NCBI RefSeq assembly: GCF_000024405.1
Contig: NC_013517.1
Coordinates: 3,937,989-4,001,988, forward strand
DNA from: Sebaldella termitidis ATCC 33386
GTDB lineage: Bacteria; Fusobacteriota; Fusobacteriia; Fusobacteriales; Leptotrichiaceae
Direction: 5' to 3'
Length of the DNA: 64,000 nt
Shown here one piece after another: positions 1 through 64,000 of the stretch. Positions within the stretch are counted from its first letter, which is position 1. Every line of letters starts with the position of its first letter. The notes under the pieces were generated by a model that saw only the letters and a program-made list of their open reading frames with translations, made no database searches and was not told the origin of the DNA. The position numbers and the translations under genes were made by a program.

Positions 1-3000
1 CAGCTCTAGGCTTCGCACTCCATGCATCATTTCCTTCCACCTCAAGGGCTTCCAGTCCGCTTTCATTAAATGTAGGTCTTGTCACATACATTGCTCTGAA
101 TGCTCCATATGGCATTATACTTGCTTTTTTCCCTAATCCGAATTCTTTCCCTAGTATATTGTCACTTGTTATACTGTATGTTTCATATGTTCCGTTCATT
201 TCTGATCTTTCTAACGGTGAAGGCCAGTCTATATTTCTGTCCACATTATGGATACTTGCTCTTCCTGTCAGGTCATTTACTATTTTCCATCCATTTGATC
301 TATACTTGTTATGTACTCCCAGCTGGATTGTATCTACCCATTCTTCACTTTCATTTCCGTCTTTGAATTCAAAGCCTGTATGAACATATCCTAATGAATA
401 ACCAAATGTATGCTTATATGTTCTTTCCACTTCTCTTAAAGCCAGTACTCCTGTTGTTGTATAGTCATACCCTGTTACACCGTCTGTTTCTTCTTTATTT
501 TTACCTTTTCCAGCTATTACACTTATTTTTACATTTTCTTTTGTATTGTTTGTTGAATCCTGCAATAAGTGCAGTGATTCTTCAAATGCCTTTGCTATGT
601 CGTATTCTCTCTGGTTTATATTAGCATATACATTTCCTGCAAGACTTGCCATTACATGTCTGAAATCAGATTCTGTTTCTATTACATCTATTTTATCATA
701 AATCTTTAAGGCATCTCCCTGAGCATTAAAGTATTTATCATCCAATGCACGTCCAAAATCTTCATACCATAAACCATCTGTGAATTCGTCATAGTCTATT
801 TTCTCCATCCAGATATCTACATTTCCAGAATTATTCACTACAGGTGTCGCTCTCCATGTTAGTGATTTACTTACTACCGGAACTAATCCTGCATCTATTC
901 CATTTCCTGATCCTGGTATTATTACATCCTCCAGTTTATACTTCTTCACATTTGTTCCTTCTGCAAAATTTCCAGTTATCTGTAATGGATTTGTTATATT
1001 AAATGATGGTGCTTCTATACTTGTCGCATTGGATATCAGATAATCCGCCCCGTGTGCTATAGGATCATATCCTCCGGTTGTTACTTCCGAAGCTGTCGGT
1101 ACTGTTACTGTACTTGGATCTACTTTTATCACTACATTTATTCCGTCAGTTTCAAATTTTTCCGATACCTTTATTACCCCTGAATTTATTATTGAAGGTG
1201 TCGGATATGTAGTCCCAACAGATGAACCATAATTTCCAGATGTAATAGAATTTACTATCATTGTTCCGGATACTGTATTATCTAAAGTAGAACCCTGTGA
1301 CAGCACTATTCCCTGAGCTCCCGGTCCATTAGCTATTATCGTACCTGCATTTATTATTTCTGATTTAAGATTTCCATACATTCCTATTGCATTTTGACCG
1401 CTTACATTTATAACTCCTGTTGAACTGTTTATTAATACAGAACCTTTTCCATTACCTGCCATTCCTATAACATCATCTCCAACTAATGTTATAGTTCCAT
1501 TATTAGTTACAGTAGCCCCTTCAGAATACATTCCCATCATTCTATCCCCGGTTCCTGTAATTGCTCCGTCATTTACAGCACTTCCTTTTTTAGCAACTAC
1601 TCCTATTGAACCATAACCAATTGAAATATTCCCTAATGATTGATTTGTAATAACAGAATTTTCCCCGTAAACTCCTACAGCATATTTACTGTTTTGAACA
1701 TCCACGGATTTTACACCATCTGAATCAGTAAGAATTATAAGGTCTGAAGCTCCTACTGCAATTGTTCCAGTATTATCAATTTTTCCCCCTACATTATAAA
1801 TACCAACGTTATTATTTCCTATTGTTCCTGTTATATTGGCATTATTTACAATTTCTCCGCCATCTACTATATAGAAACCTATGTTATCTGAACCGCTCAT
1901 TGTCACTGTAGAACCATTTGTAATTGTTCCCAAACCAGATCTATAAACATAAACCGAGTCACTTCCCATAGTTACACTGCCCGTTCCTCCTGTAAATGTA
2001 CCATTTGTAAGAACAAAACCATAATTTCCGCTTCCTATATTCATTGTCGCATTATTTGTTACTGCAGAATTTATCGCATATACTCCTACTGCATTGTCAG
2101 TTCCAAAATTAAATACCGAAGTCCCCCCTACATTTACTGTTCCATTTGTAGAGTATATTCCTACTCCTGTATTTCCTATATCAGATACTCCGTTTTGGAT
2201 TACTGTTCCTCCTGCGCTGTATATTCCTATTGAATTTATTCCAGATTTTATTGTATTTGTATTTGTTATCACATCTCCTGCATTTTCACTGAATATTCCT
2301 ATGCTCGGATCATTTATGCTGCTCGAATTCCCTACCTCTATTAATCCGGTATTATTTATTGCTTTTACGCTCGCACCTTTAGTGAATATTCCTATTGACT
2401 TATCCCCCAGAAGCTGTATCGTTCCATTGTTTATTATAGGAGCTGTCACATTATCTGCATATATTCCTACTGAATTAATTCCAGAGCTAAATATACCAGC
2501 ACCTGTATCATTTATAATATCTGCTCCGTCTTTTAGCGTAATTCCCTGTGAACCAGATCCTACAGTTATTATCCCAGTATTCACTGCTGTACTTCCTGCT
2601 CCTGATGTCATTATTCCAGCTGACTGATCTCCTACTGTTATTGTTCCCCCTGTATTTTTCAGTCTTGCACCATTCTTACCATATAATCCTACTGATACAT
2701 TTTCCAAAATTATTGTCCCGTTATTTTCACCATCTGTGTTAGCCGACATTCCTGCAACAAAAGTTCCAGCCTGTCCATCAAGAGCTATTGCTGCTACATT
2801 CGTAGAACCCGGATTTACTGTTATTGTTGACCCGTTTAGAAATACTGATGAATATTGACCCGATACTAATACTCCATTTGATGAAAGTATACTTGATCCT
2901 GTGTAATTAAATGATCCATTTACTATATTCCCTATCGTATAAGTAGAACCTGGAGCTATTCCCGTTACATTAAAGTTATTAGAAATTATTCCACTTGAAT

Positions 3001-6000
3001 TCATATTAAATAATACTATATTTTTACCATTTATATTTATATCACCACTACCATTAAAGTTTGTTACTCCATCAAGGTAAATTCCTAATGAATTATCTCC
3101 AAATAAATTTATCGTAGTTCCTGTCAAAGTTACATGACTATCTTTAGCATAAAAGGCTACTCCGTTTTTACCTACGGTTATTGTAGAGCCTAAATCAGTT
3201 ACAGTTCCTTTATTTACATAAACTCCTATTCCACTATCTGAAGCGGAAACATCTACAATTCCTGATAAAAGTTTTATTTGTGCATCTCCTAGTATCCCTC
3301 CTGTCTTATTATTATTAGCATATACTCCAATTGCTTTAGATCCAACACCTGCAATTATTGTACCATTATTCTCAATATCTATTTTTCCATTACCGTATGT
3401 CTGGGCAGAAGAAGGTGTTTGATAAGAAATTCCATAAATACCTATTCCTGCATCACCTATTGTTATTGTTCCTGTATTTTTTATTTTTGTATCATTTTCT
3501 CCAAAAATGGCTAATCCACCTTGGCCTGTTATATTTAATGTACTATTATTATTAATTTCCCCATTATCAGTATAAAATCCTATTGTATTTTTTCCAGTTA
3601 AACTGATTATTCCATTATTAGTCATTTTCACATATACTGTAGAATATGGATTTATATCAGCAAAACCAATTTGATTATCTTTTGTACCATTTACTACATA
3701 ACCTGTATCAACTTCTACACCAGACACAGACTTTTCTACATTAAAGTACGGGTCGGAAGCATTGTCTAAATTTACAGTTCCAATTCCATCTAATTTTAAT
3801 ACACCCTTCCATAGAAACATCCCTTTTCCACCATTATCGAATACATTATTAAATATTCCTGTACCCAAACTTATGCTAGAAACTGCACTAAAATCTGATG
3901 TCCCATAATTTTCTACTACAAATAATCTTGATCCTGCATCTAGTGTCATATCTAAATTAGTCAATCCTGAAAAATTATTTGCAAGCGCAGAATTTATCCC
4001 AGCTATCGACAATGGACTACCAAGAGAATCAAATATAAATCCTGTTGATCCATTTTTTAATGTTACCTCTAAATCCCCTGCCGTTCCTAAAAAATTAATT
4101 TTGTTTGTTCCACCATTTGAAATTGCAAATACTGAACCATCTCCGACGCTCATTATTGCTTTGCCTCCTGTAGCGTCTATATTAATTTCTCCTAAATTAT
4201 CTTTGTAAAACAATACTCCATTTGTATTTACTTCATAATTATTAGTTCCAACTCCTGATCTTAAGGTAACTATTCCTCCATTATCTGCATATACTGTTAG
4301 TGATTTATCCCCCAATGCTTTATAATCACCACCATTATTAAATATTATACTTCCTCCATCTGCAAATAATGTTGCTGTTTCATCTCTAACTGTAGTTACA
4401 TTTACTCTGTTTAAAATGGTCGCATTATTTTTTATAGTACCACCTGTTTCCGCAAAAAAAGCATGTGCTCCTATTCCATATGTATTTACTGTTGTTCCAC
4501 TGAATGTTATCTCTCCATTATTCCCAGCATATGCTGCTATTGAATTATCTGAATTTTTCAGAGAAGTTCCTACTTGTATATCTGGTCGTACCTCTAGTGA
4601 TGAATTAGATCCTGTTACTACAAAACCAAAATTACCCGAATCCCCACCTATATTTATTGTTGATATATTACTGTTACCTAATATTAAGTCTCCTTTGTCT
4701 ATTCTCACTAATGTACTATGTTTAGCATAATCTCCAAATGTTATATCATAATTCTCCAATGTTCTTTCAGCATTAGTAAAAGTGCTTATATTTTGTGTCA
4801 CATTATAATATATTCCTATTGCATCCTCTACAAGGGCAGAATCATTACCAGCTAAATTCCCAGTTGATGCAAGATTTTTTGTTGTTGTATAAGTTGAAGC
4901 ATCATACCCTTTATTTCTATCATCACCTATTACAAGATTAAGCTTTGACAATCCAAGATTTATTTCCCTTAAAAAAGCTAAACCTATAGAGCCGTCTCCT
5001 CTTAGTTTCAATGGATTATTAAATGTCAATTTCGTTCCACCAGGATTATTATTTATCTGTGCATTAAAAGTTCCATTCGGAGCATTCGGATTCAATATAG
5101 CTCCTTTAGACTCTACACCATTTAGTAATATCTCCCCATCATTAGTAAAGTATGTTCCTCCATTAATATTTCCAGGAACATTAACTGCTACAAGTAAATC
5201 TCTCAATCCATCAAGTTCAATTAGTCCGCTAGAATTATTTGTCATATAAAAATATCTGTTATTATTAATTGTATTATCATACGAAGTATTAAAAATTATT
5301 CTGTCATGTGAATTTGATAACAGATTATCTGCTACTATGGTTCCTGAATTTTCTAGCCCTGAATCTGTAGCACTTCCGTGTGACTGCACAGAATACAACA
5401 AGATATTTTCACCTTTTAATGTTATATTCGTAGCATTTCCAATTGACCAGATAGAGGCTCTATTCCCATTATTATGTGCATCTGTAAAGAATAATGGTTT
5501 TGTAAGTGTTGATCCTGCATTTCCCTGATAAACTATCTCCATATTATCTATATTACTTGTTACTCCACCTACTATTTTCAATATATATGCTTGGTTTAAA
5601 TTCAACCACTGACCATTGAGTACCCCGTTTGCTGTGCTTGTATTTGTTGATCCCTTTTTTCCAACAATAGTAGTATTAGCAATATCAGCAGTATATGTAC
5701 CACCATTATTTTCAATATTTAAAGTACCTCCGCTCAGATCTTGTTGTGCTATTATAGCATTCTGATAAGACCCTGAGCCTATTTGATGTCCTGACCCACT
5801 CCAATTTAGTACCCATTGTTCATCAGTATTTCCAGTATCAGGAACTGAAAACGGTATTATTGAAACTGGATTTATTGTTGGTGGATCTACGCTGGGTAAA
5901 TTTATACTAAATTCATTAATATTTATACTCCCATTGTATGAAAATGTTGGTGGAGTAATATTTTGTGTATTTGGATTAATAACAATTTCTCCTGCTGGAC

Positions 6001-6502
6001 TCAAAGATAAGTTAAGTGGCTCTCTTGTCATTCCTTTTATTGGAATACTAACTCCAAGATTTATTTCTTTCGGCTGCTGCAGTGGTTTATGTGGTTTCCC
6101 TTCCAGTCCGCCTATCATACCGCTTGTTACAACATAATTTCCGTTATCATCATAATATCCAGTTACCTTTGAGTGATATTTTGCATTCTCCTTGGAATTA
6201 TCCACTCCTTCATTATATTCTTCATAAAACCCTGTAAAAAATACCTGCCATTCCAGATATTCAGGCTTTACTATATAATCTCCCTGTAGATACAAATCTT
6301 TTAATTCCTTATTTTTCTGATTTAATATTTTCTCTATTGTTTGGTAGGTTTTTTCATTTGAACTGCCTTTTTCCAGATTCTTTACTATTCCGTTATACAT
6401 TCGCTCATATCTTGCCGATTGTACTGTTTCTGCCTGTGCATAAGATGTTAGTATCGCATTCAGTGCTAGAAATGATACTAATAATTTCTTATTTCTTTTC
6501 AT
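1..6502 (-). CDS. Giant type Va autotransporter adhesin, 3' end cut by the window edge
   Basis: The frame is open from the ATG at 6502 to base 1, about 2167 codons with no stop. The product starts MKRNKKLLVSFLALNA, a Sec signal peptide. Next comes the fusobacterial autotransporter N-terminal domain (motif NKELKDLYLQGDYIVKPEYL). A long passenger follows, built of short Gly/Asn/Thr-rich beta-helix turns of the NNGTITIGDAGIGIYG type. The last visible part is the beta-barrel, ending at AWSAKPRA. By comparison with the paralogue at 15459-22571, roughly 100-120 barrel residues are missing beyond the edge. A GGAGG site precedes the start. The gene is last in an operon with three small secreted proteins, 12 bases after the preceding stop. 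The passenger presumably mediates adhesion or aggregation; the ligand is unknown. Confidence 0.93.
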   Translation of the reverse strand, partial: MKRNKKLLVSFLALNAILTSYAQAETVQSARYERMYNGIVKNLEKGSSNEKTYQTIEKILNQKNKELKDLYLQGDYIVKPEYLEWQVFFTGFYEEYNEGVDNSKENAKYHSKVTGYYDDNGNYVVTSGMIGGLEGKPHKPLQQPKEINLGVSIPIKGMTREPLNLSLSPAGEIVINPNTQNITPPTFSYNGSININEFSINLPSVDPPTINPVSIIPFSVPDTGNTDEQWVLNWSGSGHQIGSGSYQNAIIAQQDLSGGTLNIENNGGTYTADIANTTIVGKKGSTNTSTANGVLNGQWLNLNQAYILKIVGGVTSNIDNMEIVYQGNAGSTLTKPLFFTDAHNNGNRASIWSIGNATNITLKGENILLYSVQSHGSATDSGLENSGTIVADNLLSNSHDRIIFNTSYDNTINNNRYFYMTNNSSGLIELDGLRDLLVAVNVPGNINGGTYFTNDGEILLNGVESKGAILNPNAPNGTFNAQINNNPGGTKLTFNNPLKLRGDGSIGLAFLREINLGLSKLNLVIGDDRNKGYDASTYTTTKNLASTGNLAGNDSALVEDAIGIYYNVTQNISTFTNAERTLENYDITFGDYAKHSTLVRIDKGDLILGNSNISTINIGGDSGNFGFVVTGSNSSLEVRPDIQVGTSLKNSDNSIAAYAGNNGEITFSGTTVNTYGIGAHAFFAETGGTIKNNATILNRVNVTTVRDETATLFADGGSIIFNNGGDYKALGDKSLTVYADNGGIVTLRSGVGTNNYEVNTNGVLFYKDNLGEINIDATGGKAIMSVGDGSVFAISNGGTNKINFLGTAGDLEVTLKNGSTGFIFDSLGSPLSIAGINSALANNFSGLTNLDMTLDAGSRLFVVENYGTSDFSAVSSISLGTGIFNNVFDNGGKGMFLWKGVLKLDGIGTVNLDNASDPYFNVEKSVSGVEVDTGYVVNGTKDNQIGFADINPYSTVYVKMTNNGIISLTGKNTIGFYTDNGEINNNSTLNITGQGGLAIFGENDTKIKNTGTITIGDAGIGIYGISYQTPSSAQTYGNGKIDIENNGTIIAGVGSKAIGVYANNNKTGGILGDAQIKLLSGIVDVSASDSGIGVYVNKGTVTDLGSTITVGKNGVAFYAKDSHVTLTGTTINLFGDNSLGIYLDGVTNFNGSGDININGKNIVLFNMNSSGIISNNFNVTGIAPGSTYTIGNIVNGSFNYTGSSILSSNGVLVSGQYSSVFLNGSTITVNPGSTNVAAIALDGQAGTFVAGMSANTDGENNGTIILENVSVGLYGKNGARLKNTGGTITVGDQSAGIMTSGAGSTAVNTGIITVGSGSQGITLKDGADIINDTGAGIFSSGINSVGIYADNVTAPIINNGTIQLLGDKSIGIFTKGASVKAINNTGLIEVGNSSSINDPSIGIFSENAGDVITNTNTIKSGINSIGIYSAGGTVIQNGVSDIGNTGVGIYSTNGTVNVGGTSVFNFGTDNAVGVYAINSAVTNNATMNIGSGNYGFVLTNGTFTGGTGSVTMGSDSVYVYRSGLGTITNGSTVTMSGSDNIGFYIVDGGEIVNNANITGTIGNNNVGIYNVGGKIDNTGTIAVGASDLIILTDSDGVKSVDVQNSKYAVGVYGENSVITNQSLGNISIGYGSIGVVAKKGSAVNDGAITGTGDRMMGMYSEGATVTNNGTITLVGDDVIGMAGNGKGSVLINSSTGVINVSGQNAIGMYGNLKSEIINAGTIIANGPGAQGIVLSQGSTLDNTVSGTMIVNSITSGNYGSSVGTTYPTPSIINSGVIKVSEKFETDGINVVIKVDPSTVTVPTASEVTTGGYDPIAHGADYLISNATSIEAPSFNITNPLQITGNFAEGTNVKKYKLEDVIIPGSGNGIDAGLVPVVSKSLTWRATPVVNNSGNVDIWMEKIDYDEFTDGLWYEDFGRALDDKYFNAQGDALKIYDKIDVIETESDFRHVMASLAGNVYANINQREYDIAKAFEESLHLLQDSTNNTKENVKISVIAGKGKNKEETDGVTGYDYTTTGVLALREVERTYKHTFGYSLGYVHTGFEFKDGNESEEWVDTIQLGVHNKYRSNGWKIVNDLTGRASIHNVDRNIDWPSPLERSEMNGTYETYSITSDNILGKEFGLGKKASIMPYGAFRAMYVTRPTFNESGLEALEVEGNDAWSAKPRA

Positions 6503-6514
6503 TATTCCTCCCTG

Positions 6515-6781
6515 TTATCTTATATTATTTGCTGCTTTGTACTGTTCTATTCTAAATAATAAATCTTCTATTTCCTGTATCTCACTTACCTTTTTATCTA
6601 TCTGCCTGTCCACCTTTACCAGTTCTTTTTCCAGCCTTTGGCCGCTGTTCAGATGTTTTCTCAGATTTGTCCATTTTCCTCTTGCACCTTCCCTTAATTC
6701 TCTTTTATATTCATAAGTCGGTGCTGAATAAAGCATCGTTCCCATTACTGTCAAAAATATTAAGATTACTGTTTTTTTCAT
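6515..6781 (-). CDS. Small secreted coiled-coil protein (FadA-like size and architecture)
   Basis: This 88-residue protein has a clear signal peptide (MKKTVILIFLTVMGTMLYSA). The mature part is highly charged with heptad-like spacing (LEKELVKVDRQIDKKVSEIQ), so a short alpha-helical coiled coil is likely. It is the third gene of the operon and stops 12 bases before the giant autotransporter start, with a good ribosome site. Size and coiled coil recall the FadA adhesins of Fusobacteriota, but I see no definite FadA signature, so that is a guess. Co-transcription suggests a periplasmic or surface accessory of the autotransporter. Confidence 0.8.
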   Translation of the reverse strand: MKKTVILIFLTVMGTMLYSAPTYEYKRELREGARGKWTNLRKHLNSGQRLEKELVKVDRQIDKKVSEIQEIEDLLFRIEQYKAANNIR

Positions 6782-6799
6782 TTTACCTCCCTTAAAGCG

Positions 6800-7078
6800 C
6801 TATCTTCTTCTCATTCTGTTAATTTCTTCCGGCATCAGTTCCTCTTCCTCTGCTTTTACTCTGTCCAGTATTGTATACCAGTATCCTCTTTTTTCAGGAA
6901 GCTTTACATATACTGACTCCTGAGCTCTTCTCAAAGCTTTTTCATACGAGGAATAAACTCCGTCCTGATCATAGTCCTTTGTTATACTTTCTTCCACTGA
7001 TCTGTCTACTTTTATTTCCTCGCCAAAAGCCATCAATGACAGTGTTAACAGTGAAAAAATCAAAATTATCCTTCTCAT
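6800..7078 (-). CDS. Small secreted protein of unknown function
   Basis: The 92-residue product has a signal peptide (MRRIILIFSLLTLSLMAFG, cleavage probably after AFG). The mature domain is charged and mostly helical, ending in an Arg-rich tail (EEINRMRRR). AGGAGG overlaps the stop of the upstream gene, so the two are translationally close. It is second of four genes in the autotransporter operon. I do not recognise a family. Export and operon position suggest a partner in autotransporter biogenesis or surface display, which is inference. Confidence 0.8.
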   Translation of the reverse strand: MRRIILIFSLLTLSLMAFGEEIKVDRSVEESITKDYDQDGVYSSYEKALRRAQESVYVKLPEKRGYWYTILDRVKAEEEELMPEEINRMRRR

Positions 7079-7086
7079 TCTGCCTC

Positions 7087-7296
7087 CTACTTTTTAGATT
7101 TGTTAAGGTATTTCAACACCTTGTTATATTCTGTTTTATGCCAGGCTACATCTTTCTTGGCTCTATAGTTTTCTATTTTATCTGCTTTTTCCATTTGTGC
7201 TTCTATATTCGGAACTTCAATTTCCTGCTTATTTTTCTTAGCTGCCAGAGAGATACAGCTGACAATAATTAACATTGCAATTATACTTTTCTTCAT
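7087..7296 (-). CDS. Small secreted protein, first gene of the autotransporter operon
   Basis: I start this 69-residue protein at the ATG at 7296 because AGGAGG lies five bases upstream. An ATG 15 bases earlier would make that ribosome site part of the coding sequence. The N-terminus (MKKSIIAMLIIVSCISLAAK) is a signal peptide. It contains a Cys after VS, but the lipobox is poor, so signal peptidase I cleavage after SLA is as likely. The mature part is Lys/Glu-rich and helical. Its stop is eight bases from the next start. Function is unknown. Confidence 0.75.
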   Translation of the reverse strand: MKKSIIAMLIIVSCISLAAKKNKQEIEVPNIEAQMEKADKIENYRAKKDVAWHKTEYNKVLKYLNKSKK

Positions 7297-7345
7297 TAAA
7301 CCTCCTTTCAAAATAAGTTATATTTTATAAGTTTTTTTATATATT

Positions 7346-7506
7346 CGCCTTTGTTAAATTTTACGAATAGAAAATACATGTTTTAAGCGATTATTACAAG
7401 TCGGACAAATTATTATTCTTTTATTCTATTTACATTAAAATTGACTTTAAAGCTAAAATTTAGTAAAATATTTATATTAGTATATTCGTAAAATTTAACA
7501 AAGGCG
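7346..7506. repeat. 161-bp element with perfect 24-bp terminal inverted repeats (MITE-like)
   Basis: Bases 7346-7369 are the exact reverse complement of 7483-7506. The outer ends read CGCCTTTGTTAAA on each strand and the inner ends TTTACGAATA. The 113-bp middle has no ORF. Perfect long terminal repeats around a short non-coding core resemble a miniature inverted-repeat transposable element. TA lies directly after the right end and two bases outside the left end, so a target duplication is not clean. The alternative is two copies of a long operator flanking the operon promoter. Confidence 0.6.
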
Positions 7507-7892
7507 TACTTTTATTTAACCATTTGCTCAATATTATATTAGAATATTTTTTTATATTTTTTTATTATTCTATTTTTAATAAAAAAAAATTTTTCATTTT
7601 CAAAAATATGAATCAATCCATTATTAACAAAGAATAATATTTTAATTCAGAAAATAATTTCATATATAATATATAAATAACTTATTTCAAATTAATTATA
7701 TTTTCTATTTTTATTGTAAAAACAACTGTTTATACAACATAAATTGTAATACAATGGTTTTGTTTTATTATTCGAAATCAAGAGACATAAATGTAACTTT
7801 TCTCTATAAAATAATAAATAGAATTTTTACATTTTTATATTATTTATATCTTTATAATTTCTACTGTATACCTTATTTTTTCTACAGCAATA

Positions 7893-7943
7893 AAAAATGA
7901 GAGACAGAAATAATTTATCCAAATTATCGACTCTCAATTTTTT
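7893..7943 (-). terminator. Rho-independent terminator of the DeoR/GNAT/VOC operon
   Basis: On the minus strand TTGAGAG pairs with CTCTCA around an AT-rich loop that itself can pair, followed by a T run. It lies about 40 bases after the VOC gene stop. Confidence 0.7.
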
Positions 7944-7980
7944 TTATTAAATTTCAACAATTGATCTCTTGTTATTTTTC

Positions 7981-8394
7981 CTATACAGAAGCATGATGCC
8001 CCTCGGCAAATTGAACTAAATCCCACAGATTTCCGTACAAATCCTTGAAGACCGCTACTGTCCCGTATTCTTGTTCTTTAGGTTCTCTTACAAACTCTAT
8101 ATTTTTAGAAAGCATATCATTATAGTCCCTCCAAAAATCATCTGTTGCCAGAAATAAAAAGACTCTGCCCCCGGCCTGATTGCCTATAAATGTCTCCTGC
8201 TCCGGATTAGAGGGCTTTGCTAAAAGCAATGTTGTCCCCGCAGATCCTCGGGGTGCCACTATTACCCAGCGTTTATCCTGCTCTGGCTGATAAGTATCTT
8301 CAATAAGTGTAAAATGTAATTTATTCGTATAAAAATCTATGGCCTCATCATAATCTTTTACTATTAAGGCAATATGTGCCAGTGATTGTATCAT
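7981..8394 (-). CDS. VOC-superfamily (glyoxalase/bleomycin-resistance fold) protein
   Basis: The 137-residue protein has the paired beta-alpha-beta-beta-beta modules of the vicinal oxygen chelate superfamily. It opens with LAHIALIVKDYDEAIDFYTN and closes with FKDLYGNLWDLVQF, the usual positions for metal-ligand His and Glu/Asp. Known relatives include lactoylglutathione lyases, dioxygenases and drug-binding proteins, so the substrate cannot be told. It follows the GNAT gene by 52 bases and is last in the operon that begins with the DeoR regulator. The ATG has a GGAG about ten bases upstream. Confidence 0.85.
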   Translation of the reverse strand: MIQSLAHIALIVKDYDEAIDFYTNKLHFTLIEDTYQPEQDKRWVIVAPRGSAGTTLLLAKPSNPEQETFIGNQAGGRVFLFLATDDFWRDYNDMLSKNIEFVREPKEQEYGTVAVFKDLYGNLWDLVQFAEGHHASV

Positions 8395-8446
8395 ATCCCA
8401 ACTCCGTTCATAGTAATTTTATTTAATCCGATCCAAAAACCTGCGC

Positions 8447-8917
8447 TCAGACTACATGCAGCACAAATTTCTGACATGGATAATCAAATTCTTCAATTAA
8501 TTCACCTTCTTCAAAACCGCATTTTTTATATAAAATTCTGGCGGTTTCTCCTTTGGTATCTCCTTCTCTGTAAGTGGTAACCCATATATTACTGTTTTTG
8601 GGAAATTTCTTTACCATATTCCTGATTAAAGCTGTAGCCGTTCCTATTCCCCTGTATTCCGGGTGAACGGCAAGAAAAGATAAAATATTTTCTTTTACTG
8701 AAAAAAGCAATACTCCGATTATTTTATCTTTGACTTTTGCACACAAGGCTGTTTTAGACTCTATATTATCCAGCAGTATTTTTTCATACTCTTCCTTAAT
8801 TAATCCCGTAAAATCATTTTTTACCACATCTACCAATTTCATCCATTCATTTATGTCTGTTTTTTCTGCATATGATATATCATAGCCGGTTTGCTGACTT
8901 TTTTTATTTTCTTTCAT
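8447..8917 (-). CDS. GNAT-family N-acetyltransferase
   Basis: This 156-residue protein shows the GNAT core. Strand 4 is LSFLAVHPEYRGIGTATALI, where RGIGTA is the acetyl-CoA pyrophosphate loop. It is followed by a late ARILYKKCGFEEGE motif typical of these enzymes. The acceptor is unknown. An AAAGGAGG site precedes the ATG. The gene starts 15 bases after the DeoR regulator stop, so it is very likely co-transcribed with it and with the VOC gene downstream. Confidence 0.88.
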   Translation of the reverse strand: MKENKKSQQTGYDISYAEKTDINEWMKLVDVVKNDFTGLIKEEYEKILLDNIESKTALCAKVKDKIIGVLLFSVKENILSFLAVHPEYRGIGTATALIRNMVKKFPKNSNIWVTTYREGDTKGETARILYKKCGFEEGELIEEFDYPCQKFVLHVV

Positions 8918-8932
8918 GGTTTCCCTCCTTTT

Positions 8933-9706
8933 TTATTCCGCATTGTCAGGGGAAGCTATTATAATATCTGTTTTTTCACTGTATTTTTCCAAAATTTCTT
9001 TATTAATTTTATAATCAGTTATAATTCCGTCAATTTCATCCAGAGATGCTACTTTTTTGAAACCAAAATTGTCAAATTTAGTATGTTCACATACTATAAA
9101 TGTTTTTTTTGAATTTTTTATTATTATTTTTTTGGATTCTGCCTCAAGAGATGTGTAAGTACAGACTCCGAATTTAGAATCTATACCGTTTGTTCCTATA
9201 AAGGCTATATTATACCTGTTTTCAGAAAATTGAGTTACTGTAGCAGGTCCCTCCATAGAATTATGTTTATGGATAAAATTTCCTCCTGTAACCACAAGGT
9301 CAATTCCTTCTTTTTGCGAAATATAGATTGCCACATCAAGGTTATTAGTAACTATTGTAACATTTTTGGCAGTTATTTCTTTTGCTATTAATATAGTAAC
9401 AGTACTTGAATTCAGGCAAACCACGTCATTATCCTTTACAAGACTCGCAGCTTTTTTAGCAATAAGCTTTTTTTCCTCTATATAGGGATCTTCTTTCTCA
9501 TTATATGAAGTCGCGGGTATAGAATTTTCATTTAAAACTGCCCCCCCATGAGTTCTTTTTAATACTCCGGAAGCTTCGAGCGAATCCAGATCTCTCCTTA
9601 TTGTAGATTTGGCAACTCCAAAATATTCTACCAGCTCGTTTACTTTTATGCTCTTTTTTTTCATTAATTTATCAATAATTATCTGTTTTCTTTCTGCTTC
9701 TAACAT
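8933..9706 (-). CDS. DeoR/GlpR-family transcriptional repressor
   Basis: The product (257 residues from the ATG at 9706) has an N-terminal DeoR winged helix (VNELVEYFGVAKSTIRRDLD, residues about 20-40). A C-terminal sugar-phosphate sensor domain of the DeoRC type follows (VVCLNSSTVT, IVTNNLDVA, VVTGGNF). I prefer this start because TTTGGAGG sits just upstream; a start at 9727 would translate the ribosome site. It lies beyond the terminator of the PTS/DeoC operon on the same strand and probably senses a phosphorylated intermediate of that pathway. A perfect 18-bp palindrome at 9818-9835 may be its own operator. Confidence 0.92.
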   Translation of the reverse strand: MLEAERKQIIIDKLMKKKSIKVNELVEYFGVAKSTIRRDLDSLEASGVLKRTHGGAVLNENSIPATSYNEKEDPYIEEKKLIAKKAASLVKDNDVVCLNSSTVTILIAKEITAKNVTIVTNNLDVAIYISQKEGIDLVVTGGNFIHKHNSMEGPATVTQFSENRYNIAFIGTNGIDSKFGVCTYTSLEAESKKIIIKNSKKTFIVCEHTKFDNFGFKKVASLDEIDGIITDYKINKEILEKYSEKTDIIIASPDNAE

Positions 9707-9817
9707 TTTTCCTCCAAATAGTTTCACATAATATGATTCTTTTTACTTCATTCTACCACATTTCATCTTAATTTATCAACTTTATAACAAATAAAACCAT
9801 AAAGAATCAAAAATAAA

Positions 9818-9835
9818 TGATAAAAATTTTTATCA
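9818..9835. promoter_or_regulatory. 18-bp perfect palindrome, candidate DeoR operator
   Basis: The sequence TGATAAAAATTTTTATCA is fully palindromic and lies about 110 bases upstream of the DeoR regulator start. An AT-rich palindrome can arise by chance, so this is only a candidate autoregulatory site. Confidence 0.4.
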
Positions 9836-9936
9836 AAGCATAAGTTATCATAAAGCTGTAGAGAAAAAGCAGCAATATTTTATATCAGAAAAAACTAAAT
9901 ACTGTACTGCTGCTTCATAATATTCTCATATAAAAA

Positions 9937-9974
9937 ACAGGAAGAGAAAATTTATAAAAAATTTCTCTTCCTGT
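9937..9974 (-). terminator. Strong terminator of the PTS/DeoC operon
   Basis: The arms ACAGGAAGAGAAA and TTTCTCTTCCTGT are perfectly complementary, with a 12-base loop and then a T run on the minus strand. It separates the EIIA gene from the DeoR regulator. Confidence 0.88.
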
Positions 9975-10024
9975 CTGCTAAAAATAATATATCTCTAAAA
10001 ATTTTTTTATTTCATGAAAACTGT

Positions 10025-10489
10025 CTAATCTTCATATATTAATAAATCGTATACCTCATCAGGAGTTTTTGCTGATTTTATCCCGTTCATTATTTCCTCA
10101 TTGGATAAAGCTTCTACCAGTGATTTTAACACATCAATCTGTTTTTCAGGTTCAAGAATGCACAGCACAAAAATGAATTCAGCATTTATTTCATTTTCCT
10201 CATCTCCCACATCCTGAAATTTTACAGGATTAACAAGTCTTATACAGCTGACCGCTTCTTTTATTACATGTTCGGGATCAGTATGAGGAATCGCTACCTG
10301 AAACGGCTCTGTGGCAAGCCCTGTGGGAAATTTACTTTCCCTTTCCATAAGTGCATCAGAAAAACTGCTTTTTACATATCCCAATTCACCGAATCTTCTT
10401 CCTACCTCTCTAAATAATTCTTCCTTTGAATGAAAGTCAACATCCAGCCATATTAACTCTTTTTTCAAATTCAGTACACCTTGTGTCAT
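10025..10489 (-). CDS. PTS EIIA component, fructose/galactitol type
   Basis: The motif VAIPHTDPEH is the phosphorylation site of mannitol/fructose-type EIIA, with the active His near residue 69. It passes phosphate from HPr to the partner EIIB. Length (about 154 residues) is normal. The start is uncertain. I use the ATG at 10489. A GTG at 10501 or a TTG at 10468 are possible, and the latter matches the N-terminus of the second EIIA in this window better. It is the last gene of the operon, 22 bases after the cysteine-less EIIB-like gene, and is followed by a terminator. Confidence 0.9.
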   Translation of the reverse strand: MTQGVLNLKKELIWLDVDFHSKEELFREVGRRFGELGYVKSSFSDALMERESKFPTGLATEPFQVAIPHTDPEHVIKEAVSCIRLVNPVKFQDVGDEENEINAEFIFVLCILEPEKQIDVLKSLVEALSNEEIMNGIKSAKTPDEVYDLLIYED

Positions 10490-10511
10490 CTGTTTACACA
10501 CCTGCCTGTTA

Positions 10512-10811
10512 TCAATTTTTTATTTCAATATTCAATATCTCTTCTATCATTTTATTTCTATCCATCCAGCCGTACATAAGACCCATACCGTTTATTACAG
10601 GAAGCACCGATTCGATATTAAGCGTTCCCATTGCAAGAACCATATCGTTGCTTTCCTCGAAAGATGACAAATCCTTTTGTTCATAAGTATTAACCGTCGT
10701 AATAACAGGAGTTATATTTTCTTTTTTTAATATTTCTTCCAGTTCCTTTATTTTCTTTTCAAATTTATCCTGTGTCAGACCGCCTGCCATAAGAATTCTC
10801 AGCTCTTTCAT
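10512..10811 (-). CDS. EIIB-like PTS protein lacking the phosphorylatable cysteine
   Basis: The 99-residue protein aligns along its length with galactitol-type EIIB. It has an N-terminal strand and loop (LRILMAGGLTQ) and the family's C-terminal helix pattern (VLPVINGMGLMYGW then MIEEIL). Where EIIB has the catalytic Cys (VACGSG in the first gene of this operon), this protein has Gly (MAGGLT), and it contains no Cys at all. It therefore cannot carry phosphate in the usual way. A regulatory, structural or sugar-binding role is possible, which is inference. The ATG at 10811 is four bases after the DeoC stop; a TTG upstream is less likely. Confidence 0.75.
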   Translation of the reverse strand: MKELRILMAGGLTQDKFEKKIKELEEILKKENITPVITTVNTYEQKDLSSFEESNDMVLAMGTLNIESVLPVINGMGLMYGWMDRNKMIEEILNIEIKN

Positions 10812-10815
10812 AAAA

Positions 10816-11484
10816 TCACATTCCTGCTTCAAGCTCTTTTAAAATCTCCTGTGTTTTGCTTATTCCTATTCTGTCTGATCCGGCCTCTATCATTGCTATA
10901 CAGTCTGCATATGTTGATATCCCTCCGGCAGCTTTTACTTTCATCTTATCCGAAACAGACGCTCTCATTAATTTTATATCCTCCACAGTTGCACCACCCG
11001 GAGCAAAACCTGTAGAAGTCTTAACATAATGTGCACCTGCTTCTTCCGCCAGTTTACATGCAAGAGCAATTTCTTCCTTAGTAAGGTAATAATTTTCAAA
11101 AATAACCTTTACTATAGCCGGACTGGCTTTTACCACAGCCTCTATATCTTTTCTCACATCATCGGCTTCACCGTTTCTAAGTGCTCCTATATCTATAACC
11201 ATATCCATTTCTACTGCTCCTCTTGCATATGCATCTATAGTTTCCGCTACTTTTGAAAATGTAGTATGCGCTCCTGAAGGAAATCCAATAACAGTTCCTA
11301 TTTTTACATCCGTATCTTTCAAAATTTCATAAGCAAGATCAAGGTTGCAGGTATTAATACAGACAGCCGCACATTCATTTTCCTTTGCAAAATTCAGACC
11401 TGCCACTACCTCCTCTTTTGTAAGATTTGGTTTTAATAATGAGTGATCTACATACTTTAAAAATTCTTTTTTTGTCAATTTCAT
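10816..11484 (-). CDS. deoC: Deoxyribose-phosphate aldolase
   Basis: The enzyme splits 2-deoxyribose 5-phosphate into glyceraldehyde 3-phosphate and acetaldehyde through a lysine Schiff base. The 222-residue sequence has the TIM-barrel signatures: VEMDMVIDIG (Asp94), HYVKTSTGF (Schiff-base Lys155) and KAAGGI (Lys184). All key residues are present. AAAGGAGA precedes the ATG. It sits between the EIIC gene and the EIIB-like gene of a PTS operon. That position suggests it acts on the phosphorylated sugar or a product of it, rather than serving general nucleoside salvage, whose usual deo genes are absent here. Confidence 0.96.
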   Translation of the reverse strand: MKLTKKEFLKYVDHSLLKPNLTKEEVVAGLNFAKENECAAVCINTCNLDLAYEILKDTDVKIGTVIGFPSGAHTTFSKVAETIDAYARGAVEMDMVIDIGALRNGEADDVRKDIEAVVKASPAIVKVIFENYYLTKEEIALACKLAEEAGAHYVKTSTGFAPGGATVEDIKLMRASVSDKMKVKAAGGISTYADCIAMIEAGSDRIGISKTQEILKELEAGM

Positions 11485-11515
11485 AGTTTCATTCTCCTTT
11501 TGTTTTTAGTTTTTT

Positions 11516-12763
11516 TTATTTGAATAACGAGAAAAATTTAACAAGAAGCCACGTTATTAAATTTGCTCTGTCCAGATTTCCTATTAATGTCGCTCCGTCA
11601 GGCAGCGTTACTCCTGCTGTTTTTGCCATAATTGTTTCAGCAGGTGCAAGATTTGTAGCAAATACGAGTACAATTGCCATAACAATCGTAGATATCATCA
11701 AAGATCTTATTACGTTTCCTTTTGACATTGCCGTGATCAGACATACTATAAACGGAATAACAGCCAGATCAGCAAATGGAAGCAGCTGATTTCCCGGAAC
11801 AATAAAGGCAAGAATAATAGTAATCGGCACCATTAATAGCCCCACTGCTATAACTGACGGCTCCCCGAGAGATACTGCCGCATCCAGCCCGATAAAAATT
11901 TCCCGCCCTGCGAATTTCTTAGCCATGAATTCTCTTGCTGCCTCAGAAACAGGTATAAGTCCTTCCATTAATATTGCCACCATTTTCGGCATAATAAACA
12001 TAACAGATGCCATCGCAATTGCCAGCTTCAAAACTTCACTTACTCCAAAGCCTGCAAGAATTCCAAGTAATGCTCCTATGATTATTCCCATTATCATCGG
12101 CTCTCCGAATATTCCGAATTTTTTTCTGATCGTATCAGGACTTGCGTACAATTTGTTTATTCCGGGAATTCTGTCAAAAATCCAGTTAAGCGGAATAACC
12201 AGCGGCATGAATCCAAGAGCTGTCAGATGCGGAAAAGAAATTCCCGGCATACCGAAATAGTTTTCAATATATTTTTGTGTATAATCAGCCAAAAGAAGTG
12301 CGATGACTGCCGCAACACTGGCTGCCACCATTCCCCACATTACGCTTCCGCTTGTAGCAGTGACTGCTGCTCCTATAAATGAAAACTGCCAGAAATTCCA
12401 TAAATCCACATTCATTGTTTTAGTTAATTTTAAGGACAGCATTATAAAGTTAATAACAAGAACAACCGGAATCAGAAGACCGGCAGCAACCCATGCCCAT
12501 GATATAGCGGACATTGCAGGCCATCCTATATCAATAATGGTAAGATTCAGTCCCAGTCTTTCAGTCATTGCTATTGAAGCCGGTCCCAGCGAAGAGGTAA
12601 GAAGATTGATAACAAGATTGATTCCCGTAAAACCAATTCCGATAGTAATACCTGATCTGAATGATTTTGTAAAGCCTGCCCCCATTATCATGGCAAAAAC
12701 AAACATGATAATAGGAAGCATTACAGAAGCACCCAGACCCAAAATCCATTGTAATATTTCCAT
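11516..12763 (-). CDS. PTS EIIC permease, galactitol (GatC) family
   Basis: The 415-residue integral membrane protein has about ten hydrophobic segments. It shows GatC-family motifs: the N-terminal ILGLGASVMLPIIMF, then KTMNVDLWNFW, and EIFIGLDAAVSLGEPSVIAV in the second half. It translocates the sugar or polyol while EIIB phosphorylates it. It is the third gene of the operon, after EIIB and the aldo/keto reductase and before deoC. The substrate cannot be read from sequence; this family takes galactitol, arabitol, sorbose-like and unknown sugars. Confidence 0.93.
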   Translation of the reverse strand: MEILQWILGLGASVMLPIIMFVFAMIMGAGFTKSFRSGITIGIGFTGINLVINLLTSSLGPASIAMTERLGLNLTIIDIGWPAMSAISWAWVAAGLLIPVVLVINFIMLSLKLTKTMNVDLWNFWQFSFIGAAVTATSGSVMWGMVAASVAAVIALLLADYTQKYIENYFGMPGISFPHLTALGFMPLVIPLNWIFDRIPGINKLYASPDTIRKKFGIFGEPMIMGIIIGALLGILAGFGVSEVLKLAIAMASVMFIMPKMVAILMEGLIPVSEAAREFMAKKFAGREIFIGLDAAVSLGEPSVIAVGLLMVPITIILAFIVPGNQLLPFADLAVIPFIVCLITAMSKGNVIRSLMISTIVMAIVLVFATNLAPAETIMAKTAGVTLPDGATLIGNLDRANLITWLLVKFFSLFK

Positions 12764-12848
12764 TTATAAACCTCCATTTATAATTTTCTTTTATCATAAT
12801 AACCGGATATCCGGTTTTATTAATATCAATACGGAAGATTATGCAAAA

Positions 12849-13739
12849 TTATAATACTTTATGACCTTTTACCGCTGTCCATATCATAAACCACTGCTCG
12901 GGTGTAAGCTTATATTTTAGTGCTTCCACAGGCTTTCTTACATACTTCATTTCTCCCGAACCTGTTATCGGAACTACTTTCGCAGGATGTGAAAGCAGCC
13001 AGGCAAATGCAACCACATCTATAGAATCTGCTCCGATATCCTCTCTTACTATCTCCAGAGTTTCTCTCAAACGTACTTCTTTTTCTCCGTCGCCGGTAAA
13101 TATCTTACCGCCTGCCAGCGGAGACCATATCATAGGATGTATTCTCTCTTCAAGACACATAGGAATAGTCCCGTTTTCAAGGTTTTCCATATGCAGACAC
13201 GAAAGCTCGACCTGATTGGTAACAAGAGGTACATTCAGATAAGATTTCAGCATTTTATATTCATGCGGTAAATAGTTCGAAACTCCGAAGCTTTTTACTT
13301 TTCCGTCTTTATGTAATTTATCAAATGCTCTGGATACCTCTTCCGGGTCCATAAACGGATCCGGTCTGTGTAAAAGTAATGTATCCAGATAATCCGTACG
13401 CATATTTTTAAGTGATCTTTCTACCTGAGAAACAATGTATTTTTCACTGCTGTCATAATACTTTACTCTTACAGTTGCAGATGGATAGACTATTGTACAT
13501 TTTGTTACTATTTCCATCCTTTTTCTCAGATCGGGTCTTAATTCCAGCGCTTTTCCAAAAAGCTCCTCAAATGTATAATTCCCGTAGATATCAGCATGAT
13601 CCATTGTTGTTATTCCGATATCCATACATTCTTCCAAAAACTTAATAAGCTCTTCCGTGCTTAAGTTCCATTCATCCATCCTCCAAAATCCAAGAACAAT
13701 TCTTGAAAACATCAGATCTTCGGACATTTTGATTCTCAT
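12849..13739 (-). CDS. Aldo/keto reductase (YdhF-like)
   Basis: The 296-residue TIM-barrel oxidoreductase has the AKR pattern. ITTMDHADIYGNYTFEELFG carries the catalytic Asp and Tyr. LLLHRPDP carries the His. SFGVSNY and a late VVPITGSGE NADPH-binding region follow. These enzymes interconvert carbonyls and alcohols. Lying between EIIB and EIIC, it probably oxidises or reduces the sugar or polyol imported by the operon, for example a polyol phosphate to the sugar phosphate that DeoC cleaves. That step is inference. A GGAGG lies 11 bases before the ATG. Confidence 0.9.
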   Translation of the reverse strand: MRIKMSEDLMFSRIVLGFWRMDEWNLSTEELIKFLEECMDIGITTMDHADIYGNYTFEELFGKALELRPDLRKRMEIVTKCTIVYPSATVRVKYYDSSEKYIVSQVERSLKNMRTDYLDTLLLHRPDPFMDPEEVSRAFDKLHKDGKVKSFGVSNYLPHEYKMLKSYLNVPLVTNQVELSCLHMENLENGTIPMCLEERIHPMIWSPLAGGKIFTGDGEKEVRLRETLEIVREDIGADSIDVVAFAWLLSHPAKVVPITGSGEMKYVRKPVEALKYKLTPEQWFMIWTAVKGHKVL

Positions 13740-13868
13740 GATTAATAATACCTCCTATATTTTTTTATTATATTGTATTCCTTAATTGTCTCGAAAAATG
13801 TATATCCCAAAATTTCCTGTGCAGTGACATATTCACTTTTAATTTAAAATAACAGACTATTTGTAAGA

Positions 13869-14168
13869 CTAATTTGATCCTGCTATTTTTTTCAGCTTCT
13901 CTATAACATCAGAATCGGTTTTTTCTCTGTTTACTCCCGTTAAGTAATTAATGGCAAAAACATAAGGCGTTGTTACAGTATCAGGTATCTTTGTACTTGC
14001 TACAATCAGATCAAAATCTTTGGACATATTTTCTACCTGTACTACCTTTACCTGCTGTACATTAACGTTAAAACCATTCTCCTCGCATAACCTCTTTACT
14101 CTATCAGCAATAACAGTACTTGTAGCAACTCCGCTTCCACAGGCTACCAATATTTTATATGTTTTCAT
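13869..14168 (-). CDS. PTS EIIB component, galactitol type
   Basis: The 99-residue protein begins MKTYKILVACGSGVATSTVI. Cys10 in the CGSG loop is the phosphorylation site of lactose/galactitol-type EIIB. I start at 14168, where GAGGAGG is correctly spaced; an in-frame start 18 bases earlier would include the ribosome site. This is the first gene of the operon and follows a strong promoter at 14241-14268. It pairs with EIIC (11516-12763) and EIIA (10025-10489). Confidence 0.93.
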   Translation of the reverse strand: MKTYKILVACGSGVATSTVIADRVKRLCEENGFNVNVQQVKVVQVENMSKDFDLIVASTKIPDTVTTPYVFAINYLTGVNREKTDSDVIEKLKKIAGSN

Positions 14169-14191
14169 ACTTTTTCCTCCTCTCAATCTTT

Positions 14192-14240
14192 TTACAAACG
14201 ATCATTTGTTCACTATATGTTCTTATGTTCTTTCAGTAAT
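14192..14240. promoter_or_regulatory. Candidate operator region of the PTS/DeoC operon
   Basis: Between the promoter and the EIIB start lies ACAAACGATCATTTGT, an inverted repeat of ACAAA around six bases. On the minus strand there are also three GAACA repeats just after the expected transcription start. The divergent TetR regulator or the downstream DeoR protein are natural candidates to bind here. Confidence 0.45.
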
Positions 14241-14268
14241 ATTATACAATATTTTTTTATATTGTCAA
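14241..14268 (-). promoter_or_regulatory. Sigma-70 promoter of the PTS/DeoC operon
   Basis: On the minus strand TTGACA (14263-14268) is followed after 16 bases by TATAAT (14241-14246). Both hexamers match consensus exactly. Transcription would begin about 65 bases before the EIIB start. Confidence 0.75.
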
Positions 14269-14416
14269 CAAGGAATAAAATTTATTTTATATTAAAAGGC
14301 TGAAATATACTTTTTTTAGAGTAGTATCTGCATATAATTCCATTATTTTATAAATTTTGCCAGTTTTATATTTATTTGAAAAACTCAGGCTGCTCTTTGC
14401 TGTTTCTAAAAAATTA

Positions 14417-14461
14417 CGTAAAAATATAAATTTATCTTTGAATTCATATCATATTTTTACG
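14417..14461. repeat. 11-bp inverted repeat upstream of the TetR gene
   Basis: CGTAAAAATAT (14417-14427) is repeated in inverted form at 14451-14461, with 23 bases between. It lies about 100 bases before the TetR start. The word TATTCGTAAAA found at its right arm also occurs in both ends of the 7346-7506 element. It could be a binding site or a hairpin. Confidence 0.4.
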
Positions 14462-14563
14462 AATACAAAAATAAAACATAGATTTTTCAAATTTTTCATT
14501 ATATAATGTAATTGTATTTTTAGCTTCTTAATACTAATAATTTTTAAGAGAGGTGAGGCAAAA

Positions 14564-15127
14564 TTGGGTGTTAATACCAAAGAAAAAATTTTATCTGCCG
14601 CAGAAAAATTATTCATGGAAAATGATCATGAGGATGTTTCTGTCAGAAGAATATGTGCAGCAGCCGGAGTTTCTAACGGCTCATTTTATCATCATATAGG
14701 GTCAAAAGAAAATCTTATCAAAATGATTTACTATTCTTCTGATGAAATGGGAATAAAAATTTTCCTGCAAAAAAGTAAAAATAAAAATATTTTTGAAAAA
14801 ATAGAATTAATCGCTGATATTTATACAGATTTTGCTTTAAAATACGGGCCCAAATTTTGCAAACATATTATTTATCTGAAACTAAGCGATCACTTCATTG
14901 ATTCGGAAACTTATTTATTAGGCTCTCAGATGAAATTGCTTATTAAGGATGCTTATTCTAATAATTATTTTAATAATGAATATACCGAGAATTTTATTCT
15001 TTCTGTTTTTCTTACTACCATAAGAGGTTTTGCTTATGAATGGAGTACACAGAACGGAGAAGGCGATCTAAAAAAATACACCTTATCCGCAATAAAAATT
15101 CTGATCAATCAATTTAAAAATATTTAG
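14564..15127 (+). CDS. TetR/AcrR-family transcriptional regulator
   Basis: The 187-residue protein has the TetR helix-turn-helix at residues about 25-50 (VSVRRICAAAGVSNGSFYHH) and a C-terminal helical ligand-binding region. The start codon is TTG at 14564, with GAGGTGAGG six bases upstream; no ATG is suitably placed. It is divergent from the PTS/DeoC operon across a 395-base intergenic region, so local control of that operon is plausible but not shown. A terminator follows directly. Confidence 0.93.
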   Translation: MGVNTKEKILSAAEKLFMENDHEDVSVRRICAAAGVSNGSFYHHIGSKENLIKMIYYSSDEMGIKIFLQKSKNKNIFEKIELIADIYTDFALKYGPKFCKHIIYLKLSDHFIDSETYLLGSQMKLLIKDAYSNNYFNNEYTENFILSVFLTTIRGFAYEWSTQNGEGDLKKYTLSAIKILINQFKNI

Positions 15128-15134
15128 TTATACC

Positions 15135-15166
15135 AAAAAACCATCCTTCCGGATGGTTTTTAATTT
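15135..15166 (+). terminator. Terminator of the TetR gene
   Basis: AAAACCATCC and GGATGGTTTT form a ten-base stem with a four-base loop, followed by T-rich sequence, eight bases after the stop. Confidence 0.88.
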
Positions 15167-15410
15167 TACTGCTAAAAGCTATTTCAGCCCTTATATTATT
15201 ACCTGACGAAATTCATAAATATTCACTGCATATGTCAAATAAATATTTTGAGGAATTTATTTTTATCAAAAGTTTTATTTATAAATTTTCCATCTGAATA
15301 AAATAATATTATTTCTTGTATGAACATACCACATATTGCATAAGAATATATTTTTTATTCACAATTTTTACAAAATCCATGCTAATATAATTCAAAATTC
15401 TTTTTCCGTA

Positions 15411-15444
15411 AGAACAGGAAAACCCCTATTTCATCTCCTGTTCT
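15411..15444 (-). terminator. Possible terminator after the second autotransporter
   Basis: AGAACAGGA and TCCTGTTCT are complementary across a 16-base loop just beyond the stop. No good T run follows on the minus strand, so termination here is uncertain. The rest of 15167-15458 shows nothing. Confidence 0.4.
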
Positions 15445-15458
15445 CAAATACTTAACTC

Positions 15459-18400
15459 CTAAAAAACCGCTTTCAAAGTCAATCCTGCTCTGTATTCATT
15501 TTCACTGTTATTACCAGTTTTATACTCTCCTGTAAGAAAGATTCCGTATCTGTCCTCTATCTCTGCACCTATTATTGCTTTAGTACTTAGTACTCCTTTT
15601 TCTTCCTCCGGTTTTGACAGTTTATGATAATTCTGCTCTACATTTACCAATCTTGCATATTCTCTCTCATTGAAGTCACCCAGCTCATAACCGTAAGCTA
15701 TATCTACCGCACCTTTTAGTTTCCATTGTTTCTTTTCTCCCAATGGAAGCTCTCCTTTTAGTTCCATTCCGGCTTTCGGCATTATGCTCCACGCATTATT
15801 CCCCTGTACTTCCAGCGCTTCAAGACCATTTTCGTTAAATGCCGGTCTTGTAATATAAGTTGCATCTAATCCGCCGTATGGTGTTATGCTTGCATTTTTC
15901 CCAAGTGAAAGTTCTTTCCCTAATTTATTATCACTTGTTATGCTGTAAGTTTCATATGTTCCGTTCATTTCTGATCTTCCTGTATTTGTCCAGTCTATAT
16001 TTCTGTCTGTATTATGGAAACTCACTCTTCCTAACAAATCATTTCTTAATATCCAATCATTTGATCTGTATTTATTATGCAATCCGAGCTGTAATGTATC
16101 CGCATCCTCTTCACTGCTGTTTCCATCCAGCATTTCATAGTTCGTATGAAGATATCCAGCAGAGTATCCGAATGTATGTTTATATGTTCTTTCTACCTCC
16201 CTTAAGGCCAGCACTCCCACAGATTCATAGTTGTAACCTATTACACCGTCTGTATCCTCTGTCAGCTTTCCTTTTCCTGCTATCACATTTATTTTTACAT
16301 TTTCTTTTGTGTTATTTTTTGAGTCCTGAAGAAGATTTAACGATGTACCTAAAACATCTATTATTGTCTCCTCTCTCTGATTCATATTAGCATACATATT
16401 TCCTGATAAACTTGCCATTGTCTTTCTAAAATCACTTTCTGTTTCTATACTGTCCAGTTTGTCAAATATCTGTCCTGCTTTTCCCACAGAGCCGACATAC
16501 TTTTCATCCAGCGTACGGCCAAAGTCTTCATACCATAATCCTGATGTAAAATCATCATATGGTATTTTCTGCATCCAGATATCCACACATCCGTCCTCAT
16601 CCATTACCGGTGTCGCACTCCATGTCAATGATTTACTTTTTACTTTTACCAGTCCTGTATTTGGTCCTCCATGATCATCTGTCAAAGGATTAAATACATC
16701 TTCGAATTTATATACATCTGCATGTGTTCCGGCAGTAAATCCGCTTAAAATTCCTATCGGGTCTGTCGTATTAAATGTCGGTGCATAAAACTTTACCGCA
16801 TTTGATACAAAGGCTGCTCCGGCATCTGCTGCTATTGTTGGTGCTGTTATTGTTGCCGGGTCTACTTTTATTGATATATCTATTCCTTTTGTCTCAAAGT
16901 TTTCCGATACTCTTATTACTCCTGCATTTATTATACTTGGTATCGGATAGCTTGTTCCGCCGTATGATATATTCGTTGAACCTGTTACTCCTCCGGCTAT
17001 ATTCATTGTACCGCCGTTGATTATTTTTGATCCGCCTTTTAAGACTACTGCACTGCTGTTATTTCCGTTGACATTTATAGTTCCCTGATTATCCAGCGTT
17101 GAATTTATATTCAGCATTACTCCTGTAGAATCATCGTTATTCAGAGTTATTACGCCGTGGTTTACTATATCTGATGTCTTGTTTCCGTAGATACCTATAG
17201 AGTTCTTCCCTCCGAGTGTTATATCTCCGTAGTTCTCCACTTTGCTGTATTCTGCAAATATTCCTATTGCTCCGTCTGAGCTGCTCGTTATATCTCCATA
17301 GTTCTTTGCCGGCACTGATGCTTTCTTTGTATAAATTCCTACTCCGTTTGCTCCTACTGATATGTCCCCGTAATTTTCCATTACTGAATTATCTCCGTAA
17401 ATTCCTATTGCATAACTGTTTTTTGTAGAATCATTCGGATCTATTATTATTGAATCCCCTACTGATATATTCCCTGTATTATTTATACTTCCCCCATGGT
17501 TATATATTCCCATATTGGCCTGACCTGTTACACCTGTTATTAGAGCGCTGTTTACTATTGTACCGCCGTTTTCACTGTAGATCCCCACATTATTAGAACC
17601 TGTCATTGATATATTACCGTTATTTATTACTGTTCCTGCTCCGTCTGCATACACAAGCACTGCACTTTCTCCCAGTACTGCTGCTGTATTATTTGTCAGA
17701 TCAGCTCCTGATTTTAATGCATATCCGTAGCTTTCATTTCCTGTTATTGTTGTTCCGTTATTTACTACTGCAGCTCCGTTTAATGCATATACCCCCACTC
17801 CGTTGCCTGTCCCTGTCTCCAGTACAGATCCTGCTGTAAGGTTTACAGTTGCTCCGTCTGCATAAATTCCTGTTCCGTTTGATCCTGTTTTTATCTGTCC
17901 GTTTTGGTTTACTGTTCCTGATTTACTGTAAATTCCTACTGATGATACTCCTGTCTCCACTGTCCCGTTATTTGTTATTATATCTCCTGCATTATCACTG
18001 TAAATTCCTGTTCCGGGCTTTGATACATCTGATGAATTTCCTGTTTTTACTGTTCCTGTATTTACTATTGTTTTTATTCCTGTTCCTTTGGTATAGATTC
18101 CTCTTGAATCATTTCCCTGCATGTCTATTATTCCACTGTTATTTATTGACATTGCTGATGTACTTTCTGCATAAAGACCAGTCCCGCTTGCAGAAATCCC
18201 TGTTATATTTCCTGCATTTATTATACTTGTACTTTCATTTCCGTATATTCCTTCCGAACCTGCTCCCAATGTTATATTTCCGTCATTTGTAAGTGATGAA
18301 CCAGTTCCTTTCCCTGACATGCCTATTGAAGCATTTCCTACATTTATAGTTCCTTTATTCAGAAGTTTTGCCCCGTTTGTCCCGTACAAGCCTGCCGAAT

Positions 18401-21400
18401 TATCACCAAGAACTATTGAACCTCTGTTCTCCCCGTCTACAGCTGATGTAAATCCTGCAGGTGCTGTTCCTGTATACTGACCGTTTAGTACGGCTCCTAC
18501 TATATTTGATCCTGTCCCTGTTATATTTGATGATGTATCAAGAAGCACTGCCGAATTTGCCCCGTTTATCAAGCTTCCGTTTGCTCCTAAATTTGCTGTA
18601 CCATTATAATAAAATGTTCCGTTATTTACGTTTCCTACCACATAGCTTGAGCCTGCTGTTGATGTTACGTTAAAATTATTTGCAAAGCTTCCGCTTGAAT
18701 TTGTATTAAATAATGCTATGTTCTGACCATCTACATTTATGTTTCCGCTTCCCGAGAAGTTTGTTGTCCCGTCAAGATAGAATCCTAATGCATTGTTTCC
18801 ATAAAGATTCAGTGTCATACCTGTCAGATTTACATTACTGTCTTTAGCATACATTCCAAGTCCGTTTGCTCCTACTGTTACTGTTCCGCCACCTGTTACA
18901 TTTGTATTATTTGCATATACTCCTACTGCTCCGTTTGATGTTCTAAGGTCTATATTTGAGCCTGAACCTAATATTACCGAAGATGCTGCTCCCGCTGTGT
19001 TATCCGCATAGATTCCGTATACTTTGTCTGTACCTGTCGAAGTTATCTTTCCGTTATTATTTATATTTATACTATCATCTCCATAACCCAATACTGTTGA
19101 TGATGTTACTCCGTCAAGATAATTTACTCCGTAGATTCCTGCTGTATCTGATCCCCCTATTACTACTTCACCGTTATTTTCTGTTAATGTTCCGTTTGCA
19201 GATACTATTCCTATTGAATTTGATCCTGTTGTCCGGATTTTATTAATATTTATTACATGTCCGTAATCCGCTGCTATCCCCACTGAATTACTTCCTGAAA
19301 GATCTATTACTCCTGCATTATCCAGTTTTATTTCATTTATTCCTGTTGTTCCGCTGTAGTTTTTCTGTGCAATTCCTATCTGTCCATTTTGTGTTCCCGA
19401 TAATGTTGTCCCGCTGTTTACATCTACTGATACTGATGTAAATTCTGATCTTTTGTATATGTCGGAACTGTTATCAAGATTTACACTTCTGTCCAATACA
19501 AGAGTTCCTTTATCCATTGATAATGGTATATAGTCACTTACACTCGCACTGTTTATTTCTACATTTGGAGTAAGAAGAGAACCGGGTGCTGACATACTGT
19601 CTATTGCTGTTAAGTTCATTGTCGTTCCTTTTCCTTCAAGTATGTACAGTTTTGATCCTGACTGCATTGTTAAATCCAGTTTTCCGCTTCCTGTAAATGA
19701 ATTATTTAAATACCCTGTCAGAGACTGCCCGTTCTTCACATAAAAGGCATTTCCGCCGTTTTCTACTGTTGCTGCTACTGTTCCGGTCATGTTGTATTTC
19801 CCTGCAAGTCCTGCTGTATCATAGTTATAGAATAAAAGTCCTTTATTTCCCGACTGTAATGTTAGTCCCTGTGAAAGATTCATTACGGAGTTTCTATCTG
19901 AATAAAGTCCTATTCCTCCGTTTTCTACCCTTACTGTTCCTCCAGAAAGATTAGTATCAAGGTTTGACAGTGCACTGTATACTCCTACTGCTGCTGCTCC
20001 GTCTGCTGTTATTTTTCCGCTTACCATATTAAATTTTTCATTATTATATACACCAAGGTTATGAGCCTTTACATTTACTGTTCCTCCAGAAAGTTCCCCG
20101 TATCCTGTTGCTTTTACTGCTATTCCTGTATTATCAGTTCCGTTAACTGTTATTACTCCGTTTTTATGATAAAATATACCGTTATTTTCTATCTGAGTTC
20201 CTACCTGCTCTGTTCCATCGATATTTAATATCATTCCGTCAGTAGTCACCTGTGCATTATCTCCTGAAATATATATTCCTGCATTATTTTTACCGCCTGC
20301 AAGAAGATTTATTTCATGATTAGTAGAAGCATCAGATGATGAACCAAGTATTACATCCCCGTATTCCTCTACTCTTAATCCTGCACCGCCTCTTGAGTAT
20401 GAACCTACATTTAGCAGATAGTCTGATAATGTAAACTGCGGGTTATCTATATGGCTTGTTGATATATTTATGTTATTTGCCGGATTAACCTGATCATATA
20501 CATACTTAGATTCATAAATTACATTCCCGGTCATATTAACATAGATACCAGCTGAGCCGTCAGTATACAAGGCATCTCCGCCTGCTGCATTACCGCTGTT
20601 TTCCAGTCCGTTAACACCTGCTGCGTTTACTACATTCTGTCTTGGATCTTCCGTACCAATATCAAGTTTTATTTTGGAATTGGCAAAATTAAGTTCTCTT
20701 TCTATATCAACACCTATACTTTGGTCTCCAAGTATTGTAAGAGGATTATTAAATCTTATTTCTGTTCTTTGAAGACCGTTGCCTATTCCTTTACTTTTAT
20801 TCCAGCTTGTTGTATAGTTATACTCATTGTTATATTTGTTCATTAACGGGGCATTATTGGTATACACTCCGATATTATTGTTCCCGTAAAGTTTAATATC
20901 ACCGCTGTTCATCAAAAAATGCTTTCCGGGATTATCATTTATATTGTTATTTCCGTAACTGTCTGAGTTTTCAGAATAGTCATATGAAGAAGCATTACTT
21001 GTCATAAGATAGATTACACTTTGAGGTGCTCTCATTTCTATTGTTCCTGTATTATCAAAACCTTCCTGTTTTCTCTGGGCTGTTCCTTCCGTAAACATAA
21101 ATGCAACCTGTTTTCCGATAAGATTATTCGTACTGCTTGCTTCATTTAATCCTGTTATTTTCCCTTTATTCATAAAGATGCTGTCTGCATCTGACCATCC
21201 GCCGTGAGCCTGTATATTTACCCCTACTACATTGGATCCTTTCAGATTCCATGTACTGTTGTTCTCTACATATTGAAATGGTCTGTTTGCTGTAGTATGA
21301 CCAAGTGCAGTATCCAGAAATTTTCCGGCCAGTTCTGATTTTTCCGCTGATGTTATCCAGCTTCTTTCCTCAAGTTCATCAAGTGTATATGTTTTCCACA

Positions 21401-22571
21401 TACCGCTGACAGGATCTGGTATTCCGCTGTAGTGTTCATCATAATGGAGTATCTGCTCCAAAAATTGCGCATTTGGCACATCCCCTTCAAGAGTTACTGT
21501 AAGATCATTTACATTTCCGCCCGGAGTACCAAATCTTGTTACCGGATTATCTATTACTTTAAACACGCCCTGCACACTGCTTGTATATCCTCCCGGATTA
21601 TTGTTAATCGAATCTGTGTATACTCCTGTGGGCAGCAGCGCCTGTTCATAAGTGTATGTCCCTGTCCCGGGATTATATATACTTCTGCTGTCATATACAA
21701 GCCCTGCTGATGGTGCTCCTGTTACATTATTCAATGTATAGCTGTAATATCCGGGATTATCATAATCCCAATTTCCCGGAACACTCCCTGTTGATCGGTC
21801 TGTTCTTACATTTATAGTTCCGCTTGTAATATCCATCTGTGATATTATTGAGTTTTGTCCTGAGCCGTCCCCATATGGGAAAAACCCTGTTATTCCGCCG
21901 TTTCCTCCGCCTGTTCCGTTTAAGCTTAATACTGGTATAGGATTAAAACTTATTGTTGTTATCTTAGGAGTACTTGGATTAAATCCTGCAAGATTTATTT
22001 TTGGTATTGATAATGATGACGGAGCATTGAAGCTTATCTCTGATGAGCTTACCACTACAGGCTTCGTATCTTCTACAATTATATCAGACATATTTTTTTC
22101 TATACCTTTTATGTTAAGACTTACCCCCAGATCTACGAATTTACTTTCCTGTTCCGGCTTGTACGGTTTGAATTTTCCGTTTATTTCCATATCACTGTAT
22201 AATGATGTCTGACTTGGATCAAGTGTGCTTTCCCCGCTTGTTTTCTGAGGATCTGAGTAATATTTTGCATTTGACAATGTATTGTCGCCTTTATTTTTTT
22301 CGTTATAAAAACCGCTGAAAAATATCTGCCATTCCAAATATTCCGGCTTCACTATATAACTTCCTTGTAAATACAAATCTTTTAATTCTTTATTTTTCTG
22401 CTTTAAAATATTTTCTATCAGCTTAAAGTTTTTATTATTTGATTTCCCTGTTTGAATATTCTTCACAATATTATTATATAATTTATCTGTTTTACTTTCT
22501 GCTGCCTCCCCTGGCATTGCAGCTAAAGTATTTAAAGCTAATAACGCAAGTATTTTTTTATCCGCTTTCAT
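15459..22571 (-). CDS. Giant type Va autotransporter adhesin (2370 residues)
   Basis: The order of parts is complete. There is a signal peptide (MKADKKILALLALNTLAAMP, residues 1-24). The fusobacterial autotransporter N-terminal domain follows (NKELKDLYLQGSYIVKPEYL, about 55-80). Then comes a passenger of some 2000 residues made of short Asn/Gly/Thr-rich beta-helix repeats (NNGTVETGVSSVGIYS type). An autochaperone/linker region and a C-terminal beta-barrel of about 270 residues end in the aromatic KAVF expected for outer-membrane insertion. It exports its own passenger to the cell surface. It is paralogous to the gene at 1-6502, most clearly in both ends, but stands alone rather than with small secreted proteins. 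A consensus promoter lies at 22819-22847. Confidence 0.96.
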   Translation of the reverse strand: MKADKKILALLALNTLAAMPGEAAESKTDKLYNNIVKNIQTGKSNNKNFKLIENILKQKNKELKDLYLQGSYIVKPEYLEWQIFFSGFYNEKNKGDNTLSNAKYYSDPQKTSGESTLDPSQTSLYSDMEINGKFKPYKPEQESKFVDLGVSLNIKGIEKNMSDIIVEDTKPVVVSSSEISFNAPSSLSIPKINLAGFNPSTPKITTISFNPIPVLSLNGTGGGNGGITGFFPYGDGSGQNSIISQMDITSGTINVRTDRSTGSVPGNWDYDNPGYYSYTLNNVTGAPSAGLVYDSRSIYNPGTGTYTYEQALLPTGVYTDSINNNPGGYTSSVQGVFKVIDNPVTRFGTPGGNVNDLTVTLEGDVPNAQFLEQILHYDEHYSGIPDPVSGMWKTYTLDELEERSWITSAEKSELAGKFLDTALGHTTANRPFQYVENNSTWNLKGSNVVGVNIQAHGGWSDADSIFMNKGKITGLNEASSTNNLIGKQVAFMFTEGTAQRKQEGFDNTGTIEMRAPQSVIYLMTSNASSYDYSENSDSYGNNNINDNPGKHFLMNSGDIKLYGNNNIGVYTNNAPLMNKYNNEYNYTTSWNKSKGIGNGLQRTEIRFNNPLTILGDQSIGVDIERELNFANSKIKLDIGTEDPRQNVVNAAGVNGLENSGNAAGGDALYTDGSAGIYVNMTGNVIYESKYVYDQVNPANNINISTSHIDNPQFTLSDYLLNVGSYSRGGAGLRVEEYGDVILGSSSDASTNHEINLLAGGKNNAGIYISGDNAQVTTDGMILNIDGTEQVGTQIENNGIFYHKNGVITVNGTDNTGIAVKATGYGELSGGTVNVKAHNLGVYNNEKFNMVSGKITADGAAAVGVYSALSNLDTNLSGGTVRVENGGIGLYSDRNSVMNLSQGLTLQSGNKGLLFYNYDTAGLAGKYNMTGTVAATVENGGNAFYVKNGQSLTGYLNNSFTGSGKLDLTMQSGSKLYILEGKGTTMNLTAIDSMSAPGSLLTPNVEINSASVSDYIPLSMDKGTLVLDRSVNLDNSSDIYKRSEFTSVSVDVNSGTTLSGTQNGQIGIAQKNYSGTTGINEIKLDNAGVIDLSGSNSVGIAADYGHVININKIRTTGSNSIGIVSANGTLTENNGEVVIGGSDTAGIYGVNYLDGVTSSTVLGYGDDSININNNGKITSTGTDKVYGIYADNTAGAASSVILGSGSNIDLRTSNGAVGVYANNTNVTGGGTVTVGANGLGMYAKDSNVNLTGMTLNLYGNNALGFYLDGTTNFSGSGNINVDGQNIALFNTNSSGSFANNFNVTSTAGSSYVVGNVNNGTFYYNGTANLGANGSLINGANSAVLLDTSSNITGTGSNIVGAVLNGQYTGTAPAGFTSAVDGENRGSIVLGDNSAGLYGTNGAKLLNKGTINVGNASIGMSGKGTGSSLTNDGNITLGAGSEGIYGNESTSIINAGNITGISASGTGLYAESTSAMSINNSGIIDMQGNDSRGIYTKGTGIKTIVNTGTVKTGNSSDVSKPGTGIYSDNAGDIITNNGTVETGVSSVGIYSKSGTVNQNGQIKTGSNGTGIYADGATVNLTAGSVLETGTGNGVGVYALNGAAVVNNGTTITGNESYGYALKSGADLTNNTAAVLGESAVLVYADGAGTVINNGNISMTGSNNVGIYSENGGTIVNSALITGVTGQANMGIYNHGGSINNTGNISVGDSIIIDPNDSTKNSYAIGIYGDNSVMENYGDISVGANGVGIYTKKASVPAKNYGDITSSSDGAIGIFAEYSKVENYGDITLGGKNSIGIYGNKTSDIVNHGVITLNNDDSTGVMLNINSTLDNQGTINVNGNNSSAVVLKGGSKIINGGTMNIAGGVTGSTNISYGGTSYPIPSIINAGVIRVSENFETKGIDISIKVDPATITAPTIAADAGAAFVSNAVKFYAPTFNTTDPIGILSGFTAGTHADVYKFEDVFNPLTDDHGGPNTGLVKVKSKSLTWSATPVMDEDGCVDIWMQKIPYDDFTSGLWYEDFGRTLDEKYVGSVGKAGQIFDKLDSIETESDFRKTMASLSGNMYANMNQREETIIDVLGTSLNLLQDSKNNTKENVKINVIAGKGKLTEDTDGVIGYNYESVGVLALREVERTYKHTFGYSAGYLHTNYEMLDGNSSEEDADTLQLGLHNKYRSNDWILRNDLLGRVSFHNTDRNIDWTNTGRSEMNGTYETYSITSDNKLGKELSLGKNASITPYGGLDATYITRPAFNENGLEALEVQGNNAWSIMPKAGMELKGELPLGEKKQWKLKGAVDIAYGYELGDFNEREYARLVNVEQNYHKLSKPEEEKGVLSTKAIIGAEIEDRYGIFLTGEYKTGNNSENEYRAGLTLKAVF

Positions 22572-22702
22572 TTTCTCTCCTTCAAATCGATGCTGTCATA
22601 TCTGCATCTTTCTTAAACATAATATATTTACCAATAACTTACATTATATTTCTCAATTTATAGTTTTTTCATCTCCTTTACAATTTTATCTTTTATTTTT
22701 TG

Positions 22703-22713
22703 GAACAAAGTTC
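22703..22713. promoter_or_regulatory. GAACAAAGTTC inverted repeat in the autotransporter leader
   Basis: GAAC-AAA-GTTC lies in the 5' leader of the second autotransporter. Related words occur at the transcription start (GATCTTTGTTCT, about 22799-22810) and at 22976-22986 (GAACATTGTTC, perfectly palindromic). Three similar sites around one promoter suggest an operator set. The regulator is unknown. Confidence 0.4.
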
Positions 22714-22818
22714 TGAAAAATTCAATTATATTTTTACTGCTTTATTCGTTTAGCTCTTTAATTTTATAATCAATTTTCTTCACCTGAATTTTAAATTAGA
22801 TCTTTGTTCTATATTTTG

Positions 22819-22847
22819 ATTATATTCCTTTTTATTTTTTTTGTCAA
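22819..22847 (-). promoter_or_regulatory. Consensus promoter of the second autotransporter
   Basis: On the minus strand TTGACA (22842-22847), a 17-base spacer and TATAAT (22819-22824) match sigma-70 consensus perfectly. This predicts an mRNA leader of about 240 bases. The rest of 22572-23040 is AT-rich and gene-free. Confidence 0.8.
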
Positions 22848-23040
22848 CAAAATTTTACTTCTATATAATTATTTTTTTTTGACAGTTGAAAGATATAATT
22901 ATAAAGGTTTTTATCACATTACATTATTTTAATTCCGGAAAATTTTTATAAAAAAATGAATTCAAAAACATCATAGAACATTGTTCCAAAAAAATTTCTT
23001 TTAAAATATTTCCATTTTATATTTAAGAGTCAAAAACACT

Positions 23041-23077
23041 AAAAAAAGATGACTTCTGTCTGATACCAAAATCATCT
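23041..23077 (-). terminator. Terminator of the SorC-family gene
   Basis: On the minus strand AGATGA and TCATCT pair around a loop and are followed by seven T residues, about 95 bases after the stop. Confidence 0.6.
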
Positions 23078-23170
23078 CTTATTCTAATATTTTCCTTTTT
23101 GATTATTTTTATTCATGATGCTTTTTTAAATAGATCTCTAACAGATACAGCTTACAGCTTTCCATCAAAA

Positions 23171-24103
23171 TTAATTTTGCAGAAGATATTCTGCCATCTT
23201 ATTATCCAGAATGAGTACATCAATAAAATCTGCTTCTAGAGCTATTTTAGCAGTAATATACTTTGAAGCTCCTTCGATAACACAGATTTTTACCGGTATT
23301 TTTTTCAGTTCCTCAGGCTTAATCCCGATACTTCTGTTAGTAATACTTTCACAGCAGGTTTTTCCCTTATCGTTTAGAAAAAGTATTGAAACTACATCAC
23401 ATAATGCATTTTCCTTATGCAGAAGCTTCATATCATTTTCCGAAAGATAACCCGATTTTTCAATACTGTTATCTGAAATAAGAGGATTCCCCAGACTGAA
23501 AAGTGCAAAATCCGCTTTTGCCGAAGCTGTTAAAACCTCCTGAATTATATTGTCATTCAAAAGGATCTCCTTATCAATACTGGTCTGTGCAAATGCCGGA
23601 GCCAGAAGCGAAAGAGAGCTGCATCCCGTTTCTTTGGCAAGACTGGACGCTATTGTAGAGGCATGGATATCAAACTGACTCTTCCCGTGCCCGCCTATAA
23701 TAGGAGAAAACAGAATTTTTTTATTTATGGGATTTATGTGATTCTGTACCAGTCTTAATGTAGTCCCCCATCCCACTGCTACAGTACATTCATCTGTAAG
23801 ATTATTCTCAAGATAATATGCAGCTGCCGAGGCAACCATATTTTTAGAGTTGGTATCAATACTGTCGTCTACTATTATTACATCTTTCAGCTTGTATTTT
23901 TCAGCAATTTTATTTTCCATTTCCAGAAAAGAACCGCTGTAATCAACAGTAATTTTAACAATACCCATATCCTTTGCTTTTTGAAGCAGTCTGGACACTT
24001 TTATTCTGGACAGACCTGTTATTTTCGATATCTCCTGCTGTGTCATATTTTTCTCATAATACAAAAAACTGATCTGGGTAAGCTGTCTCCTTTGTAAATC
24101 CAT
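23171..24103 (-). CDS. SorC-family sugar-binding transcriptional regulator
   Basis: The 310-residue protein has an N-terminal winged helix (MTQQEISKITGLSRIKVSRL, about residues 20-40). A large SorC sugar-phosphate domain follows (VAVGWGTTLRLV, SPIIGGHG, FALFSLGNP). I start at ATG 24103, six bases after AGGTG; the GTG at 24112 overlaps that site. Proteins of this family control nearby sugar operons in response to a phosphorylated sugar. Here no sugar gene is adjacent, so the target is elsewhere or it is an orphan. Its own promoter is at 24152-24180. Confidence 0.92.
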   Translation of the reverse strand: MDLQRRQLTQISFLYYEKNMTQQEISKITGLSRIKVSRLLQKAKDMGIVKITVDYSGSFLEMENKIAEKYKLKDVIIVDDSIDTNSKNMVASAAAYYLENNLTDECTVAVGWGTTLRLVQNHINPINKKILFSPIIGGHGKSQFDIHASTIASSLAKETGCSSLSLLAPAFAQTSIDKEILLNDNIIQEVLTASAKADFALFSLGNPLISDNSIEKSGYLSENDMKLLHKENALCDVVSILFLNDKGKTCCESITNRSIGIKPEELKKIPVKICVIEGASKYITAKIALEADFIDVLILDNKMAEYLLQN

Positions 24104-24151
24104 ATCAATCACCTAACGTTCATATATTCATATAGTGTTAATTTGATCTGA

Positions 24152-24180
24152 ATTATAACATGCATTTTATTTCGTGTCAA
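24152..24180 (-). promoter_or_regulatory. Consensus promoter of the SorC-family gene
   Basis: TTGACA (24175-24180), 17 bases, TATAAT (24152-24157) on the minus strand, about 45 bases from the start codon. Confidence 0.8.
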
Positions 24181-24389
24181 TATTGACTCTTTTGTTAATA
24201 TTTTTTCTTTATGGTATTAAATTATCCTGATCTCCTGTAAATATAATAAAATTATTGAATTTTCATAGTTCTTAGTATTGATATTATACTGGTATAATAT
24301 TAGTCATTTTTTTATTTTCATTATTGTTAAAAATCAGAAATATGATTTTTGTCTTTAATTTTTTCATATAACATCTGTTATATAAATAT

Positions 24390-24418
24390 TTGACTTTATA
24401 TATTTTTAAAGTTAAAAT
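24390..24418 (+). promoter_or_regulatory. Promoter of the TPR/Sel1 repeat gene
   Basis: TTGACT (24390-24395), a 17-base spacer and TAAAAT (24413-24418) lie about 30 bases upstream of the start codon. Confidence 0.6.
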
Positions 24419-24446
24419 ATGTTAAATATTCTAATCAGGAGGCTTT

Positions 24447-25466
24447 ATGAAAAAAATTATTCTTTTACTATTACTCTTAGCAGTTAATTATAACAGCTTT
24501 GCCGTTTCCAAAGAGGACAAGGAAAGAGAGAGCTCTTATCTTTTGCAAATAAAAAATGAAAATGACAGTGATGCTATGTTTGATCTCGGACTATTATATG
24601 ATGAGCAGGAAAAATATGATCTTGCGGAAAAGTATTATCTTATGGCCGTGAAATATAATAACGGCAGTGCCATGACCAATCTCGGGCTGATATATGAAAA
24701 TCAAAAAAAATATGATCTCGCAGAAAAATATTATCTCATGGCTGTAGAAGAAGAATCGGATACCGGTATGTATAATCTGGGCTTACTGTATGATAATCAA
24801 AAAAAATATACCCTTGCGGAAAAGTATTACCTTATGGCTATTCAGAAGAATTACAGCGATGCCATGTATAATTTGGCACTGTTATATGACAATCAGGAGA
24901 AATTCAGCCTTGCAGAAAAATACTATCTCATGGCGATAAAAGAAAATGACAGTGATGCGATGTATAATTTAGCCCTTATATACGATAATCAGAAAAAATA
25001 TCCTCTTGCAGAAAAGTATTATCTCATGGCTGTTGAAGCCAATGACAGTGATGCTACATTTAATCTGGCGTTACTGTATGACAATCAAAAGAAATATAAT
25101 CTCGCAGAAAAGTATTATCTTATAGCTGTAAAAGATAACAGTACCAAGGCTATGTACAATTTAGGAATACTATATAAAATTCAGAAAAAATTCTCCCTTG
25201 CAGAAAAATATTACCTTATGGCTATAAAAAATAACAGCAGTGATGCTATGTTTAATCTGGGATTATTATATGACGAGCAGGGAAAATACGATCTAGCGGA
25301 GAAATATTATCTTATGGGCGTAAAACATAATGACAGCGATTCTATGTATAATTTGGGAGTTCTGTATTATAATCAGGAAAAATACCAGACTGCAAAAAAT
25401 TACTTTTTAATGGCAGAAAAATTTGGAAATAAAGAAGCAGCAAAAATATTAAGAGAAAATTTTTAA
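24447..25466 (+). CDS. Secreted TPR/Sel1-like repeat protein with nine 32-residue repeats
   Basis: After a signal peptide (MKKIILLLLLLAVNYNSFA) the protein is almost only repeats. There are nine consecutive units of 32 residues, with consensus NDSDAMYNLGLLYDNQKKY followed by LAEKYYLMAV, then a short degenerate tenth. Each forms a helix-turn-helix of the TPR/Sel1 superfamily, giving a superhelical protein-binding solenoid in the periplasm or on the surface. The repeats are very uniform, so the gene is prone to unit gain or loss. An AGGAGG site precedes the ATG. The partner is unknown, and it has no operon neighbours. Confidence 0.93.
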   Translation: MKKIILLLLLLAVNYNSFAVSKEDKERESSYLLQIKNENDSDAMFDLGLLYDEQEKYDLAEKYYLMAVKYNNGSAMTNLGLIYENQKKYDLAEKYYLMAVEEESDTGMYNLGLLYDNQKKYTLAEKYYLMAIQKNYSDAMYNLALLYDNQEKFSLAEKYYLMAIKENDSDAMYNLALIYDNQKKYPLAEKYYLMAVEANDSDATFNLALLYDNQKKYNLAEKYYLIAVKDNSTKAMYNLGILYKIQKKFSLAEKYYLMAIKNNSSDAMFNLGLLYDEQGKYDLAEKYYLMGVKHNDSDSMYNLGVLYYNQEKYQTAKNYFLMAEKFGNKEAAKILRENF

Positions 25467-25657
25467 CCTGTAAGCAATTAAATGAGACAAAAACTAAAAA
25501 TAAAAAGATTTTTTTAAGCTGTTGGTAATTAATTCTGAAAAATTCTAATAAAATTATTTTTTACTTGCAGCTTTTTTACTTTTCAATGCTTTGATTTTTA
25601 CTTGCAATATTTATTTATGATATAATAATTTTCAATATAGTCAGAAAGGACTAAGAA

Positions 25658-26032
25658 ATGGAGAAAAAATTAATTAATAAGATTATAGGAATAATACTCA
25701 TAATAGCCGGTACTCTCAGAACTTTACTGTTTTCAGTCTTAATTTTATTTACCTTCGATGCACCCGAAACATCCCGTATTACCTTTGAAAGAAGTATATT
25801 TATATTATATCTGGGAATAGGAAGCTTAGCCATACTCTCAGCCGGAACATTATTGTTAATCAATCGAAAATCAGGCAGAATTATCCTGCTGGCAACTGCT
25901 GTTTCTCTTACTTTAATTTCTCTCTTTGCTGGTTTTATCAATATAGTTTATAAAGAACTAATATTTTACATATTATTAATACTTATACTATTCTGGAACT
26001 TTAAAACCAGAAAAAATCTAAAGAATAGCTAA
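25658..26032 (+). CDS. Small integral membrane protein of unknown function
   Basis: The 124-residue product has four hydrophobic segments (about residues 7-30, 45-67, 74-95 and 98-116) and a basic C-terminus. It looks like a small four-helix inner-membrane protein. AAAGGA lies upstream of the ATG. I recognise no family. The gene stands alone and is convergent with the SGNH hydrolase gene; the intervening 170 bases hold only a weak hairpin near 26095-26140. Confidence 0.7.
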   Translation: MEKKLINKIIGIILIIAGTLRTLLFSVLILFTFDAPETSRITFERSIFILYLGIGSLAILSAGTLLLINRKSGRIILLATAVSLTLISLFAGFINIVYKELIFYILLILILFWNFKTRKNLKNS

Positions 26033-26201
26033 AATAAATACGGTCATATATATCAAAATAAAAATACCGGCAGTTTAAAATTATCTTATTAAAAAATCAG
26101 GAAAAACGGAGTTTCTATAAAAACAAATCCTGTTTTTTTATATTTTCTGACATTTTATAATCAAGTATTCTCTTACAGCTGATTGCAAATATACCGCACC
26201 A

Positions 26202-26921
26202 CTAATCCTTTAAATAAGGCAGTAAAAGCTGTGATACTTTTTTATAACCTTCAGCATTCAAATGCAGTCCTTCTATTGTATATTTTATATCCAGATTATT
26301 TTCTTCATCAGTTAAATGCCTGTAAATATCAATATATATAACTGTTTTACCATCTGCTGCTTTTTCTAATAACTTATTTATTTCACTTATTTTTTCATTA
26401 TTTCTTTTTCCAATTTCAGTTTTCTTTATTTTTTTGTTATTTGTTTTATTAACAGGATAAACAGACTGAATATAGATTTTAGTATTTTTTCTTTCTGCTC
26501 TGATTTTTTCAGTGATTTTTATGATTCTCCCTGCAATTATTTCAGGAGAATCATTTGTTTTCTCCAGATCATTTGTCCCGATCAGTATAAAAACCTTTGA
26601 CGGAGCCAGCCCATAAACGCTTTCATTCATTCTGCCCAGAACTCCCAATGTCGTATCTCCAAAAATTCCTCTGTTAATAACAGAAAAATCAGGAAAGTAT
26701 TCATCCAGCATAAAATCCTCTGTTATTGAATCCCCAATGAAAACAATACTTTTCTCCGGAATAAATTTATTAGTCAGTATCCAGTTTTCCAATCTGTTTT
26801 CATATCTTTTCTGTATAAAAACTCTCATATAAGCTTTTATGCTTATCATAGAAGCAGTGAGAACCGCTATTCCCAAAACCGGTATAAAAATTAAAATCCA
26901 TCTGTATTTTTTTATTTTCAA
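26202..26921 (-). CDS. SGNH/GDSL-family hydrolase, membrane-anchored
   Basis: The four SGNH blocks are present: FIGDSITEDF (Ser65), INRGIFGDTT (Gly/Asn), IGTNDLEK (Asn) and EGLHLN (His). This is a serine esterase or lipase-type enzyme, or an acyl/acetyl esterase of the cell envelope. A single hydrophobic helix near residues 8-28 anchors it in the membrane with the catalytic domain outside. The start is non-ATG: TTG at 26921 lies eight bases after GGAGG. A GTG three bases earlier is an alternative. A longer ORF to 26984 has no ribosome site. About 239 residues. Confidence 0.88.
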   Translation of the reverse strand: MKIKKYRWILIFIPVLGIAVLTASMISIKAYMRVFIQKRYENRLENWILTNKFIPEKSIVFIGDSITEDFMLDEYFPDFSVINRGIFGDTTLGVLGRMNESVYGLAPSKVFILIGTNDLEKTNDSPEIIAGRIIKITEKIRAERKNTKIYIQSVYPVNKTNNKKIKKTEIGKRNNEKISEINKLLEKAADGKTVIYIDIYRHLTDEENNLDIKYTIEGLHLNAEGYKKVSQLLLPYLKD

Positions 26922-27132
26922 CACTTTATCCTCCAATTTTGTATTTATTATTATATAATAAAAAATAATAAACATAGTAAACATTCCGCCCTAAAAACTA
27001 ATGGTTTTATTTTTGCATTATAGTGCAAAAATAACTTTTTGTCAAATAAAAACCTGAAACTGAATTAAATAAAAAAAATCTTTTATCGATAAAGTAATCA
27101 GATACAGAATGTAAAAAGAAAAAATAACTTCC

Positions 27133-27173
27133 AAAATAAAAAGGTGTGTGTCTCTGTTAAAACCACACACCTT
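27133..27173 (-). terminator. Terminator of the subtilisin autotransporter
   Basis: AAGGTGTGTG (27141-27150) and CACACACCTT (27164-27173) are perfectly complementary, followed on the minus strand by a T-rich tract. It lies about 45 bases after the stop. Confidence 0.88.
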
Positions 27174-27217
27174 AAACTATTTCTTCCGAGTTATTCTCCA
27201 TCACTGCACCAACTTTC

Positions 27218-29959
27218 TCATTTTACATTAAATCTGAATCCTGCTGAAAATACATTATTTGAAATGTCAGAGTCACTTATCTGCATATCATAGTTCGCAT
27301 ACCATGCCCATCTGTCATTTACTTCTGTACTTACTCCCACACCTGTCCATACTGAATCTCCGGGAAGTCCTATACCCTCTACTGTGAATTTTTCTGACGG
27401 CAGTCCTACATATGATGCTTCAAAATCCAGACTTTCATCACTAAAAGCTTTCTGCCATGACACATATCCCAAAATTGTACTTTTTCCGCCTGCCCATTCA
27501 AAGTCATATTTCCCTCTAAGTCCTATAAATCCTGACATCTGATCATAAGTTTTATTATCAGCTTCAAGTCCCAAAAGGCTTCCATCCTCTGAAAAGCTTC
27601 CTCTTTTTACTAAATCATATGATATTCCTGCAAATGGTGTTAAGTTAAAGTTTTTCGCCAATTTGAATTTATAGCCCGTTTCACCATATCCTGAATATAC
27701 ATAATCATCATGATTTATTGATACATTTTCACTCTGTACTCCTGTTACTACTTCTCTGTCTACATCACTTGATACAAATCCTACTCCCAATCTTCCCAAT
27801 ACATAGAATTTGTCTTCTTTCTGCCCGTACCTTCCGTAAAGTGATACTCCAAAGTTCTGGCTTTTTGATTTTCCTCCGTATCGGTCGAAATCTGCTTCTG
27901 CATCTGAGTAAGAAAGTGCTATACCTAATATTGTACTGTCATTTATATTCTTATCTATTCCTACCTGTCCGCCGTATGATGTTGTATCCGCCGAAGCATA
28001 ACCCGATTCTTTTAGTTTTCCTGTAGAAGCTATGCCGCTGAACCATAGACCTGCTATATCTGCCTTATTTTCCATGCTTCCAAGCATTACCAGTCTGTTT
28101 GTAAGGTCTCTGTTCACTGCCTGTGACTGTTGGAATGTTAATGCCTGTGCTGAAGCATAAATCTGTCCTGATAAACTGTCCAGTGTTGCTGCCAGATCTG
28201 ATGATGACGACTGCTGCAGCATTGCTATTTTTGTTCTAAACTCATCGCTTCCTTTATTATTGTCCAGTGCTGTCAAAACCTGTTCCAGATTTTGTGATGA
28301 ATTATTTCTTGTTGCATCTGAATTATAAGCTTCATCAGCATATTCTGCTATATCTCTTCTTGCTACACTTAATTTTACTCCGTCATTTCCGTATATAACG
28401 TCTGATTGAAGAAATACAGGTGTTTCCACTTTTCCAAATGTGCTTGTTACTCCGTTTGCTGCATTTACTACATTTTCTGTTATCACTTCTTTACTTATGT
28501 ATACTGGATTATTATCATCATCTTTAGGAGCTGTTACTCTTAAAGTAGAATTATTTAAATCTGCTGTTCCGCCCACATTTATTGTTGCTCCTGCTGTACT
28601 TACTATTACACCTTCAGGAGTAGAAGTATAATTTCCCTGTATATTCATTCCCTTACCTGTATTGCTAATAATTCCTCCGTTATTGATCACATTATTATTT
28701 ATGTATCCTCCGTTGCTTGACAGGGTTCCTCCGGGCTGTACATACACTTCCGATACTACCTGTCCGTTTACTTCCAGTACTCCGCCGTTTACTACGTTTT
28801 TCCCTGTATATGTATTTTTCCCGCTGAGTATTAATTTTCCTGTCCCTGCTTTTATAAGTCCCGCATCTCCCGATATATCATTTTCAAATGTAGAAGTAGT
28901 ATTATCAAATGCTACATTGACATAATCACCTAACGCAAGTCTTTTATCAAAAAGTGCAGGTCCTTTTACTGCTTTGCTTATATTCAAAAGTCCCCATCCA
29001 TATACTGGATCTGCATCTTTAATTCCTTTATCAGTGGCTGTAGATAAGATTGTCTGTCTTATAAGATCTCCGTTCATCCACGGATACTTTTCCTGAACCA
29101 CAGCTGCTGTTCCTGTTACTGCCGGTGCTGCAAATGAAGTACCCATTCCTGAAACATTTCTTACATTAAAATCATAATCACCAACTGCTGCTATACACCA
29201 ATTCTGTGCTATACCGCATTTATTTGAATAATCACTGGGAGCTCCGTCAGTAGAATTTACAGCCATAACAGCTATCCATCCTTTCTGCATCTCCGGATAA
29301 AGATATGGAAGTCCTGCTTCTGCCGAAACCTCCTCTGTTCCGGAATTGCCTGCTGCCCAGACGAAAAGGCTGTCTGTTGATGCCTTATCTCTGTAAAAAG
29401 CTATTACCGGATCTGACAAGGGCATATCAGTTTTTGTAGTTGTTTTTATTGTTCTTGATGCTACTCCGAATGATTGGTTGTATATTCTTACACCATGATC
29501 ATATAATTCATCATACATCTCTCTTTTTACTGAAATACAATTATTAGAGCCATTAGAACAAATTGTTCCTGCAGCTATTCCTCTCATTTCTACATTAGTT
29601 GCTATCCCCATTGTTCTTCCTCCCAGAACTTCAGCAACCAAACTTCCATGAATATTTGTGGTTCCGGAATAATTTCTGCTTCTTGACAGACGCGGTTTAT
29701 TTTCCTCACTGTAAAACTCTTTATGTGTAGTATCAAAATTACTGTCTACAATACCCACAGTGATATTATCACCATCACTGTCTGTTTCTTTTGCCTCATT
29801 ATTATTATGCGGATCTTCTGGATTAAACGGAATATCTCTTGTAACATCAATCGGTGTAGGCGGTGACGGGGAAGGGTTTTGATTTGATTGGCCGCCGGAG
29901 CTTGAACAGCTTAAGACAACAATTACCAAAGCAATGATTAGTATCAACTTCTTTTTCAT
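27218..29959 (-). CDS. Subtilisin-like (S8) autotransporter lipoprotein, NalP/SphB1-like
   Basis: The 913-residue protein starts with a lipoprotein signal (VIVVLSC, lipid-acceptor Cys18). A subtilase domain follows with the full triad: VDSNFD Asp72, NIHGSLVAE His104 and GMGTSFAAP Ser275. The oxyanion Asn205 is in AAGNSGT. Then come an autotransporter-associated beta-strand repeat (GTGKLILSGKNTYTG) and a C-terminal barrel of about 280 residues ending FRFNVK. It is thus a surface protease that displays or releases itself. Neisserial NalP and Bordetella SphB1 share this architecture and process other surface proteins. The giant autotransporters in this window are possible substrates, which is inference. 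It has a strong GGAGG and its own promoter. Confidence 0.95.
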   Translation of the reverse strand: MKKKLILIIALVIVVLSCSSSGGQSNQNPSPSPPTPIDVTRDIPFNPEDPHNNNEAKETDSDGDNITVGIVDSNFDTTHKEFYSEENKPRLSRSRNYSGTTNIHGSLVAEVLGGRTMGIATNVEMRGIAAGTICSNGSNNCISVKREMYDELYDHGVRIYNQSFGVASRTIKTTTKTDMPLSDPVIAFYRDKASTDSLFVWAAGNSGTEEVSAEAGLPYLYPEMQKGWIAVMAVNSTDGAPSDYSNKCGIAQNWCIAAVGDYDFNVRNVSGMGTSFAAPAVTGTAAVVQEKYPWMNGDLIRQTILSTATDKGIKDADPVYGWGLLNISKAVKGPALFDKRLALGDYVNVAFDNTTSTFENDISGDAGLIKAGTGKLILSGKNTYTGKNVVNGGVLEVNGQVVSEVYVQPGGTLSSNGGYINNNVINNGGIISNTGKGMNIQGNYTSTPEGVIVSTAGATINVGGTADLNNSTLRVTAPKDDDNNPVYISKEVITENVVNAANGVTSTFGKVETPVFLQSDVIYGNDGVKLSVARRDIAEYADEAYNSDATRNNSSQNLEQVLTALDNNKGSDEFRTKIAMLQQSSSSDLAATLDSLSGQIYASAQALTFQQSQAVNRDLTNRLVMLGSMENKADIAGLWFSGIASTGKLKESGYASADTTSYGGQVGIDKNINDSTILGIALSYSDAEADFDRYGGKSKSQNFGVSLYGRYGQKEDKFYVLGRLGVGFVSSDVDREVVTGVQSENVSINHDDYVYSGYGETGYKFKLAKNFNLTPFAGISYDLVKRGSFSEDGSLLGLEADNKTYDQMSGFIGLRGKYDFEWAGGKSTILGYVSWQKAFSDESLDFEASYVGLPSEKFTVEGIGLPGDSVWTGVGVSTEVNDRWAWYANYDMQISDSDISNNVFSAGFRFNVK

Positions 29960-30653
29960 AATAATTCCTCCTCTACTAAATAAATTATAAATAATCGCCA
30001 GACTATTACTTATAATTCCAAAGGAATATTATTTATAAAAAAGATTTTTTTATAAAAATGAATTCATTCTATAATTCATTATACTGAACGATCAGTTTAT
30101 TTTCAATATATTTTATAATTAAAATATTTTTTAAAGATCATATTTTACATTAATAAAAAGGAAAAAATTAAATTTAAAAACCAAAATAAAAATTGATCCA
30201 TTATTTAATTATTAGCATTTTGATATTGATATAATTACAATAATTAAAATATTTTTATTAATCTTATATATTTTTTATTTTTTTTATATCTTATTAAAAA
30301 AAAATAAAATTAAAAAACTGAGTAAAATCATATATGAATACTAATAAAAATTTATATATTATAAATAAGTAATATTCCTTTTATGGTATATATACATGAC
30401 TAAAAAGTCATTTTATTTTCTTAGTATTTAATACTTCTACTTATTCCAGAATAAAAACAATATTAACATTTTCATTTTCAATATTAAAATATAAAGATAT
30501 TTGTATTATTATTTTTAATAATAATTTCTAAAATACTTCAGCTTAAAAATAATCAAAGAAAATATTTTTCAGTTTTTATTGCAAATGCAATAAAAATATT
30601 GTAAAATAAATTGAATAATTAATTTCAGAAAGGAGCTGATTAAAATAGAAATT
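29960..30653. other. AT-rich gene-free region
   Basis: About 690 bases, nearly all A/T runs, separate the subtilase gene from the divergent MarR gene. Apart from the promoter/operator at 30078-30106 and an AAAGGAG before the MarR gene, I see nothing in it. Confidence 0.7.
30078..30106 (-). promoter_or_regulatory. Promoter of the subtilase autotransporter with an embedded TetR-type operator
   Basis: On the minus strand TTGAAA (30101-30106), 17 bases and TATAAT (30078-30083) form the promoter. Inside the spacer and touching the -10 element lies ACTGATCGTTCAGT (30083-30096), an inverted repeat ACTGA-N4-TCAGT like TetR/AcrR operators. A repressor there would block polymerase. Confidence 0.65.
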
Positions 30654-31612
<959 letters not shown>

Positions 31613-31677
31613 AAGGAATTTTGGGTTACTTACTATAAATAATTACAAATTTTTAATAAAAATACAGGAGGAGTAAT

Positions 31678-31899
31678 ATGAAACCAGTGAAAGCAGCAGA
31701 ATTTTGTACCTGTACCGAACACCAATGTCCTTTTAACCCGGTCAATAACAGTAAAGGGTGCGACCTTTGCATACTAAAATGCCTGAAGCTAAATGAAATA
31801 CCATCATGTTTTTTCAAAAAAATATCAACAGAAATTCCTGAAAATGAAGATTATACATTTAAAGGATTTGCTGATTTTACCAATAAATATTACAAATAA
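31678..31899 (+). CDS. Small cysteine-rich protein (DUF6485-like)
   Basis: This 73-residue protein has seven Cys (residues 10, 12, 17, 28, 31, 35, 44) in a pattern CTC-N4-CPF, GCDLCILKC and PSCFF. It looks like a small metal-binding domain and resembles the DUF6485 family, whose function is unknown. GGAGGAG precedes the ATG. It is 65 bases after the acetyltransferase gene and is followed by a terminator, so it may close that operon. Confidence 0.8.
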   Translation: MKPVKAAEFCTCTEHQCPFNPVNNSKGCDLCILKCLKLNEIPSCFFKKISTEIPENEDYTFKGFADFTNKYYK

Positions 31900-31909
31900 T
31901 TTTATTTAT

Positions 31910-31950
31910 AAAAAAATACTGTACTGACAAAAGATGCAGTATTTTTTTAT
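31910..31950 (+). terminator. Terminator of the MarR/GNAT/Cys-rich operon
   Basis: AAAAAATACTG and CAGTATTTTTT pair around a 13-base loop with a long T run. Confidence 0.85.
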
Positions 31951-32100
31951 AATCATATATAATACCTCTATATTTTCAGCTGGGCAGATCAGGAAATTAA
32001 TAATATTATTTTGATACGATTCTTTTCTGATTTATGAAAATGTTGTATAATTGAATATTATAGCTTCTGCCAATAAAAAACCAAAAGGAGATATCGACAA

Positions 32101-32439
32101 ATGAGTGAAGAAATAAATGAAAATGATAAAATTATTCTGGCCTTTCATCTAATGTGGGATAGCTTTCCGGGAAGTGCCCGTCTCATAAACAGCAGACATA
32201 TTATTATTGCTTCAAATAAAACAGCTGAAGAAAATGGATTTACCGAAGGGGTTATCTGTGCAAGAGTTGGTTCTCCAGAATTACATAAAGGCTGTATGGC
32301 TAATCACACATTAAAAACAAGAACAGCACAAACCGACAGAAAACTGGATGACAGAATACGGGGATGGCTCCCACTTGAAGGCTATGATGATCTATTCGTC
32401 CACTTTACACTGCCAATACCGAAAAAAATAAATGAATAA
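32101..32439 (+). CDS. PAS-like small protein
   Basis: The 112-residue protein includes FPGSARLINSRHIIIASN, a PAS-like strand pattern. A conserved-looking core follows with GVICARVGSPELHKGCMAN and IRGWLPLEGYDDLFVHFTLP. I recall similar stand-alone proteins in anaerobes with a predicted sensory PAS fold, but the ligand is unknown. Two Cys (in VICARVG and KGCMAN) could bind a metal or cofactor. It has its own AAGGAGAT site and a terminator downstream, so it is monocistronic. Confidence 0.65.
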   Translation: MSEEINENDKIILAFHLMWDSFPGSARLINSRHIIIASNKTAEENGFTEGVICARVGSPELHKGCMANHTLKTRTAQTDRKLDDRIRGWLPLEGYDDLFVHFTLPIPKKINE

Positions 32440-32509
32440 AATATAAGCCTGAAGAAGATGTATAAAATGAAATGTATCGATACGGCTTCTTATTTTCTCT
32501 TTTTAAATA

Positions 32510-32541
32510 AAAGGGCAGTATTAAATACTGCCTTTTTATTT
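32510..32541 (+). terminator. Terminator of the PAS-like gene
   Basis: GGCAGTA-TTAAA-TACTGCC (32514-32532) is a perfect hairpin flanked by A and T runs, so it may act on both strands. Confidence 0.88.
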
Positions 32542-32696
32542 TTTTATGAATACAATATTCCGGTTAAGATTCTGTTCATTCTATAAATATCTTTATAATT
32601 TAACTTGCTTATATCTCCGCTGTTTTTAAAATATCATTCTCTGAGCTGACACCCGCAGAACTCAGATCTAATTATAAACATACAAATATGTGAATC

Positions 32697-33629
32697 TTAC
32701 TGATAGCTTTTTATACTTCTCTCTACCATATTCCAGAATTCATCTACATCGATTTTCATTCCTACTTTAGAATTATGCGGTTTTTTCAGAACATCAAGAA
32801 CATCGCAGACTGTACGCCCATAGCATAATTCACTTTTTATATCTATTGCTGTATACATTGACTCCAGTATAAATAAAGAAGGATCTGTCAAATATGCAAT
32901 ACAGGTAGCGTCATGCAAAGGACCGCCCGAAAGACCAAATTCTTCATTTTGTGTTTTTAATACGAAACGCATAATATCGCAGAATAAAGCTGATGCTTTA
33001 TTTCCTATAGCTTCCATACGTTTTATTACTTCTTCGGTACACACAGTCTGGTTTGTTAAATCCAATCCCATCATTACAATAGGCACACCAGAAGTAAAAA
33101 CTACATGAGCAGCTTCCGGATCAGCAAAAAAATTAAATTCAGCAGACGGAGTAAAATTCCCGATTGCATAGGCTCCTCCCATTAGCACAATTTCCTTGAT
33201 TTTAGGTATGATACGCGGTTCAATACGCATAGCCATGGCAATATTGCTTAATGGGCCAATCGGCACAAGAGTAATATCATTATCCGATGTCATAAGTGTT
33301 TCAATTATATATGTAATAGCATGTTTTTCTTCAGCTTTTATTTTAAGTGGTTCAAAAACAGGACCATCCAGACCTGTTTCCCCGTGGACATTTGCGGCAA
33401 CTACCTGCTCCCGTACCATGGGAAGTGACATTCCGGCATATACCGGTACTTTAATATTGAGTGCCTGACATACATTCAGACCATTTTGACGGGTTTTTTC
33501 GAGAGTCTGATTCCCCGCCACAATAGTAATACCCAGCAGATCAAGTTTTGGATTGTTGTACGCCATCATAAGAGCAATAGCATCATCATGTCCCGGGTCA
33601 CAATCTATAATAATTTTTCTTTTTTCCAT
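32697..33629 (-). CDS. rihB: Pyrimidine-type ribonucleoside hydrolase RihB (YeiK)
   Basis: The enzyme hydrolyses ribonucleosides to ribose and base. The 310-residue sequence has the Ca-binding [12 protein letters not shown] (Asp9, Asp11, Asp15, Asp16). It also has [20 protein letters not shown] and [12 protein letters not shown], and follows E. coli RihB closely along its length. I start at ATG 33629, eight bases after AAGGGA; an upstream in-frame start lacks such a site. It is divergent from yeiL, as in E. coli, with a palindrome between them. Together with DeoC it suggests scavenging of nucleosides. Confidence 0.95.
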
Positions 33630-33703
33630 TTTATCATTTCCCTTCATAATAAGTTTGGGTGTCGACATCCTTAGTTGAATTATAATATGATTCGAGCTAT
33701 AAT

Positions 33704-33723
33704 AATATGAGAAATCTCATATT
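33704..33723. promoter_or_regulatory. 20-bp palindrome between rihB and yeiL, candidate YeiL operator
   Basis: AATATGAGAAATCTCATATT has two perfect nine-base arms around AA. It lies 21 bases before the yeiL start and 75 from the rihB start. A Crp/Fnr-family dimer would be expected to bind such a site. Confidence 0.6.
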
Positions 33724-33744
33724 TAATGTAAAAGGAGAAAATAT

Positions 33745-34428
33745 ATGAGGGAAAATAAAAATAAATCAGATATAAATGCTGAAATTCAAAGATCAGGCTT
33801 TATGAATTTTTTTTCATTTCCAGCTGATTCTTTTGTAAAATTAGTAACTTTTTCGCCTAATGAATATATTATTGAGGAAAGCCTTCTGCCTTCCCATCTT
33901 TTCTTTTTAACTTCTGGGCGTGCAAAGCTTTATACTACTCTTGCCAATGGTAAAATTGCTCTGATTGACTTTTTTAGAGCACCTTGTTTTGTCGGGGAAA
34001 TGGAGCTTGTTGGTCATACACAGGATATCTGCTCCGTACAGGCAATCGAACCGTGTGTATGCCTTGCACTGCCTATTTTACAATGCAGGGAAATGCTGCT
34101 GACTGATCCTGTTTTTCTTCGAAAAATCTGTCTGTATCTGGGCGGTAAAAATGCCAGAAATATCCGCTCATTAACAAAAAATCAGGCATATACTCTGGAA
34201 AACCGTCTTGCAGGCTTTATTTTACTGTCCACTGCCACTGACATTTATAAAGAAAAACACAGCCATGCTGCTGATTATCTTGGTGTCTCTTATCGTCATC
34301 TGCTGTACGTGATGGCCCAGTTTATTGAAAAAGGATTTCTGAAAAAGGAAAATCGTATTTATAGAATTGCTGATAAACAGGCACTGCTGGAATTAGCACA
34401 TGTGGTTGATCCTGATTTGTTTTTCTGA
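33745..34428 (+). CDS. yeiL: Crp/Fnr-family regulator YeiL
   Basis: The 227-residue protein matches E. coli YeiL in blocks: GRAKLYTTLANGKIALIDFF, APCFVGEMEL, EPCVCLALP, FLRKICLYL and YLGVSYRHLLYVMAQFI (the DNA-recognition helix). The N-terminal two thirds form the cyclic-nucleotide-binding-like fold. Cys in APCF and PCVC are shared with YeiL, for which an Fe-S cluster has been proposed. It probably controls itself and the divergent rihB. The pair without the nupX transporter found in E. coli is notable. AAAGGAG precedes the ATG. Confidence 0.93.
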   Translation: MRENKNKSDINAEIQRSGFMNFFSFPADSFVKLVTFSPNEYIIEESLLPSHLFFLTSGRAKLYTTLANGKIALIDFFRAPCFVGEMELVGHTQDICSVQAIEPCVCLALPILQCREMLLTDPVFLRKICLYLGGKNARNIRSLTKNQAYTLENRLAGFILLSTATDIYKEKHSHAADYLGVSYRHLLYVMAQFIEKGFLKKENRIYRIADKQALLELAHVVDPDLFF

Positions 34429-34549
34429 TTTGAGCGGCAATCTCTTTTTTTATTGTGAAATGGTTTTTTATCAATTTTCTAAAATCTGTTATCTGAAAAA
34501 ATTTAGAATTATATTTATAAAACTGCATTCTGATTTTTTTATTGTCATT

Positions 34550-34679
34550 CTATTTATATAAGACTGTATTCAAATCATTTCCAAATTTTATAATACTTTC
34601 ATCAACTCCGCCATAAAAAACCGTCTTCTGTAAGAAACACTGTCATTTCTTCAGTTGGAACTTCTGCTATTGGTATCAT
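34550..34679 (-). pseudogene. Decayed fragment, SUKH/SMI1-like immunity remnant
   Basis: One frame reads MIPIAEVPTEEMTVFLTEDG. After a run of six T the neighbouring frame continues FYGGVDESIIKFGNDLNTV and stops. Removing one T joins them into a plausible C-terminal segment of a SUKH-type immunity protein. No intact gene remains. Confidence 0.45.
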
Positions 34680-34750
34680 ATTTTTTAAAAAATAAATTTG
34701 TAATTTCTGACCATTATACTAAATATACTTTTCACTGAATAGAGAGAGAA

Positions 34751-34961
34751 TCATATGAATTTAACTGGCATATTCTTTAATTGTGGATAACGAATAGCCC
34801 TAGGATTTTCAAAAGTAATATCTAAATAAGAAAAATTCTTTAAAAATTTTAACTGCATATCATTACAAACATATCTTATTTTCTCATAATATTCAAGAAT
34901 TTTATTAATACAAACCACTTCCTTTTAATAAAATCAAAATGGTATCATCAAATTTAAACAT
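34751..34961 (-). pseudogene. Frameshifted small gene in the toxin locus
   Basis: An ATG at 34961 with AAAGGGA upstream opens MFKFDDTILILLK, which stops after 18 codons. Shifting frame at TTAAAAGG restores KEVVCINKILEYYEKIRYVC and runs to a stop at 34751, with ENPRAIRYPQLKN on the way. It looks like a recently broken immunity-type gene. It may have been one gene with the fragment at 34550-34679. Confidence 0.5.
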
Positions 34962-35119
34962 AATATTCCCTTTCTAATACATCACTTTCTACTTATAATA
35001 CCAATCCTACTATTTTATCAAATATTGTACTTCATCATATATTTAAGACATAGTTTGAATATAAAACGTCTATATTCATTACAAAAAATCTTCACAATCT
35101 CTTTCTATTTAGGGACTCT

Positions 35120-35398
35120 TTAAGTATAGCTAGGTACCAATGAATCAAAATCAATTGTTTTATCATCCATTTCTACCATTTTAGCCTTTTTGAGAATTCC
35201 AATACGACTGATATAAATTCCATGCTTGCACACATTGCACCAAACTTGCAAATACCCTGTCATATCTTTTTTACAACCAATATACAAATAATAAATTTCC
35301 TTCTTTCCACAATAAATAGAAATCAAAGAGTAAATATTATCATAATTTCCATTTTTATCAGATAAAAGCAAACATTTCTCTATTTTTATAAATTTCAT
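35120..35398 (-). CDS. Probable immunity protein of the toxin locus
   Basis: The 92-residue protein ends with VWCNVCKHGIYISRIGILKK. The pattern (WC, CxxC, hydrophobic, SR, basic) recurs, from memory, in small proteins found beside polymorphic toxins. The two Cys of WCNVC may bind metal. It follows an orphan toxin-tail ORF that it overlaps. It has no signal peptide, as expected for a cytoplasmic immunity protein. Assignment rests mainly on context. Confidence 0.6.
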   Translation of the reverse strand: MKFIKIEKCLLLSDKNGNYDNIYSLISIYCGKKEIYYLYIGCKKDMTGYLQVWCNVCKHGIYISRIGILKKAKMVEMDDKTIDFDSLVPSYT

Positions 35399-35483
35399 TA
35401 AATATCCACTTCACACCATACTTAGCTTTATATCTCGCCCACCAAAGACCTTCTGATCTATGTGCAACTCTTTCAAAGAGCAT
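35358..35483 (-). pseudogene. Orphan toxin C-terminal tail, copy 2
   Basis: A 41-codon frame contains FERVAHRSEGLWWARYKAKY and overlaps the start of the immunity-like gene. It resembles the tail at 35525-35590 (EEVAKRSEKIWRE). It looks like a displaced toxin tip left in the array. Confidence 0.45.
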
Positions 35484-35524
35484 CATAAAAATAATAAATA
35501 AATTTTATATTTCAATTTCCCACC

Positions 35525-35590
35525 TTATTCCCGCCATATTTTTTCTGATCTTTTTGCAACTTCCTCTAAAGATTTTAAAACTTCTGTTTT
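35525..35590 (-). pseudogene. Orphan toxin C-terminal tail, copy 1
   Basis: Just after the first immunity-like gene the minus strand reads TEVLKSLEEVAKRSEKIWRE and stops. No start or ribosome site is seen. Its similarity to copy 2 suggests serial replacement of toxin tips. Confidence 0.4.
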
Positions 35591-35593
35591 TAA

Positions 35594-35875
35594 TTAAATC
35601 AAATCTTTTTTGAATGCAAATTTCCTTGACTCCTTTATCTTTTCACTTTCAATATTACTATCAACAATCAACCCAATACTTAAATTTCCATTTCTTGATG
35701 GTTTGAGATGATTTGTAAAAATTGCACTTGTTATAACTTTATTATCCGATGTTAACAAAAAAATTTCATCGTCCATTTTATATTCCTTTATCTCTTCCAC
35801 AACTTTATTATTTATAACAATTGTCCACTCTTTAAAGACATAAAAAATTCCTTCTATTTTAAAAATTCCTTTCAT
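35594..35875 (-). CDS. Probable cognate immunity protein of the DUF4280 toxin
   Basis: This 93-residue protein starts (ATG 35875) four bases after the toxin stop, with GGGATG overlapping the toxin end, so translation is probably coupled. It is strand-rich (KGIFKIEGIFYVFKEWTIVI, DEIFLLTSDNKVITSAIFT) and has no signal peptide or known motif. The position directly behind the toxin tip is typical of the cognate antitoxic partner. I do not recognise the family. Confidence 0.65.
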   Translation of the reverse strand: MKGIFKIEGIFYVFKEWTIVINNKVVEEIKEYKMDDEIFLLTSDNKVITSAIFTNHLKPSRNGNLSIGLIVDSNIESEKIKESRKFAFKKDLI

Positions 35876-35879
35876 AAAC

Positions 35880-37514
35880 TCACATCCCATTCTTTAACTT
35901 ATACCAATAATCTAATTCTTCTTTTAAAATCCTCAACTCATTTTGACTCCAACCAAACATTTTTTTATGTCTATACATGAAATCTCTCACTTGCCATTCC
36001 ATTTGATTAACATAATTATTACCGTAACCAACAGAAGCTTTTAACGGAATATTATTTCCTTGTGCTACCCTAACTTGAGTTCCATGTAAAAATTCTTCAA
36101 CTACAGTTAGTTTAGCTGCTTTCTCTCTTAAAAGAATATTTGTATTTCCTTCCCCTCCCGCAACACCTTCGGCATTCATTAATTCTGTTAAATAAACATA
36201 ATCATCAGTACCTTCTTTTGCAATAACAACATCCCTTCTTAATTTAACTTTTTCTAATAATTCATCAGAAACAACTTCTGTTCCTCTAATTTTAGAAGAT
36301 TTCAAAGAACTATTATTAAGTATTTTTTCATCCTTAGATTTACTACCAGTCTTAACCTTACCCTTTGTCGACATATCTAAAGCTTTTACCATTTGATAAT
36401 ATCCATATACCTCATTATATGCTGACATCCCATCATTAGCCGTTTTCCTTAACATATATGCCGCTTTTCCATCATCACTTAATGAATTTACTATCTGAGC
36501 CGATTCCATTGGATCATAATTTGTATACCCTCCTGCATATGCTGCCTGTAATGGATGGTATCCCAATACACCAGGAAGCATTTTTTTGTTCTGACAATCC
36601 ATTCCTTTTTCCCAAAGTTCTGTTATTCCTTCTTTACTTGTTCCCCTGCTAAAGAAATCTCCTATTGTCATATCTGGTAACACTGAACGGATATCTCTTA
36701 CTTTAGTTTCTATATAATAACCTGCTGCAAATAAAGGATTTGTTAAAGCCATTAATCCTGATATCCTTCGCGGTTCTAAATCTACCTTATTAGGGTTTTC
36801 CTGCATTTTAGCATAAATATCTCTTAAATTCACGTTTTTTATATCCTGCCAGTTATCAGCTTCATATATTTGCTTGCTTCTCTGTAATTGAGCCAGTTCC
36901 TCTCTTGGATCATAACCTGTCTGCATGTACATATAAGAGTTTCCTTTATTATTTCTTTCCATGTCTCTTACAGTACTTCTCAGCCTATTCTCTTCATTTG
37001 TAAAATATTCAGTCATTGCTCCGGCAAACATTCCTATTAAAGACTTTACAGCCATATCAGATAAATTTTCCATACTGTCTTTCATCTGTTCTACTGTGTC
37101 TGCAAAATCTCCAAATAATTCTGTCATTGCTGAAGCATAATCAATCTGTCTACTATCGGAAATTGTTATCCTGCCGCCATACGGGCAAAAACAATAACTA
37201 TCTTCCAATAATGCCTCACTTCCTGCAAGTATTACTTTTGAATAAGTCTCAAACCAGATCAAAAACTGACCATATAAATCTGATTCCATTTTACACTTTC
37301 CCGTAACACTGCAGCTGCCAAATGATTTAATATGCTTTCCTGCAACATTGTCTGCTTGACTTGCTACATAATATCCCTGTAACTTAATATTCTTTGGTGA
37401 TACCTCAAATTTACTTTCAAATTCTCCTTTATCACAGATAAGTTCACTTCCAAGAATTAAGTATTCTTTATTTTCTCTACTAATTAAACTACGCCCCTTT
37501 CTATATTTTCTCAT
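35880..37514 (-). CDS. DUF4280 (PAAR-like) polymorphic toxin with a putative zincin-like C-terminal domain
   Basis: Residues about 15-125 form a DUF4280 PAAR-like domain: LGSELICDKGEFESKF, HIKSFGSCSVTGKCKM and EDSYCFCPYGGRITISDSRQ. These domains cap spike complexes of type VI or extracellular contractile injection systems. The middle (130-400) is a helical linker. The C-terminal 120 residues contain AAKLTVVEEFLHGTQVRVAQ. The EExxH arrangement resembles, from memory, the zinc-peptidase toxin tips of polymorphic toxins, so a metallopeptidase-like or related activity is possible. No ribosome site precedes the ATG. No injection-system genes are in the window. Two small genes behind it look like immunity genes. 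Confidence 0.75.
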   Translation of the reverse strand: MRKYRKGRSLISRENKEYLILGSELICDKGEFESKFEVSPKNIKLQGYYVASQADNVAGKHIKSFGSCSVTGKCKMESDLYGQFLIWFETYSKVILAGSEALLEDSYCFCPYGGRITISDSRQIDYASAMTELFGDFADTVEQMKDSMENLSDMAVKSLIGMFAGAMTEYFTNEENRLRSTVRDMERNNKGNSYMYMQTGYDPREELAQLQRSKQIYEADNWQDIKNVNLRDIYAKMQENPNKVDLEPRRISGLMALTNPLFAAGYYIETKVRDIRSVLPDMTIGDFFSRGTSKEGITELWEKGMDCQNKKMLPGVLGYHPLQAAYAGGYTNYDPMESAQIVNSLSDDGKAAYMLRKTANDGMSAYNEVYGYYQMVKALDMSTKGKVKTGSKSKDEKILNNSSLKSSKIRGTEVVSDELLEKVKLRRDVVIAKEGTDDYVYLTELMNAEGVAGGEGNTNILLREKAAKLTVVEEFLHGTQVRVAQGNNIPLKASVGYGNNYVNQMEWQVRDFMYRHKKMFGWSQNELRILKEELDYWYKLKNGM

Positions 37515-37832
37515 TTTATTTTTTTAAATTATAACTTAAAAAATATATATTTACAATTTTTTATCAAGAGAAAAATAAAAAAATTTAAATGAAATATTTT
37601 AATTTTTATAAAAATATATTTTATTGGATATTTTTATATATAACAAAAGCCTATTTTATAAATTTCTCGCAAATCTATAAAATAAGCTCTTAAGTCTATT
37701 AAAAGTATCCAGATGATCTCAGACAAATTGAATTTTTTAAGCATTTCCTAGAAACTAGACACTACAGTCATAAAAATATTGATCTTATAAAATTAAAGAA
37801 CGAAAGAACTATTATCTGCTGATATCTCTGAA
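37515..37832. other. Gene-free stretch between the toxin and a secreted protein
   Basis: About 320 AT-rich bases with one hairpin (37643-37687). I see no promoter of quality for the toxin gene except a TATAAT-like word about 20 bases before its start. Confidence 0.6.
37643..37687 (-). terminator. Terminator downstream of the 201-residue secreted protein
   Basis: On the minus strand GCTTATTTTATA and TATAAAATAGGC pair with one G-U and are followed by TTTTG. It lies about 145 bases after the stop. Confidence 0.55.
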
Positions 37833-38438
37833 TCAAATATTACCTTCTTCACTTGTTTTGAAATATCTTTTATTCAATGATTCCATCATATAAAAAATTG
37901 CAGGATAAAGTCTTTGTATTAAATCACTGTTATCTTCCATATCCCACTTTTCTTTCTTAATCATGTTCATTTTTATTACTTCTTCTTTTATTTCAAAATC
38001 ATTTCCGGCTATATCTGTTATAATATTATAGACATTTTTTTTATAAGTTTTTTCATCAATTTCTTCCATATCATACTTCATTAATTCCAGAACTTCTCTT
38101 TCCATTATTTGTCTGTATTTTTCCTCAGAAATATCTCTATATATTTTATATACAGCTTTAACTGTCAGAATACTTCTATTTCCCTGTTCTTCCACATCTA
38201 AAACAATATATTTATTCCCGTCAGAAAAAATTCTGTGTACATCCAGATATTCACTGGCTTTTACTAACTCTTCCAAAGCATTTGTCATTTCTTTATCATT
38301 TTTATATTTTTCATAATCACCTGTTAGTGCCACTTCTATTATTTTATCAAAGACTCTTTTTGATTCATACTGATCTAAATCTTTTCCTATTCCGATACTT
38401 CCTATTACTAACAATAAGATTGCTATAATTTTTTTCAT
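37833..38438 (-). CDS. Secreted protein of unknown function
   Basis: The 201-residue protein has a signal peptide (MKKIIAILLLVIGSIGIGKD). The mature region is charged and mixed alpha/beta (NKYIVLDVEEQGNRSILTVK, YRDISEEKYRQIMEREVLEL). No family is recognised. AGGAGG precedes the ATG. It stands alone upstream of the toxin gene on the same strand, separated by a terminator, so a link to the toxin is possible but unsupported. Confidence 0.75.
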   Translation of the reverse strand: MKKIIAILLLVIGSIGIGKDLDQYESKRVFDKIIEVALTGDYEKYKNDKEMTNALEELVKASEYLDVHRIFSDGNKYIVLDVEEQGNRSILTVKAVYKIYRDISEEKYRQIMEREVLELMKYDMEEIDEKTYKKNVYNIITDIAGNDFEIKEEVIKMNMIKKEKWDMEDNSDLIQRLYPAIFYMMESLNKRYFKTSEEGNI

Positions 38439-38593
38439 TATTCCTCCTGAAATTACTTTTATTTATTTTGTCATGTTTATTTAAAAGTGTCAATCAATGA
38501 AACAGTTTTAATTCTTAAAAATCCACTAAAATTAAACTAGATATCTAAAGATGTCTATTTATAGCACAATATTTATAAACATAATTCCAAAAT

Positions 38594-38640
38594 AAAAAAA
38601 CTTATTTTACAAAGCTCTTGAAGCCTTTTAAAATAAGTTT
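38594..38640 (-). terminator. Terminator of the Ser/Phe tRNA transcript
   Basis: AAACTTATTTTA and TAAAATAAGTTT are perfectly complementary around a 19-base loop, with a T run on the minus strand, 25 bases after tRNA-Phe. Confidence 0.8.
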
Positions 38641-38665
38641 TTGTTGATAGTCTGTGGATTCTACA

Positions 38666-38741
38666 TGGTGCCCAGACGCGGAATCGAACCACGGACACAG
38701 GGATTTTCAGTCCCTTGCTCTACCGACTGAGCTATCTGGGC
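38666..38741 (-). tRNA. tRNA-Phe (GAA)
   Basis: A full cloverleaf of 76 bases includes an encoded CCA, the anticodon loop CTGAAAA giving GAA and the T loop GGTTCGATTCC. It is four bases after tRNA-Ser on the same transcript. Confidence 0.97.
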
Positions 38742-38745
38742 ATAA

Positions 38746-38833
38746 TGGCGGAAGAACTGGGACTCGAACCCAGACACCTTGCGGTTTCGCCGGTTTTCAA
38801 GACCGGTTCCTTAGCCAATTCGGACATTCTTCC
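38746..38833 (-). tRNA. tRNA-Ser (TGA)
   Basis: An 88-base class II tRNA with a long variable arm, anticodon loop CTTGAAA (TGA) and encoded CCA. It is the first gene of the Ser-Phe pair. Confidence 0.97.
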
Positions 38834-38872
38834 ATATTTTTATAACTGCATAATGTTTAACAGAACCCATAT

Positions 38873-38901
38873 AATATACCAAAAAATAAGCTTGATGTCA
38901 A
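38873..38901 (-). promoter_or_regulatory. Promoter of the Ser/Phe tRNA pair
   Basis: TTGACA (38896-38901), 17 bases, TATATT (38873-38878) on the minus strand, about 40 bases from tRNA-Ser. Confidence 0.8.
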
Positions 38902-38984
38902 GAGAAAAAAACAAAAAAATTCATAAATCCAACAAAACCCTTTAAAATCAACATTTAATATCCTTTATACATTTTATCTCAAAA

Positions 38985-39020
38985 CAAAAAAACAGGGTAA
39001 ATCTCCTCTCCCTGTTTTTT
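38985..39020 (-). terminator. Terminator of ung
   Basis: AACAGGG and CCCTGTT pair around a 12-base loop with A and T runs outside, about 45 bases beyond the ung stop. Confidence 0.85.
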
Positions 39021-39061
39021 CTATATAAATCATCATAAAATTTAGTAATCAAAATCCAATA

Positions 39062-39712
39062 TTACCAATTAATCGGTTTTTTTCCGGCTTCTTCCAGGTA
39101 TTCATTAATTCTGCTGAACGGCTTACTGCCAAAAAATCCTGTATGTGCAGACAGCGGACTTGGATGGACCCCCTCAATAATTTTATGCTTCGGATTAGTA
39201 ATTAAAGGTACTTTCTTTTTGGCATCCCCGCCCCAAAGTACGAATATCACCTGTTCATCCTTGTCATTTAGTTTTTTTATAATAGTATCAGTAAAAGTTT
39301 CCCAGCCTTTTTTTCTGTGCGAAGCAGCCTTTCCAGCCTGAACTGTTAATACAGTATTCAAAAGCAGTACTCCCTGCTCTGCCCAGTCTGTAAGATTACG
39401 TTCTGTTCTTTCTATATCAAGATCTGTTTTAAGCTCCTTGAACATATTACGAAGTGAAGGGGGAAATTTTGCTTTTTCCGACTCTATAGAAAAACTTAAG
39501 CCGTGTGCCTGATGCGGTCCGTGATATGGATCCTGCCCCAGAATAATTACATTTGTACCTTCATAACTGGTCAAATCTAATGCATTATATAAATTTTTTC
39601 TTTCAGGATAAATTTCATTCTCTTCATATTCTTTATCCAGAAATTCTTCCAGCTTTTTAAAATATTCTTTCTCTTTTTCTTCTTCCAGTAATTTTTTCCA
39701 TGTATCTGTCAT
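39062..39712 (-). CDS. ung: Uracil-DNA glycosylase, family 1
   Basis: It removes uracil from DNA to start base-excision repair. The 216-residue protein has all family 1 motifs. GQDPYHGPHQAHGLSFS carries the catalytic Asp61. LLLNTVLTV forms the uracil pocket. HPSPLSAHTGFFGSKPFS is the minor-groove loop with the catalytic His. AGGAGGG precedes the ATG. It is monocistronic, with its own terminator. Confidence 0.98.
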   Translation of the reverse strand: MTDTWKKLLEEEKEKEYFKKLEEFLDKEYEENEIYPERKNLYNALDLTSYEGTNVIILGQDPYHGPHQAHGLSFSIESEKAKFPPSLRNMFKELKTDLDIERTERNLTDWAEQGVLLLNTVLTVQAGKAASHRKKGWETFTDTIIKKLNDKDEQVIFVLWGGDAKKKVPLITNPKHKIIEGVHPSPLSAHTGFFGSKPFSRINEYLEEAGKKPINW

Positions 39713-39929
39713 TTTTAACTGCCCTCCTGAATTTTATTTGGAAACTGTTGATTCCATAACAAAACCATACCAAAATATCATTTTTTTATGTTCTGATATT
39801 CAAGAATGCTTTCATAATATATAATTTTATCCCAACCTATTTTTTTTGTCAAATAAATTCCAGTTTTTGCTGTACTATTTACTTAATAAAATATTGCCTC
39901 TATAATCTGTCATTATTATTTCTTTTTTA

Positions 39930-40238
39930 TCATCCATATGCCATTATTATTCTTGCTGCTATTCCCGGAGTAATTATTTTATCACTCCAAACAGGACATT
40001 TTATTCTTTGCCAGCCGATAAATTTTTTCCCGGAAAAAAATTTGCCGGAAGTTATAGTAAAAAAATCACTTCCTATAAGATAGTGACCTGCTTCTTTTCT
40101 GTTTTCAGATATAATATAAAGTGTAAGTCCGTAAAGATTCTTATCTATTATACCTGCACTATACCAGTCATTTTTTACATACCAGTAAAATATTCCATGT
40201 TCTGTTTTCAAAATGCGTTTTCCTTTTTTGCTGACCAT
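39930..40238 (-). CDS. Conserved-looking hypothetical protein
   Basis: The 102-residue product has a basic N-terminus and a strand-rich body (GIFYWYVKNDWYSAGIIDKN, YGLTLYIISENRK). It then has GWQRIKCP and a final ITPGIAARIIM. I recall similar stand-alone proteins but no function. There is no signal peptide. AGGAGGG precedes the ATG. It has no operon partner and no clear terminator. Confidence 0.7.
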   Translation of the reverse strand: MVSKKGKRILKTEHGIFYWYVKNDWYSAGIIDKNLYGLTLYIISENRKEAGHYLIGSDFFTITSGKFFSGKKFIGWQRIKCPVWSDKIITPGIAARIIMAYG

Positions 40239-40250
40239 AGTCCCTCCTAA

Positions 40251-40711
40251 ATTATTCTATTTTTCACTATTTATTGTAAAAAAATCTTTTTTTATCATAT
40301 AAAGTCACTTTTATCTTAAGCTACGCTCCCCAAACACCAAGAAATACAATTCTCTCATACTCTCAGAACGAAAAAAACGCTGATTCTCGCCATTTTTCAG
40401 CACACAGACTGACAAGAGGTCCTATAGACAAAGTAAACCCTTTAAAAATAAAAAAAGATTATTAATTCTAATAATCGATACACTATTTTCTAAAAATATA
40501 AATAAAGCCTGAACATAAAATGCTGAACTTTATCAAATAAAAAAATCACCGTAGTTTATCTCCAATATCAGTATATGTACCAATATATTATAAACTTTGG
40601 TATACCCTGGTCCTTAAATAAATAATGTTACCGTAAATTTCCTTTTCTATATAAATATTAAATCATCTATGCAATATGATTTTATCACTCTCTATTTAAA
40701 AAATCAAATTA
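40251..40711. other. Gene-poor region with a GC-richer island and a direct repeat copy
   Basis: About 460 bases. Bases 40321-40440 are visibly less AT-rich than the flanks. On the minus strand they hold a GCTGA...TCAGC hairpin followed by seven T, like a terminator without an obvious gene. Bases 40555-40608 are a copy of the tRNA-Glu trailer. No protein gene is convincing. Confidence 0.5.
40555..40608. repeat. 54-bp direct repeat, copy A (tRNA-Glu trailer duplicate)
   Basis: This sequence matches 42130-42183 at 51 of 54 positions; the three differences are all transitions. A second short block just upstream (AAAAAATCACCGTA) also recurs near 42100 as AAAAAATCGCCGTA. The last 11 bases correspond to the 3' end of tRNA-Glu, but no tRNA body follows here. 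Confidence 0.85.
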
Positions 40712-40726
40712 TTGGAGCAGACAAAA

Positions 40727-40960
40727 TTGACTAAAGATAAAATGAATGCACTTTTTAAAAAGTCACAGCAAATTGTAAATTGGATGAATAAACTTGAAAT
40801 TCAGAAATATCATAGATATTCTGTCACGGATACTGGCGCTGAGAATTTTCTTGTATTATCCGGAATTTCAATTACTTCTTCATTGTTCAATACTTACCTT
40901 GGAAATGATTTAAGTAAATTCATACCTAGGACTGCTGTTGAAATTATGGAAAAATTTTAG
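40727..40960 (+). CDS. Small hypothetical protein, possibly a gene fragment
   Basis: The frame from TTG 40727 (GGAG nine bases upstream) gives 77 residues. They include NALFKKSQQIVNWMNKLEIQ and LSGISITSSLFNTYLGNDL. There is no signal peptide or recognised domain. An in-frame TTG at 40712 gives 82 residues but lacks a ribosome site. It lies inside the interval bounded by the 54-bp repeats. Its composition and isolation suggest a remnant, and it may not be expressed. Confidence 0.4.
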   Translation: MTKDKMNALFKKSQQIVNWMNKLEIQKYHRYSVTDTGAENFLVLSGISITSSLFNTYLGNDLSKFIPRTAVEIMEKF

Positions 40961-41040
40961 AATAATATTGAAAATTTTTATTCTTTATTTACTAAAAAGT
41001 ACTGACTATATACTAGCTTCTGTATTTTTTATCCCGATAT

Positions 41041-41065
41041 ATAAAAAGAACCCTTTCAGGTTCTT
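41041..41065 (-). terminator. Terminator of the two-gene membrane-protein operon
   Basis: AAGAACC-N6-GGTTCTT followed by TTTTTAT on the minus strand, 15 bases after the stop. Confidence 0.85.
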
Positions 41066-41080
41066 CTCGGCCGTCTAGCC

Positions 41081-41458
41081 TCATTCATTACTCGCTGTTT
41101 CTTCTTTTTTCCCTATTATTTCAATAAAAAAGTACACTATTGGCACTATTGTATATAAAAAATACATTCCTACCAAATAAAGTATCTTAGCAGTATCTCC
41201 TATTCTTTTATTTTTTACAATACATATTATAAAAATTATTAGTGTCAAATAAATTGAAATATTCATTAAAAGTCCAAAGATTATTAAAAATACTGCAAAA
41301 AAGATAAATTCTCTTCCGTCAGAATAAGCCAGTGAACCGTCTATTGCACCAAATATTATTTTCGCATAGAATAATAGTATTATCCCTATAAAAAGAGTTG
41401 TTACCACTAATGGAGAAAAAGATAACACCCCAAGCCATATTTTTTTAGTTTTACTCAT
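41081..41458 (-). CDS. Membrane protein of unknown function
   Basis: The 125-residue protein has three strongly hydrophobic segments (about 8-35, 50-80 and 90-117) and a short Lys/Glu-rich tail. AGGGGTG lies upstream of the ATG. It is 20 bases after the next membrane protein gene and shares its transcript. No family recognised. It lies within the repeat-bounded interval next to tRNA-Glu. Confidence 0.7.
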   Translation of the reverse strand: MSKTKKIWLGVLSFSPLVVTTLFIGIILLFYAKIIFGAIDGSLAYSDGREFIFFAVFLIIFGLLMNISIYLTLIIFIICIVKNKRIGDTAKILYLVGMYFLYTIVPIVYFFIEIIGKKEETASNE

Positions 41459-41478
41459 CTTACACCCCTATTTTCATC

Positions 41479-41862
41479 CTAATATCCTTGTGAAGCAGCA
41501 ACTATTGTGATTATCATTATTACTACCATAAGTAATATGTATAATACTATCCATATTACAAATCCTATTAACATTAACTTCATTCCTTTTGCAAGACCTG
41601 CAATTGCCTCTCTCAGACTCTCGCCGCTTTCATTTCTTGAAGTATCCCCAAAAGCTCCTCCTGATTTAAATATATTCAAAGCTCCTATTATATAAGGCAC
41701 TCCTGCTGCTGCCCCTATTATCGTCAAGCACATTATCGCACCGCTAATTATTGTTAAAACTCCCATAATTTGCTGAACCAGTCCTATAAACTTTAACTGT
41801 TTAGGCAATGCTTCGTCTACAGCAATTATGATCTCTCCTTTTTTCTCTAACATTTCGTCCAT
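41479..41862 (-). CDS. DUF5362-like membrane protein
   Basis: The 127-residue protein has hydrophobic segments at about 30-50, 55-65 and 92-122. A soluble insert between them reads SGGAFGDTSRNESGESLREA. The layout (QLKFIGLVQQIMGVLTIISG then a long C-terminal helix) resembles the DUF5362 membrane proteins of unknown function. GGAGG lies close to the ATG. It is the first gene of a two-gene operon of membrane proteins. Confidence 0.7.
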   Translation of the reverse strand: MDEMLEKKGEIIIAVDEALPKQLKFIGLVQQIMGVLTIISGAIMCLTIIGAAAGVPYIIGALNIFKSGGAFGDTSRNESGESLREAIAGLAKGMKLMLIGFVIWIVLYILLMVVIMIITIVAASQGY

Positions 41863-42129
41863 TCTTCCTCCTAAACTTTTATATACACTTATTTAAAATG
41901 CATTTGAGTATAACATATTTTATAAAAAAAAGAAATCTGAAATTAATCAGGTTTATCTTCTTCTCTTTTATCCTACTCTTTAAAATACCCTTTTTAAAAA
42001 TCTCTAGGTATTATTATTCCTATATTTTTGATATATTTCCAGTATTGACAAAAACATCATATCAATATATCAATTGTTCCAAACAGAAATTTTAAATAAA
42101 AAAATCGCCGTAAATCCAAACAGCGAATA

Positions 42130-42172
42130 TTTATCTCCAATATCGGTATATGTACCAATACATTATAAACTT

Positions 42173-42183
<11 letters not shown>
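42130..42183. repeat. 54-bp direct repeat, copy B, overlapping the 3' end of tRNA-Glu
   Basis: It pairs with copy A at 40555-40608. The rightmost 11 bases belong to tRNA-Glu and the rest is the trailer before the hairpin that ends the tRNA transcript. The two copies bound a 1.5-kb interval with three small genes. Confidence 0.85.
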
Positions 42184-42247
<64 letters not shown>

Positions 42248-42250
42248 AAA

Positions 42251-42327
42251 TGGTGGATCCGACTGGGATCGAACCAGTGACCACTCGGTTATGAGCCGAG
42301 TGCTCTAACCACCTGAGCTACGGATCC
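42251..42327 (-). tRNA. tRNA with CAT anticodon (elongator Met or Ile2)
   Basis: A 77-base tRNA with loop CTCATAA. It is not the initiator type. Whether it reads AUG or, after lysidine modification, AUA cannot be settled by eye. Confidence 0.93.
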
Positions 42328-42338
42328 ATAATTTTGTA

Positions 42339-42415
<77 letters not shown>

Positions 42416-42428
42416 AAAATTATTTTTT

Positions 42429-42504
42429 TGGTGAGCCATACTGGAATCGAACCAGTGACACCATGATTAAAAGTCATGTGCTCTACCGACTGAGCTAATG
42501 GCTC
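42429..42504 (-). tRNA. tRNA-Lys (TTT)
   Basis: A 76-base cloverleaf with anticodon loop CTTTTAA and encoded CCA. Confidence 0.97.
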
Positions 42505-42507
42505 TTA

Positions 42508-42583
42508 TGGAGCGGGAGACGAGGGTCGAACTCGCGACATTCAGCTTGGAAGGCTGACGCTCTACCAACTGAGCTACTCCCGC
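42508..42583 (-). tRNA. tRNA-Gly (TCC)
   Basis: A 76-base cloverleaf with anticodon loop CTTCCAA and encoded CCA. Confidence 0.97.
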
Positions 42584-42603
42584 ATATAAGTGTTGTATTT
42601 TTT

Positions 42604-42680
<77 letters not shown>

Positions 42681-42726
42681 TCAAAGTATCTTCTGTCCCA
42701 TTACTCAGCAACATGTAATTCTCCGA

Positions 42727-42816
42727 TGGTGCCTCGGGCCGGACTTGAACCGGCACGGTGATATTCACCACAGGATTTTAAGTCCTGTGCGTCTACCGAT
42801 TTCGCCACCAAGGCAC
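42727..42816 (-). tRNA. tRNA-Leu (TAA)
   Basis: A 90-base class II tRNA with a long variable arm, loop CTTAAAA and encoded CCA. It is the first gene of the cluster. Confidence 0.97.
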
Positions 42817-42829
42817 ACAGACAAGAAGT

Positions 42830-42858
42830 ATTATATAGCATCTAGCTTCAGAAGTCAA
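42830..42858 (-). promoter_or_regulatory. Promoter of the seven-tRNA cluster
   Basis: TTGACT (42853-42858), 17 bases, TATAAT (42830-42835) on the minus strand, 13 bases before tRNA-Leu. Confidence 0.85.
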
Positions 42859-42954
42859 CAGATTTCTTACTTAATTTAGCATTAAAAAGATCATTGTTTT
42901 ATCAAAGCCTTAAAATTCAATACTTCCCGGAGAAAATTTTTTTTCATTTTTTTG

Positions 42955-43527
42955 TTATTTTTTGAAAAAATCCACTGCTTTCCATATGCTGGGAACCGAA
43001 AAAGTCACCAGTGACATTTTTATTAAGTCACCTATTACAAACGGATACAGCCCCATTTCAAGAACATTCGCCTTTATAAAAAATGATAAATGAATCATAC
43101 CGCATAAATACATAGCTGTTTCTGCAAGAAGCATTATTCCGAAAGTTTTAATATATGATTTCCCCCAACCTTTTTCAGTAAGGTAACCGCATATCAAAAC
43201 CATGAAAACATACCCTATAAGATATCCTCCTGTAGGTTTCAGAAACAGAATACTTGGTCCTGCAGTGCTGAAAAAAGGCAGTCCTGCCATCCCGGCAGCA
43301 AGATATGAACCTATAGTTTTCAATCCCAGTTTCCTTCCATAAACCAGTCCGATCATAAGGACACCGAATGTCTGCCCTGTAATTGGAACAGGAGTAAACG
43401 GAAGCATAATTGATATTCTTGCTGTCATGCCCAGAAAAACTGCTCCTGAAATTATTAGCAATAATTCTGTCATTCTGCTTTCGCTTTTTTCTTTTATTAT
43501 CTTATTAATTAAAATATTTTCTCTCAC
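42955..43527 (-). CDS. bioY: Biotin transporter BioY (ECF S-component)
   Basis: BioY is the membrane S-component that binds biotin for ECF-type uptake. The 190-residue protein has six hydrophobic segments. Family motifs are PFTPVPITGQTFGVLMIGLV near the N-terminus, LPFFSTAGPSILFLKPTGGY and GDLIKMSLVT near the end. The start is GTG at 43527, ten bases after AAAGGTG. No energising EcfAT genes or biotin genes are nearby, so it probably shares a distant module. No clear biotin regulatory site seen. Confidence 0.94.
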   Translation of the reverse strand: MRENILINKIIKEKSESRMTELLLIISGAVFLGMTARISIMLPFTPVPITGQTFGVLMIGLVYGRKLGLKTIGSYLAAGMAGLPFFSTAGPSILFLKPTGGYLIGYVFMVLICGYLTEKGWGKSYIKTFGIMLLAETAMYLCGMIHLSFFIKANVLEMGLYPFVIGDLIKMSLVTFSVPSIWKAVDFFKK

Positions 43528-43654
43528 TTAAATCACACCTTTCTTGAGAATAACAAGTGTATTTTATCAATTTATCCGCTTAATGTCAAATCGGCTGCTA
43601 ATCCAGATATATCAGACTTTTCCGAGCTCCTGAATTCTCCCATTGTTTTCAATA

Positions 43655-43696
43655 ATGGAAAAGACCGGCATCATATCTCATATATAATACCGGTCT
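43655..43696 (-). terminator. Terminator of the Aas-like gene
   Basis: AGACCGG and CCGGTCT pair around a 21-base AT loop and are followed by TTTTCC on the minus strand. Confidence 0.7.
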
Positions 43697-43714
43697 GATT
43701 ATTCATATATTTTT

Positions 43715-46174
43715 TTAATTCTCTACATATTCCCTGATTATATTTTCTGCTTTAGCTGCTATTTCTTCATATGTTCCTTCAGGAGAAAATTTTTCCAGCA
43801 CTTTAACTTCTATTTTTCTTGGCTTTGGAAATTTCATATATCTTGAATATGCTTCAAATGCACCTTTTATACCTATACATTGAACACTGATGTTTAATTC
43901 TTTAGCCAGAATAGCAAAAACTTTTTTGAACTGGCCTACTTTGCCGTCTTTTGTCCTTGCGCCTTCAGGAAAAATAAGAATATTTTTGCCCTGCTTTAAA
44001 GCATTTGTTATTTCTTCTATTGTATGCTTTATATTGTTATTTATATCTATAACTACTATATTTGCATTTTCAGCTATATATTTCATAAAACCTTTTTTGA
44101 AATAAAGATCAATTGCCAGAAAAGAGGTTTTTTTCAATATTCTTGCCGGAAATACCCCGGCCACTACAAGGGCATCTATAAAGCTTTGATGATTTGAAAC
44201 GAAAATCACCTGTTCGTCTGTAAGCTTTTTCTTGTCCGCTCTTTTTAGTCTGAAATATGCCTTTAATATAAGCAGAATGGGAAGCCTGAATACCTTTACT
44301 ATCCATCCGGATTTTGTTTTTCTTACAGGTACTTCTTCTATTATTTCACTCCAGTCCACTTCTTTTTCATAAAATTCCGTTGCACGTTCTTTTATGTATT
44401 CTGAAAGCTTTCTTAATGTAGAAATTTCAGAAAATTTTCCTTCGTCCAGCTTCAATCCGAAGCTATTCTCTATATATGCCAGTAATTCTACTTTATCTAG
44501 TGAATCAAGCCCTATCTCCAGTTCCAGATTATCATCCGGTCCCGGTTCAAAGCCTTTTATCTTTTTTACATAGTCCCTTAATACCCTGTACTCATTGGTA
44601 TCCGGTTCAGGAACCTTTTCTTTTTTTACTACCTTATCATCAAGAATATCCGGCAGCATAAATCTTTTCAGCTTTCCGATCCTTGTTTTAGGCAGCTCTT
44701 CCTCCACCAGCTTAAAGTGCAGAACTTTTCTGTAGCTTGCCGCCTCAAGGTTATAATCCTCTATGATTTCCTTTACATACTGCTGTATATTTGTTTTTCC
44801 CTGCTTTTTGAATTCCACAAGATCAGGCACTACTATTGCATTTAATTTTTCATTCTTTGGCACAATTCCCAGTTCTTTTATCAAATTTTTACTTATAGCC
44901 TGTATTTTAGTTTCTATTGCTTCCGGATCTATATTTTTTCCGTTTGATAATACTATCATACTTGATTTACGGCCTTTTACCGTCAGATAACCTTCACTGT
45001 CAAGATCTCCAAGGTCTCCTGTTTTCAGCCAGCCGTCTTCCGTTATGATTTCCTTTGTTTTGTCAGGCTTATTATAGTAGCCTTTCATTACCTGAGGCCC
45101 TTTTATCCAGATTTCGTCTTCCACTATTTTTACTTCTGTTCTCGGGAGAAGCTTTCCTACTGTACCCAGCTTTCTCTCAGTTATTGTAGCGACAGCAATA
45201 ATAGGCGACGTCTCTGTCAGCCCATATCCTTCTGTTACATAAAATCCCAGACGTTCAAATAATTCACCTACTTCCACATCCAGCTTTGCCCCTCCGGAAA
45301 TAAGCTGTTTAAGATTACTCCCCAGTTTTTTATGTACCTTTGCAAAAATAGTTTTTCTTAACTTCATTGATTTTAGGAATTTTGTTGATTTATATATCTG
45401 TCTTGGAAGAAAACTGCTGTCTATCTGTGCCTTTATTCCGTCAGCAAGAAGCTTATATACTCTGGGTACTCCTACCATTATCGTAACTCTGTTTTTTCCC
45501 AGAGCCTCAAGCATTTCTTTACTGGCTATTTTTGAAACAAAAACTATTGATGCTCCTGAATGCATTACTACTAAAGTAACCATTAAAGGAAGCACATGGT
45601 GAAACGGAAGCAGAGCCAGTGTCTGATCCCTATCTGTTATAATCTCTCTTGCTATTATTCCTTCCATATTTGACAGCAGATTTTCAAATGAAAGCATTAC
45701 ACCCTTTGGATTTCCTGTAGTTCCTGAGGTATAAAGCATGGCTGCCGTGTCATCTTTGCTCGGAACCCGGAAATCACCCGGTTTTTCCTTCAATTCTTCT
45801 GCTTTTATATTATCCACATTTATTATTTTTACACTATCCGGCAGAAAATCTATTTTTTCAAGAGCCTTTTCCATATTTCCCTTAGTTTCATCCGAACAAA
45901 ATATTATCTTCGGTACAGCATCACTTATCACATAAGCCATTTCATCAGGATTGCTGTTAGCGTCAATTGCTACTCCCACACCCTTGTTATTCCATATTGA
46001 AAAAAAGGCATACAGCCATTCCGGTCTGTTTTCCATCAATATCAGTATATTTTCTCCGTTAAGTTCATCATATATACTTGAAAATCTTTTTATATTCGAC
46101 ATTAATTCTGCATATGTATGCGGTTTATTGTCAAAATCCACAAATGCAAGATGGTTATCTTCTCTCATAAACAT
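43715..46174 (-). CDS. Acyl-activating enzyme / acyl carrier / 1-acylglycerophosphate acyltransferase fusion (Aas-like)
   Basis: Three domains are read in order. Residues 1-505 are an AMP-forming ligase (AAMLYTSGTTGNPKGVML, EGYGLTETSPI, WLKTGDLGDLDSEG and the catalytic Lys region KTRIGKLKR). Residues 525-595 are an acyl carrier domain with phosphopantetheine Ser558 in GLDSLDKVEL. Residues 640-819 are a PlsC acyltransferase (NHQSFID with His662 and Asp667, FPEGART near 735). The enzyme would activate free fatty acids, hold them on its own carrier and esterify lysophospholipid. E. coli Aas has the reverse domain order and no built-in carrier. Likely membrane-bound. Monocistronic. Confidence 0.93.
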   Translation of the reverse strand: MFMREDNHLAFVDFDNKPHTYAELMSNIKRFSSIYDELNGENILILMENRPEWLYAFFSIWNNKGVGVAIDANSNPDEMAYVISDAVPKIIFCSDETKGNMEKALEKIDFLPDSVKIINVDNIKAEELKEKPGDFRVPSKDDTAAMLYTSGTTGNPKGVMLSFENLLSNMEGIIAREIITDRDQTLALLPFHHVLPLMVTLVVMHSGASIVFVSKIASKEMLEALGKNRVTIMVGVPRVYKLLADGIKAQIDSSFLPRQIYKSTKFLKSMKLRKTIFAKVHKKLGSNLKQLISGGAKLDVEVGELFERLGFYVTEGYGLTETSPIIAVATITERKLGTVGKLLPRTEVKIVEDEIWIKGPQVMKGYYNKPDKTKEIITEDGWLKTGDLGDLDSEGYLTVKGRKSSMIVLSNGKNIDPEAIETKIQAISKNLIKELGIVPKNEKLNAIVVPDLVEFKKQGKTNIQQYVKEIIEDYNLEAASYRKVLHFKLVEEELPKTRIGKLKRFMLPDILDDKVVKKEKVPEPDTNEYRVLRDYVKKIKGFEPGPDDNLELEIGLDSLDKVELLAYIENSFGLKLDEGKFSEISTLRKLSEYIKERATEFYEKEVDWSEIIEEVPVRKTKSGWIVKVFRLPILLILKAYFRLKRADKKKLTDEQVIFVSNHQSFIDALVVAGVFPARILKKTSFLAIDLYFKKGFMKYIAENANIVVIDINNNIKHTIEEITNALKQGKNILIFPEGARTKDGKVGQFKKVFAILAKELNISVQCIGIKGAFEAYSRYMKFPKPRKIEVKVLEKFSPEGTYEEIAAKAENIIREYVEN

Positions 46175-46328
46175 ATATTATCAGCCTCTTAAATTTATTT
46201 TTTATTTATCATATCATAAATTATACTATAAAAAAATAATAATTTAAAATATTTAATATAATCCTGTTACTGCACTGCTTATTGATATCTATACTATCAT
46301 CTGTTTTTTCGAAATTTTACCTCTGACT

Positions 46329-46796
46329 TTAATATTTCTGTTTAATTAAATCCACTGAAATAACAATATCCTCCTTATCCAAAAATACTATCATATATTT
46401 CCGTCTTACTCCGCTCTCTCCATAAAACTGAAACCCTCTTTTTTCTGCCTCAATGACATACTGAAGACTGTTGGAATAACCATTTTTATTCTGATATCCG
46501 TCACCAATAATAAATTTTGGATTTCCCGGCCCCAGAACAGCACTCACCTCATTTTTTGTTAATCCGGACAGTTTTTTTGATTTTATAATCTTTTTTGCCA
46601 TTTTAGTACGTCTTCTTGATATTTTGAACATCTCGAATGATGATAATGCCTTACTTTCTTCAAATGATTCCGACATATCATAAACCATATAGAAATCATT
46701 GGTATTTTTCCAGTAATTCTCATCAAAATCAACCTTACCCGTACAGGAGCTGAAGATCAAAATCAATACCAGCATAAGCGGAATTCTTTTTTTCAT
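46329..46796 (-). CDS. Lipoprotein with a BamE/SmpA-like segment
   Basis: From ATG 46796 (GGAG seven bases upstream) the protein has 155 residues. It has a lipoprotein signal ending in FSSC. The segment LSGLTKNEVSAVLGPGNPKF resembles the conserved turn of SmpA/OmlA (BamE) domains (TKEEVxxxLGxP). That could place it at the outer membrane. The resemblance is limited to this stretch. It is a single gene upstream of the Aas-like gene, on the same strand but 155 bases away. Confidence 0.7.
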   Translation of the reverse strand: MKKRIPLMLVLILIFSSCTGKVDFDENYWKNTNDFYMVYDMSESFEESKALSSFEMFKISRRRTKMAKKIIKSKKLSGLTKNEVSAVLGPGNPKFIIGDGYQNKNGYSNSLQYVIEAEKRGFQFYGESGVRRKYMIVFLDKEDIVISVDLIKQKY

Positions 46797-46962
46797 TTTT
46801 TTCTCCATTTGAATATTTTTCTATTTACTCTATTATACCATAATTATGAAAACAATTTAAATAATCTTAAATATATGAATTTTCTTTTCTTTTTTATTCT
46901 GATTAAAAAAATAACCATATTTTCTGCTTGACTTTTTCTGATTAACTTATATAATTAAGAAA

Positions 46963-47053
46963 AAGACTGACTAAAAAACATTGTACTTTTTTATTAAACC
47001 TATGCTATCTGTCCAGGATTCTATAGATTTAATTTTCGTTTTTAGTCAGTCTT
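46963..47053 (-). terminator. Long-armed inverted repeat closing the sgc operon
   Basis: AAGACTGACTAAAAA (46963-46977) is perfectly repeated in inverted form at 47039-47053, beginning three bases after the sgcE stop, with a 61-base loop. It probably terminates the operon, though the loop is unusually long. Confidence 0.55.
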
Positions 47054-47056
47054 CTT

Positions 47057-47686
47057 TTATTTATAATTTATCCTTTTCAGAAAATCCTCGGGATTTTCTC
47101 TGTCAAATATCTCTCTGCCCATTACTGCATAATCTATCTGTTTTTTTTTCAAAAATTCCAGATGTTCCTCTTTTACTCCGCCGTCTACCCATAATTCCAG
47201 TCTTTTCTCACCCAGCGCTTCCTCTATATTTTCCAAAACTGCCGGATTAAATATCTGTCCTCTAAAATCCGGTTCCGATGTCATAAACATTACTGCATCT
47301 GTTATTCCGAATAGATATCTGTAATTTTTCAAATCAGAACATGGATTTAATGCTATCCCTGCTCTTATTCCCAGAGATTTTATTTTATTCAGCACCTCGC
47401 TTAAATATCTGCATGACTCTACATGTATAAAAATTATGCAGCAGCCCGTGTTTTTCAGTTCATTAATATAATTCTCAGGATTGCTTACCATAAGATGCAC
47501 TGAAAAAGGCAGCTTATAATTTTCTCTTATCTGTCTCACAGTTTTCAGCCCAAATGTAATATTTGGTATAAAATTACCGTCTTCTATGTCTATGTGCAAA
47601 TTCTCATAATATCTGCTTCCGATTCTGCCTAATTCTTTCTCAATATTATATTGACTGGCAGAAGCTATAGAAGGAAGAATTTTCAT
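47057..47686 (-). CDS. sgcE: Ribulose-phosphate 3-epimerase family protein, SgcE-type
   Basis: The 209-residue TIM barrel has RPE motifs: ILPSIASAS, LHIDIEDGNFIPNITFG, SVHLMVSNPENYI and WVDGGVKEEHLEFL. These supply the metal ligands and catalytic Asp residues. It should epimerise a ketopentose or ketohexose phosphate. It is last in an operon whose content matches E. coli sgcXBCQAE, so I use sgcE. The true substrate of that pathway is unknown. It starts four bases after the sgcQ stop. Confidence 0.88.
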   Translation of the reverse strand: MKILPSIASASQYNIEKELGRIGSRYYENLHIDIEDGNFIPNITFGLKTVRQIRENYKLPFSVHLMVSNPENYINELKNTGCCIIFIHVESCRYLSEVLNKIKSLGIRAGIALNPCSDLKNYRYLFGITDAVMFMTSEPDFRGQIFNPAVLENIEEALGEKRLELWVDGGVKEEHLEFLKKKQIDYAVMGREIFDRENPEDFLKRINYK

Positions 47687-47690
47687 ATTA

Positions 47691-48509
47691 TCACAAACCT
47701 TTTGAACTTCTGAATTTCTTTACCTTATCCATAAATTCTTTTACTCTTGCCTTATCTACATGATTTTCAAACTTTCCGTCATATTTAAACGTAGTTCCCA
47801 CTACTGCCCCGTCTGCAATAGACAGCTGTTCCTCCACATTATTCAGTCTTACCCCTGTATTGGCAAAAATTACTGTTTCTCCTGCCACATCCTTTACCTG
47901 CTTTAATACTGCAGAATCTGTCTCGCTTCCTGCTGTAAGTCCGGATACGCACAGTGCATCTGGTCTGTTATTAAATATAGTTGATCTTGCTACATCCTTT
48001 ATATCTCTGTCTGCCAGATATCTTGCTGCTTCCGGTACAATATTAAAGAGCAGCTTTACATTTTCCGCACCGATTCTTCTCTGATGTCTTATAGTTTCAC
48101 CTATATTAGTATTCCAGATACCAAAGTCACTGGCATAAACTCCTGTAAATATTTCTCTTACGAATTTTGCATCTGTTGCTGCTGCAAGATCGAGTGATTT
48201 TTTTGCATCCCATAACACATTTACCCCGTAAGGAATTTTTATTTCAGATTTTAATTCTCCTATTATTCTTGCCATAGCTGCTACAGTTTCAGTTTTTACT
48301 TCTGTAAGATAAGGAAGCGAAAATTCATTTGAAAACATAACCGCATCCACTCCGCCTTCCTGAAGTGCCAGAAAATCCTCTCTTGCTTTTTCCATCACAT
48401 AAGCCATACCTTTTTCCTTGTCATAATAAGGGTCTCCGGGCAACGGCAGCAAATGACACATTGCTATTATCGCCTTTTCTGTTCCAATCACATCTTTTAA
48501 CCAACTCAT
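47691..48509 (-). CDS. sgcQ: BtpA/SgcQ-family protein
   Basis: The 272-residue protein belongs to the BtpA TIM-barrel family: AIIAMCHLLPLPGDPYYD, GGVDAVMFSNEFSLPY, IPYGVNVLWDAKKSLDLAAA and VIFANTGVRLNNVEEQL. E. coli SgcQ is the match in a PTS operon. The reaction is not established; BtpA itself was linked to photosystem I assembly in cyanobacteria. It lies between sgcC and sgcE, so sugar-phosphate chemistry is likely. Confidence 0.88.
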   Translation of the reverse strand: MSWLKDVIGTEKAIIAMCHLLPLPGDPYYDKEKGMAYVMEKAREDFLALQEGGVDAVMFSNEFSLPYLTEVKTETVAAMARIIGELKSEIKIPYGVNVLWDAKKSLDLAAATDAKFVREIFTGVYASDFGIWNTNIGETIRHQRRIGAENVKLLFNIVPEAARYLADRDIKDVARSTIFNNRPDALCVSGLTAGSETDSAVLKQVKDVAGETVIFANTGVRLNNVEEQLSIADGAVVGTTFKYDGKFENHVDKARVKEFMDKVKKFRSSKGL

Positions 48510-48567
48510 TTTTATTCCTCCTATATATTGTTATTTGTACAAAACATTATTTATATCTCCATAGATA

Positions 48568-49890
48568 TCAATCTGCAAGTGCTTTTTTTCTGTTATAATA
48601 TACAGCACCCGCTGCCAATGCCAGAAGACACACTATTCCTATTATTCCGAATCTCATAAACTGTGTAATAACCCAGTCAAAAACATTTCCTACTGCCAGT
48701 GCCGATATCTTTGCATCTCCCTGTGTAAGCCCCAGCTGTCCGTCTACTGCCATCTGTGTAAAGTACGGTGCAAAATAGCTCGCTATCAGTAAAACTATTA
48801 CCATATTTATTACAGAGCTTATAAGTGTTCTAAGCATATCACCCTTATGTATTACAGTAGCCATACATATAAAGAACGGTTCAAACGGAAGATCAGCCAG
48901 CGGAAGCACTGTATTTCCGGGAAGTATAGCCGCTATCAGTATCATTATCGGTATTAATATTATTCCTACGGATATTGTGGTAGGATGTCCCAAGGTAACC
49001 GCCGAATCCATCCCGATATAGAATTCCTTTCCTTGAAAATGTTTATTAAAGAATTTTTTTGCTGCTTCTGAAATCGGCAAAAGTCCTTCAACAATAATTT
49101 TTATCATTCTCGGAAACAGTATCATAATTCCTACTACTGCTATTATCAGAGTTAATGCGTCTCTCAGTCCGTATCCCGCAAGCAGGCTGAATAAAATTCC
49201 CAAGGCTATTCCTATTATTACAGGATCTCCTATCATTCCGAATTTTTTTTGAATAAACTGTGAATCTATTTTTTTATTTTTCATAAAGGGTATTTTGTTA
49301 TAGAGACATTCAAGCAGATAGAACAGTGGTACTGTACTTGCCCCGTATCCCTGACATATGGATATTCCGTCTATCCCAATTATATTCTGTACCCTTTTGG
49401 CTGTAAAATCAGCTGATATGAGACAGAACGCCGCATGAAACATTGCTCCTGCTAAGCCGAATATAAGACTTCCTGTCATCAGATAAACTATTGATCCTGT
49501 AATCGAATAATGCCAGTAATTATAAATATCAATATTCATTGTCTTAGTTACTCTCAAAAAAAGCAAAACTATATTCAGAACAAATATTACCGGAATTACC
49601 AAGGCTCCCACCGCTGTGGCATATCCTACACCTGATGCAGTTCCCGAGCCTACATCAATCACATTCAGATTTAATCCGAATCTTTTTACCATAATATCTA
49701 CTGCCGGGTTCAGATACTGCACTACCACGCCGACCACAAGATTCATTCCCAGAAAACCTACTCCGGCTGTTACTCCGGCTTTTATTGATTTTAGAAAGCT
49801 CAGTCTGAAAAGAAGAGCCACCAAAATCAGTACAATCGGTACAAAAACCATACCTCCGAGACTCAAAATATAGTTAATAAATCCCTGCAT
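48568..49890 (-). CDS. sgcC: PTS EIIC permease, galactitol (GatC/SgcC) family
   Basis: The 440-residue membrane protein resembles the EIIC at 11516-12763 in layout and motifs: ILSLGGMVFVPIVLI, KTMNIDIYNYWHYS and EFYIGMDSAVTLGHPTTISV. It extends about 25 residues further, with an extra C-terminal helix and a basic tail. It transports the unknown substrate of the sgc pathway. It follows sgcB by 20 bases. Confidence 0.92.
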   Translation of the reverse strand: MQGFINYILSLGGMVFVPIVLILVALLFRLSFLKSIKAGVTAGVGFLGMNLVVGVVVQYLNPAVDIMVKRFGLNLNVIDVGSGTASGVGYATAVGALVIPVIFVLNIVLLFLRVTKTMNIDIYNYWHYSITGSIVYLMTGSLIFGLAGAMFHAAFCLISADFTAKRVQNIIGIDGISICQGYGASTVPLFYLLECLYNKIPFMKNKKIDSQFIQKKFGMIGDPVIIGIALGILFSLLAGYGLRDALTLIIAVVGIMILFPRMIKIIVEGLLPISEAAKKFFNKHFQGKEFYIGMDSAVTLGHPTTISVGIILIPIMILIAAILPGNTVLPLADLPFEPFFICMATVIHKGDMLRTLISSVINMVIVLLIASYFAPYFTQMAVDGQLGLTQGDAKISALAVGNVFDWVITQFMRFGIIGIVCLLALAAGAVYYNRKKALAD

Positions 49891-49910
49891 GTTATCCTCC
49901 TTCTATTTTA

Positions 49911-50186
49911 CTAAGATAAAATTTCCAATAATTTTTCAGTGGCTTCTTCTTCATTTATGCCTGTCAAAAAAGCCGTTCCAAGCAGTACAGGCGCATTATA
50001 TTCCTCATCCACCCTCATTGACGTAACTATCAAATCAACATTTGATGCATTAGATGCTATTTCTGACAAAATACACTGGTTTATTACACAGTCGATTCCC
50101 TTTTCTTCAAGAATTCCTTTTATTTTTTCAGAAATCATTGTAGAAGTCGCCATTCCTGTTCCGCAGGCTACAAGTATTTTTTTCAT
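49911..50186 (-). CDS. sgcB: PTS EIIB component, galactitol/SgcB type
   Basis: The 91-residue protein starts MKKILVACGTGMATSTMISE, with the phosphorylatable Cys8. The second half (DLIVTSMRVDEEYNAPVLLG) fits galactitol-type EIIB. It takes phosphate from the SgcA-type EIIA and passes it to sugar in sgcC. AAGGAGAGG precedes the ATG. Confidence 0.93.
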   Translation of the reverse strand: MKKILVACGTGMATSTMISEKIKGILEEKGIDCVINQCILSEIASNASNVDLIVTSMRVDEEYNAPVLLGTAFLTGINEEEATEKLLEILS

Positions 50187-50212
50187 GTTTTTTCCTCTCC
50201 TTTTATTTGATT

Positions 50213-51313
50213 TTATTTACATAACTGATCTTTGCCAAATTCCATTTCAGGACTGTAATTTTTCAAAAAAGTATAAAGAAATTTATACATATTTTCCAGA
50301 TCCTCCATACTTATTACTTCTACAGGGGCATGTGTATATCTTGTGGGAATAGAGATACTTCCCGTTACTGTTTTAGCATTCTCAAACAGTATGTAGGCTG
50401 TTTCGGTAAGCACTCCCAGAGCCACTTCCCTTTGAAACGGAATGTTATTTTCCCTGCATATTTTTTCAAGATATGCCGAAAATTTTCTGTTGGGAAGATA
50501 TCCTGCAAGCGTCCCTCTGCCGTGATGATTCATATAAGTAATGCCCGGTCCTTTTCCTATTACTACGTCTGAATATCCTGCAAGATCCGGTGTATCACAT
50601 GAAGGTGTCACATCTACACCTATTGCTATATCAGGGTTTATCTCTTTTACAGCCGGCATGATTCCTCTTATATTGAACTCCTCCTGAACGCTGAAAACTA
50701 TATAGAGTTCATAATCCAGCTTTTCTTTTTGTATTTCTTCCGCAAGACACAATAGTGCTGCCAGCGGTGCCCTGTCATCCATTGCCTTATTGCTTACAAG
50801 ATTATTTGCCAGCTCGTTAAAGTTACTTTTGACTGTTACCGGATTCCCGGGTTCTATTCCCAGCTTGTATACATTTTCTTTTGAAACAGCACCTATATCA
50901 ACATAAAGCTTCTCATAAGAACCTATAATTCCTTTTTCATCAGGCTTTAGATAATGATGTGATTTCACTCCCACCACACCGGTTACAGTTCCTTTGCTGC
51001 CTGCTATTTCTACCACTGAACCCGGAAGCGTGTTCAAATTTACCGAACCCAGTTTTTCTACTCTCAAAAACCCGCTGTTTTCTATCTTTCTGACTACAAG
51101 CCCTACTTCGTCCATATGTCCGAATAACATAACTTTTTTGCTGTTTTCCCGCGAAGAATCAAATTTCACCGTAAGGTTTCCTATAGAGTCCGCTTTTATA
51201 TGATCTGCCTTATTTTTCAGCTTTTCATACAGATACTTTATTACTTCATCTTCATATCCTGAATTTCCCTGTAATTCTGTAAGCTCTCTTACATATTTTT
51301 TCATTTTGTCCAT
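50213..51313 (-). CDS. sgcX: M42-family metallopeptidase-like protein, SgcX type
   Basis: The 366-residue protein has the M42 di-metal ligands: LFGHMDEVGLVV (His/Asp), NKAMDDRAPLAALL (bridging Asp), SVQEEFNIRG (catalytic and metal Glu), GVDVTPSCDTPD and YTHAPVEVISMED (His). The family contains aminopeptidases and proteins once called endoglucanases. In sgc operons SgcX may act as a peptidase or deacylase on a modified sugar. That role is unproved. GGAGG precedes the ATG. Confidence 0.9.
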   Translation of the reverse strand: MDKMKKYVRELTELQGNSGYEDEVIKYLYEKLKNKADHIKADSIGNLTVKFDSSRENSKKVMLFGHMDEVGLVVRKIENSGFLRVEKLGSVNLNTLPGSVVEIAGSKGTVTGVVGVKSHHYLKPDEKGIIGSYEKLYVDIGAVSKENVYKLGIEPGNPVTVKSNFNELANNLVSNKAMDDRAPLAALLCLAEEIQKEKLDYELYIVFSVQEEFNIRGIMPAVKEINPDIAIGVDVTPSCDTPDLAGYSDVVIGKGPGITYMNHHGRGTLAGYLPNRKFSAYLEKICRENNIPFQREVALGVLTETAYILFENAKTVTGSISIPTRYTHAPVEVISMEDLENMYKFLYTFLKNYSPEMEFGKDQLCK

Positions 51314-51331
51314 TGTTCCTCCTTTTTCACT

Positions 51332-51784
51332 TTATTTGAATGTTTCATCCAAGAGATCATAAATCTCATCTTTTGTTACGGATTTTTTTATTTTTTCAAG
51401 CTTTCCGGAATCCTGTATAAGATTCGAAAGTCTCATTAAATAATCAATATGCTTATCTCTGTTATGAAAAACCAGTCCAAAAACTATATTTACGCCGATC
51501 ATTCCTTTATCCTCGGCATTTTGAAATTCTACAGGCTTTTCCAGTGTAAGCACTACCAGCTTGTCTGCCCTGCTGTTCACAGGATCGGCATGCGGCATTG
51601 CTATATTTATATTTTTCAGCTGAAATCCCGTAGGAAACTTCTCTTCCCTTTTGTTAACAGCCTCTTCATATGTATCAGTCACATAATTTCTTTTTTTTAG
51701 TTCATCTGCAATAAATCCAAACAGTTCACTTTTATTTTCAAAATTCATATTTATAAAAATAAGGTCTTTGTCAATTTCTCTCAT
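51332..51784 (-). CDS. sgcA: PTS EIIA component, SgcA type
   Basis: The 150-residue protein has the EIIA phosphorylation motif NIAMPHADPVN (His65), preceded by KREEKFPTGFQL. It resembles the EIIA at 10025-10489. It begins ten bases after the regulator stop and 18 bases before sgcX, inside the operon. Confidence 0.92.
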   Translation of the reverse strand: MREIDKDLIFINMNFENKSELFGFIADELKKRNYVTDTYEEAVNKREEKFPTGFQLKNINIAMPHADPVNSRADKLVVLTLEKPVEFQNAEDKGMIGVNIVFGLVFHNRDKHIDYLMRLSNLIQDSGKLEKIKKSVTKDEIYDLLDETFK

Positions 51785-51793
51785 GTTTTCCTC

Positions 51794-53911
51794 CTATATC
51801 TTTATTTTCTCCCAGCCGGACTTTATCTCCCTGTATACCTCATCACCCGAATTTTTTTCTGAGATTTTTTTATACAGATCACAGTTTTCTATGACCCTGT
51901 GTAATTCCAAAAGCCCGAATGTATGTTCCTTTTTATCACGGCTGCATAATGTGATTACACAGTTAATAAAGTGATTTTCAGGAAATTCCACCCCTTCTTT
52001 TATATAAAGAAATGACAATCCTGCTTTTCTAACTTTTTCAAGATAATTCCCGTGTCCCAATATAAAGTTCTTTTTCAAAACCATATATGTCCCGTGTTTA
52101 TAGACCATGTCTATTACACTTTCTACATATTCCCATTCTGTGTAGCCGTTATCCACCAGAATACGGCCGGATATTTCCATTGCTTCCTGCCAGTTTTTTA
52201 CACTGTTTACCACTTTTATATTTTCCTTCGGAAGGAGTTCCAGAAGATTCTTTCTGTGAGATTCCATTATTTTTTCATCCTCTGTACTGAATATCTTCTC
52301 AAGCCCTTCTGTGAGCTCTTTGCTATTTCTTACGTCACAGTTCTCCTTTATCACTTTAAGAACCTCATGCATGTAATATTCCCTGCTTGCATTTTTCCTT
52401 TTTATCCCCAGCTGTTCTATATTCTTTTTATCCTGAAGATTAGGTATGGTATTTATTGTAAGATACGGCTTATCAGGCAGCTCCTTTATTTTTACAGTGG
52501 AAAGAATTATATCCGTTTTATCCAGATTATATTTTTCCAGCTGATATACAGGAATAAGATCCGTTATCTCCACATTAAATTCCTCACTGATTATCTTTTT
52601 CAAAAGCTTTGAAGTTCCATAGCCGAGTCCGCATACAATAAGGATTCTTTTCTTTCCAAGATTATAATTTCTGTCAATTGACATTTTGAAATGTATTGTA
52701 ATAAAGGCTATTTCATCTTTATTAAGTTTTTCATCCAGATACTGTTCATATCCTGCTATTCTTTTTTCCACAATACCGAACAAAAATGGTACTTCATCTT
52801 CTACCTCCTTATAAATACTGTTTTTCAGCTTTATATTGTTTTTTATTCTGTAGGCTGCCAGCTTCATATGATAGATAAGATCATTTAACAGGATTAGATC
52901 ATTTGTCATATCTAGATTTATATCTGACGACACTTTTGATATGAGATTTTCCAGAATTTGTTTTACCTGTTTCCATGAATTATTTACATCATAATTCTTA
53001 TTTTCAATGTATATCTCTACTATTTTTATTATTTCCTGAGGTGTCAGCTTTATATCCGCTTTATTTTCCAGAATATTTATATGTGATTTTATGATTTTAT
53101 GCTCCTTTATATTTTCCAGAAATAAAACATCATCAAGATCTTCTTTAAGGTATTTCTTATTTCTTATACGAAGAATCATTAACCGCAGATAATTCATAAT
53201 ATAGTTATGCAGAACATCAGAAAATTTTTCATTCATATCTTCGTTTATTTCTTCCAGATATTCTCTAATTGCTCTTTCTGTCTGCAAATTGCTTTCCTCT
53301 TTTTCTGCTTTTGTCCCGCTGTATGAATTCAGAAATATCTGCTTCAGATTTCTTTTAAAAACATCTATTTTATCTCTCTGATCTGTACCAAAAGATTCTA
53401 AACCGCTTTCCAGAAGGATATTCAGAATCATTCTTCTTATACTGTCTTCACTGCCTTGTACCTTCAGTCCCTTTTTGGCTATCTGTACCAGCTTCAGGCC
53501 ATTTTTTCCGAGTATCAGCTTTAGTTCCCTTATGTCATTTTTTAGTGTAGACAGGCTTACTCCTATTTCATCCAGCACAGACTGTATGGTAAATGTCCCT
53601 GTTTTCAAAAGTATAAAAATAAGTACCAGTCTCTGCCTCTCATCTTTACTGAATATATAATCCTCATCTTTTATTATAAAAGTACTGTTCTCAAGTAAAA
53701 TTCTGTCCTCGCTGCCAAAAAAAAGTTCTCCTTTTGCTGTTGTTTTTATAACAGGAAGTTTTTCTTTATTCAGATAGAAATTTATATTATCCAGTTTATA
53801 TCTGATATTTCTGTCGGTGGTATTATATTTTTTCACCAGCTCTCCGGGAAATACAGATTCATTTTTTATTATTTCATTTAGAATAGAACAATCCAGATTA
53901 TTTATACTCAT
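51794..53911 (-). CDS. BglG/MtlR-type PRD transcriptional activator
   Basis: The 705-residue regulator reads as two N-terminal helix-turn-helix segments (residues 1-60, and about 100-155 with IQSVLDEIGVSLSTLKNDIR). Two PTS regulation domains follow (about 190-420, ending AFITIHFKMSIDRN). An EIIB-like domain comes next (RILIVCGLGYGTSKLLKKII, Cys near 427), then a C-terminal EIIA-like domain (with ILGHGNYLEKVRKAG). PTS phosphorylation of these parts tunes activity according to sugar supply. It is the first gene of the sgc operon here; E. coli instead has the unrelated DeoR-type sgcR. AAGGAGA lies before the ATG. Confidence 0.93.
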   Translation of the reverse strand: MSINNLDCSILNEIIKNESVFPGELVKKYNTTDRNIRYKLDNINFYLNKEKLPVIKTTAKGELFFGSEDRILLENSTFIIKDEDYIFSKDERQRLVLIFILLKTGTFTIQSVLDEIGVSLSTLKNDIRELKLILGKNGLKLVQIAKKGLKVQGSEDSIRRMILNILLESGLESFGTDQRDKIDVFKRNLKQIFLNSYSGTKAEKEESNLQTERAIREYLEEINEDMNEKFSDVLHNYIMNYLRLMILRIRNKKYLKEDLDDVLFLENIKEHKIIKSHINILENKADIKLTPQEIIKIVEIYIENKNYDVNNSWKQVKQILENLISKVSSDINLDMTNDLILLNDLIYHMKLAAYRIKNNIKLKNSIYKEVEDEVPFLFGIVEKRIAGYEQYLDEKLNKDEIAFITIHFKMSIDRNYNLGKKRILIVCGLGYGTSKLLKKIISEEFNVEITDLIPVYQLEKYNLDKTDIILSTVKIKELPDKPYLTINTIPNLQDKKNIEQLGIKRKNASREYYMHEVLKVIKENCDVRNSKELTEGLEKIFSTEDEKIMESHRKNLLELLPKENIKVVNSVKNWQEAMEISGRILVDNGYTEWEYVESVIDMVYKHGTYMVLKKNFILGHGNYLEKVRKAGLSFLYIKEGVEFPENHFINCVITLCSRDKKEHTFGLLELHRVIENCDLYKKISEKNSGDEVYREIKSGWEKIKI

Positions 53912-54414
53912 ATGTTTCTCCTTCCATGATCATTTATACCTTATTATTTTTTATTTTTAAAGTTTAAGCTTTTTCCTAAATAGAAGAAAAGATTTATCTG
54001 TTTCTGAAATTTTTTTTATATTTTTTTCAATAACAGCATATATTTGACGTCATGATTATCTGTTAAATTTTTCCATCAGAATATTTTCCCGAATTTTCGG
54101 CTGTACATTTTGATATATCAAATTTTCAGCATGTTATTTCTATATTAATTATATCTCATCTTAATAACAGCAATATTTGCCTAAAAATAAAACTACTGTT
54201 TTTTTTAGTTAAACATCAATGAATATTTTTTACGAAAAAAATAAATGTTATATATGATGGTTATACATCAGACAGTAAAATCAGAGGTTAAGCCTGATGA
54301 GAGCCAGGACCGGCATTTCAGACACAGATATTTTCTTTCAAAATATTTTTATCCGGTTGTATTCATTTTTATAATAATATATAATTTATTATAAACAAAT
54401 CAGGGAGGTATAAA
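53912..54414. other. Intergenic region between divergent sgc operon and ASCH-like gene
   Basis: About 500 bases. It must hold the sgc operon promoter (several TATAAT-like words near 54140-54160 on the minus strand). It also holds a less AT-rich, hairpin-rich block at 54255-54325 ahead of the plus-strand gene. Otherwise nothing is recognised. Confidence 0.6.
54255..54325 (+). ncRNA. Candidate structured leader of the ASCH-like gene
   Basis: Three hairpins follow one another: TGATG-GTTATA-CATCA, ATCAGAGG-TTAAG-CCTGAT (with an inner bulge) and GCC-AGGACC-GGC. The block is clearly richer in G and C than its surroundings and ends about 90 bases before the start codon. I could not match it to a known riboswitch. 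The stretch CTGATGAGA recalls a hammerhead core, but the required GAAA is absent. Confidence 0.35.
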
Positions 54415-54870
54415 ATGGTTCATTTAGTTTACTGTGACAATAAAGAAAAAGTTCTTGAGAAGATTCTTGACGGTTCAAAAACAATGATAGTCAGAGGCGC
54501 TGCCGGGAGAAAAATTCCGCACAGCAGAGTTTTTGATGATGAAATACTGTATTTTATGAAAAAAGGCAGTAAAAAAATTTCTGCCAAAGCCAGAGTTAAA
54601 AATGTCCAAAATTTTCTGAAATTAACAGATCAGGAAATAAAAGAAACTCTTGAAAAAAATCAGGACAAGCTGATGCTGTCGGAAAAACAAAAAGAGAGAT
54701 GGCATAAAAAATGTCTGTGTCTGATAGAATTTGACAATCTGGAGGAAATTACCCCTTTAGACTTTGATCATCAGGGAAATATGGATGACTGGCTGATAAT
54801 TGAAAAAATTGAAGATGTGGTAGTAGGAACGAGTATTCCTTATAACTATGAAAAATCAAAATTTAAATAA
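54415..54870 (+). CDS. ASCH-domain-like protein
   Basis: The 151-residue protein has the ASCH/PUA-like pattern KVLEKILDGSKTMIVRGAAG, then a strand region GDD-like (DDEILYFMKKGSKKISAKAR) and C-terminal strands. ASCH domains bind RNA or nucleotides. From about residue 80 the sequence is more individual (KERWHKKCLCLIEFDNLEEI). GGGAGG precedes the ATG. It is monocistronic, with a terminator behind and a candidate structured leader in front. Confidence 0.65.
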   Translation: MVHLVYCDNKEKVLEKILDGSKTMIVRGAAGRKIPHSRVFDDEILYFMKKGSKKISAKARVKNVQNFLKLTDQEIKETLEKNQDKLMLSEKQKERWHKKCLCLIEFDNLEEITPLDFDHQGNMDDWLIIEKIEDVVVGTSIPYNYEKSKFK

Positions 54871-54903
54871 ATTTATTATTTGATCTGTCTGATTTATAAA
54901 TAT

Positions 54904-54951
54904 AAAAACTGATTTGTATACTTTCAAAATGAAAGAGTGCAAATCAGTTTT
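54904..54951 (+). terminator. Terminator of the ASCH-like gene
   Basis: AAAACTGATTTG and CAAATCAGTTTT pair across an inner small hairpin (CTTTC/GAAAG) with T-rich sequence after. Confidence 0.85.
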
Positions 54952-55004
54952 ATTTTATAAAAATTAATTATATAATTTTTTATATTAATATTCTAAATTT
55001 TTAT

Positions 55005-55310
55005 CTAATCTAAAATAAGCTTTGTTCTGAACAGCGAAAAAAGATTATTGTATCTTTCCAGAGTATTTACCAGAATCTCGGCATCCTGCGGAAGATCCTT
55101 CTTTAGAATTTTATAGCCTTTAATTATTGTAACTTCCGGCAGCTGTACAAGTCCGGTAATAGCATCCCAGAAAGCATCCCAGCTCATTCCGTAAAAATGG
55201 GGAAACTCCAGTTCGGACTTCAAAAGCTTATGCAGTTCCTGAGAGTCTTTTATATTTTCCACATTAATTACAACATATTTTTTTCTTGTTCCTTCTTCTT
55301 TTACGTCCAT
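55005..55310 (-). CDS. Barstar-family ribonuclease inhibitor
   Basis: The 101-residue protein has the barstar layout: VVINVENIKDSQELHKLLKS, then FPHFYGMSWDAFWDAITGLV (the family motif FPxYYGxxxDAxWD) and a final helix ETLERYN-like (NTLERYNNLFSLF). Barstars block barnase-type RNases. No RNase toxin is visible nearby, so it may be an orphan immunity gene or have a housekeeping role. AGGAGG precedes the ATG. The gene starts about 110 bases after the membrane protein stop. Confidence 0.88.
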   Translation of the reverse strand: MDVKEEGTRKKYVVINVENIKDSQELHKLLKSELEFPHFYGMSWDAFWDAITGLVQLPEVTIIKGYKILKKDLPQDAEILVNTLERYNNLFSLFRTKLILD

Positions 55311-55417
55311 ACAAACCTCCTATCCTTATATTTTTCACAGAATTCCCGATACTAAAACTCTGCATCAATATATTTACCTCTATAATATCACAAAATTTAC
55401 GTTTTTGGTCATTTTTT

Positions 55418-56437
55418 TTATAAATCATACTGAAATTTTCCGGGTGAATTTCCGAGAATTCCTTCCAGCATATAGAAAAACTCTTCATATTCAGAAAATA
55501 CCTTATCTTTTTTTCCTGCCTTTGATACCTTGAATCCCAGAATATAAGTTTTTTTCTTTCCGTCATATCTGTATATTTTCAAATTTCTGTTTATATTCCC
55601 CACATAATAAGACGGCGGCGTGAGAGAAATCTTACTTATTTCGTTAAAATTAAAACGTTCTTCATCAAGAGATATTTCATTTGTTCTAAGCTTTATATTT
55701 TCAGGCATTTTTCTTTTTGTTCTGCCTAAACTAAATAAAACAAGCAACAAGTATATTAAAAGACATACTGCCATCCCGGCTAAGAAAAACCATGAATCCC
55801 TTTCACCGAAATAAGTCAGAAGAAAAAATAATGCCAACAGTAAAAATGATCCAAATATCAGTCCGAAATATTTTTTGAAGGCTATATTCCTGAATATTTT
55901 ATTTTTATCAAGGAAAAAGTCCTTGTTTACCTCACTCAAAATTATATTCGGAGTTTCCTTTACCGTACCCTTTGTTTCGGCATTTCCGGAATATGCTATT
56001 ATTAATGACATGAATTCATCGAAGTCTTTTTTAGTCAGAGCACAGACATACTTTTTTTCTTTTTTCCCGTCATCTGCTATCAGCTGTCTTGAAGTTCCTG
56101 TTGGTATACCGTTGTAACTGTTTCTGACTACATAAGAGGACATCACATACTTTTCATACGGTAATTCACGTGTGATTTTATCTCTTTTTTTAAATAAAAC
56201 CCCTTTATTTGTCACTATATAATCTGGTCCGTCTACAATGCGGTAAATGGATATGATCATAACAAGTACCACTAATACTGCAGATATAATTACTGATATC
56301 AGTGTTTCGAATTTTACCAGATCAGTAAAAATATAATATGATATCAGAAAAAATATAAGACCGAGAAATATCATGCCAAACACCGGCATTATCAGTCCCA
56401 ATAATGATTTATGCTTATTCTTGAAGTAATGCTCCAC
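55418..56437 (-). CDS. Membrane protein of unknown function with two TM pairs
   Basis: The 339-residue protein has two hydrophobic hairpins (about residues 15-65 and 192-243). Each is followed by a soluble strand-rich domain (VTNKGVLFKKRDKITRELPY and LRTNEISLDEERFNFNEISK), suggesting an internal duplication of a PH-like unit. It starts with GTG at 56437, seven bases after GGAGG. No family recognised. It may form an operon with the barstar gene downstream. Confidence 0.72.
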   Translation of the reverse strand: MEHYFKNKHKSLLGLIMPVFGMIFLGLIFFLISYYIFTDLVKFETLISVIISAVLVVLVMIISIYRIVDGPDYIVTNKGVLFKKRDKITRELPYEKYVMSSYVVRNSYNGIPTGTSRQLIADDGKKEKKYVCALTKKDFDEFMSLIIAYSGNAETKGTVKETPNIILSEVNKDFFLDKNKIFRNIAFKKYFGLIFGSFLLLALFFLLTYFGERDSWFFLAGMAVCLLIYLLLVLFSLGRTKRKMPENIKLRTNEISLDEERFNFNEISKISLTPPSYYVGNINRNLKIYRYDGKKKTYILGFKVSKAGKKDKVFSEYEEFFYMLEGILGNSPGKFQYDL

Positions 56438-56524
56438 TTAATCTACCTCCAATTTATTTTTTAGATATTATATCATATTTTATTCATAATATATACCAGA
56501 TATGACAATTGTACTTTTTTCCAG

Positions 56525-56561
56525 AAAAAAAAACTGTACCGAAACTACGCCGGTACAGTTT
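56525..56561 (-). terminator. Terminator of the fru operon
   Basis: AAACTGTACCG and CGGTACAGTTT are perfectly complementary, with a nine-base loop and a run of T on the minus strand. Confidence 0.9.
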
Positions 56562-56639
56562 AATAAATAATATTATACAATGTTTTATCAGTAATATTGA
56601 AAAGCTTCGGTTCTGTACCTTCAAAGCCTTATTTATTTC

Positions 56640-58544
56640 TTAATTTACTTTCTTTTTAAGAAGCCCCAGAATAACTGCAGTAATAACAGCACCTATTAAT
56701 ATAGCAAGAAGATATACCCACGCATTATTTGATAAAAATGCTACTACCAGTCCTCCATGCGGTGCAGGTATGGAAATATTAAAGAACATTGATATTGCAC
56801 CTGCCACTGCCGACCCTGCTATTGATGCCGGAAGCACTCTCAAAGGATCTCCTGCCGCGAATGGTATTGCTCCCTCAGTAATAAAGGACAATCCCATTAT
56901 ATAGTTTGTTTTTCCTGCTTCACGTTCTTCCGTATTGAATTTATTCTTAAATATAGTAGTAGCAAGAGCTATTCCTAAAGGCGGCACCATTCCTCCGGCC
57001 ATTACTGCTGCCATTATCGGTGTTCCGTATTCTCCTGCCGCAGCTGTAGCCAGCGTACCTGTGGCAAATACATAAGCCGCTTTATTTACAGGACCTCCCA
57101 TATCCACAGCCATCATTCCGCCCAGTATAATTCCCAGCAGTATTCTGCTTGTTCCGCCCATTGTCTGAAGCCAGTGTACAAGACTTTCATTTATAAATCT
57201 TACAGGCGGATTCAGTATGATTATCATCAGCACACCTGTAAGCAGCACTGTCAATAAAGGATAAAGCAGAATAGCTTTTATTCCGTTCAAACTCTTAGGC
57301 AGTCCTTTTAATGATGCAATGACCAGCTTCGTAACATAACCGGCAAGGAATCCGGCAAGCATGGCACCAAGAAACCCTGAACCTCCTGAAACTGCTAATG
57401 CTCCGCCGACAAAGCCTGCTGTAAGAGCTGGTCTTTCTCCTATACTGTATGCAATATATGCTCCCAAAATAGGAATAAACAGACCAAATGCCGCTCCCCC
57501 GATATCCATAAATAATTTCGCAATATATGTAGTACTTCCAAGAGCCGAGCTTCCAGCAGCATCTGCTGCTCCCTGTACTCCTGCCAGCTTATCAAATAAA
57601 AATGCCAGTGCTATTAATATACCTCCGCTCACTACGAAAGGCAGCATAAATGATACTCCTGTCATCAAATGCTTATAAATCCCAGTTTTCTCCTTAGATG
57701 CTCCTTTTCCGCCTGAGCTAGTTTCACCTGAACCTGCGAATACAGGCATATCTCCGGCAACAGCTCTTTGGATAAGACCTTTTGCATCACGTATAGCTTC
57801 TTTTGTTCCTGTCTGTATTACTTTTTTACCGCTGAATCTGTCTGTTTCTATTCCTCTGTCTATTGCAAGTATTACACCTTTTGCTTTTTCTATATCTTCT
57901 GCGGTAAGCTTATGCTTTACTCCGTCAGTTCCGTTAGTTTCCACTTTTATCGGCACACCCAGCTCGGCTGCTGCTTTTTTTAATGCTTCTTCTGCCATAT
58001 ACGTGTGTGCTATCCCTGTAGGACACGCTGTTGCCGCTATTATGAAATTATCACTGCTGTTATCCGCTTCTGCATTTTCTTCCAGCTTTGCACTTTCTTT
58101 TTTGTTTATTAGATCAAGTATCTCTTCCTTAGTCCCCATCTCAAGTATATTTGTTCTGAAATCTGTATCCAAAAGCATCTGAGTCAGTCTTGCCAAAGTT
58201 TCTATATGTGCATTATTGGCGTCCTCAGGTGCTGCTATCATAAAAAATATAGTTGACGGCTCCCCGTCCAATGATTCATAATCTATCCCTTTTTTGCTTC
58301 TCCCGAATGCAAGTGCAGGTTTTTTTACATATTTTGTTTTGGCATGAGGAATTGCTATTCCTTCTTCCAAAGCTGTAGAGCTTAATGCTTCCCTGTTTTT
58401 TATCTCACCCATAAATCCTTCAAGGTCGTCTATAATTCCCGTACTAAGAAACATTTCGGCAAGTTCATTGATTACATCTTCTTTGGTTACCGACTGTAAA
58501 TCCAGATTCATTCTTTCTTTAATCAGCAGTTCAGTAATTTTCAT
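56640..58544 (-). CDS. fruA: PTS fructose-specific EIIABC
   Basis: The 634-residue protein is a fusion. EIIA covers residues 1-145 (GIAIPHAKTKYV, active His67). EIIB covers about 165-265 (IIAATACPTGIAHTYMAEEA, active Cys174). EIIC covers 285-634 (many helices; LMTGVSFMLPFVVSGGILIA, GEYGTPIMAAVMAGGMVPPL and FITEGAIPFAAGDPLRVLPA). It imports fructose as fructose 1-phosphate. It is one base after the fruK stop. All active residues are intact. Confidence 0.97.
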   Translation of the reverse strand: MKITELLIKERMNLDLQSVTKEDVINELAEMFLSTGIIDDLEGFMGEIKNREALSSTALEEGIAIPHAKTKYVKKPALAFGRSKKGIDYESLDGEPSTIFFMIAAPEDANNAHIETLARLTQMLLDTDFRTNILEMGTKEEILDLINKKESAKLEENAEADNSSDNFIIAATACPTGIAHTYMAEEALKKAAAELGVPIKVETNGTDGVKHKLTAEDIEKAKGVILAIDRGIETDRFSGKKVIQTGTKEAIRDAKGLIQRAVAGDMPVFAGSGETSSGGKGASKEKTGIYKHLMTGVSFMLPFVVSGGILIALAFLFDKLAGVQGAADAAGSSALGSTTYIAKLFMDIGGAAFGLFIPILGAYIAYSIGERPALTAGFVGGALAVSGGSGFLGAMLAGFLAGYVTKLVIASLKGLPKSLNGIKAILLYPLLTVLLTGVLMIIILNPPVRFINESLVHWLQTMGGTSRILLGIILGGMMAVDMGGPVNKAAYVFATGTLATAAAGEYGTPIMAAVMAGGMVPPLGIALATTIFKNKFNTEEREAGKTNYIMGLSFITEGAIPFAAGDPLRVLPASIAGSAVAGAISMFFNISIPAPHGGLVVAFLSNNAWVYLLAILIGAVITAVILGLLKKKVN

Positions 58545-58545
58545 C

Positions 58546-59460
58546 CTATACTCCTTCCTTTTTTAGAGTAACTTCATTATAAAGTCTATATATTAAATCC
58601 TTTTCTCCCAAACCATACGAATAAGCAGTAGCAGATCCCGAAGCTACGGCAAGCCTGAAAGAATCTTCAGGTGATCTGCCTGTTTCTATTCCGGCTATAA
58701 ATCCTGCTACCATGGAATCTCCGGCTCCCACGGAATTTATAAGCTCTCCTTTAGGTGCTTCGGCAAGGTATGCCCCTTCTTTATTTACCAGCAGAGCTCC
58801 CTTACCGCCCATTGAAACTATAACATTTTTTACATTTCTTTCCAGAAAATAAGCACACTTTTTTATTATGTCGGCTGTAGTACTGAGCCTTGTCTCGAAC
58901 ATCTCTTCCAATTCGGCTATATTAGGTTTTATCAAAAAATTCCCGTTTAGATTTTCTTTTAAAAGGTTTCCTCTTGTATCCAGAACTATCTTTGTACCTT
59001 CCGGAAGCATTTCTGCAAGCTTCTTATATATATTTCTTTCAATACTTCCCGGAATACTCCCTGAAAGTATAAGAATATCATCCTTCTGCAATTTTGATAT
59101 TTTTTCAATAAGTTTTTCTTCTGCTTCCTTTGTTATTTTCGGTGACAAACCGGCTATTTCAGTCTCTTTGGAATTATTGTTTATTTTTACATTTATTCTT
59201 GTTATACCGTCCAGTTCCACAAAGTCCGATTCTATTCCCTCGTCATAAAGATTTTTTTTTATAAAGTCTCCTGTAAAGCCTGCTGTATAACCCAGAGCCT
59301 TCGATTTTATTCCCAGATTGGCAAGAAGCTTCGATACATTAATTCCCTTTCCTCCTGCTCTGATATTAACCTCTTTTGATAAATTCAGGTCTCCCTCCTG
59401 AAAACTGTCCATATATATATCATAATCCAGTGCAGGATTAAGAGTTAGTGTATATATCAT
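58546..59460 (-). CDS. fruK: 1-phosphofructokinase
   Basis: The 304-residue PfkB-family kinase converts fructose 1-phosphate to fructose 1,6-bisphosphate. It opens MIYTLTLNPALDYDIYMD, has NIRAGGKGINVSKLLANLG (substrate site) and NSVGAGDSMVAGFIAG (catalytic Asp, ATP anion hole). The start overlaps the fruR stop in TAATG, so the genes are coupled. Confidence 0.96.
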   Translation of the reverse strand: MIYTLTLNPALDYDIYMDSFQEGDLNLSKEVNIRAGGKGINVSKLLANLGIKSKALGYTAGFTGDFIKKNLYDEGIESDFVELDGITRINVKINNNSKETEIAGLSPKITKEAEEKLIEKISKLQKDDILILSGSIPGSIERNIYKKLAEMLPEGTKIVLDTRGNLLKENLNGNFLIKPNIAELEEMFETRLSTTADIIKKCAYFLERNVKNVIVSMGGKGALLVNKEGAYLAEAPKGELINSVGAGDSMVAGFIAGIETGRSPEDSFRLAVASGSATAYSYGLGEKDLIYRLYNEVTLKKEGV

Positions 59461-60197
59461 TATATTTCCTCCTTTAACATGTATTTGTTATATCTGCTGT
59501 CTGTAAAATCATCTGTTATGAGTATACAGTTTTCTACATTACCGAATTTTACACTGGATGACATGCCGAATTTTTCTTTATCCGCTAAGATATATGTTGT
59601 ATCTGATATTTCCAGTATTTTTTCTTTTAGAATAGCTTCTTTTATGTCCGGCGTCATAAGACCCTTATCGATATCCACTCCGTTTACCCCCAGAAAGCTT
59701 ATGTCAAATCTGTATTTTTCTATATTTTTCAAAGCTTCTATTCCGACTACAGCTTTAGTGGTTGGCTTTACCTCGCCGCCGATTATAATTGTCCTGATTT
59801 TACACTGTATCAATTTATCAAGATGCATTAATCCGTTAGTAACAACTGTTATGTTCTTATTTTTCAGATACTCTATCATATAATATGTAGTCGAACCGGC
59901 ATCAAGAAATATAAAATCACCCTTTTTTACAAGCCTTGCTGCCCTTTTGGCAATTTTTTTCTTTGCCTCGACATTCTCCTCAAATTTTATATTTATTTCC
60001 GGTTCAAAATTAATCTTTCTTTTGGCGACTATCCCTCCGCTGACTTTACTCAGAAGGTCTCTGCCTTCAAGCTTATTTATATCTCTTCTTATTGTCGCTA
60101 TGGAAACATTCAAAAATTCTTCTATTTCCTCATATGATAATCTACCCTTTTCCTCTAATTTTTTTAGAATTATCTCATGTCTTTCTATTTCAAACAT
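59460..60197 (-). CDS. fruR: DeoR-family fructose operon repressor
   Basis: From ATG 60197 the protein has 245 residues. It has an N-terminal DeoR winged helix (RLSYEEIEEFLNVSIATIRR then DINKLEGRDLLSKVSGG) and the DeoRC sensor domain (DFIFLDAGSTTYYMIEYLKN, VVTNGLMHL, IIIGGEVKPTT). An upstream in-frame start would run through the promoter, so I reject it. It is first in fruR-fruK-fruA and likely senses fructose 1-phosphate. Repeats at 60241-60300 are its probable operators. Confidence 0.93.
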   Translation of the reverse strand: MFEIERHEIILKKLEEKGRLSYEEIEEFLNVSIATIRRDINKLEGRDLLSKVSGGIVAKRKINFEPEINIKFEENVEAKKKIAKRAARLVKKGDFIFLDAGSTTYYMIEYLKNKNITVVTNGLMHLDKLIQCKIRTIIIGGEVKPTTKAVVGIEALKNIEKYRFDISFLGVNGVDIDKGLMTPDIKEAILKEKILEISDTTYILADKEKFGMSSSVKFGNVENCILITDDFTDSRYNKYMLKEEI

Positions 60198-60213
60198 TTT
60201 TATCACCACTTTA

Positions 60214-60241
60214 ACTATACCACATATTTTTTTAAAGTCAA
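60214..60241 (-). promoter_or_regulatory. Promoter of the fru operon
   Basis: TTGACT (60236-60241), 16 bases, TATAGT (60214-60219) on the minus strand, just before fruR. Confidence 0.75.
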
Positions 60242-60300
60242 TCATTTTTTTTCAAAAAAAATCATTTTTGATCATAAAAAATTATTTTTGATCGTGATTA
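60241..60300. repeat. Three 20-bp-phased direct repeats upstream of the fru promoter
   Basis: Copies begin at 60241 (ATCATTTTTTTTC), 60261 (ATCATTTTTGATC) and 60281 (ATTATTTTTGATC). They have an exact 20-base period, about two helical turns, so one face of the helix is marked. They abut the -35 element. DeoR-type FruR proteins commonly use such repeated sites. Confidence 0.65.
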
Positions 60301-60313
60301 ACAACTGCACCAT

Positions 60314-60353
60314 AAAAAAATACCTGATCATTGATAATTTCAATTTTCAGGTA
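60314..60353 (-). terminator. Terminator of the HAM1-like gene
   Basis: TACCTGA and TCAGGTA pair around a 19-base loop and are followed by seven T on the minus strand. Confidence 0.82.
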
Positions 60354-60377
60354 ATTCATTTATATTTTTAATTTCTT

Positions 60378-60992
60378 TTACTGCTTTATTTTTTTTAAAA
60401 CCATTTCAAAAAAATTTCTAAATCCTTCCTCATGCCCGAACGAATCCTTCTCTTCTTCCATTTCCACATAGTATTTTCCGGATTTCATATGTATGGAAAT
60501 ACTGTCCAGAGGATAACCCTCAGTTTGTATCCTATGCCGAAACGGGGACAGGATAAATCTTTCTCCCGAAATATCATCTCCGCTGTAGCTGAAAATATTT
60601 TTTTCATCTGCAATGAGACATATCGCATTACGGTATCTTGCTTTACATTTTCCGCTGAAAGTACCTGCCAGCTTTGAATAATATTCTATCATCTCATTAT
60701 CACTCATATATATTCCGTTAACTCTCCGCACATGCACCCCGGGCTGAATATTTTCATCCAGTCCCTCAATAAAGAGACCTGAATCACATGAAAAAACGGG
60801 CATTTTCAAAATTTTGTAGTAAGCCAGAGCCTTTATTTCTGCATTTTTCAAAGGATCATTCCCTGATTCATCCACATCAGGAAGAATAATACCGGTATCT
60901 GATAAACCGGTTATTTCCAGATCCAGTCCGCCTAATATCTTTCTCATATCCTCAAGCTTTGCTTTATTTTTTGTACCATATATGATTTTCAT
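60378..60992 (-). CDS. HAM1/RdgB-like non-canonical purine NTP pyrophosphatase, divergent
   Basis: The 204-residue protein has the family opening MKIIYGTKNKAKLEDMRKIL and the core DPLKNAEIKALAYYKI followed by VFSCDSGLFIEGLDENIQPG. These correspond to NTP and metal binding. The usual C-terminal SHR motif is not evident; instead the end reads KDSFGHEEGFRNFF. It could hydrolyse ITP/XTP-like nucleotides or a different NTP. Single gene, just upstream of the fru promoter but ended by its own terminator. Confidence 0.8.
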   Translation of the reverse strand: MKIIYGTKNKAKLEDMRKILGGLDLEITGLSDTGIILPDVDESGNDPLKNAEIKALAYYKILKMPVFSCDSGLFIEGLDENIQPGVHVRRVNGIYMSDNEMIEYYSKLAGTFSGKCKARYRNAICLIADEKNIFSYSGDDISGERFILSPFRHRIQTEGYPLDSISIHMKSGKYYVEMEEEKDSFGHEEGFRNFFEMVLKKIKQ

Positions 60993-61120
60993 CTGTCCAC
61001 CGCCTTATTTCCCATTATATCATAACCTGTCAAGCCATTTAAAGGAAAAATATTCTATGCCTGCTAAATTTCCAAATAAAATAACAGCAGTCGGAATATT
61101 AATATTCTTAAGCTTTTCTA

Positions 61121-61170
61121 AAATAAAAAAACAGAAAAATCTATCCTTGCCGATATACTTTTCTGTTTTT
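61121..61170 (-). terminator. Terminator of the EFR1 gene
   Basis: AAAAACAGAAAA and TTTTCTGTTTTT pair around a 20-base loop, about 75 bases after the stop. Confidence 0.75.
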
Positions 61171-61245
61171 TAAAGCTTTATTTTTAATATATAATATTAT
61201 TATTTCGGATCTTATTACAGTTAATCTGCATACAGCAGCAAAATT

Positions 61246-62022
61246 TTATAAAAAAACCTCCGGTTCTCTTCTGGCCGAGAATTTTTTTTCAAAAATCTTA
61301 CTTGCTAAAGCATAGCGTACTCCGGAAAAGCCTCTGCTGTTCGTCGGACATGCTGTAAAACATGCCGTACACCTAATACATACTTTTCTGTTTATCTTTT
61401 CGGGCTGTTCTGTAGAAATTGCATTTACAGGACAGATTCCGGCACAGAGTCCGCATTTCCTGCATGTTTTTTGTACAGATGGATTTAATGGGATTGCGGC
61501 AGGCTCTCTATACGGGAAATTTCCCTTTACTTCAAAGTTTATTTCCTTAATATCCGGAATGGATTCGAATTTTTCACAGCTGTCTTTTGCAAACCTTCTT
61601 ACAGCCTGTTTATCTTTTATATCAGGTCTCAGATATCCTACTCCCGGAAAAATCGAATGCTGGGCAATAAAAGCTCCTGCACTGATCACTATAAATCCGT
61701 TTTCTCCCAAAATAGTTTTTAGTTCAAGCAGTGCATCGTCATAATCTCTGTTGCCATATATCACAGCAGCTATTACAGGTGTATTATTTCCTTTTATCTT
61801 TGAAAGACTTTCAGCACATACGGCTGGTATCCGACCTGCATATACAGGCATTCCCACCACTACAAAATCTTCATTTCCAAATGATATTTCTTCTTCAGGA
61901 GGATTATTTAGCAAATCATATTCTTCTTTTTTCCGCGAAAAATATTTGGTAATTTCATTTACAATAGTTTTCGTTGTTCCTGTAGGACTGAAATAAATTT
62001 CCTTCATATGGTTATATTCCAT
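61246..62022 (-). CDS. EFR1-family flavodoxin/ferredoxin fusion protein
   Basis: The 258-residue protein has an N-terminal flavodoxin fold (IYFSPTGTTKTIVNEITKYF binds the FMN phosphate; VVGMPVYAGRIP). A C-terminal pair of 4Fe-4S motifs follows (CRKCGLCAGICPVNAI and CIRCTACFTACPTNSRGF). It is a small electron carrier of anaerobes with unknown partners. I start at ATG 62022, where GGAGGGAG is well placed; an upstream in-frame start lacks a site. Monocistronic. Confidence 0.92.
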   Translation of the reverse strand: MEYNHMKEIYFSPTGTTKTIVNEITKYFSRKKEEYDLLNNPPEEEISFGNEDFVVVGMPVYAGRIPAVCAESLSKIKGNNTPVIAAVIYGNRDYDDALLELKTILGENGFIVISAGAFIAQHSIFPGVGYLRPDIKDKQAVRRFAKDSCEKFESIPDIKEINFEVKGNFPYREPAAIPLNPSVQKTCRKCGLCAGICPVNAISTEQPEKINRKVCIRCTACFTACPTNSRGFSGVRYALASKIFEKKFSARREPEVFL

Positions 62023-62076
62023 TAATACGCTCCCTCCATTTTCTATATTCGATTCTATTGCCGAATATTTCACCAT

Positions 62077-62566
62077 TTTTAACCTCTTTATTTTTATATA
62101 CCAAAAAAGATCATAACATTAGATTATTTTTAAAGCTGTTTCTTCTGATTACACAGAAATTACAACAGAAAACTGATTATTTCAAATGGATTTTTTTTAT
62201 TATTTTAGAACAGATTTCTGAATAAATACAGAATTGAATTTGAAATTATCTGATTATATTATTTTTTCATGTTACACTTTATAAAAAAACAGATTTAAAA
62301 ACAGAAATATTAATTTTATTAAAAATACAAAAATAAAAAGGTTTTTCAGAATCAAAACCCGTTACTAAAATATATATGAATAATCACTATTATTCTATAC
62401 AATATCGCAGGTTCAAAAAATTCTTCAATCTATTATACCCCGAATAATTCATTATGTCGATAGCTGTTCCTCAATATTTCCGGAATATTTTTCCAGTTGT
62501 TGCAAATCAAAGCCTCGAAATTCAAGGTATATATCATTTTAAAATATAAAAAACTATTTTAACAAA
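62077..62566. other. Gene-free region with possible traces of a decayed small gene
   Basis: About 490 bases. The terminator of the DUF4352-like gene is at 62330-62360. On the minus strand 62430-62543 two overlapping short frames look faintly coding (for example FRGFDLQQLEKYSGNIEEQL), with stops and no ribosome site. I see no complete gene. Confidence 0.4.
62330..62360 (-). terminator. Terminator downstream of the DUF4352-like gene
   Basis: GGGTTTT and AAAACC pair on the minus strand, followed by TTTTTATTTTTG, about 200 bases beyond the stop. Confidence 0.6.
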
Positions 62567-63094
62567 TTATTGAAGTCTTATTTTCACACCGCTGCCGAAT
62601 ACATCCCAGATAATTGCTTCATCTCCGTACTCAACCGGTATTTTAAATACAATTTTACTTTCTTTAGCTTCTTCAGGCTTTATCTGTCCGGAAAATGCCC
62701 CATAACCCGGCTCATCTGTTTTTACGCTGTCTATTTCCAGCATATACTCCGCTTCCCCCAGAAGTATTTTCCCCGAATTCGGCAGATTTTTATTTTCGCT
62801 GTTTTTGTTTTTGACCATTACATCTATAACAAAATATTCTGCTCCTTCTTCTTTATTTAACAATATTTTTGAGTCATTTTTTAAAGAATCGGAGAGACTT
62901 GTTTTTATAATAGTAATTTCAAAATGATCCGCTAAGAACGGCTTGTTAAACCTCACCAGCCTTACTTTTTTTTCACCTACCTCATAAGTTTTCACTGCTT
63001 TGTAATTCTTCACAAAAAGTCTGCAGCCTATACCGCCTGCAGCTAAAATCACAAGAAAAATAACCCCTGAAATTAAGATTCTTTTTCTTTTCAT
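62567..63094 (-). CDS. Membrane-anchored DUF4352-like protein
   Basis: The 175-residue product has one N-terminal hydrophobic helix (ILISGVIFLVILAAGGIGC). An immunoglobulin-like beta domain follows (EYFVIDVMVKNKNSENKNLP, GAFSGQIKPEEAKESKIVFK), the pattern of DUF4352 extracytoplasmic domains. The Cys after GIG could be a lipid site, but the lipobox is not typical. Function is unknown. Single gene. Confidence 0.75.
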   Translation of the reverse strand: MKRKRILISGVIFLVILAAGGIGCRLFVKNYKAVKTYEVGEKKVRLVRFNKPFLADHFEITIIKTSLSDSLKNDSKILLNKEEGAEYFVIDVMVKNKNSENKNLPNSGKILLGEAEYMLEIDSVKTDEPGYGAFSGQIKPEEAKESKIVFKIPVEYGDEAIIWDVFGSGVKIRLQ

Positions 63095-63180
63095 TTTTGC
63101 TCACATCCTTATACTAAATTAAACATTTAATTTCCAAAAATCATATTAATATTTTATACAGTAAAACAGCTTTCTTACAG

Positions 63181-63448
63181 TTATTCCTCCAGTTTGACAA
63201 AAAGCTCCTCTAAAGCAATGCAGGCAGTTTCCACTTTTTCACTGTCCTGCTCGGATAAAAATCGGCTTCCCCCAGAGAGAAAATCCGTTAAATAAATACA
63301 GCTTAAGAATAATCGTTTTGGAATATAGTCCTGTTTTTTCCAGATTTCTGTAAATCTCGTTATATAATAAATCATCAAATGTATTTTCATTTCTCAGTTT
63401 TACCAGAAAATTCATTACCTTATTTTCAAAATCATTGAAATTCTCCAT
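63181..63448 (-). pseudogene. Small gene interrupted by a frameshift
   Basis: The first frame (ATG 63448) reads MENFNDFENKVMNFLVKLRN and reaches EIYRNLEKT. The second continues QDYIPKRLFLSCIYLTDFLS and ends LEELFVKLEE at 63181. The two join if one base is added in the run of six A after CTGG on the minus strand (near 63338-63343). Both halves look coding (charged, helical) and neither alone is convincing. This is a broken gene, a sequencing slip or, less likely, programmed frameshifting. No family recognised. Confidence 0.55.
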
Positions 63449-63640
63449 TTTCCAAAACCACTCCCAAAGAAAAAACTGTTTTTTATTCATAAAAATATAT
63501 AAAACATTGTATCACGTACTCTGTGAAAACTCTAACATTATTAATTTAACACTGCTTTAGTAAAATTTATTTATTTTCCATTTTTTGCAATACACATTTT
63601 ATATTAGAACATAACATAATATTATTTTTACATAATATCA

Positions 63641-63667
63641 AAAAAAGCTGCCCTTATTAAGAGCAGC
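63641..63667 (-). terminator. Terminator of the transketolase gene
   Basis: GCTGC and GCAGC arms with inner pairing, a short loop and seven T on the minus strand, eight bases after the stop. Confidence 0.85.
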
Positions 63668-63675
63668 CTGTGTTT

Positions 63676-64000
63676 TTATCCTTTTATTTTATTAACGATT
63701 TTTTCTACTGTAAATCCATATTCTTCTATTACTTTTCCTGCCGGTGCTGATGCTCCGAATGTATCTATTCCTATTGCCAGTCCGTCCATTCCTACATATT
63801 TATGCCATCCGAATGTCGATCCCATCTCAAGTGATACTCTGTTTCTTACTCCTTTTGGAAGGATACTTTCCTTATACTCACAGCTCTGTCTTTCAAAAAG
63901 CTCCATACTCGGCATACTTACTACCCTTACTGATTCTCCTGCTTTTTCCAGTTCCTTTGCTGCTCCCACTGCCAGAGATACTTCTGATCCTGTTGCTATT
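63676..64000 (-). CDS. tkt: Transketolase, C-terminal part (gene continues beyond the window)
   Basis: The visible 108 residues are the end of transketolase. [55 protein letters not shown] and [10 protein letters not shown] match the C-terminal domain of the bacterial enzyme. The start, the thiamine-diphosphate domain and the Pyr domain lie to the right of base 64000. It interconverts sugar phosphates in the pentose phosphate pathway. The frame is open to the edge. Confidence 0.96.

Follow-up and report, generated by a model that had tools for sequence, protein, structure and literature searches.

A PTS operon with a DeoC-family aldolase, an aldo/keto reductase and a predicted cysteine-less GatB-like protein in Sebaldella termitidis and two Treponema MAGs: a possible route for deoxy-sugar catabolism

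We identified in Sebaldella termitidis a six-gene phosphotransferase system (PTS) operon that combines a Gat-type PTS with a DeoC-family class I aldolase, an aldo/keto reductase (AKR) and an EIIB-like protein (P5), five of whose genes recur contiguously in two Treponema metagenome-assembled genomes (MAGs). Each of its parts belongs to a known family, and the operon as a whole lacks the features that define galactitol, nucleoside-salvage and DeoK-type systems. A joint catabolic function is very probable. As to its nature, we hypothesize, with a probability of roughly 0.4, that the PTS takes up a deoxy-sugar, that DeoC cleaves the resulting sugar phosphate and that the AKR reduces the carbonyl released. 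If so, the operon would represent a further entry to deoxy-sugar catabolism, beside the kinase/aldolase and oxidative routes, and would mark a nutrient contested by termite-gut bacteria of two phyla. A search of the open literature returned nothing usable on this gene set, on a deoxyribose PTS or on the glycyl-radical route; a previous reading of the same DNA from sequence alone (hereafter, the sequence-only reading) had known of no textbook pathway with this set, and the search likewise yielded no described one.

Organization of the operon

The window, the whole stretch of 64,000 nucleotides that was analyzed, is part of the 4.42-Mb chromosome in a Fusobacteriota genome of 4.49 Mb and three contigs. 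On its minus strand, six closely spaced genes with intact reading frames (6/6) lie in the place and order given by the sequence-only reading. They encode a PTS EIIB of GatB type with an intact cysteine P-loop, ACGSGVATST (14168-13869; PF02302, 48.1 bits, 1.8e-12); a YdhF-like AKR (13739-12849; PF00248, 175 bits, 2.3e-51); an EIIC permease of the galactitol (Gat) superfamily (12763-11516; PF03611, 305 bits); DeoC (11484-10816; TIGR00126, 223.7 bits against a cut-off of 117.3); the 99-residue P5, assigned a GatB fold without the phosphorylatable cysteine by a family profile and AlphaFold/Foldseek (10808-10512); and a GatA-like EIIA (PTS_EIIA_2) with the histidine motif IPHTD (10501-10025; PF00359, 118 bits, 3.4e-34). 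The six genes are apparently co-transcribed. Upstream of EIIB, a sigma-70-type promoter is predicted on the same strand (14241..14268; TTGACA-16-TATAAT, a 12/12 match to consensus), and between its -10 element and the EIIB start lies a near-palindrome, ACAAATGATCGTTTGT (14194..14209, minus strand), a candidate operator.

The sequence-only reading had also listed a divergent TetR and a downstream DeoR with the operon. Both regulators are present, and only the first seems to belong with it. The TetR-family gene (14564-15127, plus strand; PF00440, 1.3e-12) is likely the local regulator, judged by position alone, and the palindrome is possibly its operator, such palindromes being common enough by chance. 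The DeoR/GlpR-family gene (9727-8933, minus strand; PF00455/PF08220) lies in a unit downstream that also includes GNAT and VOC genes. Because a strong intrinsic terminator intervenes between EIIA and DeoR (9936..9975, minus strand; a 14-bp stem with an inner stem and a U-run, z = -4.1 against shuffles), transcription of the operon probably stops after EIIA, and the DeoR, GNAT and VOC genes probably form a unit of their own.

Recurrence in Treponema and horizontal transfer

Scanning a genome collection of 84,980 species with an EIIC peptide pattern, which reaches close relatives only, we found two relatives, both in Treponema MAGs. The genome-neighborhood comparison that the sequence-only reading had proposed as a check bore out its grouping: EIIB, AKR, DeoC, P5 and EIIC are contiguous in both MAGs (2/2), with EIIC placed after P5 rather than before DeoC as in Sebaldella. 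Identities to the Treponema orthologues are 75-79% for AKR, 71-74% for EIIC (at most 50-51% to any other EIIC found), 63-71% for EIIB and 58-61% for P5, and in the AKR, EIIC and DeoC trees Sebaldella and the two Treponema form a clade with 99-100% support in each. Among 97 other Fusobacteriota genomes, none yielded the gene set. P5 is missing from 392 of the 394 genomes searched in the Treponema order and had no match in plasmids. Since the same parts occur in a different order in a different phylum, the pattern points to one function and to horizontal transfer of the operon among termite-gut bacteria. On this cross-phylum recurrence we reject a chance neighborhood.

S. termitidis is a sugar fermenter isolated from termite hindgut (PMC3035275), and the Treponema MAGs bear the sample codes Gsp477 and Pc512, which in a separate paper belong to Glyptotermes and Prorhinotermes canalifrons, both lower termites (PMC11707648); the MAGs are linked to these hosts through the shared codes. 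Within Sebaldella, the DNA of the window at about 7.5-15.4 kb had no substantial match, short EIIC stretches excepted, in three other genomes, all of them fragmented and two less than 90% complete. Both flanks of this segment match repeated gene families in other Sebaldella genomes; the flanking segments, a large autotransporter-type gene (15459-22571) and about 6021-7517, have many DNA matches there.

A DeoC distinct from the nucleoside-salvage enzyme

DeoC enzymes carry out a Schiff-base aldol cleavage yielding glyceraldehyde-3-phosphate (G3P) and a small carbonyl; in the DERA reaction, deoxyribose-5-phosphate gives acetaldehyde and G3P. By alignment, the window DeoC keeps the equivalents of D16, C47, D102, K167 and K201 of Escherichia coli DERA, including the Schiff-base lysine, the second lysine and the proton-relay aspartate (K155, K184 and D94, and also D13 and C42). 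Group-specific changes are present in the DeoCs of this operon type (T15S, N98D and T208I), as is a K/R after the phosphate-site serine (ISK/ISR), which some of the other compared DeoCs share. Together these substitutions could reflect a preference for another substrate.

The genome encodes three DeoCs besides the window copy, which is 39-45% identical to them versus 75-77% to the two Treponema proteins. One (C1:1926654) belongs to a canonical operon for nucleoside salvage, whose genes also encode an ABC transporter, pyrimidine-nucleoside phosphorylase (pdp), phosphopentomutase (deoB), purine-nucleoside phosphorylase (deoD) and cytidine deaminase (cdd). A second lies in an operon with mannitol-1-phosphate dehydrogenase, a fructose-type PTS and a zinc-type dehydrogenase (C1:3597852-3602888), and the third is found with a mannose-type PTS, a DeoR regulator, a glycyl radical enzyme and its activase (C1:3414005-3421777), an operon that might serve an anhydro-sugar or 1-deoxyketose route. 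The window operon resembles the deoxynucleoside salvage operon (deoA/pdp-deoC-deoB-deoD-cdd) in having a DeoC-family aldolase but lacks the nucleoside phosphorylase, phosphopentomutase and nucleoside transporter, all of which are present at C1:1926654. The window DeoC is thus distinct from the salvage DeoC, and the salvage explanation is ruled out by the location of that operon at another locus. The loci around other DeoC relatives, among them ABC sugar and microcompartment loci, gave no pointer to the substrate. In one Treponema locus, L085 (G099:C105), two DeoC-like genes accompany microcompartment-type shell proteins and an aldehyde dehydrogenase, as judged by eye from the translations.

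A Gat-superfamily PTS outside the galactitol subfamily

In a PTS of this kind, EIIA and EIIB relay phosphate from phosphoenolpyruvate (PEP) onto the substrate carried in by EIIC. All three components of the operon score below the galactitol cut-offs: the best NCBIfam match of EIIB is the galactitol IIB PRK10310 (1.3e-14; 54.4 bits versus a cut-off of 95), EIIC reaches 476.7 of the 542.2 bits required by TIGR00827, and EIIA matches PRK09665 (2.3e-24) with 85.8 bits, under the galactitol equivalog cut-off of 139. We therefore place the PTS, on these profile scores, in the Gat superfamily (PF03611) but outside the galactitol subfamily. Its likeness to galactitol/D-arabitol Gat-PTS operons lies in the Gat-family EIIA-EIIB-EIIC set, whereas polyol-1-phosphate dehydrogenase, tagatose kinase and tagatose-bisphosphate aldolase are missing. 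Galactitol-1-phosphate dehydrogenase and tagatose-phosphate enzymes are absent among the ten proteins at 7981-15127, and, in contrast to sibling Gat operons, the operon has no polyol-phosphate dehydrogenase, sugar kinase or bisphosphate aldolase. On gene content and the subfamily cut-offs we reject a galactitol/hexitol operon. A second Gat-type EIIC/EIIB pair lies elsewhere in the window (about 48655-50186), beside an M42-type peptidase-like gene and an EIIA.

Two outcomes had been named in advance as fatal to a dedicated pathway, namely, a DeoC specific for nucleoside salvage and a PTS for a standard hexitol. Neither appears to hold, given the salvage copy at C1:1926654 and the absence of the polyol-1-phosphate dehydrogenase and tagatose kinase/aldolase. 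The proposal of a coherent PTS-DeoC-AKR unit gains instead from the retained class I aldolase residues and from the recurrence of the set across phyla.

The aldo/keto reductase

AKRs normally work as NAD(P)H-dependent carbonyl reductases. The window AKR has the catalytic tetrad D46, Y51, K79 and H123 (alignment numbering), which is invariant in the AKR alignment; its profile matches in the PDB are 4r9o, 7twz and YdhF (1og6), and it is about 47% identical to a plasmid protein annotated as YdhF. It shares the AKR fold and tetrad with E. coli YdhF and YdhF-like AKRs but differs in being fixed in a PTS-DeoC unit, whereas the two plasmid relatives examined (from Haliovirga and Klebsiella) have no adjoining PTS or DeoC. 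To our knowledge, YdhF-type AKRs have no assigned physiological substrate.

Proposed pathway and alternatives

In the scheme we favor, whose substrate, product and AKR direction we infer, the Gat-type PTS (EIIA, EIIB and EIIC) would import a deoxy-sugar and phosphorylate its terminal carbon from PEP, and DeoC would cleave the sugar phosphate via a Schiff base to G3P and a C2 or C3 carbonyl. Reduction of this carbonyl by the AKR with NAD(P)H would then pull the aldolase towards cleavage and rebalance redox for a fermenting cell. Free 2-deoxy-D-ribose would be the simplest substrate, converted through 2-deoxyribose-5-phosphate to G3P and acetaldehyde and on to ethanol; the PTS would stand in place of deoxyribokinase, and the route would be redox-balanced for a fermenter. 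That 2-deoxyribose itself is the substrate is possible, although we regard it as doubtful; acetaldehyde is usually reduced by alcohol dehydrogenases. If the substrate is right, the operon would share with the Salmonella-type DeoK/DeoC kinase/aldolase pathway the DeoC cleavage to G3P and a small aldehyde. It differs from that pathway in lacking both a deoxyribokinase and a non-PTS sugar permease, in relying on the PTS for phosphorylation and in having a built-in AKR. According to a study published in 2019, only the kinase/aldolase route for deoxyribose was known besides the oxidative route described there (PMC6365646).

Intact catalytic residues in DeoC, AKR, EIIA and EIIB, the cross-phylum unit, the lack of the kinase, polyol-phosphate dehydrogenase and bisphosphate aldolase and the separate salvage DeoC count for the deoxy-sugar scheme. 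Counting against it are the group-specific DeoC changes, the YdhF type of the AKR, the lack of a place for P5 and the fact that the closest Gat EIICs with annotated neighbors are mostly in polyol operons, which favors a polyol substrate. In the corresponding route, that of the sequence-only reading, which we consider rather unlikely, the PTS would import a deoxy-polyol such as 2-deoxyribitol, or another polyol, and the AKR would oxidize the polyol phosphate, yielding the aldose phosphate for cleavage by DeoC. Sibling Gat EIICs on plasmids do lie in operons with galactitol-1-phosphate-type dehydrogenases, the AKR is the only oxidoreductase in the window operon, and the paralogous operon that joins mannitol-1-phosphate dehydrogenase, DeoC and a fructose-type PTS in the same genome indicates that the combination of PTS, polyol-phosphate dehydrogenase and DeoC does occur. 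AKRs, however, strongly favor reduction, so that oxidation followed by aldol cleavage would amount to two uphill steps, and 2-deoxyribitol is uncommon as a natural substrate. We prefer the scheme with the AKR as a reductase because reduction is downhill.

The AKR would also act as a reductase if DeoC were specialized for a 1-deoxy-ketose phosphate such as 1-deoxyfructose-6-phosphate, cleaving it to G3P and hydroxyacetone, which the AKR would convert to 1,2-propanediol. AKRs reduce hydroxyacetone-like carbonyls, the group-specific DeoC substitutions would fit such a specialization, and the glycyl-radical operon described above, in which another DeoC of the genome accompanies a mannose-type PTS, is consistent with such a route. 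The operon, however, has no enzyme making a 1-deoxy-ketose, and the window DeoC does not group in the tree with that of the glycyl-radical operon, leaving this specialization unlikely. Membership of EIIC in the galactitol superfamily would also suit an ordinary hexitol PTS with DeoC and AKR as mere neighbors sharing no function; given a set that recurs, rearranged, in another phylum, genes that are closely spaced and apparently co-transcribed, and the absence of hexitol enzymes nearby, we regard this as very improbable.

P5, a predicted cysteine-less GatB homologue

Searched alone, P5 matched no Pfam or NCBIfam family convincingly. A profile built from P5 and its distant cysteine-less homologues matched GatB structures (5gqs, 8.5e-11; 1tvm, 4.4e-7), profile-profile comparison (hhalign) with EIIB gave a probability of 91%, and a modest AlphaFold model (pLDDT 73.5) had GatB 5gqs as its best Foldseek match (E of about 1e-3). 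Profile and model thus identify P5 as homologous to GatB but lacking the phosphorylatable cysteine. At the cysteine position of the P-loop, the DeoC-operon group has G and the other group has T, S or A, the cysteine being replaced in all members. The sequence-only reading had correctly listed an EIIB-like gene here but overlooked the loss of the phosphorylatable cysteine, because of which P5 is not an ordinary EIIB.

Gat-type operons with a P5-like protein also encode a normal EIIB with the cysteine intact. In Sebaldella, cysteine-less GatB-like members occur in three PTS operons, namely, the DeoC operon, one with a Gat-PTS, a short-chain dehydrogenase (SDR) and a 2-oxoacid dehydrogenase that is also present in Treponema genomes, and one with a sorbitol-type PTS beside an E1-alpha gene. 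The occurrence in a sorbitol-type PTS operon implies that P5 is more than a surplus EIIB of Gat permeases; that it acts as a regulator or adaptor is our guess. We advance tentatively the fuller proposal that a deoxy-sugar PTS replaces deoxyribokinase ahead of DeoC, that a cysteine-less EIIB-like protein serves beside it as an adaptor or sensor without transferring phosphate, and that termite-gut bacteria of different phyla share this arrangement. The P5 family, EIIB homologues unable to hold phosphate on the usual cysteine and yet retained in PTS operons, bears on the regulation of such operons. Outside the DeoC operon, cysteine-less GatB-like proteins are encoded in PTS operons at L043 4984-5256 (C1:38983-39255), L184 1498-1770 (C1:4012054-4012323), L136 3140-3418 and L138 2730-3005, each near a short-chain dehydrogenase or a 2-oxoacid dehydrogenase E1-alpha gene, and they are conserved in Sebaldella and Treponema.
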